Shown piece by piece: positions 1 through 35,202 of a DNA stretch of 35,202 bases; position 1 is the stretch's first letter; every line of letters starts with the position of its first letter. This DNA is from Streptomyces sp. SID11385 (GTDB lineage: Bacteria; Actinomycetota; Actinomycetes; Streptomycetales; Streptomycetaceae). The notes beneath the pieces are model-generated. The model worked only from the letters and a program-made list of their open reading frames with translations. It did no database searches and was not told where the DNA came from. Made by a program: the position numbers and the translations under genes. The stretch is taken from assembly GCF_010548245.1 (NCBI RefSeq), contig NZ_JAAGLR010000001.1:1-35202 (forward strand). The letters are read 5' to 3'.

Positions 1-2598
1 ATCGCCGAGGACACCGCCACGTACCCCGACGTACTCCCGGACGTCGACCTCAAGCTCCGGGCCGGAGCCACCGGCTTCGCTCAGCTCCTTGTCGTCAAGA
101 CGCCCGAGGCGGCCGCCGACCCCGCCCTCAAGAACCTCACCTACGCCCTCAAGTCCGACGGCGTCTCACTCCAGGCCGACGAACACGGCAACATGAGTGC
201 GCTCAACCCCGCCGGGCAGCTCGTCTTCACCGCGCCCACCCCCCGCATGTGGGACAGCACCACCGCCTCGGCCCCCCTCGCCGCCCGCACCGCCGAGGAG
301 ACGGGCCCCGCCGCTGACACGAGTGAGTTCGAACCGCCGCACGGCGCCAACGAGGCGGCGATGCCCGTGAGCATCGACGGCGACAACCTGCGACTTCACC
401 CGGATCAAGACCTGCTGACCGGTGAGAAGACCCAGTACCCGGTGTACATCGACCCCTATGTCGACGGCTCCCGCTACTCCTGGACCATCGCGTACAAGAA
501 GTATCCCAACAGCTCGTTCTTCAACGGCGCCGGCTGGGGCGGCTCGGGCAAGACGACCAACGAGGCGCGCTCCGGCTACGAGAACGAGACGAACGGCCTG
601 GCCCGCTCGTACTTCCGCATGAACACCAAAAACCTCTGGGACACGAACAAGCAGGTCACCAAGTCCACGTTCCGGATCAAGAACACGTGGTCCTGGTCAT
701 GCACCGCGCGCAAGGTCAACCTGTGGCGCACCGCCGTCATCGGTGCCTCCACGACCTGGAACAACCGCCCCACGCGCCGCGAGAAGATGGATGACGCCAC
801 TGACGCCAAGGGATGGGGCTCGGGCTGCCCGGCCGGGAACCTGGCGTTCGACGTCACCAAGGGCGCCCAGGACGCGGCTTCCAGCAAGTGGAACTCCATC
901 ACTCTGGAGTTGTCGGCGGACAACGAGAGTGACGTCTACGGCTGGAAGAAGTTCGACGCCAAGTCCGCCGTCATGTCCACCACGTACAACACACCGCCCA
1001 GCGCCCCCACCGCACTGGACACCATCCCCTCGACGAAGAACAGCAAGGGCTGCGGTGACACGGCGCCCTACGGCCTCATCGGCAACACCGATGTCACCCT
1101 GACTGCCAAGGTCAGCGACAAGGACGGCGGCACGGTCACCGCCCGCTTCCACCTGTGGGCCACCGGCCACCACGACGACAAGGCAGGAGTCTTCTTCGAC
1201 CAGACCGTCTCAGTGACCTCCGGGACCATCGCGAAGGTCAAGGTTCCCAAGGCCACCCTCAGCAAGTACCTGAACGACGCGAACGGCAACTTCTCCTGGA
1301 AGGCCCAGGCGAGCGACGCCACCGCCAAGTCCGACTGGACGCCCACCCTCGGGGCAGCCGGCTGCCGCTTCGTCTTCGACCCCAACCGCCCCAGCACTCC
1401 GCCCGCCGTGTCCTCGAAGGACTTTCCCGACAGCTCCGACGGCGTTCCCACCACCACCGGGCGCGTCCGCGCCCCCGGGACCTTCACGATCGCCAGCGGA
1501 GGCGTGAAGGACGTCGCCAAGTACCAGTACTGGACCGACTCCGACACCACGAAGCACGCCCTGACGCCCTCCGCCACCGGTGGCTCGGTCAGCGTCAAAC
1601 TCACCCCCACGACCGCCGGGACGCACACGCTCTACGCCCAGAGCATCGACAAGGCCGGCAATGTCTCGGACGCCGCCACGTACATCTTCTTCGTCTTCGG
1701 CCTCGAACAGGCGGACCAGCCCGGCGACATCAACGGCGACGGCAACCCCGACCTCTGGGCCATCGACAAGGACGAGGTCCTGCACCGCATGTACGGAGCC
1801 GGCGACGGAACCGTGACCGACGTCGCCAACGAAGCCTCCCACTCCAACTGGAAGGGCGTGCGCGTCACCCACCGCGGTGACTGGACCGGCGACGGCTACG
1901 AGGACCTCATCGCCGCCCGGCACGACGACACCGCCGACGCCGACCGACTGTGGATCCACCCCAACAACGGCTACGGCTTCGCCTGCACCGACTGCACCGA
2001 AGAAGACGGCGGACCCCGCCAGGAACTCACCGTCTACGACGACAACAACAACCACTGGCAGAACGCCGACCAGATCCTCGCCATCGGCGATGTCGACGGC
2101 GCCCTCGACTACGACGGCGACGGAACCCCCGACACCCCAGGGCACCCCGATCTCCTCGTCAAGCAGGGCGACCAGCTCTGGCTCTACTACGCCACCGACG
2201 ACAACCGCCTCGACACCGACCACGACCCCGTCCTCCTCGGCGACAACACCTGGGCCAACACGGACCTCTTCGCCCCCGGCGACACCAACGGCGACGGCCA
2301 CGTCGACCTCGGCGCACGCGACCGCACCACCGGCGACGTCTACGTCTACCCCGGCACGGGCGACGACGGACTGCCCGACCTCGCGCACGGCGTGAAGGTG
2401 CCGACCACCCTCACCACCACCGCCAACCCCCTCCTCACCTCACCCGGGGACGCCGACCACAGTGGCGCCTTCGACCTCTGGTACACCCAGGTGACCGGCT
2501 CCGGCACCAAACTCGTCGGCCACCGGGACCCCTCCACCGGCAAGGGCACCGCAGTGGAAATGCCTGCGGACTTCGCGCCGTTCCGCACCATCAGCTAG
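1..2598 (+). CDS. Secreted DNRLRE / FG-GAP repeat protein (3' part; start lies before the window)
   Basis: The frame is open from base 1, so only the C-terminal 865 residues are present. In order: a stretch typical of large actinobacterial cell-surface proteins (PDVDLKLRAGATGFAQLLVV); a DNRLRE-like carbohydrate-binding-type module around window residues 140-320 (ending near STTWNNRP); Ig-like segments; then at least five FG-GAP/VCBS blades, each with an EF-hand-like calcium loop (DINGDGNPDLWAID, GDWTGDGYEDLI, YDGDGTPDTPGHPDL, GDTNGDGHVDLG, DADHSGAFDLW). FG-GAP blades are known to form calcium-binding beta-propellers on extracellular proteins. No enzyme motif is visible in the part present. 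The protein is probably exported and binds polysaccharide or partner proteins, but the signal peptide would be outside the window. It is unrelated to the conjugation genes and transcribed away from its left border. Confidence 0.88.
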   Translation: MAEDTATYPDVLPDVDLKLRAGATGFAQLLVVKTPEAAADPALKNLTYALKSDGVSLQADEHGNMSALNPAGQLVFTAPTPRMWDSTTASAPLAARTAEETGPAADTSEFEPPHGANEAAMPVSIDGDNLRLHPDQDLLTGEKTQYPVYIDPYVDGSRYSWTIAYKKYPNSSFFNGAGWGGSGKTTNEARSGYENETNGLARSYFRMNTKNLWDTNKQVTKSTFRIKNTWSWSCTARKVNLWRTAVIGASTTWNNRPTRREKMDDATDAKGWGSGCPAGNLAFDVTKGAQDAASSKWNSITLELSADNESDVYGWKKFDAKSAVMSTTYNTPPSAPTALDTIPSTKNSKGCGDTAPYGLIGNTDVTLTAKVSDKDGGTVTARFHLWATGHHDDKAGVFFDQTVSVTSGTIAKVKVPKATLSKYLNDANGNFSWKAQASDATAKSDWTPTLGAAGCRFVFDPNRPSTPPAVSSKDFPDSSDGVPTTTGRVRAPGTFTIASGGVKDVAKYQYWTDSDTTKHALTPSATGGSVSVKLTPTTAGTHTLYAQSIDKAGNVSDAATYIFFVFGLEQADQPGDINGDGNPDLWAIDKDEVLHRMYGAGDGTVTDVANEASHSNWKGVRVTHRGDWTGDGYEDLIAARHDDTADADRLWIHPNNGYGFACTDCTEEDGGPRQELTVYDDNNNHWQNADQILAIGDVDGALDYDGDGTPDTPGHPDLLVKQGDQLWLYYATDDNRLDTDHDPVLLGDNTWANTDLFAPGDTNGDGHVDLGARDRTTGDVYVYPGTGDDGLPDLAHGVKVPTTLTTTANPLLTSPGDADHSGAFDLWYTQVTGSGTKLVGHRDPSTGKGTAVEMPADFAPFRTIS

Positions 2599-2900
2599 GT
2601 CACACGGCAACGCCGACTCGGCGAAAGGGGCCCGGCTGTCCTCGCACCCAGCAAGGAGCAGCCGGGCCACATCGCGCAAGGGCCACGCGTCACCAACCCG
2701 CCCACGCGCATGTCAGCTAGCCGTTTACTGACGAAGGTCTCTCGGACGAAGGGCAACCGGGCGCTCAACTCCCGTACGCGCATGGGGAGGTTCTCCTGGG
2801 CCAATGTCATGGCGATCCAGGCGGTCCATCGGGGGCTGACAAGTGTGAGCGCATCCTCCACGCGCTGGGCGTTGATCGAAGAGATAGTGCGATCGGGCAT
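2595..2900 (-). pseudogene. Truncated HxlR-like winged-helix regulator
   Basis: The ATG at 2900 has a good ribosome site (GGAGGG, 4-5 bases upstream). Residues 1-55 match the first half of an HxlR-type winged helix: RVEDALTLVSPRWTAWIAMTLA, then a helix-turn-helix and MRVGGLVTR. HxlR proteins normally continue with a beta-wing (Tyr-x-Leu-Thr-x-x-Gly) and a dimerisation helix. Here, immediately after GLVTR, the frame runs into unrelated sequence that is the terminator hairpin of the opposite gene. About half of the domain is therefore missing. The likely cause is a deletion or insertion at the left edge of the accessory region. It may still be translated (101 codons) but is unlikely to be a functional regulator. 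Confidence 0.5.
2629..2668 (+). terminator. Rho-independent-type hairpin after the FG-GAP gene
   Basis: The arms GGCCCGGCTG (2629-2638) and CAGCCGGGCC (2659-2668) pair perfectly. The stem extends by a further four pairs with one bulged base. It starts 31 bases after the stop codon of the FG-GAP gene. There is no T-run, which is usual for Streptomyces terminators. It lies inside the residual frame of the truncated regulator on the other strand. Confidence 0.6.
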
Positions 2901-3180
2901 CGGACCCTCCACGTAAGACGAGGTCATGCCGAGAGGGTGCCGAGCCACGGCGGTTTGGTACGGCGGAAGAAACGCGGTATCGACCGCGCGGCGGACGCAC
3001 GGGAGACGAAGGCGAAGTCCGGCGCTGGCCGTGGTGACCGGTCACGGTCGGCGAGCCCGGTACCTCGTTGACCACCACAGGGGGGCGGGAGGCCGATGCC
3101 GTGATCAGCAAACCCCTGGACAAGGACACAGCGGGTTGCTAGGGATGGAAGAGAGCGACGAGCAACGGGAGATGACGTTC

Positions 3181-3573
3181 ATGCCGACCACCAGCACGCA
3201 CCGCACGGGGCCGGTGGCCGTTTCCCTTCCGCGGACGGCGCGGGATCCGCTCCTTCACCTTGCCCACGAGACCCAGGCGCCTACAGGCCCTGGCGCCACG
3301 CGGTGCCTCACGCATCCTCACGCCTGCAGCCTTCGAGGCATTCCCGTGCTCTGCTCCGCCTGTAGCGCCCGGCGGGACTGGCTCCTCATCAACCGGGGCC
3401 GACACGTCTGGATCGTCTGCCGCTGCGGCCACCAGTGGCTCGAGCCGGAGATCCGCCGTGCCGACTTCGACGCGCTCGTCGGCGCCCCGGACTGGACGCA
3501 CCACGACAGCGTGCAGGAAGGACTGGTCGCCCTGGGATTCGACGGCGCCTTCGCCGGGCTGTACCTGGGTTAG
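3181..3573 (+). CDS. Small putative zinc-ribbon protein, function unknown
   Basis: 130 residues. I chose the ATG at 3181 because GGAG sits 9 bases upstream; in-frame ATGs at 3145 and 3172 are possible. The N-terminal third is Thr/His/Arg-rich. Residues about 56-85 hold a CxxC and a CxC pair (CSACSARRDW then CRCGHQWLEP) spaced like a four-cysteine zinc ribbon, followed by an acidic/aromatic C terminus (LVGAPDWTHHDS). I do not recognise a named family. It is transcribed rightwards toward the leftward operon and separated from it by a bidirectional hairpin. A DNA- or RNA-binding adaptor is possible but cannot be shown. Confidence 0.6.
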   Translation: MPTTSTHRTGPVAVSLPRTARDPLLHLAHETQAPTGPGATRCLTHPHACSLRGIPVLCSACSARRDWLLINRGRHVWIVCRCGHQWLEPEIRRADFDALVGAPDWTHHDSVQEGLVALGFDGAFAGLYLG

Positions 3574-3581
3574 GGGGCGGC

Positions 3582-3616
3582 GCGAGGAGAAGCCCTACCG
3601 GTGGGCTCCTCCTCGC
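3582..3616. terminator. Bidirectional hairpin between convergent genes
   Basis: GCGAGGAG (3582-3589) pairs with CTCCTCGC (3609-3616), and the inner AGCCC pairs with GGGCT around a TACCGGT loop. TTT follows on the plus side. It lies exactly between the stop of the rightward zinc-ribbon gene and the stop of the leftward 77-residue gene, so it can serve both. Confidence 0.6.
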
Positions 3617-3624
3617 TTTGGCGG

Positions 3625-3858
3625 TCAGTCTCGCGGTTCGTTCTTGGGCAGTTTTCCTCGGAAGGTGCAGCCGGGGCAGGCGTCCTCGCCCTGGATGTGG
3701 CCCTCGTACCAGCCGTGGACGGCGGCGTCCAGGATGGCTTCCTCCGCCGAGGCTTCGCCGCTGCGGAGCGCCTGGATGGCCTTTTCCACGACGACTCGAA
3801 GGACCGCGCTGTCGGGCGAGGGAAACGGCGGAGAGGGCATGGGCGACGGGCTCGGCAT
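3625..3858 (-). CDS. Small acidic/Cys-containing hypothetical protein
   Basis: 77 residues. The first 14 are Pro/Ser-rich, followed by an amphipathic helix (residues about 19-47) and a short motif HGWYEGHIQGEDACPGC near the C terminus with one CxxC. I recall similar HxWYEGHxxGED(x)CxxC proteins in Streptomyces mobile elements but cannot name a family. The ATG at 3858 lacks a clear ribosome site. It lies downstream of the main operon's terminator (3981-4014), so it probably has its own promoter in 3859-3980. Confidence 0.6.
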   Translation of the reverse strand: MPSPSPMPSPPFPSPDSAVLRVVVEKAIQALRSGEASAEEAILDAAVHGWYEGHIQGEDACPGCTFRGKLPKNEPRD

Positions 3859-3980
3859 GTCAGCAGCCTACGTGCCGCAACAGGTCCGGTCAGTCCCTCC
3901 ACCACCACGCGCCCTGGTGCAGGGGCCCTTCGGCCTGGTCGTTTGAGCGGGCAGTACGTGTTGGTTTTGGGGATGACGAA

Positions 3981-4014
3981 AGGCCGCCCCTGCTGGGTGG
4001 ACGCGGGGCGGCCT
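3981..4014 (-). terminator. Terminator at the 3' end of the long leftward operon
   Basis: Perfect 10-bp stem: AGGCCGCCCC at 3981-3990 against GGGGCGGCCT at 4005-4014, with a 14-base loop. On the minus strand it is followed by TTCGTC. It is 16 bases beyond the stop codon of the gene ending at 4030 and is the first strong leftward terminator after that gene. Confidence 0.65.
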
Positions 4015-4029
4015 GCCGATGTGGTTTGG

Positions 4030-4359
4030 TCAGTTCTCGGCGAGGTGGTTGGCGAGGTCGAGGGCGGCGGTTGCGATGGCCAGGCCCGCGCAGAGGCCGT
4101 GGACCTCGTAGAGGGTGGGGCGGACGATCCTGGGCCAGTGGCTCGGCAGGGCGGGCCAGGAAGCGAGGAGTACCTCCCCGGTGGGTAGCCCCAGGTGGGC
4201 GGTGACGTCCCAGCCCGTGTGCTGGGAGAGTTGCCAGGCGAGGAGCGTGTGGCCATGGCGGAGCGGGGTGGCGTCGGGGGACTGCCAGGCGATGTGGATC
4301 GGGCGGTTCGTGGCCTGGGGGACGTGTCGGATCAGTGCGCCGCGTACGCCGGGCGGCAT
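4030..4359 (-). CDS. Element-associated hypothetical protein, start uncertain
   Basis: At least 109 residues from the ATG at 4359. The sequence is compact and protein-like (LIRHVPQATNRPIHIAWQSP; GHTLLAWQLSQHTGWDVTA; CAGLAIATAALDLANHL), with alternating hydrophobic strands and a C-terminal helix. I do not recognise the family. ATG 4359 has no ribosome site, and the frame upstream (TDTPLKLDSLAALP) also looks coding, back to the TGA of the preceding gene at 4437. In that stretch there is no ATG, GTG or TTG. There is, however, a perfect GGAGG five bases before an ATC codon at 4404-4402, so a rare non-AUG start or coupling to the upstream gene is possible. It is the last gene of the operon. Confidence 0.6.
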   Translation of the reverse strand: MPPGVRGALIRHVPQATNRPIHIAWQSPDATPLRHGHTLLAWQLSQHTGWDVTAHLGLPTGEVLLASWPALPSHWPRIVRPTLYEVHGLCAGLAIATAALDLANHLAEN

Positions 4360-4436
4360 GGGGAGTGCGGCGAGGGAGTCCAGTTTCAGGGGGGTGTCAG
4401 TGATCGGGGCCTCCGGTGGGCGGGATCGAGTGGAGG

Positions 4437-4649
4437 TCAGGCCCAGGAGAGGGCGTCGCGGACTGCGGCGGGGAGGTAGTCCTCCTGGCCGTCGTCGGCG
4501 ATGAAGGCGACGCCATCGCGGACGACGACGTCCGTCGCGAGGTAATGGGTGAAGGGCCAGTCCGGGTTGATGGCGAGGCGGATCGGCATGTTGGGGTCCA
4601 GACTCTGGAGCTGGCCGAGCAGGTGCCCGACGGTGAGGTAGTACGGCAT
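4437..4649 (-). CDS. Small hypothetical protein
   Basis: 70 residues, acidic, beginning MPYYLTVGHLLGQLQSLDPN and containing the strand-rich stretch DVVVRDGVAFIADDGQEDYL. The ATG at 4649 has GGAGG five bases upstream. This layout (a short helix, then LxxLDPNMPIRLA) resembles small phage and element proteins of unknown role. No catalytic or metal-binding residues are visible. It sits in the leftward operon, with the next gene's frame starting directly at its stop. Confidence 0.7.
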   Translation of the reverse strand: MPYYLTVGHLLGQLQSLDPNMPIRLAINPDWPFTHYLATDVVVRDGVAFIADDGQEDYLPAAVRDALSWA

Positions 4650-4694
4650 GGAAGCCTCCGTTGAGGGGACGTGGAATGAAGGACGGCCCGCCTG

Positions 4695-4955
4695 TCAGCG
4701 TCCGCTGGACGGGGGTACGTCGCGGATCGCGGGGGACGGGTTCTTGTGCTGGGCGAGGTGGTACCGGCGGCACTCGTTGACGTAGCCCTTGCCGGGGTGG
4801 CGCATCTCCCAGTTGCCGCAGGAGCAGACGGCCTGGCTGTAGTTGCGGCCGGGGCAGTCGGGGTGAAGCGGTTTGCCGGAGCTGGTGTGCTTGTGGTCGG
4901 GCGGGCAGAGCGAGTCGTCGGCGTGGTGGTTGGTGAGCGGGGCGTGGAAGGGCAC
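4695..4955 (-). CDS. Cys/His-rich small protein, possible zinc-binding
   Basis: 86 residues from a GTG at 4955 with GGAGG seven bases upstream; this start excludes an Arg/His-rich upstream extension that looks non-coding. Six-residue-spaced Cys and His residues (CPPDHKH, HPDCPGRNY, VCSCGNWEMRH, NECRRYHLAQH) suggest a zinc-binding mini-domain between residues 14 and 70. The tail is Pro/Ser-rich. No family name can be given. It follows a 183-base gap after the DUF317 gene and may have its own promoter there. Confidence 0.65.
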   Translation of the reverse strand: MPFHAPLTNHHADDSLCPPDHKHTSSGKPLHPDCPGRNYSQAVCSCGNWEMRHPGKGYVNECRRYHLAQHKNPSPAIRDVPPSSGR

Positions 4956-5138
4956 GGTGATTCCTCCTGTGTGTGGGCGTTCGTGGTGGGGCGGAGTCGC
5001 GCTGCCGGAAAGGTGCTCCGGACGGCGTGCGGTACGGCGTCGGTGCTGTGTGCCGTGTCCATAGGGGCCGCGCCGCCGGAGTAGGTGCGGCGTGCATGGC
5101 TGCACGTGCGGCGGTATCAGGGGCGGCCCGCCCGTATT

Positions 5139-5492
5139 TCAGCGGAGGACGGGTGAGTTCGCCACGAGCGCGGAGAGGAATCCGGCGACGGTCTCGGCGG
5201 GCGTGCCGGGGCCGAACGACTGGGACCAGGGCTCCGCATCCCCCGGAATGACGTGGACCTGCCAAACGATGTTGCGTTTCCAGGCGGTGGGGTCCTCGGG
5301 GAGCCAGCCGACGTAGACGTGGCCGTCCGGGCTCATCGCGTGGACGTTGGTCTCCGGGGTGCCGACGATCCTCCAGCCAAGGCTGTCGAGGAGGTCGAGC
5401 ACAGGTCCTGCGGCTCCGTCGCCCGAGAGCCAGCGGCGCCCTTCGACGGCGGGGGCCAGTCGGGCGGGAGGACGGGTGAGAGGAGTGTTCAT
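5139..5492 (-). CDS. DUF317 single-domain protein
   Basis: 117 residues; ATG 5492 with GGAAGG nine bases upstream. Residues about 50-112 carry the DUF317 signature: SPDGHVYVGWLPEDP, then a Trp-containing strand (IVWQVHVIPG) and a C-terminal helix ending PAETVAGFLSALVANSP. DUF317 is a family of unknown function found mainly on Streptomyces plasmids and conjugative elements. A two-domain relative is encoded just upstream (6184-7119). Unlike most neighbours it lacks the long Pro-rich tail and the shared C-terminal motif. It lies behind a terminator-like hairpin (5598-5641) and a conserved leader motif (5548-5571), so separate expression is likely. Confidence 0.8.
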   Translation of the reverse strand: MNTPLTRPPARLAPAVEGRRWLSGDGAAGPVLDLLDSLGWRIVGTPETNVHAMSPDGHVYVGWLPEDPTAWKRNIVWQVHVIPGDAEPWSQSFGPGTPAETVAGFLSALVANSPVLR

Positions 5493-5547
5493 CGACGACG
5501 GTCCTTCCGTTGACCTGCGGTTTCGTCCGGCACCCGTACGTTGACAT

Positions 5548-5571
5548 GGGTTGGGCCGAAGTTCGTAGTCC
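5548..5571 (-). promoter_or_regulatory. Copy of a repeated upstream motif (CTAC-n-CTT-n-GGCCCAAC)
   Basis: Minus-strand sequence GACTACGAACTTCGGCCCAA, followed by CCC, lies about 60-80 bases before the DUF317 start and just after a terminator-like hairpin. Similar blocks occur upstream of the genes starting at 10800, 20894 and 24169. Its position is consistent with a promoter or operator, but no standard -35/-10 pair is evident. Confidence 0.35.
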
Positions 5572-5597
5572 TTTGCGGGAGTTGTTTCGGGTGAGCG

Positions 5598-5641
5598 CCG
5601 CAGCGCCCTCCGCTCCTGCGCGGAGGAGGGGGGCGCTGCGG
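5598..5641 (-). terminator. Strong GC hairpin inside the operon
   Basis: Perfect 11-bp stem CCGCAGCGCCC (5598-5608) / GGGCGCTGCGG (5631-5641), with a further internal hairpin (TCCGC/GCGGA). It lies 23 bases beyond the stop of the 160-residue gene on the minus strand. No T-run. It could terminate, attenuate or stabilise the upstream message. Confidence 0.5.
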
Positions 5642-5663
5642 ACGTGGTGGTGGCGCGGGAAGA

Positions 5664-6146
5664 TCAGCGGTGCGGGCCGCGCACGGGCCTCTGGGAGCTG
5701 GCAGCGGGGGTGGGTACGGGGGTGCCGGATTTTGTGCCGGTGGAGGGGGCGGAGCGGGCGACAGCGGCCTGTGTCCGGGAGGCGACTGGTGCATGCTGCG
5801 GGCTCGTGTCCAGGTCCTCGTGGGTCTCGATCACGAGGCCGATGGCGCGCAGGGAGGTGAGGCTCTCGGCCTGGCTGGCGCGGAGGCCGGAGGCCACGGT
5901 CGTGATGCGGTCCAGGTCGTGAAACTCCGTTTCGCGTCCGGGCCGGGTGAGCGCGTGAAGGCGTTCCTGGCGGACGCGAGTGGCGTTGTCGGTGACGACA
6001 AGGCACGACCGGATGCGTATGGCCACAGACAGGAGGGGGTCTTCGTCGGGCCGGGTGAGCGCCCGCTTTTCCAGCTCGGCGATGGAGCGGCCCCAGCGGC
6101 TCTCGATCATGTTGGTGGCCTGGTCCAGGAAAGTAGCTTCGGGCAT
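5664..6146 (-). CDS. Helical element protein with shared C-terminal tag
   Basis: 160 residues, ATG 6146 with AGAGGAAA upstream. Residues 1-110 are predicted almost wholly helical and charged (FLDQATNMIESRWGRSIAEL; DRITTVASGLRASQAESL), resembling a small helical bundle. Residues 124-133 (RTQAAVARSA) match the motif found in at least eleven other proteins here, 37 residues from the C terminus. A Thr/Pro/Ser-rich tail ending in basic residues (VRGPHR) follows. Function unknown. The tag suggests it shares a destination or partner with the other tagged proteins. It is followed by a strong hairpin. Confidence 0.75.
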   Translation of the reverse strand: MPEATFLDQATNMIESRWGRSIAELEKRALTRPDEDPLLSVAIRIRSCLVVTDNATRVRQERLHALTRPGRETEFHDLDRITTVASGLRASQAESLTSLRAIGLVIETHEDLDTSPQHAPVASRTQAAVARSAPSTGTKSGTPVPTPAASSQRPVRGPHR

Positions 6147-6183
6147 GCGTTTTCCTCTGTTCGTAAGCGTAGGCGGAGGGCTG

Positions 6184-7119
6184 TCAGCGGAAGCGGCGCG
6201 TGGGTGCGGGCGCGGGTGGCACGGAGGCGCTGGCTACGGGAGCTGGGTGCTGGGGTCGTGGTGGTGGCGCTGTGGTGCGGCTGCGGGCGGCCTGGACGCG
6301 GAGGCTGGCGGCGGGGTGGGGCGTGTGCTCGGCGCGGCGGACCGCCTGGACGACAGCGGTCCGGCGTACGTCGAGCGGCGTCGGGGCCCGAGAAGGCTGA
6401 GGCCGGGGCGGGGTGAGCGGGGTGAGCGTGACGAGATGTTCCACGCTGCGGTTGATCATGTGGCGCTCGCGTGTCAGCGGCGCGGGGTCGGAGAGTGCTG
6501 CGGCCGTGGCAGCGATGAGGTGGGACGGTGTCCCGGCTGAGAAGTACGCCTTGGCGCGGTCGTAGCCGGGCGGGCCCGCCCACAGCACGATGGCTTCGTC
6601 GTCGTCACGGTTGCGACGGTTGTTGACGAAGACTCCGGCTTGTCCGTCCGGGGCGACGAACTCGATCGTGTTGGCCTTGGAGGCTCGTCGGGTCCAGCCG
6701 GCGTCTGTCAGGGGCTGGATGGAGTTGTCCAGGTACATGGAGGGGCGGTGGAGGAAGCGTCCATCGCCGTCGTCGGCCTCCGCCCAGTCGCGGGCCAGGG
6801 CTGTGGTGAGCCCTGCGACGATCTCGGGCGGCATCTGATGGTGGAAGGAAGCATGCCAGCTCGGTGGGGAGACGGCATCCTCGGCGGCGGAGATCTTGAA
6901 CGTTTCGAAGTCGTCCCCGAACCAGCCGATCCTGATGCGCTGGTCGGGCGAGGTGACCAGGAGCTGGCAGGGGCCGTCCCGCAGCTCGTGGTGCGGCCAG
7001 TGGGCGACCGGGGCGAATCCCGGGTCGCCGGAGTATCCCCCGCCCGCGAGGTAGCGGGGGGTTACGAGGACATCCTCGAATGCGTCCGACGTGACGGAAT
7101 CTGGGGGCATGGTGGGCAT
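6184..7119 (-). CDS. DUF317 tandem-domain protein with shared C-terminal tag
   Basis: About 311 residues from ATG 7119; alternative starts are ATG 7110 and ATG 7203 (the latter 11 bases after the preceding stop but adding 28 residues of atypical sequence). It has two DUF317 copies. The first is at residues about 18-112, with HWPHHELRDGPCQLLVTSPD and RIRIGWFGDD, ending in the helix PPEIVAGLTTALAR. The second, at about 122-212, has FVAPDGQAGVFVN and ends GTPSHLIAATAAALS. The tail holds a helix (DVRRTAVVQAVRRAEHTP) and then RVQAARSRTT, 38 residues from the end, before a Pro/Ala-rich tail ending TRRFR. DUF317 function is unknown. Confidence 0.82.
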   Translation of the reverse strand: MPTMPPDSVTSDAFEDVLVTPRYLAGGGYSGDPGFAPVAHWPHHELRDGPCQLLVTSPDQRIRIGWFGDDFETFKISAAEDAVSPPSWHASFHHQMPPEIVAGLTTALARDWAEADDGDGRFLHRPSMYLDNSIQPLTDAGWTRRASKANTIEFVAPDGQAGVFVNNRRNRDDDEAIVLWAGPPGYDRAKAYFSAGTPSHLIAATAAALSDPAPLTRERHMINRSVEHLVTLTPLTPPRPQPSRAPTPLDVRRTAVVQAVRRAEHTPHPAASLRVQAARSRTTAPPPRPQHPAPVASASVPPAPAPTRRFR

Positions 7120-7213
7120 CCCGAGGGTGTGGGTACGGCTCCGCCCGTACGGCAAAGCCGAGGGGTCGGTAGAGGGCAGCGCTGCGAAGGGGGCGGCTCT
7201 CATGACCGCGTGG

Positions 7214-8311
7214 TCAGCGTGAACAGACGGTGGCGCGCGTACCGGGTGCGGTGACATTCGCAGGCGGTTCGTCACCGATGCCGGAAGGGCCGGGGGGTGG
7301 CGCGCTGCTGCGGCCGAGTGCGGCTGAGACACGCGAGGTTTCTGCACGGGCGATGCGGTGGAGCCGCTTGCCGCGCTCGGTGAGGGAGAGGGGCGAGCCG
7401 CTCCCGCGGATGCTGGCGCTGTCGTCAGCCTGGACCAGTCCGTCACCGATCAGGTCCTGTACGACGTCGCCGTACACGGGGAAGAGCGAGGGCGTCCTTG
7501 ATCCGGAGGTGTAGAGGGTGTTGGTGAGGTGATCCGCGTGAAGGCGCAGCCCGCCGGCAGCGACGGCGTCCAGCGCGCGCTGCCGTGGACCGAAGATGCG
7601 CTCCTGGAGGGAGATGCCAGGCAGGTTCGCGCGGGCGTCCTGCAACGTCCGGGCGCCCAGGGCTGTCAGACCGAGATCCGGGCCGGACCTGCTGACCAGA
7701 CCGTCATCGATAAGGGCCTGGACCTCGTCGGGACGGAGATGCTCGTCGATCCTGTCGACGCCCCGTAGTACGTGGGGAAGGCCGGTTTCTGGGTCGTGGT
7801 CCAAGCGCACGTCGCCGAACGAGATGTAGCTGAGCCCGCGGACGTCACGTTTCAAGTCCCTGTCGCGGTGGAGCCGGGTTCCTGCCCGGTCTGCCGTCTT
7901 CCTCTCCTCTTTCCTCGCCGCGCTCAGGAGCCGGGCGCCCTCGGCGCCGGGAGGCATGATCGCGCGCAGGCCGGAGATGGCCTGGTTGAGGTGGTCGTAC
8001 GCTCCCGCGCGCCGGGTCGAGAGCAGTTCGAGACTGTGGGCGAGGTCGGGCATCACGCCGCCGGCACCGATGAGGTTGTCCGTCGACCCTTCGCTGACGG
8101 GTAGAAGCGCCCTGATGGCTCGTGCGGCGCGCTCCGTGAGCCTCTGGTGCAGTGCGTCGAGGGTGTCGGCCGCCTCTGTCACGAGCCGGGCCATGACACG
8201 CACCGGGTCAGCGGGCGGCAGCGCCTTGGAGAGGGGGCGCAGGTCCGTGACGCCGAACCGCTCGCTGATCGCGTGGCGGCCGGGGTGAGTGGAAGGGTCG
8301 TGCGGGTTCAC
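7214..8311 (-). CDS. Two winged-helix-like modules, helical N terminus, tagged tail
   Basis: 365 residues. The GTG at 8311 overlaps the preceding stop as GTGA, with GGAGG upstream. Residues 1-170 are helical. Residues about 193-222 (LRPDEVQALIDDGLVSRSG, then LGLTALGARTL) and about 280-320 (VYGDVVQDLIGDGLVQADD, then PLSLTERGKRLHRIA) repeat the same pattern: helix, DGLV, a wing ending in L-x-L-T-x-x-G, helix. This is what winged-helix DNA-binding domains look like. Residue 327 starts RVSAALGRSS, the shared motif, 39 residues from the C terminus. It may be an element regulator or DNA-processing accessory factor; this is inferred from pattern only. Confidence 0.72.
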   Translation of the reverse strand: MNPHDPSTHPGRHAISERFGVTDLRPLSKALPPADPVRVMARLVTEAADTLDALHQRLTERAARAIRALLPVSEGSTDNLIGAGGVMPDLAHSLELLSTRRAGAYDHLNQAISGLRAIMPPGAEGARLLSAARKEERKTADRAGTRLHRDRDLKRDVRGLSYISFGDVRLDHDPETGLPHVLRGVDRIDEHLRPDEVQALIDDGLVSRSGPDLGLTALGARTLQDARANLPGISLQERIFGPRQRALDAVAAGGLRLHADHLTNTLYTSGSRTPSLFPVYGDVVQDLIGDGLVQADDSASIRGSGSPLSLTERGKRLHRIARAETSRVSAALGRSSAPPPGPSGIGDEPPANVTAPGTRATVCSR

Positions 8312-8976
8312 CGGGCCTCCTCGATGCGTGCGAGGAGCGAGCGCACCAGGGTCGGCAGGCCCTCGGAGCCGTCGCCGCTCCACACGTGGTCGGTGCTGTT
8401 ACTGAGGAGGAGGGCTGCGTCGTCGATGAGTCCGTCCATGATCTCCGTGCAGTCGTTCGACATGGTCGTGGCGGCGAGCAGGGAGGCGGTCAGGGCGTGG
8501 AGGTAGACGGGGGGCGTGAGGTCGGCGTCGTCGGCTGCGGCCTGCAGCGCGTCAAGGAAGAGTTCGGGCTCCCCCGCGTCTTTCAACTCGTCCAGGCCCG
8601 GCAGGTCCGGCGAAGGCACGGAGGTGGGTGCGGGGTTCGATGAGGTCGGGAGGCCGACGAGGGCGCAGATTCCCTCGACCGCCGTGGTCAGCTCGGCGAG
8701 GGACTCGGCGAGCCAGCCCAGCGCGGAGGCGTAGGAGGCGAGGGTGAACAAGCCCAGCGGTGTGGAGGGGAGCGATTCGGCGAGGAAGTCCTCCAGCCGC
8801 TTGGTCAGGTCATCGACCACCCGAGGCCCGGCCGAGAGCGGGCCGAGAGCCGGGTAGAGGTAGGAGCGGGAGGCCGTGGTCGGGTAGTCGGCGGTGAAGA
8901 CGCGAGAGACCTCCTGCGCGGCGTCGGTGAGCAGGTCCGCGAACAGAGCACGGTCGGAGGAGACGCCGTCGTTCAT
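8308..8976 (-). CDS. Acidic helical protein, coupled to the RelE-like gene
   Basis: 222 residues. ATG 8976 overlaps the stop of the RelE-like gene by ATGA, and its own stop overlaps the next GTG by GTGA, so all three are translationally coupled. It is acidic and almost wholly helical (FADLLTDAAQEVSRVF; LAESLPSTPLGLFTLASYAS; LAELTTAVEGICALVG; LFLDALQAAADDADLTPPVY). No named domain. It lacks both the Pro-rich tail and the shared C-terminal motif, unlike its two neighbours. It could be a partner or neutraliser of the RelE-like protein, but nothing in its sequence proves that. Confidence 0.68.
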   Translation of the reverse strand: MNDGVSSDRALFADLLTDAAQEVSRVFTADYPTTASRSYLYPALGPLSAGPRVVDDLTKRLEDFLAESLPSTPLGLFTLASYASALGWLAESLAELTTAVEGICALVGLPTSSNPAPTSVPSPDLPGLDELKDAGEPELFLDALQAAADDADLTPPVYLHALTASLLAATTMSNDCTEIMDGLIDDAALLLSNSTDHVWSGDGSEGLPTLVRSLLARIEEAR

Positions 8977-9443
8977 CGGTGGGCAACCTTTCGAACAGAG
9001 GGAGACGCATGGGGCGCCGTTGAGGTCGTCGCGGAGCCTGCTGTGAGACCGGTCGCGTACGGGGAGCGGGCGCGGGCCGCGCGTACGCGGTCGCGCGCGG
9101 CAGCGGGGCTTTCGACGGTGGGGTGGGTGCCGACCCGGATCTGTGCGCTCCGGTAGACGGAGTAGTCGTGGCGGGGTCCGGCGGCAACGAGGTAGATCTC
9201 GCGTTTGTGCTGGGAAGTGGGGGGTGCGGGGCGGAACTGGATGACCATGCGGTAGGCCGCGCGCGGGTCCACGTAGACCTTGTGGAAGCCCGCGAGGCGG
9301 TCGCGCAAGGGCATGCAGTCGTCGCTGCCGTGGACGAGGTTCTGCAGCTCCACCAGGGCCAGGTCCCTTATGTCTGGCGGAAGTTGCTGGAGGTCAACAA
9401 GGGCGTCCGGGTGGGCGGCGAAGGCGAAGCGGGCGCGGCTCAC
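8973..9443 (-). CDS. RelE/ParE-fold-like protein with shared C-terminal tag
   Basis: 156 residues. The GTG at 9443 overlaps the upstream stop as GTGA. Residues 1-105 have the RelE-superfamily layout: a first strand (ARFAFAAHPDA), two helices (ALVDLQQLPPDIRDLALVELQNLV), a Leu-Arg-Asp-Arg-Leu stretch, then three strands (GFHKVYVDPRAAYRMVIQFR; REIYLVAAGPRHDYSVYRSA). RelE-type proteins are usually mRNA interferases or gyrase poisons; the conserved basic and Tyr residues near the C terminus (R96-H97-x-Y99 region) are at least compatible. A C-terminal extension follows, with RVRAARARSP 38 residues from the end and a Thr/Ser/Pro tail ending VRKVAHR, which ordinary RelE toxins do not have. No classic small antitoxin gene precedes it. 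Confidence 0.68.
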   Translation of the reverse strand: MSRARFAFAAHPDALVDLQQLPPDIRDLALVELQNLVHGSDDCMPLRDRLAGFHKVYVDPRAAYRMVIQFRPAPPTSQHKREIYLVAAGPRHDYSVYRSAQIRVGTHPTVESPAAARDRVRAARARSPYATGLTAGSATTSTAPHASPSVRKVAHR

Positions 9444-10210
9444 AGCAGCCGCCCCTGGACTGGGGTCTGGAGCGGTTTCGCCATCATCGTGCGCGGCGCG
9501 TCGAGGCTGGCCTGCGGTATTGCGGTGGCACCGGCTGACCGGGAGAGGGCGACGCGGGCCCGGATGGCATCACCGTTGCGGTCGCTGTACTCCGGTGGCT
9601 CGGGCAGTGGCCCGCTGCGCTTGTCCAGCCAGGTCTGGGCGGCACCAACGTCGGCGAACGCGCCCTCGCGGATCGTGTACGTGCCAGCGTCGTGGTTCCA
9701 CTCCTCGTGGAAGAGGCGAACCGGCGCCTGGTCAGCCTCGGGGTCGCGGACGAGCGTCCACGCCTCGCTGGGGTCGTCGTCGGAGGTATAGGTGTCGAGG
9801 ACCTCGTAGCGGGAGCCCGACGTTTGTATCTGCTGCTCAACCCGGATCGTGAGGTCGTCGGCGGGCTCAATGAAGTCGCCACCGCGCAGTGCGATCTGAT
9901 CGAGCGGGCAGCCGCGGTCTGCCAGCCAGTTCTGGGCGAAGGAGGCCGTGGCGTGGCGGCTCGTCTCGAACGTGAACGTGGATTCCCGCAGATCCCGCGC
10001 GACCGCGATCGCAACGAGTTGCGGCTCACCGGGTACCTCCCATGTGACCGATCGGTCATGGGCGAGGACGAAGCTGTGGGAGCCGTTGGGCGTGGTGTCG
10101 TGCCGGGAGAGCACCGTCAGGTCGCCGGAACGGAAGTCTTCCTTTACTTCCTCCGAGGCGTTGTCGGCCGGTGCAAGACGGTCGAGGCCGAAGTCGAAAA
10201 CGTTGTTCAC
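9440..10210 (-). CDS. Duplicated-domain element protein with shared C-terminal tag
   Basis: 256 residues. The GTG at 10210 overlaps the upstream stop (GTGA), with GAGGAGG upstream. It contains two similar beta-rich modules, about residues 25-120 and 135-215. Each ends in a helix plus Trp-Leu and Gly-Pro-Leu-like turn (ASFAQNWLADRGCPL; VGAAQTWLDKRSGPL). Near the C terminus RARVALSRSA lies 40 residues from the end, followed by a Pro/Ala tail. No recognised family. It stands at the head of a coupled group with the RelE-like gene. Confidence 0.72.
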   Translation of the reverse strand: MNNVFDFGLDRLAPADNASEEVKEDFRSGDLTVLSRHDTTPNGSHSFVLAHDRSVTWEVPGEPQLVAIAVARDLRESTFTFETSRHATASFAQNWLADRGCPLDQIALRGGDFIEPADDLTIRVEQQIQTSGSRYEVLDTYTSDDDPSEAWTLVRDPEADQAPVRLFHEEWNHDAGTYTIREGAFADVGAAQTWLDKRSGPLPEPPEYSDRNGDAIRARVALSRSAGATAIPQASLDAPRTMMAKPLQTPVQGRLL

Positions 10211-10800
10211 GCCGCCTCCTCCTCCGCCTGCTTGGGTGTGGGGGCGGCCAGCACCCGGTGGTTGGGCCGGGTCGCGCTGGTCGTACAGGCCGCGAAGGGG
10301 CCGTCGGGGGCGCGGAGGTGTGCCAGCGTGTGGTCCAGGTGGTCGCGGTGCCAGGTCGAAGGACCGGACAGGCCGGCCTCCGTGTCGGTGAGCTGCTGCC
10401 AGGCGAGCCAGAGCGCATGGAGACGGGCCACGGCCTCGGGGTGTTCGTACCACTGCGCGCACCAGGGCCGGTTCGCGCTGATCTCCCGGCCGTACACCGG
10501 CAGAAGGAGGTAGTGCACCCAGTCGCTGAGGGCGGCGAGTTCGGTGGCGTACGCCGGTCCGCCCAGTGCCGGGATGAAGATCGAGGTGGGACCGTCGGCC
10601 TGCTCGGTTTCGGGGTCGTCGTTCGTCGGCTGGTCGGGGTCGAGTTCCGGCTCGGTGGCGAGGCGATCGAGGGTGACTCCGTGCTGGCGAACCTCGGTCA
10701 CGATCTGGGCGACGGTGGAGGCGAGATCGTCCAGGTTTGCGTCTGGGACGCGGACGGGTTCGCGTTCGGTCTCGGGGGTGGGCGGGCTGGTGTCGGGCAT
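10207..10800 (-). CDS. DUF4913 family protein
   Basis: 197 residues from ATG 10800 (GGAG 10-12 bases upstream). Residues 1-75 are acidic and disordered apart from a helix (LDDLASTVAQIVTEVRQHG). Residues about 85-180 are the DUF4913 core: LSDWVHYLLLPVYGREIS, WCAQWYEHPEAVARLHALWL, TDTEAGLSGPSTWHRDHLDH, LRAPDGPFAACT. DUF4913 occurs on actinobacterial plasmids and conjugative elements; its function is not known. It is preceded by a copy of the repeated leader motif (10845-10890). It lacks the shared C-terminal tag. Confidence 0.85.
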   Translation of the reverse strand: MPDTSPPTPETEREPVRVPDANLDDLASTVAQIVTEVRQHGVTLDRLATEPELDPDQPTNDDPETEQADGPTSIFIPALGGPAYATELAALSDWVHYLLLPVYGREISANRPWCAQWYEHPEAVARLHALWLAWQQLTDTEAGLSGPSTWHRDHLDHTLAHLRAPDGPFAACTTSATRPNHRVLAAPTPKQAEEEAA

Positions 10801-10844
10801 GGAAGGTGCTCCGTTCGCGGGGTGACGGCGTGCGGAAGACGATC

Positions 10845-10890
10845 TGCGGGATTCGGGGTTTGGCCCGGCCGGACAAGTGGCGTAGAGGGC
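10845..10890 (-). promoter_or_regulatory. Copy of the repeated upstream motif
   Basis: The minus strand reads CCCTCTACGCCACTTG, then CCGGCCGGGCCAAACCCCG and AATCCCGC. It begins two bases beyond the stop of the methyltransferase remnant and ends about 45 bases before the DUF4913 start. It is closely similar to the copy at 20951-21003 (shared core GGCC-G-GGCCAAA-Y-CCCG-R-AT) and less so to 24231-24282 and 5548-5571. Confidence 0.4.
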
Positions 10891-10892
10891 CG

Positions 10893-12057
10893 CTACTGCG
10901 CGCTGCCCCTGGGGCAGCGGACGTGCGACGGGTTCAACAAGTGCAGGGCGTGGGCTGCCTGTTGGGGCACGACACCGTTGCCGAGGGCGGTGAGCTGGGC
11001 GGGGCGGCCCAGGCCGGGAGTGGCGGTGACCCAGCCCGGCTCCAGGCCCTGCATCCACTCGACGAACTCCGCACGCAAGCGGCCCGCAGCGTCGGTGGGT
11101 TCCGGAGCGGGGCGGGTGAGGATCTCCCATCGGGCGACGGCGGCTGCATATCGGCCCCACCGCGTGCCGTCTTCCTCGGAGCCGAGTACGTCTGCCGCAA
11201 CAACGGCAGGGACGTCTCCGGAGAAGAGGCCGGTGGATGCCCCGAGCTGGAACTGGTGCTCGTGCGATGCGAGCGCGGCAGGGAGGCTGCCGCGCTGGGC
11301 AGGGTCAAATCCCCGTTGCCGTGACGCTGGTTCGGCGAGCCCTTGATGCCGTCGGAGGCTTTCGGGGTGGGCAGGAGCCACTCCACCTCGTCGGCCAGAT
11401 TGGGGCCGTGCCCACCCTGTTTCCGTTTCGTCGGGTGCTGACTGCCGCCGTTCGTCGCCAGGTTGCTCGTCGGGGTTTTGAGCAAGGCGTTCGGCGGGCC
11501 AGGCGCTGAGGAAGACGCGCTCGCGGCGGTGCGGTGCGCCGACGTCGGAGGCACGAAGCACGAGCCAGCGCGCGTCGTACCCGAGGTCGGCCAGGGAGCC
11601 GAGTACGGCGCCGAGTGCCCGCAGAGCAGGCCGGTCTGGGGCGTCTCCCAGACACCACGGGCAGGGTTCCACGTCGCCACGGGCTGCGGCGGGTGAGGTG
11701 AGGAGGCCGCGCACATTCTCGATCACCACCAGGCAGGGGCGGAGGGCTTCGACCGCACGGGTCACGTGCAGCCAGAGCCCGGAGCGGGTGTCGGGGTTGA
11801 GGCCGGTGCGGGGCCCGGCAACGGAGACGTCTTTGACAGGGGAAACCGGCGGTGAGGACGCACACCTCGGGGACGAGGGACCAGTCGGTAGTGGTGATGT
11901 CCCCGAGGTTGGGCACACCGGGCCAGTGCCGGGCGAGGATGCGCGAGGCGGCGGGATCGGTCTCGGCGTGCCAGGCGACCGTGCCGCCGAGTGCGGAGAG
12001 AACGCCCAGGTCCAGGCCGCCATACCCGGAGCAAAGGGAGCCGATGGTCAGACTCAT
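10893..12057 (-). pseudogene. Frameshifted C5-cytosine DNA methyltransferase (Dcm-like)
   Basis: The ATG at 12057 overlaps the upstream stop (ATGA). The N terminus is a textbook C5-MTase motif I (LTIGSLCSGYGGLDLGVLSA) and reaches motif IV GFPCQ. There one extra A in an AAA run (about 11832) shifts the frame. The second frame continues with DVSVAGPRTGL, motif VI VIENVRGLLTSP and motif VIII RRERVFLSAWPA. The characteristic target-recognition stretch (LLKTPTSNLATNGGSQHP; HGPNLADEVEWLLPTPKASD) then lies in a third frame (about 11500-11290). The end (FVEWMQGLEPGWVT; ALGNGVVPQQAAHALHLL) returns to the second frame. Three shifts make a functional product unlikely, unless the base calls are wrong. 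Such orphan enzymes normally protect element DNA from host restriction. Confidence 0.8.
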
Positions 12058-12605
12058 CGGTGGCCGCCGCGTCGGTGAGGGGGCGAGGACGGGGCAGGGG
12101 GAGATGAAGGTGCTGGGTTGTAACCGGCGTTCAGTGCGCTGCGTAGGAGGGCGACCTGGACTCGTGCGCCGCCGTTTTCCACGCGGTAGGCGGTGCGCTC
12201 CAGGGCATCCACCGCACGGTGGAGGGCGAGGCGGGTTTTGCGCAGGGTCTCGCGCGCTTGGCTGTCGGTAGTCGAGGCGTGGGTGTCCGGGTTGCTGAGG
12301 CACACGAAAACCCGGCTCGTCGCGCTCAGAGCGGAGAGAGCCTCGCTGATCGGCGCTATGGCTTGTGTGAGCAGCGCGGCCCGTTCCCCTTCGTTGGAGT
12401 GGGAAGAACGGTGAATCTTGAGGAGGCCAACGGCCAGGACGTCTACCGCCTCGGCGGTACGAAGGGCGAGCCGAGAGGCGTGGGCGGGGTCCGGGTGTTC
12501 GACGAGGGACTCGGCCTCGGGCAGCATCTCGGCCAGGGCTGCGAGCCTGAACTGCGATCGGGTCAGGGCATCGGGCAGCTCGGTGTCAAAGACGGTTTGA
12601 TTCAT
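12054..12605 (-). CDS. Helical element protein with shared C-terminal tag
   Basis: 183 residues from ATG 12605 (weak GGGA ribosome site). Residues 1-135 are helical and acidic (LTRSQFRLAALAEMLPEAES; SRLALRTAEAVDVLAVGLLK). The last folded helix is LRKTRLALHRAVDALERTAY. Then comes a block RVENGGARVQVALLRS, which closely resembles RFEAGGARVPAVLYRGS in the next gene (12717-13022). The motif RVQVALLRSA lies 36 residues from the end, followed by Pro/Ser repeats and a basic end (RRGGHR). Function unknown. The 110 bases upstream hold no gene. Confidence 0.7.
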   Translation of the reverse strand: MNQTVFDTELPDALTRSQFRLAALAEMLPEAESLVEHPDPAHASRLALRTAEAVDVLAVGLLKIHRSSHSNEGERAALLTQAIAPISEALSALSATSRVFVCLSNPDTHASTTDSQARETLRKTRLALHRAVDALERTAYRVENGGARVQVALLRSALNAGYNPAPSSPPAPSSPPHRRGGHR

Positions 12606-12716
12606 GGCGGGGGTCCCAACGTTGTGGGTGGGGAGGAGGGCTGGCGTAACCCCGTAGGGGGCGCTGGACGATCGCTCGGCTTCCGCGGCTGGCAGGGCGA
12701 GGCGGAGCACGGGCGT

Positions 12717-13022
12717 TCATCCCCGGCGTTCGCCTTTATCCGGCCGCTGAGTCAGCGGGGAAACGGCAGGCGCCGCGGAGAACGGCTCGGGAGCAGGAGA
12801 GGCGCTGCGGGAGCCGCGGTACAAGACGGCTGGGACGCGCGCGCCTCCGGCTTCGAAGCGGTACGCCGGGTGCGCCAAGGTGGTGGTGGCGTCGTAAAGC
12901 TCGCTACGCGCCTGGTGCAGCGAGTCGTACACCGCTTCGCGCTCCCCTCCTCGACGTCGGGATCCAGCGGGCCGCTGACTGCGCGAGCGGTGGCTGAGGG
13001 GAGCGTAAGGATCGTTCTTCAC
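12717..13022 (-). CDS. Short paralogue of the 12054-12605 product, tagged
   Basis: 101 residues. The GTG at 13022 overlaps the DnaB-N gene stop (GTGA). The N-terminal 30 residues are Ser/Arg-rich. A helix (EAVYDSLHQARSELYDATTT) leads into AYRFEAGGARVPAVLYRGS, which aligns with the equivalent helix and GGARV block of the neighbouring 183-residue protein, so the two share a C-terminal module. RVPAVLYRGS is 40 residues from the C terminus, and the tail ends KGERRG. It may be a partial duplicate that lost its helical N-terminal domain. Confidence 0.65.
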   Translation of the reverse strand: MKNDPYAPLSHRSRSQRPAGSRRRGGEREAVYDSLHQARSELYDATTTLAHPAYRFEAGGARVPAVLYRGSRSASPAPEPFSAAPAVSPLTQRPDKGERRG

Positions 13023-14179
13023 GGTGCGTCCCGGTGATGAGAGCGAGAAGGCGTGGTCGAGGGAGCCGTCGAAGGGCGCGCGGGGCGGTATGGGACGTGC
13101 CGAACTGCGCGCGGAGTGCTGCGGGCGAGGGCGGCGTGCACCTGCTCGGCCTGAGGTTCGCGTGCTTCTGGGGCGGGCGGCGGGCTGGTGCCGCCGATCG
13201 CGGTGTCCCAGCGGGCACGGACGTCGTCGAGCGGCCCGAGCGCGTGCAGGGCATGGCTGATCAGGCGTCCTGGAGTGAGGGTTTCGTCCTCGGCGGCGTC
13301 CCGGACCGCGCGGGCGGAGGCGGCTGCGGTCCGGGTGAGAGAGGAACGGATCACCTGCTGCCCGAGCCAGTCGGCGTCGCCTGCTCCGACGCCGTCGGCG
13401 AGCGCGGTGATCTGCTCGCGGGTGAGGGTGCCGTCGGCGAGAAGGCCGCGTCGCTGTGCTTCCCACAGGACGGTGAGGCGGTCGATGGGTTCGCCCCGGT
13501 GGTGCAGTGCGCCGAGGCACTGGTAGAGCAGGCCGTGAGCGGTGGTGGAGAAGTCGCTGGGACGCAGCCAGTTGACGACGGCGTCCATGGAGCCCGGCTG
13601 CTCGATGAGGACGGACAGGAGGAAGCGCTCGTCGTCGAGGACGCTCTCGGCCGGAGCGGGCGCGGCCGGCAGCGGAGAGGAGCCGGAGGGTAGCGCGGGG
13701 CGGGCTTCGGCACCCCAGCTCTCGGAGAGATCCCGCAGGACACCGGTGAGCACGTCGGCTTGGTGGAGGGCGCCTTCGACGTCTCCGCGTACGGAGTCAG
13801 CGCGGGCGGCTTGGTGGAGGCGGATCGCGTGCTGGGTGATGGTGCGGTGGATGGCGCCCTCCAGCACCATACGCCCGTAAACGGGGGCGTGTTCGGGATG
13901 TGGGCAGCCTTGCACCAGGGAGTGGGCGTACACGTCGGTCAGGCCCCGTACGTGGCGGCCGGCCTCGGCGACAGCGTCGGTGATCCACGACAACGGGACG
14001 TCGTCCCCGGCGAGCGCGGGGTGATGTTTGTCGCGCAGCGTGCACATGGCAGAGAACAGAGCCCGGTGCGCGGGCCGTTCGAAGTGGGCTGGAGCGAGCC
14101 AGCCGAGGTGGGCAAGCTGACCGGGGTCGAGGAGGATCGCGCCGAGGACCGCCTGCTCGGCGCTCAGGAGCGGGTTCAC
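13019..14179 (-). CDS. Tandem DnaB N-terminal-domain protein without helicase core, tagged
   Basis: 386 residues; the GTG at 14179 overlaps the preceding stop (GTGA). Residues 5-125 match the DnaB N-terminal (primase-interacting, helical) domain: SAEQAVLGAILLDPGQL, FERPAHRALFSAMCTL. Residues 182-300 are a second copy: DDERFLLSVLIEQPGSMDAV, FSTTAHGLLYQCLGALHHRG. No RecA-like ATPase follows: there is no Walker A. In replicative helicases this domain contacts primase and packs the hexamer collar. A stand-alone double copy could recruit host primase or DnaB to transferred single strands. QVHAALARST, 41 residues from the end, is a strong copy of the shared tag. Confidence 0.8.
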   Translation of the reverse strand: MNPLLSAEQAVLGAILLDPGQLAHLGWLAPAHFERPAHRALFSAMCTLRDKHHPALAGDDVPLSWITDAVAEAGRHVRGLTDVYAHSLVQGCPHPEHAPVYGRMVLEGAIHRTITQHAIRLHQAARADSVRGDVEGALHQADVLTGVLRDLSESWGAEARPALPSGSSPLPAAPAPAESVLDDERFLLSVLIEQPGSMDAVVNWLRPSDFSTTAHGLLYQCLGALHHRGEPIDRLTVLWEAQRRGLLADGTLTREQITALADGVGAGDADWLGQQVIRSSLTRTAAASARAVRDAAEDETLTPGRLISHALHALGPLDDVRARWDTAIGGTSPPPAPEAREPQAEQVHAALARSTPRAVRHVPYRPARPSTAPSTTPSRSHHRDAP

Positions 14180-14406
14180 CGGTGCTCTCCCGACTCCGGC
14201 GCGGAGGAGCCAGGGGCTACGGCGCGAAGACGGGCGACGGCGTGCTCGGCGTCGTCCAGGGCGCGGGCGAGGCTGTCGAGCGTCGCGGCGAAGGCAGTGT
14301 CCGTGGCGGCTATAGCGCCCGCCTCGCTGACCAGCCACCACTGACCGTTGCGGCGGACGGCGGGCGAGCGGCCCAGACGTCCGGGAGCGAGAGAGGAGGC
14401 GCTCAT
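14176..14406 (-). CDS. Small hypothetical protein between T4CP and DnaB-N genes
   Basis: 76 residues. ATG 14406 overlaps the T4CP stop by ATGA, and its stop overlaps the next GTG. It has a short strand pair (RRNGQWWLVSEAGAIAATD) followed by one long helix with heptad-like hydrophobics (FAATLDSLARALDDAEHAVA). No family recognised. Tight coupling on both sides suggests it is needed in proportion to the coupling protein or the DnaB-N protein. It lacks the tag. Confidence 0.7.
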   Translation of the reverse strand: MSASSLAPGRLGRSPAVRRNGQWWLVSEAGAIAATDTAFAATLDSLARALDDAEHAVARLRAVAPGSSAPESGEHR

Positions 14407-16190
14407 GCCGACAGCCCGTAGTCGTCGCGCTGGTTGTCCTTCGCGAGGGCTCGTGCGGTGATGGCCTTGGTGGCGTGGGCGGAGGCCGGGCCGATCGTCT
14501 TCGCGTGGGGTTCCTTGTACCAGGGGCGCAGGGTGAGCATGGCAATCCGCAGGCCGGTGGCGAGCAGGAGGGCTTTGCCCTTGGGCAGGGCGCGGATCGC
14601 GTCAGGGGGCAGGATGCGTTCGGTGCGCATGCTCACCGACGTGGACTTGCCGCTTTCGCTGGTGGAGACGGAGGTGGTCTGGACGTCGTGATCCCCGACC
14701 TGCTTGCTGAGCCGGTCGGCGAAGTCCGCGTCGTCGATGCCCGAGCCGACGATCTTGATGGTGGCCGCCGACCAGAGGGCGTCCATCCCGGCCTCGCCCC
14801 AGCAGCGCTGCCCCTGCCGGTAGGACTGCAGGATCGTGATCGGGATGACCCCCCGGCTGCCCAGGTGGCTGTACAAGTCCGGTAGGTCCGAGATTTTGCA
14901 GACGTTCGCGGCTTCGTCGAGGACGCACAGGGCGGGCGGGTCGAGGCGCCCTCCGGAGCGTTCGGCGACGACGACGGCGGCGCGCATGACGGCATCGGCT
15001 GCAGCGGCGATGATCGCGCTCGCTGAGCCTCCGCCGTCCTTGCTCAGCAGGAAGAGGGTGTCTGTGGAGGAGGCGAAGGCGCTGGGCTTGAACTCGGGAA
15101 GGCCCGGGTGGGGAGTGACCCAGGCTGAGACTTCGGGGTCGAGGAGGCAGCTCGCGTATTGGCGGGCGGTCTCGTAAATGCCGTCTCGTGTTTCGACCGC
15201 GCCTGAGACGGTGCCCTGGAGTTGAGCGGCGACCGCGTGGTGGCCGGCATCGGTGAGGAGGTCGACCGGGGTGCGGTCGGCGGGTGAGGCGAGCCAGGCC
15301 AGGGCGTCGGTGACGGGGCGGCGGTGGCTGGCGGCGGCGAGGAAGAGGGCGGCGAGCGTGTTGGCGGCGGCGGTCGACCAGAAGTCGTTGCCGTTCGACT
15401 CGTCCACGCTCGCGGCGACGAAATGACCGGCAAGCCGCTTTGCCCCGGCGAGATCGCGGGCATCGGCGAGGATGTCCCACCACATCTCGCGCGGGTGGTG
15501 TGCGATCTGCTGCGGGTCGAGCGTCCAGGCCGTGCCGACCTCGCTGCGGGCGCCGACCGTGGTCGTGTAGGCGTCGTTCGCCGCTTTGTTGCTTGTGAGG
15601 AGAACGGGGCCGGGGGCGGAGAGGATCGCGGGGATTGCCAAGGCGCTGGTCTTGCCGCTGCGCGGTGCCATGATCGCGACGATCACGTCCTCCCATGAGG
15701 CTCGCACCTCCGTCCGCCCCGGCGAGAGGGCGCCCAGGAGAACGCCCCTGTCGGCGGGAGCGATGTTCTTCGCGCGCAGTGTGCTGAGCGAGGGCCGCAG
15801 ATCGCGGGCCTTGGCCGTGATCTCCTTCCCGAGCAGCGGGGAGAGATCGCCCCTGCGGGCGAGGCCCCTCCTTGCCCCGCCTCGCCACCTGATCCACAGT
15901 GCGATGCCGAGGACGGCGAGGCCGAGAGCCAGCAGGCCGGGGACGATCCGCGCGCCGATCAGGATTTCGGTTGTGGACAGATGCGGCCACGTCTCGGCGG
16001 GGCGAAGCAGCCCGTCGGTCACCTCGAACGGCGTCCAGGGCCCGACCCCGAGGAGGGTGTTGGTCAGGTTTCCGCTGAGCCAGGTCAGGGAGCCGACGCA
16101 GAGCCCGAAGCCGAGTGCGCCGAACAGGAGATACAGGAGCGCGTCCGTCCCGGTGGTGGCCGAGGGCGCGGTAGTGCGTTGTGCGGGCAT
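14403..16190 (-). CDS. VirD4/TraG-type T4SS coupling protein (T4CP) ATPase
   Basis: 595 residues. Two N-terminal membrane segments (about 19-40 and 80-101) anchor it. Walker A is at 175-181 (APRSGKTS), Walker B at 421-427 (LCVLDEAAN), with the SKDGGGSASAIIAA stretch before it. The C-terminal half (LQSYRQGQRCWGEAGMDALW; IVGSGIDDADFADRLSKQVG) is typical of TraG/VirD4 in actinobacteria. VirD4 proteins bind relaxase-DNA and protein substrates and pass them to the secretion channel. This is the only candidate substrate receptor in the window and hence the likely reader of the C-terminal tag. ATG 16190 has only a weak ribosome site. Confidence 0.92.
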   Translation of the reverse strand: MPAQRTTAPSATTGTDALLYLLFGALGFGLCVGSLTWLSGNLTNTLLGVGPWTPFEVTDGLLRPAETWPHLSTTEILIGARIVPGLLALGLAVLGIALWIRWRGGARRGLARRGDLSPLLGKEITAKARDLRPSLSTLRAKNIAPADRGVLLGALSPGRTEVRASWEDVIVAIMAPRSGKTSALAIPAILSAPGPVLLTSNKAANDAYTTTVGARSEVGTAWTLDPQQIAHHPREMWWDILADARDLAGAKRLAGHFVAASVDESNGNDFWSTAAANTLAALFLAAASHRRPVTDALAWLASPADRTPVDLLTDAGHHAVAAQLQGTVSGAVETRDGIYETARQYASCLLDPEVSAWVTPHPGLPEFKPSAFASSTDTLFLLSKDGGGSASAIIAAAADAVMRAAVVVAERSGGRLDPPALCVLDEAANVCKISDLPDLYSHLGSRGVIPITILQSYRQGQRCWGEAGMDALWSAATIKIVGSGIDDADFADRLSKQVGDHDVQTTSVSTSESGKSTSVSMRTERILPPDAIRALPKGKALLLATGLRIAMLTLRPWYKEPHAKTIGPASAHATKAITARALAKDNQRDDYGLSA

Positions 16191-16289
16191 GAAGAGTCCA
16201 GGAGGAGGCGCGGGCGGAGAAGGGCGGAGGGGGCGAGATGCAATCTGCGGTGTGGCATCTGGAACTCCTGGACGAGTGGGGCGGGCTGG

Positions 16290-16964
16290 TCAGCGGGTGT
16301 GGGGCGGGCGGTGCGAAGCAGCGCTCGGTGGGGCTTCGGCCGTCTCGTGCTGTGTAGGTGTCCCGCGTGCGACGACGTTCGGGGACGTGCTCTGCGCGGC
16401 CTGCTGCCTCTTCGTTTCCGTCCGTGTATCGGCGGTGGACGGTGCGGCGTGGGGAGCCGGGGCGCCCATGACGTCGTGAAGCAGTTCCCGCGTCCGCAGC
16501 TCGTAGACCATTTCGTGGTGCCGAGGGTGCGTGCGCTCCTGGGGGCAGGCGGCGACGCCTGCCTCTGCGTCCAGCAGGTACTCCTGAGCCCCTTCCAGCA
16601 TGTTGTGCGCGGCGGCGAGGCGAGTCCACGTCTCGAACGGGGCGTTGGGCGGAACCGGGTTGTCGAAGGAAAGCCGCAGACGTGTCCAGTCCGCTGCTGC
16701 GGCCGTCAGTCCAATCAGTTCCGGCAACACACCCGCCAAGGCGCTGGTGACTTCCTCAAGGATGCTGGCGACCTCTCCCGGCGAGGCGTCCTCGGTCAGC
16801 CGGTGGATCATCCCGCGCACCGAATACGAGTCGGCGCCGGGCGGCGGAATGTAGCGGACCCGCGTATCTTCGTCCGGGCCCGGCACTGCGCCGTGTGCGA
16901 GTTTGATGTTGTGGGACATCGCCGCGCCGATGGCGTCGCCGATGCTGGGGTGGAATTCCGGCAC
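16290..16964 (-). CDS. Helical element protein with tag-like C terminus
   Basis: 224 residues from GTG 16964 (GAGGAG about 10 bases upstream). A GTG at 17090, overlapping the ATP-grasp stop, would add 42 Arg/Pro-rich residues and looks less likely. The central part is helical (GMIHRLTEDASPGEVASILE; LPELIGLTAAAADWTRLRLS; WTRLAAAHNMLEGAQEYLLD). The tail contains RQQAAQSTSP 39 residues from the end, close to RVEAALSTSP in the 23363-24169 product, and ends in basic HRPPHTR. Function unknown. It lies between cargo-like genes and the coupling protein. Confidence 0.7.
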   Translation of the reverse strand: MPEFHPSIGDAIGAAMSHNIKLAHGAVPGPDEDTRVRYIPPPGADSYSVRGMIHRLTEDASPGEVASILEEVTSALAGVLPELIGLTAAAADWTRLRLSFDNPVPPNAPFETWTRLAAAHNMLEGAQEYLLDAEAGVAACPQERTHPRHHEMVYELRTRELLHDVMGAPAPHAAPSTADTRTETKRQQAAQSTSPNVVARGTPTQHETAEAPPSAASHRPPHTR

Positions 16965-17086
16965 TTCTGCTCCTCGGCCTGGGACTGGGACCGGACGGTG
17001 GGCTCGTACGGGTCGCGCCCACCGCCCGTGCTCTCGCTGGTCGCCGCCGGTGGGTCTGGCAGCGCGAGCGCCTGGGTGTAGGGGGT

Positions 17087-18322
17087 TCACCGGGTGACCG
17101 TGAGAGTGAGGTCGTCCGTGAGGGAGGCGAGGCGGGCCCGGGTCTCCTGAGCGGTGTCATCGGTGACGATGAGGAAGCCGACGCGGGCGGTGTCGAGATT
17201 CCCGGCCGGGGGCAGCGCCACCTGTTCGCCGACCTTGCGCAGCCACGTCACCTCGTGAAGCCACGGGCACGTCGCATCCGCGTCGGCGGACAACTCGCGG
17301 GCGGTGAGGACGCCCGAGGCCGGCGGGTAGAGGATCTTGATCGCGGCGGTCGTGTGGGCGGTGCGCGTGAGGTCGGGCTGGCGTCCGCAGGCGACGTCGG
17401 CGGCGATGCGGGGCAGGTCGAGGCCGGTCGCGAGGCGAACGAGCGTGCCGATCCGGTCCCCGCCGATGCGCGCGTTCACCTCGATGATCCTGGGCCCCGT
17501 GGCGGTAAGGCGCATCTCCACGTGCTGGATACCGGAGGTCACCCCGAGCGCCCGTACGGCCTGGATCGCGACGGGCGCGACCTCGGGCAGGAGCGGGTCG
17601 GCGGCATCCACGGTGTGGCCCGTCTCCTCGAAGTACGGGGCGAAGCCGACCTCCTTGCGGGTGACGGCCAGCGCGGTGGTGATGCCCTGGTGGGTGACGC
17701 ACTCGACGGAGACTTCCGGGCCCGCCAGGTATTCCTCGACGAGCACACCGCTGCCCTCCGGGCCCTGCTCACCGGCCCCGGCCGAGGCAAACTCCCAAGC
17801 AACGAGCAGCTCTTCAATGTTGTCGGCGCGGATCACGCCGATGCTCGCAGCGTGGGAGGACGGCTTAAGGACGACGGGGAAGCCGGTACTGAGCGCGGCC
17901 TCACGTGCCTGTTCCAGGCTGGTGACGCGCGTCGAAGTGGCCGAGGGAACGTCGTGCTCGGCGAACAGGCGGCGGCTCCTGGCCTTGTCGCGGCACGCAG
18001 TCATCGCCTCCACCGCGTTGCCGGGCACGCCGAGGCGTTCGACGAGCGCTGCGGTGGGCACGAGCGCGTACTCGTCCCACGTCACCACCCCCGCGACCCG
18101 GTGCCGCTCAGCCAGGGCCAGGCCAGCCGCGACCACCGAGTCGACATCGTGAATGTCGGCGACCTCGTGATCGGCTACCAAGTGGTGCGCCCAGGACGGC
18201 GACTTGGTGTCGATCAGCGCGATGGGATATCCGGCGGCGGCCTGCTCGACGCAGTACCCCCGGTAGACGGGGTCCGTACCCCCGACGACGATCAGCAGCG
18301 GGGATGTGGTCATCTGCGACAC
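17087..18322 (-). CDS. ATP-grasp ligase (carboxylate-amine type)
   Basis: 411 residues from GTG 18322 (GGAGG seven bases upstream; an ATG at 18313 is the alternative). It opens with a nucleotide-binding-like strand (LLIVVGGTDPVYRGYC). ATP-grasp hallmarks: VVLKPSSHAASIG at 150-162, the hinge VLVEEYLAGPEVSVEC at 193-208, a substrate Glu at 269 and the metal/ATP motif IIEVNARIGGDRI at 279-291. Such enzymes activate a carboxylate as acyl-phosphate and join it to an amine; close relatives make dipeptides or amino-acid conjugates. It directly follows an MFS exporter gene (73-base gap), a pairing seen with dipeptide antibiotic systems such as bacilysin BacD/BacE. The substrate cannot be read from the sequence. 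Confidence 0.88.
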   Translation of the reverse strand: MSQMTTSPLLIVVGGTDPVYRGYCVEQAAAGYPIALIDTKSPSWAHHLVADHEVADIHDVDSVVAAGLALAERHRVAGVVTWDEYALVPTAALVERLGVPGNAVEAMTACRDKARSRRLFAEHDVPSATSTRVTSLEQAREAALSTGFPVVLKPSSHAASIGVIRADNIEELLVAWEFASAGAGEQGPEGSGVLVEEYLAGPEVSVECVTHQGITTALAVTRKEVGFAPYFEETGHTVDAADPLLPEVAPVAIQAVRALGVTSGIQHVEMRLTATGPRIIEVNARIGGDRIGTLVRLATGLDLPRIAADVACGRQPDLTRTAHTTAAIKILYPPASGVLTARELSADADATCPWLHEVTWLRKVGEQVALPPAGNLDTARVGFLIVTDDTAQETRARLASLTDDLTLTVTR

Positions 18323-18396
18323 GGGAGAACCTCCAGGTGCACGGAAATCGGGAAGGGAGAGGAAAGGAAGGGGAAGGACGAGGCCCGGGGCACACG

Positions 18397-19677
18397 TCAT
18401 CGCGCGTCCGCCACGTGCTCGGACTCCGACGCGGAGGCACGGGCCCGGTGGCCGGGGAGGTCGTAGGCGCTGCGGTGGCGGCGAAGGCCGGCGAAGCACA
18501 CAGCCAGCGCCGCGCCTTGAAGAATGGCGCAAGCCAGCAGGAGGAGCGGAATGCTGTCGGCGGGGACGAGGGCAATCAGGGCTCCGGCGAGCGGGAGCGG
18601 CAGCAGCACCAGGATGATCGTCACGGCCAGGGTCGAGCCGAACGCCGGAGCGGGGATGGCATGGGCGCGCAGGGTGCGCAGCACCACGGTCATCGCTCCC
18701 TCACCGGCCATGACCGCCGCCACCGCAATCGTGTACGCGGGGAAGGTGGGGGCCAGGGCCGCGCCCAGGCACGCGAGGGTGACGAGGGCGGCCATGCTCG
18801 CGCCCACAGCCCAGATTCCGAAGCGGTCGATGGCCCGGCGGCTGATCCAGATCGCCACCAGGGAGGCCACCGCTGCCGCACTCCAGACCGACCCCACAGC
18901 GGCGGTTGAGTAGTGGAAGTGATGGACGACGGTGATCGGGGCCGAAGCCTGCAGTACGCCGGTGGCGAGATTCGAGGCAGCCAGACCGCCGACCAGCCAC
19001 ACCAGTGCCGGTGTGTGCCGTAGCGTTGTCCACCCCGTGCGCAGGCTGCTCCGCTCCCGGGCGTCGTCCGTCGGGTGAGTGTGCGCCTTCGTCGGAGGGG
19101 TGAGCGTGGTGGCGGTGAGCGCGAGGAGCGCGACCACCACGAGTAGGGCGGTGGGCCCGGCGAGCAGGAGCAGGCCACCGAGCAGTGGTCCGATCAGCAA
19201 TGCGGCCTGGTCGATCCCGGTCTGCGCGGCCTGCACCCGGTGCGCCTGGCTGCCCATATCGCGGCTGGCCTTGGCGCCGAGCGTCTCGATCGCAACGAAG
19301 GAGACCTCGGCCAGCAGCCCGGAGACCGCTCCGAAGACGAGCGTTGCCGCCGTCGAGAACCCGCCTGTGCTCGGAAGGATGAGAAGGACGACCGCGGTCA
19401 CGGCGACGACGAGGGTGCGAGCCGTGTTGGAGACCCGGAAGGCGTGGCCGGCACCCCACCGGTCGACCAGCGATCCGGCGACGGTGAAGGCGGCGATCCT
19501 GGGCACCCATTCGATCAGGAAGGCAAGGCCGGTGAGGACGGTGGAGCCGGTGGTGACGAGCACGAGCAGAGGGACGGCGTATGTGGTCGTGGCGCTGGCC
19601 AGAGCGTCGGCGGCACGCATGAGGTAGGTGCGCGACGGTCCACCGGTCAATGCGTGGGTGACGGACACGGGTGTCAC
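18397..19677 (-). CDS. MFS exporter, 12 membrane segments
   Basis: 426 residues. The GTG at 19677 overlaps the stop of the relaxase-like gene (GTGA). Hydrophobic segments start near residues 22, 45, 80, 103, 150 and 172, then about six more after the central loop (THPTDDARERSS). The loop between segments 2 and 3 holds GSLVDRWGAGHAFRVSN, matching MFS motif A. It resembles the enterobactin-exporter/multidrug branch of MFS, which drives efflux by proton antiport. Coupling to a conjugation gene upstream and an ATP-grasp ligase downstream suggests export of the ligase product. Export of a drug is the alternative. Confidence 0.88.
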   Translation of the reverse strand: MTPVSVTHALTGGPSRTYLMRAADALASATTTYAVPLLVLVTTGSTVLTGLAFLIEWVPRIAAFTVAGSLVDRWGAGHAFRVSNTARTLVVAVTAVVLLILPSTGGFSTAATLVFGAVSGLLAEVSFVAIETLGAKASRDMGSQAHRVQAAQTGIDQAALLIGPLLGGLLLLAGPTALLVVVALLALTATTLTPPTKAHTHPTDDARERSSLRTGWTTLRHTPALVWLVGGLAASNLATGVLQASAPITVVHHFHYSTAAVGSVWSAAAVASLVAIWISRRAIDRFGIWAVGASMAALVTLACLGAALAPTFPAYTIAVAAVMAGEGAMTVVLRTLRAHAIPAPAFGSTLAVTIILVLLPLPLAGALIALVPADSIPLLLLACAILQGAALAVCFAGLRRHRSAYDLPGHRARASASESEHVADAR

Positions 19678-20894
19678 CGGCCCCGGGGGGAGGGCGTGTG
19701 CGCTGTGGGGAAGGGCGCCTGGCTCTGGGCAGTTGTGGCAGAGGGGGATGGGGTAACGCACGCGTCAGCGGCTGAGGGCGAAACGGCGAGGGCAGCCCTC
19801 TGGGAGGCGGGGGGTGGTGCGATGTTGCGCACCACGGTCGCGGCATCGGTGAGTTCCGCCTGGGCTGCGGTCAGGAACTCGGCAGCCGTCTCGAAGCGGT
19901 CGCGCAACTCGAATGACTCGTCGTCCAGCTCTTCCAGCCGAGCCGAAACGGCTTCCAGCGCCTCCCGGACTCGTTCCAGCCCGCCATGCTGGGGGTGAAT
20001 CAGGTGCTCTACTGGGCGGGCGAGGCTCTGCCCGTCCGGCGCGGCCCAGACCTGATCGGTGAGCCGGAGGATTTCACTTCCGGTCTTGTACGGACCGAGC
20101 GGATTGGTCGGGCTGATCTCGGTGGAGGCGTCGAGGGTGGGGTCGAGGCGGACCTCGTAGCGGGCCGCCCGAAGCATCTGGGCCGCATACGTGGCGATGG
20201 CGCGGCTCTCGTCGGCGGGGGTGGTGGAGGCGAGGCGGTGGCGGCGGCCGTGCCAGTCCTGAATCTGCTGGAAGCCCGCGTGCTTGAGGAGGGCGGCGGA
20301 CAGGTCGTCGCTCGCCCCGTGGGCGACGACGCTGCCGCTGATCTCGGCGGAGATGGCTATGGAGGGGGCGGGCATGGGCTTCTCCTGCGGTCGGGGAACG
20401 GGCAGATGGCCCAGGTCCTTGGTGATGCGCCGACACTCGGCCTGAAGGCGGAAGGCGTCGCGGTAGGAGGCGTGGAGACCTCCGTCTTCCCGGGCGACGG
20501 TGGCGACGATGTCCATCCGACGGGGCTGACTTCGCAGGGCCAGCCACCGGCAGGCGTCCGGATCACCCACGGGAGCCAAGCCGGTGGTGTCGACGAGGCG
20601 GCGGGCGACTGCGGCCCACTGCGTGTCGTGCGGGTCCTGATGCCGGGGGTCGGAGCGCACCGAGCACAACCAGACGGGCTCTGGCGGAGCCCGGAGGCCG
20701 AGTCGCTCGATGGGCGCGTCGAGGACCTGAGCGAGGACGGGCGGGGAGAGCGACTCCGCGAACATGGCGAGCGGGGCGCCGTGACCATCGCCGTCGATCA
20801 GGCGTGGGTTGTCGTGGTTGCCGCGCTCGCCTGGGCCAAGCAGGTAGGCGAGCGTATCCACAGTGCTGCGGGCACGGTGCAGAGAGACGAACAA
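19674..20894 (-). CDS. Relaxase-like protein lacking catalytic His residues, fused to an element domain, tagged
   Basis: 406 residues from TTG 20894 (CGAGG eight bases upstream). From there the first 22 residues align with the start of actinobacterial MobA-type relaxases: VDTLAYLLGPGERGNHDNPR corresponds to their L-x-Y-L-x-GPG-x-x-x-x-H-x-x-P. Next, PVWLCSVRS (73-81), where relaxases have WHCS, and RWLALRSQPRRMDIVATV (116-133), where they have RHxDDHIHIVA. All three catalytic or metal-binding His are replaced. At residue 174 an internal ATG (20375) with a perfect AGGAGAA site could start a 233-residue product on its own: a domain also found in the 22563 and 23363 genes, a coiled-coil helix, and the tag-like QRAALAVSPS 42 residues from the end. 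Confidence 0.72.
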   Translation of the reverse strand: MFVSLHRARSTVDTLAYLLGPGERGNHDNPRLIDGDGHGAPLAMFAESLSPPVLAQVLDAPIERLGLRAPPEPVWLCSVRSDPRHQDPHDTQWAAVARRLVDTTGLAPVGDPDACRWLALRSQPRRMDIVATVAREDGGLHASYRDAFRLQAECRRITKDLGHLPVPRPQEKPMPAPSIAISAEISGSVVAHGASDDLSAALLKHAGFQQIQDWHGRRHRLASTTPADESRAIATYAAQMLRAARYEVRLDPTLDASTEISPTNPLGPYKTGSEILRLTDQVWAAPDGQSLARPVEHLIHPQHGGLERVREALEAVSARLEELDDESFELRDRFETAAEFLTAAQAELTDAATVVRNIAPPPASQRAALAVSPSAADACVTPSPSATTAQSQAPFPTAHTPSPRGR

Positions 20895-21327
20895 GGCGAC
20901 GACCTCGGAGGGGTGGCGGGAAAAGAGCCCGGTCGGGCTACCAGAAGGAGAGGTTCCGCGAAATCCGGGATTTGGCCGGGCCGAGAAAGGCTGGTAGTAG
21001 GGACACCGTGACGATGCTCCGTACCAATCAGACTGGGTGACGGCACGACGTGCCACGTCTGCTCAGCGTCCCCAAACCGCCGTGAATCTCAGCGCCCCGA
21101 GAGGACCACTAGATTGGGTCGTTCGACCCGGCCCCTAGCCCGAGGCCATCCGAACCAACTCGGCGCAATTACTGAGACGTCAGCACCAACGGCCGGTGCG
21201 ATGGAGTTCTGCGAATAGTGCCCCGCGGCCGCCCGCGCTCTTCTATGGTCAAGCCAGGCAGGGCTTTTGGGTTCCCTACGCCGTTCCTTCAGTGTGCGCC
21301 AATGTAGGCACTGCAACGGGAGGCGTC
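20895..21327. other. Intergenic region between divergent genes
   Basis: No convincing gene. It holds the repeated upstream motif (20951-21003) for the leftward relaxase-like gene and a small hairpin GGGTCG-TT-CGACCC at 21116-21129. The last 100 bases upstream of the 41-residue ORF contain a possible -10-like TAGGCA at 21305-21310. GC content drops slightly compared with neighbours (AATTACTGAGACG region), typical of a divergent promoter region. Confidence 0.4.
20951..21003 (-). promoter_or_regulatory. Copy of the repeated upstream motif
   Basis: The minus strand reads CCCTACTACCAGCCTTTC, then TCGGCCCGGCCAAATCCCGG and ATTTCGCGG, about 60-110 bases before the relaxase-like start. It shares the core GGCC-S-GGCCAAA-Y-CCCG with 10845-10890 and the CTAC-n-CTT spacing with 5548-5571 and 24231-24282. 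Confidence 0.4.
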
Positions 21328-21453
21328 ATGGGACGCAGGGGCGTTCGCCGTACGAAAGAGGATCCGGACTGGAACCGGCGTTCATTCTTCGCCGCAGTCG
21401 GACGACTGCTACTCGAAATTTACGACCGAGTATGCGAAGAGCTGCGCAGTTGA
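21328..21453 (+). CDS. 41-residue basic ORF on the opposite strand
   Basis: The ATG at 21328 has GGGAGG four to five bases upstream. The product begins MGRRGVRRTKEDPDWNRRSF, then forms an amphipathic helix (AAVGRLLLEIYDRVCEELRS) with a single Cys. It is the only rightward gene between 3.6 and 32.9 kb. A strong terminator follows 88 bases after its stop, which supports real transcription. Too short to assign. It could be a small regulator or a membrane-surface helix peptide. Confidence 0.5.
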   Translation: MGRRGVRRTKEDPDWNRRSFFAAVGRLLLEIYDRVCEELRS

Positions 21454-21540
21454 CAGCCCGGACCCCCTTTCTGACTGTGGACACAGCCATGCGCCGCTAG
21501 GCGCAACACGTCACGGTGATTGCTGGTCACCGGACGTGAC

Positions 21541-21576
21541 GGGCCGCGGTGTTAGCGCACCGCGGCCCGCGCTTTT
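21541..21576 (+). terminator. Strong terminator after the 41-residue ORF
   Basis: Perfect 11-bp stem GGGCCGCGGTG (21541-21551) / CACCGCGGCCC (21558-21568) with a 6-base TTAGCG loop, then GCGC and four T. This is the most canonical terminator in the window. It faces rightwards. Confidence 0.75.
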
Positions 21577-21727
21577 GGTCGGCGCCGTGGGCGGACGACG
21601 CGCAACTGTTCATGGACAGGAGAAGCACCGCGCTAACGGTGGCACTCCTGCGGGCGGGCGAGGCATTGGCGGTTGCCTCGGCCTCCTTCCCTACCCGAAG
21701 TTCCACGTTGTGAGCAGGTCCAGAAGG

Positions 21728-21757
21728 CCGCTCCCCACACGCGCGGGGATGGACCCT
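21728..21757. repeat. Solitary type I-E-like CRISPR repeat
   Basis: The sequence CTCCCCACACGCGCGGGGAT (21731-21750), flanked by G and GGACCC, has the length, stem (CCCC/GGGG with a GC-rich loop) and 3' GGAT-GGACCC end of Streptomyces type I-E repeats. No second copy lies about 61 bases to either side, and no cas gene is in the window, so it is not an array. It is either a relic or a chance or functional look-alike. Confidence 0.45.
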
Positions 21758-21834
21758 GTCTCGGAGGATAGCCAATGACACCAGGCCCTGGGCCGAATTG
21801 CTTAATTCTATGAATCTGCGGGGCGGCAGGTGGG

Positions 21835-21860
21835 GGCAACCCGGAACGTTCCGGGTTGCC
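21835..21860. promoter_or_regulatory. 26-bp perfect palindrome
   Basis: Half-site GGCAACCCGGAAC followed immediately by its exact reverse complement. A perfect dyad without a loop fits a dimeric-repressor operator better than a terminator. As RNA it would still form a hairpin, downstream of the leftward gene ending at 22038. No adjacent promoter can be recognised. Confidence 0.45.
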
Positions 21861-22037
21861 TCCAGCAACTGCGTGGCGTGATTGTCCGTCCAGGTGTTCA
21901 TACGTTCGCATGCCTGGCTGCGGCTGCTTGGGCGCGTAGGCGGGGCGTCCTGTGCGCAAGCTGACATAGGACCCTCGCCCTAGGTAAGGGGTTTCGGCCC
22001 TCTTCACGAAGGGAGAAATGGTAAAGCGCCGTCCTGG

Positions 22038-22535
22038 TCAGAAGAACGGATTCTCGGAACTCCTGTCCGCATCGGTGGCGGCCTGGAGCAGCTCGGGCAA
22101 GTCCTCTGGGTCCGAGGCGCGCTGGTCGAGCCACCAGCCGGCGCGGGTCACCGTGCGCGCCGCGTCCTCGATTTGCTCCCACTGCGCCTCTGTCGTCTCG
22201 CCCTCCAGGACGAGCGCCGTGAACGCGGCGGTCATGAGCTGGTGGCGGCAGCGCACCGCCCAGGGGACTGCACGCTCGGTCCCATCGAGCGGGGGCATCT
22301 CGTACTGCTGGGACCAGGCGTCCGATTCTGCCTGTTCCTCGGCTCGTTTTGCGGCGAGCCAGGCGGCCCTTTCCTGCTCGTCGTCCTGCTTGGCGGCACG
22401 CCAGCAGTCGGTGCACTCCTGGGTCGCGAGCCACTCGGCGAAGCCCGCACGGCGGTCGGCCGGACGGTTGGACAGATCCCGGTCCGCCGGGTGGCCGCAG
22501 GCGTGCTCGATGTGCCAGATGGTCTTCACGGACAT
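22038..22535 (-). CDS. Element-associated CxH/CxxC protein
   Basis: 165 residues, ATG 22535 with GGAGG ten bases upstream. The N terminus TIWHIEHACGHPADRDLSNR and ECTDCWRAAK (about residue 40) give Cys and His residues spaced for a zinc site. A charged helix follows (AAWLAAKRAEEQAESDAWSQ), then a C-terminal helical domain (LMTAAFTALVLEGETTEAQW; WWLDQRASDPEDLPELLQAA). I recall the start HIEHACGHPA-x-RDLS as conserved in Streptomyces conjugative elements; its function is unknown. It is the last gene of the T4SS-side leftward block. Confidence 0.75.
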   Translation of the reverse strand: MSVKTIWHIEHACGHPADRDLSNRPADRRAGFAEWLATQECTDCWRAAKQDDEQERAAWLAAKRAEEQAESDAWSQQYEMPPLDGTERAVPWAVRCRHQLMTAAFTALVLEGETTEAQWEQIEDAARTVTRAGWWLDQRASDPEDLPELLQAATDADRSSENPFF

Positions 22536-22562
22536 GGGTGGGCGGCCTCCTTGTGAGTCGGG

Positions 22563-23360
22563 TCAGCGATGGTGCGGGGAGGAAGCGGATGGCGGGGGCA
22601 CCGGGGCTGTGGCAGCGCCGGGCCCAGCGGCCGGGGTGGTGCGTGGAAGAGTGCGTGGGCCAGTGGTCGGCGCGAGCCTGGACTCGTCGCGCACCCATAC
22701 CTCGTGGGCCAGCACCTCCTGAGCAAGGTCAGGCTGGATGGCGATGCCGACGTCGCGGTCGTTCAGGGCCAGCGTGGTGTCCGCGAGTGTGGTCAGGGCC
22801 GGGCCGCGCCCGTCCGGTTGCGGAAGCACGTAGATGTCCAGCGTCTCCTGATGCAACCACCCACGCTCGTGGAGGACACGGCCCGCTCGCTCGCTGTCGA
22901 GCTGGTCGTCGGTGGCGGCGATGAAGCCGAGCTGGGGGTGCTCGGCGAAGGCGACGGTCGGCACCGGGCTCGGAGTGGCGGCGCGGTCGGCAGCTCGTGC
23001 GGCTGGGGGTGTGGGCTCGTAGGCGAGATCGGCGGCGACGTCGTAACCCGCGTTGCGCATGAGCGTGACGGCACGCGTTGCGCGGGCGGTGCCGTCACGG
23101 GCCTGGTCGGCGAGCGCGAACAGAGCGGGTTCGTCGGGCACGGCATGGAAGCCAAAGCCGTTGAGCATCCACGCGTTCAGCGTGGAGTCCTTCGCGACCG
23201 TGGCGACGATCCCGTGGCGGGGGTGATGGCCGACTGTGAAGTCGGGAGGCGAATCGTAGAGAGCGGGCACGGTGGTTCCATCCGTTTCGGAGTCGGCGGG
23301 GGCGCCTTCGCGGAGCGGGATGGTTCTGCGGGGCGCGGGGCGCTCGGTGGCGCGCGGCAC
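22563..23360 (-). CDS. Two-copy element domain protein with Pro-rich basic tail
   Basis: 265 residues. The GTG at 23360 starts two bases after the preceding TGA, with CGAGG eight bases upstream. There are two copies of one domain. Copy 1, residues about 35-110: FTVGHHPRHGIVATVAKD, then GFGFHAVPDE, then LMRNAGYDVAADLAYEP. Copy 2, about 125-205: VAFAEHPQLGFIAATDDQ, then RGWLHQETLDIYVLPQ, then LALNDRDVGIAIQPDLA. The same pattern is in the products of 19674-20894 and 23363-24169. It has a similar Pro/Ala tail ending SPHHR, but the R-V-x-A-A-L motif is not convincing (RLAPTTGPRT at the same distance). Confidence 0.72.
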   Translation of the reverse strand: MPRATERPAPRRTIPLREGAPADSETDGTTVPALYDSPPDFTVGHHPRHGIVATVAKDSTLNAWMLNGFGFHAVPDEPALFALADQARDGTARATRAVTLMRNAGYDVAADLAYEPTPPAARAADRAATPSPVPTVAFAEHPQLGFIAATDDQLDSERAGRVLHERGWLHQETLDIYVLPQPDGRGPALTTLADTTLALNDRDVGIAIQPDLAQEVLAHEVWVRDESRLAPTTGPRTLPRTTPAAGPGAATAPVPPPSASSPHHR

Positions 23361-23362
23361 GA

Positions 23363-24169
23363 TCAGCGCCTCGGGGCGCTGGGGCGAGAGCCAGGGGGCG
23401 AGGCAGGGGTGACCGACAGAGGGCTCGCCGTGTTTCGCGGTGCGTGGGGGGAGGTAGAGAGGGCAGCCTCGACACGGACGGAGGGGGTGGCCTCCGGAGC
23501 GCAGGGCTGTTGGAGGGTGCCCTTCGCCGGAAGGGCCGTGTGTCGGTCGGCGAGAGTACGACGCACGGCGCTGATCTGCTGGCTGTGCGAGGCGATCGCG
23601 GCGGCGAGGAAACGAAGGCGCGCCGCGTGGTCCCGGTCTGCGGGGGTGCTGAGTTCGTCACACCGGGCGGCGGCTGTGTCCAAGACCTCGCTCACGCGTT
23701 GCAGGACCCCGTCTCCGGGAGCGGTCAGCTCGCTCAGCGCGGTGACGACCTCGCTGGTGTGGCCCGCTACCGCTACTCGGTCCCGCAGTTCACCGAGCCA
23801 GTCTCCGAAGTCCCACCCGGGGTGGCGGAGTTCCAATTCTGGGTCGAGCAGCTCACGGGCGAGCCGCACCTCTATGCCCTGTGCTTCGAGCAGGTCGTAG
23901 GCGAGGGTCGTCGTGGCGCGCTGTTCCGCCGGGTCCGTTATGCCCAGGGGCAACTGGTGGTGGGGACCGCCAGGACCATCAACCCGGATGAAGCCCGCCC
24001 GGTGCAAGGTGGCGGCAATGGTGCGCTCGTATTCTGCGGCCTTGGCCGCGATGGCCTCGGAGTGTGCCTCTGCCGGAGTTGAGGGCGTCTGGGCGAGGAG
24101 TGCGCTGCGTCGCGCGGTGACACGGTGGTTTTCACGTTCGAAGGTGATGAGAGGCAATTCGACGGCCAT
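23363..24169 (-). CDS. Element domain plus helical protein, tagged
   Basis: 268 residues; ATG 24169 with GGAGG upstream. Residues about 10-115 contain one copy of the domain also present in its two relatives: TIAATLHRAGFIRVDGPGG, then HHQLPLGITDPAEQRATTTL, then DLLEAQGIEVRLARELLDPE. Residues about 120-225 are helical (SEVVTALSELTAPGDGVLQR; RLRFLAAAIASHSQQISAVR). RVEAALSTSP is 37 residues from the C terminus, with a Pro/Ser tail ending SAPRR. A copy of the repeated leader motif lies upstream (24231-24282). Function unknown. Confidence 0.74.
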   Translation of the reverse strand: MAVELPLITFERENHRVTARRSALLAQTPSTPAEAHSEAIAAKAAEYERTIAATLHRAGFIRVDGPGGPHHQLPLGITDPAEQRATTTLAYDLLEAQGIEVRLARELLDPELELRHPGWDFGDWLGELRDRVAVAGHTSEVVTALSELTAPGDGVLQRVSEVLDTAAARCDELSTPADRDHAARLRFLAAAIASHSQQISAVRRTLADRHTALPAKGTLQQPCAPEATPSVRVEAALSTSPHAPRNTASPLSVTPASPPGSRPSAPRR

Positions 24170-24230
24170 GCAGCCCTCCAGAGGGTGGGGCGGTGTCCTC
24201 CGCCGAAGCGGGAGGTGGTGTGGCGGAAGA

Positions 24231-24282
24231 GGATTCCCCGATTAGCCGGTTGGGACGGGATGGGAAGGCGTGGTAGAGGGCG
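24231..24282 (-). promoter_or_regulatory. Copy of the repeated upstream motif
   Basis: The minus strand reads CCCTCTACCACGCCTTCC, then CATCCCGTCCCAACCGG and AATCGGGGAATCC. It starts four bases beyond the stop of the upstream gene and ends about 60 bases before the start at 24169. Compared with 10845-10890 and 20951-21003 it keeps CTAC-n-CTT and the CCMAAC block. Confidence 0.35.
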
Positions 24283-24285
24283 GCG

Positions 24286-24972
24286 TCAGCGGGTGCGCCT
24301 TGGCGCCGTCGGCGACGGGGGCCCGGAGACGCGCTGGCTGGTGGGCGCGTCGCTTGTTGGGGTGGCCGATCGTGCGAGTGCGGCCCGGACACGCTCGCTG
24401 GGCGTCGCCGGGGTATCGGCTCGGCTTGCGAGGTGGGCTCCCACGCGAGCGAGCGCGGCTCCTTGTGAGGACAGGAGGTCGGCGTAGTGCCACCCCTCGC
24501 TGTTTCGCAACTCGATGGCCCGGGTCTCGTACAGGTCTCGGTACTTGGAGGGCATGGGGTTGAGGTGGGTGACGGCCTCGGCCCACTCGTCTTGCAGTTC
24601 GGCGGCCCGTTCGAGTGTGGTGTCGATCCCGCGGAGCACGCTCAGGTCGGTGCTGATCGGGCCGTCCAGGTAGTCGGCTCCCTGGGCGTTCGCGCGAACG
24701 CCGCTGAGGACTTCGTCGCCGTGAGCGAGGAAGGTCTCGACACCGGCCCATGCCTCGGCGTCGCGGCGTACCTTGCGGTCGGCGTAGCGGGTTTCGTCGA
24801 GGGGCCAGCCGTCCTCGTCGCACAGGGAGTCCGAGACAGCGTCCCAGGCGTCGGAGGCGCGGGTGATGCTCTCGGCTGCGGCGGCCAGAGCGGGGACATG
24901 TCGTGTCCAGGAGTGCTCGTCGGCGGGCTCCGGGCCGGGGGCTTCGGTCGGGGTGGTGTTCGCATCGGTCAT
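24286..24972 (-). CDS. Helical element protein with clear C-terminal tag
   Basis: 228 residues from ATG 24972 (GAGG nine bases upstream). It is acidic and helical throughout (PALAAAAESITRASDAWDAV; DAEAWAGVETFLAHGDEVLS; LRGIDTTLERAAELQDEWAE), followed by YRDLYETRAIELRNSEGWHY. This is the best tag in the set: RVRAALARSA, 35 residues from the end, then Thr/Ser/Pro and a basic end PRRTR. It lies directly downstream of the VirB4 gene with a 177-base gap. Function unknown. Confidence 0.74.
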   Translation of the reverse strand: MTDANTTPTEAPGPEPADEHSWTRHVPALAAAAESITRASDAWDAVSDSLCDEDGWPLDETRYADRKVRRDAEAWAGVETFLAHGDEVLSGVRANAQGADYLDGPISTDLSVLRGIDTTLERAAELQDEWAEAVTHLNPMPSKYRDLYETRAIELRNSEGWHYADLLSSQGAALARVGAHLASRADTPATPSERVRAALARSATPTSDAPTSQRVSGPPSPTAPRRTR

Positions 24973-25149
24973 GTGGTGGGCCTCGGGTGGTGTGCGGGCC
25001 CTCGCCGGGCTCGCAGCGGAGCGAGAGCGGACGGAGGAAGCGCGGAGGACGGGAAGCGGGCGCCTCTGTGCGTCTTCTGGCCGGGCGACGACGAGGGGGC
25101 CGTGATGCGCGCAGGTCACCGTAGGGCGCCAAGTAGCGCTGCTCAGCCT

Positions 25150-26664
25150 TCAGTTGGGCCATGAAGACATCCGGGCGTCGGTGTCGAAGAGGTCGCGTTC
25201 GGTGGGGTGGAGGAGGTGCTGGGTGATGAAGCTCCGGCCGGCGACTTTCCACAGGCCCCGGCCCTTGGTGAGGGCGGAGACGGCCTGGGTCTCGACGCCG
25301 GTGAGGCCGAGAAGGGGGGCCGCCGCGTCGAGTTGGTCGGGCTCCTGGCGGTAGATGATCCGGGTGGAGCAGTCGGCGAGGAGCCCTTCGGCGAGTACCC
25401 GGCCGCGCGATCCGGCGTCGCCCGCGCTGAGAAGGTCGCTGAGGCGGTGGATGACCATGAGGTTCGCGATGCCCAAGCCACGCGAGAGCTTCCACTGGGA
25501 CTGCATGCGTTCCAGGAGGCCGACGTGGCGCATGAGGCGCCACGCCTCGTCGTAGATGACCCATCGACGGCCGCCGTCAGGGTCGGCGAGCGCGCTCTCC
25601 ATCCAGGCGGAGGCGCACGTCATCGCGAGGACGAGCGCGGTGTCGTCGGTGCCGTTGCCCAGGCGGGACAGGTCGATGGAGAGCATCGGGGTGCCCGGGT
25701 CGAAGGCCACGGTGGTGGGTGCGTCGAACATCCCGGAGAGGTCGCCGCGCACGAGGCGGCGCAGGGCGTGGGCGAGGTCCTGGGCGGCCGGGCCCATGTG
25801 CCCGGCGTGGTTGCCGAGGGCGTCGTCGAGACGGTCTGGCGAGCCGAGGGTGTGCGCGATCTCGCCGAGCAGTGGCTCGACGCCGGCGGCATCGGCCTGT
25901 GAGACGACGAGGTCAAGGGCGAGGTCGAGGGCGGTGTGCTCCATGGGCAGCAGTTCGCGCCCGAGCACGGTGCGCGCAAGGGCGGCGAGCAGGAGCAGGC
26001 GCCGGGTGCGTACCTCTGTCCGCCAGACGTCCTCGCTCACCGATGCGGGGCGGGGCGGGGCGTCAAGGGGGTTGAGCCTTCCCGGCAGGCCGGGGCCCAG
26101 CGCGATGCTCTGCCCGCCCAGGGCTTGCGCGACGGGCGTCCACTCCCCCTTGGGGTCGCAGGGGACGTAGACGCGGTAGCCGTGGGCGATGGAGCGGGTG
26201 GCGAGCGACTTGGCGAGAGCCGACTTGCCCATGCCGATGATCCCGGCCAGGACGGTGTTGGGGTTGGTGAAGCCCTCGATGCGCCCGCTGTTGTAGAGGG
26301 TGAACGGGTCGAAGCAGAAGGCGCCTTCGGCGTGGACGTCGCGGCCGACGAAGATGCCGTCGGCTCCGAGGCCGCCCTCGGCGAGGAAGGGATAGGCGCC
26401 GCTCGCGGTCGCCGTGGTCATGCGGTGCGCGGGAAGCCGCAGTTTCCCGCCCCGCGCCGAAGCGGCCCCGGGGCGCCCGGAGGCGGGATAGGTCGGCCGC
26501 AGCTCGGCGGCCTCGTCGTCCGTGCCCTCGCGTACGGGACGGGCGGTGGCGAGGCGGGCCTGGCGACGCGCCCCGGCGAAGCCCGTCCGCGCTGCCCGTT
26601 GCTGCGCACGGGATGCCTTGCGGGGGGTGAAGACGGGTGATGCACTGGCACGGACGCGAGGCAT
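25150..26664 (-). CDS. VirB4/TraC-type T4SS ATPase (C-terminal motor half)
   Basis: 504 residues. The N-terminal 80 residues are Arg/Ala-rich and disordered. From about residue 90 the VirB4 motor domain runs with Walker A 141-149 (GIIGMGKSA), the following CDPKGEW strand, and Walker B 368-374 (RWVIYDEAWRLM). It ends with the VirB4 segment SRGLGIANLMVIHRLSDL and KGRGLWKVAGRSFITQHLL. VirB4 proteins energise pilus and channel assembly and substrate transfer. Full-length VirB4 is about 800 residues; the usual N-terminal half is absent here and may be supplied by the SCO6880-like protein two genes upstream. Confidence 0.9.
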   Translation of the reverse strand: MPRVRASASPVFTPRKASRAQQRAARTGFAGARRQARLATARPVREGTDDEAAELRPTYPASGRPGAASARGGKLRLPAHRMTTATASGAYPFLAEGGLGADGIFVGRDVHAEGAFCFDPFTLYNSGRIEGFTNPNTVLAGIIGMGKSALAKSLATRSIAHGYRVYVPCDPKGEWTPVAQALGGQSIALGPGLPGRLNPLDAPPRPASVSEDVWRTEVRTRRLLLLAALARTVLGRELLPMEHTALDLALDLVVSQADAAGVEPLLGEIAHTLGSPDRLDDALGNHAGHMGPAAQDLAHALRRLVRGDLSGMFDAPTTVAFDPGTPMLSIDLSRLGNGTDDTALVLAMTCASAWMESALADPDGGRRWVIYDEAWRLMRHVGLLERMQSQWKLSRGLGIANLMVIHRLSDLLSAGDAGSRGRVLAEGLLADCSTRIIYRQEPDQLDAAAPLLGLTGVETQAVSALTKGRGLWKVAGRSFITQHLLHPTERDLFDTDARMSSWPN

Positions 26665-26704
26665 GGCGTTCTCCTGACGAAGATGTGGGCGGGTCCGGGG
26701 CGGG

Positions 26705-27157
26705 TCAGTGGTTCGTGAGGCCGGTGTAGGGGGTGTGGAGGTCGGCCGGGGTGGTGCGGCGGCGTACGAGGCGGGCGGCTTCCTGGTGGCGGCGGCAGAT
26801 GGTCAGCTCGGGGGCACCCTCGGGCAGCGGGTTGCGGCACGCCTCGCGGTCGGGCAGTTCGCCCGACGTGGGGTGGGGAGCGGCGTGGTAGGCGGCGTGG
26901 AGGTGGTCGGCGGCCTGCCACAGGCGGGTGCGGGTGGCCTGGAGGTGGCCGCCCTCGGCCTCGACGAGCGAGTGAGTGCGCATGGTGTGGGCGTCGAGGA
27001 GGGCGTGCAGGGAGATGAGGTGGGCGTGCAGGGCGTCCAGTTCAGCGCGGCTGGTGACCAGGGGCCCGCCGGGGATGTTGAGGCAGCGGTGGAAGTCGAG
27101 CGCGGCGGTCGCGAAGGGCACGAAGTCCTGCGGCGTCGCGTGGGCCGGAGCGGTCAT
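26705..27157 (-). CDS. Helical His-rich protein between two T4SS ATPase-related genes
   Basis: 150 residues, ATG 27157. Helices: FVPFATAALDFHRCLN; RAELDALHAHLISLHALLDA; EGGHLQATRTRLWQAADHLH. They are followed by a Cys-containing stretch (DREACRNPLPEGAPELTICR) and a basic C terminus. No family recognised. Its place between the SCO6880-like and VirB4 genes, with short gaps of 26 and 40 bases, suggests an accessory or chaperone-like role in that complex. It has no clear tag. Confidence 0.7.
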   Translation of the reverse strand: MTAPAHATPQDFVPFATAALDFHRCLNIPGGPLVTSRAELDALHAHLISLHALLDAHTMRTHSLVEAEGGHLQATRTRLWQAADHLHAAYHAAPHPTSGELPDREACRNPLPEGAPELTICRRHQEAARLVRRRTTPADLHTPYTGLTNH

Positions 27158-27183
27158 GAGGTGCTCTCTCGGGGAGGGAGTGG

Positions 27184-28653
27184 TTAGGCGGCGAGAGCGA
27201 GGGGCAGGGCGGCGGCGGTGAAAGCTTCGGCCTGCTGCCAGGTGAGGGGGCGCAGGTCGAGCTGTGCGCTGACGGCTGCGGTCTCCACGACCGCGCGCGC
27301 GGAGCGCAGTTCGTCCTCGGTGTCGGCTGAGACGGTCAGCAGGCCGGTCAGGGCGACATCGGCGTGCCCGGCGATGAGCTGCCTTTCGCGAGCGGTGATG
27401 TCCTGGTACTCGATCGTGTCCGCCTCCGAGCCGACCTGGCCACGCCGAGCACGCTCGGCGGCGTCCGCGAGCACGCCGGACTTCTGCCGCCGTACGTCCC
27501 GCAACGCGGCGTCCAGTGCCTTGGGCGTGTAGATGAGCGAGAGAGTGCGGCGCACGCCGCCGGTGAACAGGAGCTGGTGCAGGAATCCGGCCGAGGTCTG
27601 GGTGCGGGGCCAGTTCTCCACCCAGTAGGTGGTGTGGAAGGCGGAGTCGGTACGGATGTGCTCGCCCTGCTCCACGACCACCACGGGACCGGCGGCTGCG
27701 GGATCTGTCTCGGGGCGGCCTGCGGTCGACCAACGCTCCAGCGCCGCCGTCGCGTTGGGGTCGTATGCGGTGCGGACGACGGCGGCGAGCTCCGTGGAGG
27801 TGAGCCAGCCGGTAGGGGTGAGGCCGGCACCGCGTGCGGCCTGCTCGAAGGTCGATGTCAACTGCGCCAGCACGCCGAAGGCCCCCGCGAGGCCGCCGCC
27901 TGCCTGCCCCACCAAGCGCCGGGCGGCCTTCGTGTCAAGGCTCAGTGCGACGTACGCCTCGTGCGGTGCCGCCGCCGGTCCCGCGCTCTGAATCAGCTCC
28001 TCGTACAGGCCGCCCGCGAGCGGGGCGTCGGGGTGACCATGCTCTTCCCAGTAGCGGCGCAGCGCGTCCCCGGAGTCCGGGACGGTCCGCTCGACGACCT
28101 GGATCCGGGCGACGTGCCCGGTGCGGGCGAGCGCGGCGAGGACGCGGCCCCACCCGTTGACGTTCGCGGCCTGCGTGCCAGGGTCGAGCAGCGCGTAGGC
28201 ACGCGAGGAGACCTTCACCACGGCGGTCAGCGTCGCGGCGTGCGGGTCATGGACGGCCCCATAGCGGCCGTCGGGAGCGGTGACGACCCGCAGACTCGCC
28301 GCCGTACCGGGCAGGTGCAGCAGGCCCTCGCGACGCGGGCGCTGCGCGGGCCGGGTCAGCCACACGAGTTGCCTGCGCACCCGGCGAACGGCGTAGCGGG
28401 TGACCACGGGGGCCCAGTCCGCCAGGGTGCGTCCCCGGTGCCGGGCGAACACGATCAGGGCGAGCAGCCCCCACAGCGGGAGGAGTTCGAGTGCGCCGAC
28501 CACGCCGCGCGTGATGACTACGGCGAGGAGGAGAAGGCCGCCGAGGGCGGTCGTGATCAGTTGTGGGGCGGTGAGGCCGAGCAGGATGCCGCGCCTGCTG
28601 CGGTGGGGAAACTTCACGGTCGCCCCGGCGGGGGCCTGGCTCTTTGCGGGCAT
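27184..28653 (-). CDS. SCO6880-family T4SS membrane protein
   Basis: 489 residues from ATG 28653 (GGAG six bases upstream), excluding an Arg/Pro-rich upstream extension. Two membrane segments near residues 24-50 (LTAPQLITTALGGLLLLAVV) and 54-70 resemble a VirB3/PrgI-like anchor. The large cytoplasmic part (for example RRTLSLIYTPKALDAALRDV; SEADTIEYQDITARERQLIA; DVALTGLLTVSADTEDELRS) resembles the N-terminal non-motor half of VirB4 proteins. SCO6880 relatives sit in actinobacterial T4SS clusters. I infer that it pairs with the VirB4 motor encoded downstream. Confidence 0.85.
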   Translation of the reverse strand: MPAKSQAPAGATVKFPHRSRRGILLGLTAPQLITTALGGLLLLAVVITRGVVGALELLPLWGLLALIVFARHRGRTLADWAPVVTRYAVRRVRRQLVWLTRPAQRPRREGLLHLPGTAASLRVVTAPDGRYGAVHDPHAATLTAVVKVSSRAYALLDPGTQAANVNGWGRVLAALARTGHVARIQVVERTVPDSGDALRRYWEEHGHPDAPLAGGLYEELIQSAGPAAAPHEAYVALSLDTKAARRLVGQAGGGLAGAFGVLAQLTSTFEQAARGAGLTPTGWLTSTELAAVVRTAYDPNATAALERWSTAGRPETDPAAAGPVVVVEQGEHIRTDSAFHTTYWVENWPRTQTSAGFLHQLLFTGGVRRTLSLIYTPKALDAALRDVRRQKSGVLADAAERARRGQVGSEADTIEYQDITARERQLIAGHADVALTGLLTVSADTEDELRSARAVVETAAVSAQLDLRPLTWQQAEAFTAAALPLALAA

Positions 28654-28726
28654 GACGGCTCCAGAGGAGAGGCGGAAAAGGGGGGCGGGCCTGCGGGCAC
28701 GGGCCCGCCCCCGGGATTGGGCACGG

Positions 28727-30115
28727 TCAGGCGGGCGGGGGCTGCTTGGGGAACATCCAGCGCGACGGCGCTTCTCCCTCGGGCGAGGGGCCACCGGGGG
28801 CGGACGGCCGCTCGGCGGGTGACGGAGCGGCGGGCGCACTTCCCATGTCGCCGCCCCCTGCGGCCGGAGGCACGGCGGACACCGCGTCGTCCTCGGGCTC
28901 CGTGGCAGGAGCTTCGGCAGCACTGGGCCGGACGATCAGCGGGGGAAGGCCGGGGCGCTGGATGAGCGGACGGCCCTTGTCCCCCGTGGCGTCCGGGTCC
29001 TCGCCGAAGCGGAAGCGGGTCTGCGGCTGGGGCGCCCCGCCGTCGATGCCCTCCTTGCTCAGGTTGCCGCCCGAGGGGCTGATCCCGGAGGCAACGCCCT
29101 GGCCATCGGCCCCCGGGACCTGGGCAGGGCCCTGCGGTGCCGGGGTGGACATGCCGCCGGTGCCGTACTGCATCGCGAGGGTGCCCGCGGTCTTCGCGGC
29201 TCCGGCGGCGACCGCCACGCCCGCCACGCCGGTGCGGTGCAGGTCGTCGTGGCCCCCGCCGTCACTGGCCCAGTGCACGAACTTGTACGTCGCGTAGGGG
29301 CACAGCAGGACCAGGACCATCACGACGATCCCGGCCATCGCGTCCGAGAGCGCGGCCAGGCCGCCGTTCGTGTCCGTCTCGCCCATCGCCGAGATGCCGA
29401 TGAGGAACACCACGGTCATCAAGAGCTTGCTCACGACGAGCGTGGCGGTTGCCTCGATCCAGCCGCGCCGCCACCGCTTGGCGACTTCCCAGCCGCCCCC
29501 AGCCCCGGCGAAGATCGCGAGGGTGGCGAGGACGAGAACGCCCACCTTGCGGGCGACCATCACGGCCCAGTACAGGAAGGCGCCGATCGCGCAGCCCCAG
29601 CCGACCAGGGCCGACACTCCCCATCCCATGCCGTAGGTGGAGCCGACGAGCTGGATTTTCACCACGCGGCGGACCGCCTCCTCGATGGAGGTGTTGGCCG
29701 TGGCGAAGAGCCCGTCGGAGAGGGCGTCGACCACGGTGATGGCCACGGAGGTGAAGGCGACGGCGCAGAAGCTGAAGAGCACGCCCACGACGGTCCCCAT
29801 GACGGCCTGGGCGAGGGCGCGTTCGTCCCGTCGCCAGGCGGCAGAGACGAGCTGGATACAGAAGGTGCCGACGATGAGCGTGAGTCCGATCGGGAGGATC
29901 AGCTCGTAGTTGTCCCGGAACCATCCTGCGTTGAGGTCGATCGCGGTGGTCGTGTCGACGGCCGAGGCGGCGAGGTCGGCAGCCGCGGTGGCCAGTTCGG
30001 CGGCCGACTTCGCGATCCAGGCTCCGATGCGGTCGGTGACGGCCCCGGCGGGGTCGGTGGCGAAGTCGGCGGCCCCGCACACCTTGTCCATCAGCGGGAG
30101 ATCGCAGACGCCCAT
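28727..30115 (-). CDS. VirB6/TrbL-like polytopic membrane protein (SCO6881-like)
   Basis: 462 residues, ATG 30115 with GGAG nine bases upstream. About six membrane segments lie between residues 73 and 280 (for example LILPIGLTLIVGTFCIQLV; VMGTVVGVLFSFCAVAFTSV; KLLMTVVFLIGISAM; MAGIVVMVLVLLCPYATYKF). A 180-residue Gly/Pro-rich cytoplasmic or extracellular tail ends in FPKQPPPA. VirB6-type proteins form the inner-membrane channel of T4SSs. Its position between VirB8-like and SCO6880-like genes is the usual order in these clusters. Confidence 0.87.
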   Translation of the reverse strand: MGVCDLPLMDKVCGAADFATDPAGAVTDRIGAWIAKSAAELATAAADLAASAVDTTTAIDLNAGWFRDNYELILPIGLTLIVGTFCIQLVSAAWRRDERALAQAVMGTVVGVLFSFCAVAFTSVAITVVDALSDGLFATANTSIEEAVRRVVKIQLVGSTYGMGWGVSALVGWGCAIGAFLYWAVMVARKVGVLVLATLAIFAGAGGGWEVAKRWRRGWIEATATLVVSKLLMTVVFLIGISAMGETDTNGGLAALSDAMAGIVVMVLVLLCPYATYKFVHWASDGGGHDDLHRTGVAGVAVAAGAAKTAGTLAMQYGTGGMSTPAPQGPAQVPGADGQGVASGISPSGGNLSKEGIDGGAPQPQTRFRFGEDPDATGDKGRPLIQRPGLPPLIVRPSAAEAPATEPEDDAVSAVPPAAGGGDMGSAPAAPSPAERPSAPGGPSPEGEAPSRWMFPKQPPPA

Positions 30116-30148
30116 GAGGACGACTCCTTTCGTGTGAGCCGGTTCGGG

Positions 30149-30850
30149 TCAGGGGGTGACGGCGGGCAGGACCCCGGCCAGGACACAGGCGCGGGAGGGC
30201 CGGCACTGGACGGCGAGGGTGATCGCCCGGCTCTCCGCGCCCCCGGCGGGCGCCCCCTTCCAGGCGATCGACTGCTTGCCGGAGACCGTGACGGCGTACA
30301 CGTACGCCTGCGTGATCGATCCCGGGTTCTCCCGCAGCGCCTTGCTGAACGCGTCAGGGAAGTGACCCTCGTTCACCGTCGCGGTGGCGAACTGCCCGTT
30401 CGCGGCCAGCTCCTTCCACAGCGCCGCCGAGGGGACGACCGCGTCGACCGAAGCCACGTCGGCGTACTTCGGCTCCGGGGTGAGCCACCCGTGCAGCGCC
30501 TCCACCAGCTCGTCGTGGGAGTAGGCGCGAGTGTCGTAGGACCACAGCGCGGCGGCAGCAGCCTTCGCGAACCCGACCGGATCGCGGGTGTCCGGGGGCG
30601 CGGGGAGGGGCACGCCGCGCCCGTCCGGCGTCGCCGCCGACTGGGAAGGGGACGACGGGCTCGGCGAGGACGGTGCGGACGAACTCGAAGGAGTTGCCAC
30701 GGCTTTGGCTGCAGAGGATTCGTTGCCATCGCGAGTGAGGTACGCGGTCAGTCCCGTGGTGGCGAGGAGGATGGCGAGGACGGCGGCGCCGAGCAGCGCC
30801 CTGCGGCGGACGCCCGAAGTGGCGCGCGGGCTCGGGGAGATGGTGGGCAT
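30149..30850 (-). CDS. VirB8/TcpC-like single-pass conjugation protein
   Basis: 233 residues. ATG 30850 overlaps the preceding stop (TGATG). One membrane segment is at about 16-37 (ALLGAAVLAILLATTGLTAY), followed by a Ser/Pro-rich linker of about 40 residues. The external domain (about 85-233) has the NTF2-like order of VirB8/TcpC: a helical first part (DPVGFAKAAAAALWSYDTRA; HDELVEALHGWLTPEP), then strands (ATATVNEGHFPDAF; ITQAYVYAVTVSGKQS). Such proteins scaffold the secretion channel. Confidence 0.75.
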   Translation of the reverse strand: MPTISPSPRATSGVRRRALLGAAVLAILLATTGLTAYLTRDGNESSAAKAVATPSSSSAPSSPSPSSPSQSAATPDGRGVPLPAPPDTRDPVGFAKAAAAALWSYDTRAYSHDELVEALHGWLTPEPKYADVASVDAVVPSAALWKELAANGQFATATVNEGHFPDAFSKALRENPGSITQAYVYAVTVSGKQSIAWKGAPAGGAESRAITLAVQCRPSRACVLAGVLPAVTP

Positions 30851-31158
30851 CAGTGGACCTGCGTCCCCAGCGTGCTGAAGAACGCCACCACACCGTTTGC
30901 GGCACCCAGCAGAAGCGCGGCACCGGCCGAGACCAGAACCCCCTTCTTGCCGGTTGCCTCGGCCTGGTGACCGCCGGAGTGGTGACCCCAGGCCCAGACC
31001 GCCGCGCTCACGACGAGCGCGCCGACCACAGCCACGATGCCGAACAGGTTGAGCGAGCCCATCACCTTCTTGAGCACGGTCAGGCCCGGCAGCCCGCCCT
31101 CGTTCGGCGTGATCCCGGGGTCGTAGGCGAGATAAAGCAGCGTGTCGGCAAGGCGCAT
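30850..31158 (-). CDS. DUF6112 small membrane protein of the T4SS
   Basis: 102 residues from ATG 31158 (CTGGAG seven bases upstream). It begins with the family signature AYDPGITPNEGGLPGL. Two membrane segments follow (LNLFGIVAVVGALVVSAAVW and VLVSAGAALLLGAANGVVAF), separated by a basic loop GHHSGGHQAEATGKKG. DUF6112 proteins occur in this position in actinobacterial T4SS clusters. The size and two-helix layout resemble VirB2-type pilin-like subunits, but that role is inferred. Confidence 0.85.
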   Translation of the reverse strand: MRLADTLLYLAYDPGITPNEGGLPGLTVLKKVMGSLNLFGIVAVVGALVVSAAVWAWGHHSGGHQAEATGKKGVLVSAGAALLLGAANGVVAFFSTLGTQVH

Positions 31159-31246
31159 AACGAACTCCAGTTCGATTTGCTGCGCGCCAAAGCCCGCATG
31201 GGCGATCGGCGGAGCGAGGAGAGAGGAAGGGAGGGGAGCGTGCGGG

Positions 31247-32350
31247 TCAGAGGACCCGGCGGGCCGCGAGGATCTGCGGCTTCCAGGAGGCGAGCGAGGC
31301 GATACGGACCACGTCACCGGTGTGCGGGGCGTTGACGATCAGGCCGTGGCCGATGACCATCCCCACGTGCTCGGGCACAGCGGCCGTGCCCTCGGTGAAG
31401 ACGAGGTCGCCCGGCCGCAGAGCATCGAAACGGACGGGCTTACCCTCCTTGACCTGGGTGTACGTCGTCCGCGACAGCCGTACGCCCGCAGCGGCGTAGG
31501 CGCGCTGCATGAGGGAAGAGCAGTCGCAGCGGCCCATGGGATCGGAGCCGTGCGCGTCGGCGCACGTCCCGCCCCACTGGTAAGGGGTGCCGAGCTGGCC
31601 GAGCGCCCACCGAATCGCCGTACGGACCTTCGGAGGGGCATCGGCCGGGATCTCGTACTCGTCCGGGACGGCACCTGCCGGGATCTCGCCGAATCCGCTC
31701 CCGTCCTCGCCCTCCGCGCACGCGGCGCTACCCGCGTCGGGAGAGGCGGGTGCCTTGCCGAGGAGCGGTGCGATCGAGCTCTGGAGCGCGGACGCCAGCG
31801 GCTCCCACTTCGCGTACGCCTCGGGGAAGCCAGACTTCTGCACCGCCTGCGCGGCCTGCGTGACCGACAGGGACTGCCAGCCCGCGACCCGCTCCAGCGC
31901 CTCGTAGAACTTCGTCGAGGCGTGCACGGGATCGAGGATCTCGCTCGTCGCCCCCCATCCCTGCGACGGCCGCTGCTGGAACAGACCCAGGCTGTCGCGG
32001 TCGCCATACGGGAGGTTGCGCAGTCCGCTCTCCTGAAGCGCCGTGGCCAGCGCGACGACCTGTCCTCGCGCGGGGATATTCATCGCGACGCCGGTCGCCT
32101 GGATCGTCCTCGCGTAGGGCACCTGCCCAGCGGGATCGTCCAGCCCCGGAACGGAGACGGGCTTCCCGTCCGCGCCGTCGAGAACCTTCCTCACCTGCGC
32201 GGCCACGGCTGCTGTATCCACAGCCTGTGCACCACCGGCCGAGCAGGTGGAGGAATCGGCGTCGGCGGCGGTGACGGCAAGAATCGGGAGGGCGACGGCG
32301 AGAGCGCCGCTGGCGGCGAGCCCGACCAGGGCGCCCGCCGTCTTCTTCAC
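31247..32350 (-). CDS. Secreted NlpC/P60 peptidoglycan hydrolase with lysozyme-like N-terminal domain
   Basis: 367 residues from GTG 32350. The signal sequence is KKTAGALVGLAASGALAVAL, probably cleaved near Ala-Asp-Ala (29-31). Residues about 90-195 look like a transglycosylase/lysozyme-like domain (VVALATALQESGLRNL with Glu107; SLGLFQQRPSQGWG). Residues 240-367 are NlpC/P60: GTPYQWGGTC, the nucleophile Cys277 in CDCSSLMQ, LRPGDLVF, His328 in PEHVGMVIG, and HG. Such bifunctional enzymes open the cell wall for T4SS assembly, the VirB1 role. It is the first gene of the T4SS operon. Confidence 0.92.
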   Translation of the reverse strand: MKKTAGALVGLAASGALAVALPILAVTAADADSSTCSAGGAQAVDTAAVAAQVRKVLDGADGKPVSVPGLDDPAGQVPYARTIQATGVAMNIPARGQVVALATALQESGLRNLPYGDRDSLGLFQQRPSQGWGATSEILDPVHASTKFYEALERVAGWQSLSVTQAAQAVQKSGFPEAYAKWEPLASALQSSIAPLLGKAPASPDAGSAACAEGEDGSGFGEIPAGAVPDEYEIPADAPPKVRTAIRWALGQLGTPYQWGGTCADAHGSDPMGRCDCSSLMQRAYAAAGVRLSRTTYTQVKEGKPVRFDALRPGDLVFTEGTAAVPEHVGMVIGHGLIVNAPHTGDVVRIASLASWKPQILAARRVL

Positions 32351-32898
32351 GGCCGCCGCCGTTCACCGGGGCGGCGCCGGGCCGCCCACGAACTCGGCTG
32401 CGGACACGGGTGTGTCAGGACGTGCTGCATGGCAGCGGCTCCTCGGGTACGTAGGAGGGCGCGGTGCCGACTTCTCGTGCAAAGCCGTCGGCACCGCACC
32501 GCTTGAATCCGCCGCGAAGGCGGACCCGGATCGGGGAGTTGGTAGCTCCCGGACGCCGGTCACAGGTCACGCGCGGCAGCCAGCCGCGCTCGTAATCTCA
32601 GCTGATACATCCACGCCTCCTCACCACTCGCGGAACGCCCCGCTTCCCTCCGGCCCGCGCCTCCCCTGGACTGAGCAGCACGGGAAAACACAGGTCAACG
32701 GGGTTGCAGCGGGGCTGCGTTCCGAAGAACTGGCAGGACAGTAGACGCGGAATCCGGCCGCACCAAACGAGCCCGGGAAGGCCGGCATCCACGCGGGGCG
32801 CGGCCGGGAAAGACGGCTACTCTCCGGCGCACCCGCACTGCCTCGCACCCGAACCGGATCGGGGCTCCACCTCCCAACCGCCCAGGAAGGGCTCGTAC
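32351..32898. other. Divergent intergenic region upstream of the T4SS operon
   Basis: 548 bases with no convincing gene. It should hold the promoters for the leftward T4SS operon and the rightward methyltransferase. It contains an 11-bp-stem hairpin (32461-32497), a smaller GGGAG/CTCCC hairpin near 32535, and a minus-strand TTGACC at about 32692-32697 that could be a -35 element; no convincing -10 follows at 17-18 bases. Confidence 0.4.
32461..32497. other. Leader hairpin upstream of the T4SS operon
   Basis: Perfect 11-bp stem GCGGTGCCGAC (32461-32471) / GTCGGCACCGC (32487-32497) with a 15-base loop, about 110 bases before the NlpC/P60 start. With no T-run it may be an attenuator, an mRNA-stabilising element or an operator. 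Confidence 0.45.
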
Positions 32899-33645
32899 AT
32901 GAGCTACACGCTGCACCGAGGCGACGCCCTCACGGTGCTCAAGACCCTGCCCGACGAAAGCGTCAACGCGGTCATCACCGACCCCCCGTACAACTCGGGA
33001 GGGCGCACCAGCTCGGAGCGCACCGGACGTTCCGCACGCGCGAAGTACGTCACGAGCAACAGCGCCCACGACCTCGCCAGCTTCCCGGGCGAGAACCGCG
33101 ACCAGCGCTCCTACCGGGCTTGGTTGACCGCGCTGCTCACCGAGGCGTACCGCGCGGCGACCGAGCACTCCGTTGCCATGGTCTTCTCCGACTGGCGCCA
33201 AGAACCCACCACCACCGACGCGCTCCAGATGGCGGGGTGGACGTGGAGCGGGACCATCTCGTGGATCAAGCCCGCAAGCCGCCCCCGCAAGGGCGGCCCC
33301 AAGCAGGACACCGAGCTCGTCACCTGGGGCGTCAAGGGCACCCTCGACAACACCCGCGACCTCTACCTCCCCGGCCACTACATCGCCTCACAGCCCCGCA
33401 AAGACCGCGTCCACATCACCCAGAAACCGGTCGAGATCATGCGGCAGCTCGTCAAGGTCTGCCCCGAGGGCGGCACGGTCCTCGACCCCTTCACCGGCAG
33501 CGGCTCCACCGGCGTCGCCGCCCTGCGCGAAGGCCGCAACTTCCTTGGCGTCGAACTCTCCACCCACTACGCCGACATCGCCGAGCGGCGGCTGCGCGCG
33601 GAGCTGACCCAGGACGACTTCGTCCTCGTCGGGCCCGAGGAATGA
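32899..33645 (+). CDS. Beta-class N4-cytosine/N6-adenine DNA methyltransferase
   Basis: 248 residues; ATG 32899 with AGGAAGG eight bases upstream. Catalytic motif IV DPPY at 28-31 precedes the SAM-binding motif I FTGSGSTG at 198-205 (LDPFTGSGSTGVAALREGR), the order of the beta group. The variable region 32-110 would carry the target recognition part. THITQKP-like KDRVHITQKPVEIMRQLVK leads into motif X/I as in this family. It transfers a methyl group from SAM to adenine N6 or cytosine N4. It converges on a PD-(D/E)xK-like gene, so a restriction-modification link is possible; an orphan protective enzyme is the alternative. Confidence 0.92.
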   Translation: MSYTLHRGDALTVLKTLPDESVNAVITDPPYNSGGRTSSERTGRSARAKYVTSNSAHDLASFPGENRDQRSYRAWLTALLTEAYRAATEHSVAMVFSDWRQEPTTTDALQMAGWTWSGTISWIKPASRPRKGGPKQDTELVTWGVKGTLDNTRDLYLPGHYIASQPRKDRVHITQKPVEIMRQLVKVCPEGGTVLDPFTGSGSTGVAALREGRNFLGVELSTHYADIAERRLRAELTQDDFVLVGPEE

Positions 33646-33690
33646 GCCCGAGAACCGGGCTCCGGCCGGCAAGCGCGGACCGCAGACGGC

Positions 33691-33737
33691 GAAGGGCGGT
33701 TGGAGCACCAGCGAGTCCGGTGCTCCAACCGCCCTTC
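33691..33737. terminator. Bidirectional terminator, 19-bp stem
   Basis: GAAGGGCGGTTGGAGCACC (33691-33709) pairs perfectly with its reverse complement at 33719-33737 around a 9-base loop. It lies between the stops of the rightward methyltransferase and the leftward DUF5655 gene. GAA/TTC ends give short U-runs on both strands. Confidence 0.8.
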
Positions 33738-33745
33738 CGCGCGGG

Positions 33746-34672
33746 TCAAGCCGCTTCGAAGGCCCGTCGTATCAAGGGCTGCGCTTTCTCGAGGGTGGCG
33801 GGCGATCCGATGCGGACCTCCAGGTCCCCGGTCCCGAGGTGCCCGATGCCGCGCATGTCGCGTGTGAAGCCGTCCTCAAGCTCGACGGTGTCGGGGTCGA
33901 GGCGCAGGTACGTGAGGATCGCCTTGTGCCCCGGGCGGAACAGAACGGAAGCGATGTTCACGAGGCGCCGGTAGGCGATGTAGTGCTGGAGCGGGGTGAC
34001 TTCGACGTCGCCCCACGCGGTGAGCGCCTCGTCCAGCTCGCCGTACAGGTCCTCCAGGCAGGCTGGAGCGGAGCATCGCGCCGACGGAACGGGGACGGCA
34101 GACGGCTTCGGGGCCACCGCGGTTCGCTCTCTTCCGCGCCGAACCCCACTGGGGTGCGGTACGCCGGGCGAGGAGTGCTCCAGCAGCAGGCTCAACAGGT
34201 CCCCGTCGAAGACGCGGTAGCGAAGGAGGTCAATCCGCTCGGGAACGGTGTCCACGGCGACGCGGTCGTGGTGGGAGAAGGCCGCTGCGATACAGATCAT
34301 CCGGGGATGAGACCAGTCGATGCTCTCGGCTGCCTCCTCGCCGAGCACGTCACGCACCAGTGCCGCGAACTCGTGCCGCGCCGAGCGCAACCACGTCATG
34401 TACGAGACGGCCTGCGACAGCACGCCGCTGTCCGAGCCCTTCTTGTACTCGATCACGACCGGGGCGCCGGTCTCGTCCAGCCCGAGCGTGTCGATCCGAC
34501 CCCGATGCCACGGACCCGTCGCGTACTCCGAGGCCAGGAACCGCACCCCGAGCATCGCCTCCAGCCCTGCCTCGACCCGCCGCTGAAGCTCGACCTCCAG
34601 CGCCACCGCCGAACCCACCAGCTCAACGTCCCGCCCGTCCGCACCCTGACGGAACAACATCAGCTCGGCCAC
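33746..34672 (-). CDS. PD-(D/E)xK nuclease-like protein with DUF5655 C-terminal domain
   Basis: 308 residues from GTG 34672 (GGGAGGAG six bases upstream); a TTG at 34708 is possible. Residues about 40-100 read VRFLASEY, RIDTLGLDE and VVIEYKKGSD, giving Glu49, Asp61 and Glu75-Tyr-Lys77. That is the E-(x)n-D-(x)n-E-x-K arrangement of PD-(D/E)xK nucleases such as RecB-like or restriction enzymes. Residues about 200-305 match DUF5655 (LYGELDEALTAWGDVEVTPL; GHKAILTYLRLDPDTVELED; RDMRGIGHLGTGDLEVRI). Its likely activity is DNA binding or cleavage. It converges on the adjacent methyltransferase. Confidence 0.8.
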   Translation of the reverse strand: MAELMLFRQGADGRDVELVGSAVALEVELQRRVEAGLEAMLGVRFLASEYATGPWHRGRIDTLGLDETGAPVVIEYKKGSDSGVLSQAVSYMTWLRSARHEFAALVRDVLGEEAAESIDWSHPRMICIAAAFSHHDRVAVDTVPERIDLLRYRVFDGDLLSLLLEHSSPGVPHPSGVRRGRERTAVAPKPSAVPVPSARCSAPACLEDLYGELDEALTAWGDVEVTPLQHYIAYRRLVNIASVLFRPGHKAILTYLRLDPDTVELEDGFTRDMRGIGHLGTGDLEVRIGSPATLEKAQPLIRRAFEAA

Positions 34673-34809
34673 CCGCAGCTCCTCCCGTGATCTCCGCACG
34701 GGAACCAATCAACGCGCGGCCACGGATATTCCACCTTGGGGCACGGAGGGGGCCCCTTCGGCCCTTGTGCAGTGTCATCCAGCCTTGAGCGCGGGAGCTA
34801 CTAGTGAAA

Positions 34810-35202
34810 TTACGAGCCTCCCGCTGCCTGGTAGGCGCACGCCAGGTTGTCGCGGGAGGCCAGGGTGGCGGGGTGATCCGGCCCGAGGACACGCACACGA
34901 TCCGCAAGAGCGCTCTCGTACAGCGGGACGGCCCGGCCCAAATCACCCGCTGCCTGGTAGGCGCACGCGAGGTTGTTGCGAGAGGCCAGGGTGGCGGGGT
35001 GATCCGGCCCGAGGACACGCACACGATCCGCAAGAGCGCTCTCGAACAGCGGGACGGCCCGGCCCAAATCACCCGCGGACTGGTAGGCGCCCGCAAGGTT
35101 GTTGCGAGAGGCCAGCGTGTCAGGGTGATCCGGCCCGAGGACACGCACGCAATCGGCAAGAGCGCTCTCGTACAGCGGGAGGGCCCGGCCCTCCTCACCC
35201 GC
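34810..35202 (-). CDS. Tetratricopeptide-repeat protein, C-terminal part (start beyond the window)
   Basis: The frame is open to the right edge of the window (130 residues present). Three 42-residue kinesin-light-chain-type TPR units are visible, each containing RVLGPDHPDTLASRNNLA and GDLGRAVPLYESALADR variants. In Streptomyces such repeats commonly form the C-terminal sensor of large NB-ARC/AfsR-like or CHAT-type proteins, whose N-terminal part would lie outside. The stop follows abruptly within the fourth unit (AYQAAGGS), so the last repeat is incomplete. Confidence 0.8.
   Translation of the reverse strand, partial: AGEEGRALPLYESALADCVRVLGPDHPDTLASRNNLAGAYQSAGDLGRAVPLFESALADRVRVLGPDHPATLASRNNLACAYQAAGDLGRAVPLYESALADRVRVLGPDHPATLASRDNLACAYQAAGGS
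34821..35202 (-). repeat. 126-bp tandem repeats encoding TPR units
   Basis: Three near-identical units with a period of 126 bp (starts near 34821, 34947 and 35073). Units 1 and 2 differ at only a few bases, for example TAC versus AAC in the GTACAG/GAACAG stretch. Such recent repeats can expand or contract by slippage or recombination. Confidence 0.85.

Follow-up and report, generated by a model that had tools for sequence, protein, structure and literature searches.

The gene described here is one of the DNA-transfer genes of a Streptomyces ICE of the T4SS type, and the N-terminal domain of its product has the fold of a relaxase. Judged from the aligned residues, however, the three-histidine metal site of relaxases cannot form in this protein or in any of the homologues seen (family A). 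The domain is joined in frame to a second domain (the C domain) and to a C-terminal tag. That the site is dismantled, that the domain is kept by selection and that the gene lies near the one for the DNA pump suggest that the probable job of this pseudo-relaxase is to assist in presenting the DNA to be transferred, and not in cutting it. The stretch of DNA analysed, hereafter the window, comprises positions 1 to 35,202 (35,202 nucleotides) of contig NZ_JAAGLR010000001.1 of Streptomyces sp. SID11385.

The relaxase fold and its metal site

The fused protein is encoded by one open frame on the minus strand. Its start codon, TTG at 20894, falls in the same column (column 0) of the alignment as the GTG at which 35 other family A members begin, and a gaggta-type ribosome site, represented in the window by gaggtcgtcgcc, lies ahead of most family A starts. 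Start codon, ribosome site and tail are all retained by most copies of the family. The parts of the gene are as follows:

19674–20894, minus strand: fused ORF of family A (pseudo-relaxase domain, C domain and C-terminal tag), TTG start, 406 aa, delimited with homologues
20400–20894, minus strand: pseudo-relaxase domain, residues 1–165, from hhalign against relaxases and an AlphaFold2 (AF2) model of residues 1–177
20667–20669, minus strand: codon of L76, which replaces the motif-II His (VWLCS), from the alignment
20511–20519, minus strand: codons of R126-M127-D128, which replace H-x-H, from the alignment
20380–20386, minus strand: internal Shine-Dalgarno-like AGGAGAA, at the site where GGAG is found in 33/36 fused copies
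20373–20375, minus strand: internal ATG start of the C domain, ATG or GTG in 36/36 fused copies and shared by stand-alone copies
19815–20375, minus strand: C domain, with an alpha/beta part (residues 178–255) and a helical part (residues 267–358), from AF2 models and stand-alone homologues
19677–19799, minus strand: C-terminal tag (RAALAVSP, a Pro/Ala/Ser-rich stretch and an SPRGR end), from comparison of tails

Residues 1–165 align over their full length with actinobacterial MobA-type relaxases, and the alignment confirmed the order of motifs given in the initial annotation (GPGxxxxH, PVWxCS, TGLAP, RWxAxR and IVAT). The closest tblastn match to an ordinary Streptomyces relaxase gene had an E value of 1.5e-31. 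The proposed comparison with PF03432 relaxases gave a divided answer: hhalign matched the N domain to relaxases with a probability of 100% (E 1.3e-50), whereas the Pfam and NCBIfam models, PF03432 included, gave no match to the window protein. When PF03432 was run against 29 family members, 1/29 was matched, with an E value of 0.17, and PHROGs, Pfam and NCBIfam gave nothing useful for family A. With an AF2 model built from the 29 family members (mean pLDDT 73.6, pTM 0.41), VIA-align returned relaxases only in rows 1–24 (MobA R1162, MobM, TrwC, TraI and others; Z 7.8–9.6), and the first unrelated row had a Z of 7.2. The best three rows had a Z of 9.6, with 145–151 residues aligned at an rmsd of 3.9–4.3. 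A plain Foldseek search with the same model ranked no match at E ≤ 0.001. The N domain is a relaxase fold.

All three metal-binding histidines are replaced in the window copy, by L76 in motif II and by R126 and D128 in H-x-H; the motif-I tyrosine (Y17) and the histidine of GPGxxxxH are kept. The WLCS noted in the initial annotation in place of WHCS was thus borne out, whereas its M-D reading of HxH is better given as R-M-D, with both histidine positions, 126 and 128, replaced. Counts across family A were made after identical sequences had been removed (44 rows reduced to 37 distinct ones, several genomes being present in both collections) and with N-domain matches under 100 profile positions excluded. 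The motif-II histidine was kept in 0/36 domains, one further domain having a deletion there, and the first histidine of HxH in 0/37. With these two positions gone throughout, a three-histidine site is not predicted to be possible in any family A protein seen. The second histidine of HxH, on the other hand, was kept in 33/37, so that the earlier statement that all catalytic histidines are lost holds for the window copy and not for the family, and by this comparison the window copy has gone one step beyond most others in histidine loss. The motif-I tyrosine was kept in 30/36 rows, and D87, E136 and D137 were invariant across the 29 rows of subgroup A1. The element relaxases, from ten relatives and from contig C479 of the same genome (see below), had all four sites intact in 11/11 cases.

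Since all 37 distinct sequences of family A lack both the motif-II and the first HxH histidine, the histidine-less form is conserved and is not a peculiarity of one broken copy; no relative was found to carry an intact version at the locus, the case in which the initial annotation would have regarded this copy as simply broken. The ratios of dN to dS also indicate that the N domain is under purifying selection: the median pairwise value was 0.25 for the N domain and 0.35 for the C domain (560 pairs with dS between 0.05 and 0.8; simple pairwise counting, the pairs being related to one another). The initial annotation had offered a DNA-binding or docking pseudo-relaxase, a competitor, or decay. 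Its pseudo-relaxase reading is supported, the sequence being compatible with docking or DNA binding as well as with competition. Decay, taken as the first null, is not supported by the N-domain median and is largely contradicted by the ratios and by the conserved loss of histidines. The window copy forms the longest branch of family A in the tree. Its N-domain dN/dS was 0.25–0.39 against nearer rows, among the pairs listed, and 0.57–0.71 against L059, L062 and L063, the three rows furthest from it, where divergence is high. Damaged copies do occur: a frameshift is present in L013 and L066, which come from one genome, L055 is damaged in its tail, and G154 has a stop between the domains.

The C domain, its internal start and the shared tail

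The initial annotation had pointed to a strong internal start (AGGAGAA and ATG) ahead of the second domain, and this start proved to be real and conserved. The codon at this point was GTG (24) or ATG (12) in 36/36 fused copies, the frameshifted L013 and L066 having been left out, and GGAG lay within 16 nt of it in 33/36, as compared with 5/163 other in-frame ATG or GTG codons of the N domain. For comparison, 26% of valine codons elsewhere in the fused genes are GTG. On the tree the position has switched between GTG and ATG six times, every one of the switches leaving a start codon. Moreover, stand-alone C genes begin at the same point as the internal start of the fused genes. With a conserved start of this kind for the second domain within the ORF, the fused gene probably makes two products.

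This arrangement recalls RSF1010 MobA/RepB', in which a relaxase-fold domain is fused in frame to a second domain with its own internal start. Family A shares the in-frame fusion and the internal start of the second domain (ATG or GTG in 36/36 fused copies); it differs in that its relaxase domain appears dead and that no primase can be recognised in its second domain.

The second domain had been described as element-specific, but it is found throughout the family, several elements have it as a gene by itself, and the window contains a paralogue of it:

23363–24169, minus strand: C-domain paralogue with its own tag (hmmsearch score 157; tree)

The C domain had no Pfam match over the cut-off and no clear fold match; a fold search with the C domain alone gave nothing informative, with helical rows reaching a Z of up to 8.9 and a weak alpha/beta part. 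A resemblance of the C domain to the DNA-binding protein MotA was set aside (TM 0.38, E 2.9). In one RefSeq record the annotated gene covers the C part only: it starts 315 nt into the match and lies two genes ahead of a gene for T4SS DNA transfer. On the tree, stand-alone C genes fell within groups of fused ones at three points or more; thus, loss or truncation has removed the N domain on at least three occasions with the C domain retained.

The C-terminal tag claimed for the fused ORF is present and kept. Its pattern (an AALxxS box, a Pro/Ala/Ser-rich stretch and a basic end) is common to the fused protein and other proteins of the element, and was found in 49/437 ORFs of element stretches as against 2/450 control ORFs. 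In these counts ORFs were called by a simple GC-frame rule, the element stretches take in flanking host genes, the expression searched for was written after the tails in the window had been seen, 6/49 of the element matches are window ORFs, and at least one of the 49 (G146, 858–1169) looks spurious. By eye, the tag was not seen in the tails of TraG, the proteins of the genes at 25150, 27184, 28727 and 30149, the VirB2-like protein or the NlpC/P60 protein. In two fused proteins, G146 and L048, the tail resembles by eye not the usual one but that which other elements (rows G110 and G091) have on the homologue of the neighbouring gene at 16290–17090. No match to that gene of its own was found in G146. 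These two observations make it seem that the tag was exchanged in G146 and L048 but kept, as if via a deletion. That one tag was apparently swapped for another and yet retained suggests some importance of the tail, possibly in connection with the T4SS.

The element, the slot and other histidine-less lineages

The genes of the window to which the position of the pseudo-relaxase gene can be related are as follows:

2926–3573, plus strand: gene directly downstream of the intact relaxase in relatives (synteny)
13019–14545, minus strand: tagged protein with a DnaB N-terminal-like domain, overlapping traG (PF00772; tail)
14403–16190, minus strand: traG, a TraG/VirD4-type coupling protein gene downstream of the pseudo-relaxase gene (PF12696, PF02534; synteny)
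16290–17090, minus strand: tagged protein between the fused gene and traG (synteny, tail)
17087–18532, minus strand: variable cargo, ATP-grasp/L-amino-acid-ligase-like gene, in some relatives only
18397–19761, minus strand: variable cargo, MFS transporter (PF07690; synteny)
22038–22535, minus strand: small conserved gene upstream of the pseudo-relaxase slot (synteny)
30850–31317, minus strand: VirB2-like/DUF6112 T4SS component (PF19607 over the cut-off, PF04956 under its own cut-off)

The ORF of the MFS transporter overlaps the fused gene, and its true start may fall below 19674.

In ten related elements the relaxase is followed by the homologue of the gene at 2926 and then by a block on the opposite strand that holds genes for a SPDY protein, a C5 methylase, the DnaB-N protein, TraG, the pseudo-relaxase or C-domain protein and T4SS proteins. 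The pseudo-relaxase occupies a recurrent slot between the homologue of the gene at 22038 and traG. As stated in the initial annotation, no intact relaxase was found within the window: the relaxase is absent from the side of the gene at 2926, to the left of which an FG-GAP gene sits. Outside the window, an intact relaxase was found in 10/10 mapped relatives, 17–28 kb from the pseudo-relaxase or C-domain gene, and in the window's own genome an element relaxase, 69–77% identical, lies on contig C479, where it is followed, by eye, by an IS630-like transposase. C479 and the window are likely parts of one element. The traits of a T4SS-type ICE were found, the coupling protein and T4SS parts in the window and the relaxase in all ten relatives and on C479.

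Two further histidine-less lineages were recognised. Lineage B comprises nine distinct sequences and stands alone upstream of A in some elements; the motif-II histidine is kept in 9/9, HxH has become G/R-L-D and the motif-I tyrosine is kept in 0/9. In three elements (L048, L056 and L061) the B-type genes are merely fragments. Lineage D was first met upstream of traG in 3/18 further elements that were read, and then by search. Among its best 30 loci, which are the best matches of one search and no random draw, the motif-II histidine is present in 30, the first HxH histidine in 0, an aspartate at the second HxH position in 29 and the motif-I tyrosine in 0. Lineage D proteins end in a helical module that resembles the C-domain helices (83% in profile comparison), and their tails are, by eye, often proline/alanine-rich with basic ends and no AALxxS box.

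Around traG, distribution was tabulated for 68 places with at least 62% identity to the window's TraG, using a 15-kb rule and the matches listed; the partial G153 (71%) was left out. At 77% identity or above, 10/21 places had A, one had an A split by a stop, six had C alone and four had none nearby, among the matches listed; G028, one of these four, has A on another contig. Between 67% and 76%, 3/7 had C alone and four had none at the threshold used, again among the matches listed, and three of the latter (G086, G138 and G191) showed weak C or N matches on reading. Below 67%, D lay 6.1–11.8 kb from traG, start to start, in 31/40 places, and no D was near traG in the other 9/40, among the matches listed and under the 15-kb rule. 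In G067, G183 and G040 a C domain adjoins traG and no pseudo-relaxase was found, and neither A nor C was found in the stretches upstream of traG in G121, G066 and G166, which with G028 make up the four places at 77% or above that had none nearby. Elements with no A, C or D near traG, together with the repeated loss of the N domain, show that the pseudo-relaxase is not indispensable.

In a tree of 65 thinned rows, whose bootstrap had not settled, A, B and D each formed one clade with strong support, and B and D grouped together at 90/90. A single clade of all histidine-less lineages was not rejected (p-AU 0.53), and by this tree A, B and D are perhaps of single origin. Recent duplication of the element's own relaxase was considered as a source of A and set aside: A is one clade with a long stem, apart from the element relaxases, in a tree whose deep forks are weak and in which long branches may join. 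Among the best 40 of 103 matching plasmid records, 38 resemble ordinary mobilization proteins; the other two (H1 and H2) are nearer to family A and have uninformative names.

Possible roles and relation to known systems

Three features recur: the slot, a relaxase fold that is dead, and a C domain in the vicinity of traG. They are most simply read as those of a catalytically dead adaptor between the relaxosome and the coupling protein of a T4SS-type ICE, a role that we put forward as our leading, if tentative, proposal. The dead domain would cut nothing but would still hold on to the true relaxase or to DNA, either oriT-type or single-stranded, and the C part and basic tail would dock on TraG, encoded nearby. 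In this way the pseudo-relaxase would act as an adaptor from relaxosome to pump, and the free C domain made from the internal start may be a second, adjustable subunit. Since the C domain has no informative fold match, it is the order of the genes that points to docking on TraG. In a broader form, which we hold slightly more tentatively, an entire branch of relaxases may have abandoned catalysis and taken up a fixed slot as partner of the coupling protein in T4SS elements of actinobacteria. This would have involved at least three lineages (A, B and D), perhaps of one origin and with different histidine remnants, each retained alongside an active relaxase. The relaxosome would then contain two relaxase folds, one cutting and one presenting, the internal start would determine how much free C domain is made relative to adaptor, and many partners would carry a common T4SS tail.

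A negative regulator or decoy, in which the dead domain competes for oriT or pairs with the true relaxase and so keeps transfer or re-nicking in check, or bars the entry of related elements, appears unlikely. Retention of the fold without the metal site, and of the motif-I tyrosine in 30/36 A copies, would fit such a protein, and the repeated loss of the N domain suits a modulator better than a core part. Yet the gene lies upstream of traG and, in mapped relatives, 17–28 kb from the relaxase. Moreover, A stands apart from the element's own relaxases in the tree (weak backbone, long branches), so that a recent copy sharing the oriT of the relaxase is not indicated.

Equally unlikely, in our estimate, is a protein delivered by the T4SS that acts in the recipient, for example by binding the entering strand or end, with the tag as its export signal. 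Many element proteins have the tag, whereas by eye TraG and the other proteins named above with it do not, neighbours appear to have exchanged tags, and PMC8406263 reports that element proteins reach recipients through an F-type T4SS. However, proline-rich basic tails may serve other ends, and those of lineage D lack the AALxxS box by eye.

We consider it very improbable that the protein is still an active nuclease, with its metal held by other residues or none used. The motif-I tyrosine of family A (30/36) and the invariant D87, E136 and D137 of the 29 A1 rows could be seen in that light, but the tyrosine is gone in B (0/9) and D (0/30), and A, B and D retain different single histidines and never the full set. 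Least probable of all is decay after a deletion, with the reading frame a leftover: the long terminal branch of the window copy, the missing relaxase end of its contig and the ratios of 0.57–0.71 against L059, L062 and L063, at high divergence, are outweighed by the loss of the motif-II and first HxH histidines in all 37 distinct homologues, the ratios of 0.25–0.39 against nearer rows, among the pairs listed, and the retention of open frame, start site and tag.

The preferred adaptor would be made of parts of kinds that are already known, namely relaxases, relaxosome auxiliaries, co-transferred proteins and fusions with an internal start. With MobA/VirD2-type relaxases (PF03432) the N domain shares the fold, the order of motifs, the motif-I tyrosine (in the window copy), GPGxxxxH, RWxAxR and VAT; unlike them, it has its three-histidine site replaced, falls under the Pfam cut-off, is shorter, is fused to the C domain and is encoded near traG. 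OrfL and OrfM of ICESt3 are described, in the part of the source available, as OB-fold auxiliary proteins of the relaxosome (PMC12614216). They resemble the non-catalytic relaxosome partner proposed here, but in our case the auxiliary would itself be a dead relaxase. The translocation-signal domain of conjugative relaxases, as presented in the available part of PMC3912908, is likewise a module that aids recruitment to the T4SS, the function proposed here; it lies within the relaxase polypeptide, whereas the present module is a separate gene. As for the co-transferred and polyvalent proteins of T4SSs, as described in the accessible portions of PMC8406263 and PMC5512222, several proteins of this element may share an export route, although here export is only a candidate, from the shared pattern of tails. 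In the open-access literature we found no description of a relaxase that is catalytically dead, conserved as such and encoded in a recurrent slot.

Relaxase genes serve to call and to class conjugative elements, according to the available text of two sources (PMC9513070, PMC3218068); the relaxase-fold gene near traG in this element is not the relaxase. The conserved internal start makes it easy to study the N and C domains apart. To our knowledge, the hand-over of DNA to the T4SS in mycelial actinobacteria has received little attention compared with the TraB route. Should the dead domain prove to be an adaptor, it would give direct access to the way in which single-stranded DNA is passed to the pump in the T4SS of these bacteria.

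Extent of the element and a further contig

The window contig lacks the relaxase end of the element. The position held by the relaxase in relatives is occupied in the window by an FG-GAP gene (193-2598, GC3 0.93), and the relatives' matches to the product of 2926-3573 start only at residues 30-102. On C479, a contig of the same genome that carries the intact element relaxase, an IS630-like transposase was seen by eye immediately downstream of the relaxase gene (L094, 1-880). Another contig, C73 (L092, L093), matches the window without any difference between 35202 and about 15,200 and agrees with it at 99.4% on to 13,668; past this point it runs into apparent chromosomal genes, whose products by eye resemble NuoM and HtpX. 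C73 represents either a second, partial copy or a wrong join.

Surroundings of the fused gene

About 60 nt ahead of the start of the fused gene we found, by eye, CCCGGATTTCGCGG (coding strand; 20956-20969, minus). Copies of the type cccggattt[gat]c precede four stand-alone C genes, which carry the second domain without the relaxase-fold N domain, about 66 nt ahead of their own starts (by eye); in the G116 gene the copy reads cccggatttgccgg. The leader may thus be retained there in spite of N-domain loss, and the motif is a possible operator or promoter.

Cargo encoding an ATP-grasp ligase and an MFS exporter (17087-19761) separates the fused gene from the 16290 gene; the two look like a pair for making and exporting a dipeptide. 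Among related stretches, matches were also found in G057, G091, G070 and G147, and none in G023, G110, G146, G151, G154 and G116; G010 has the ATP-grasp gene.

Features shared among element proteins

In the 22563-23360 protein, a module resembles the C domain's alpha/beta part (89% by hhalign) and, by eye, apparently occurs in two copies. Many element proteins in the window, of unrelated domain content, have a common C-terminal tail (tail comparison, partly by eye).

Proteins with the C-terminal tail pattern
5664-6146, minus strand, tailed protein
6184-7446, minus strand, tailed protein
7214-8383, minus strand, tailed protein
8973-9443, minus strand, tailed protein
9440-10876, minus strand, tailed protein
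12054-12710, minus strand, tailed protein
13019-14545, minus strand, tailed protein
16290-17090, minus strand, tailed protein
23363-24169, minus strand, tailed protein
24286-25119, minus strand, tailed protein

Judged partly by eye, the tail consists of an A-A-L/R-x-x-S-like box, a Pro/Ala/Ser-rich stretch and an end that is basic in most cases. It may be a tag that these element proteins share for T4SS export or docking.
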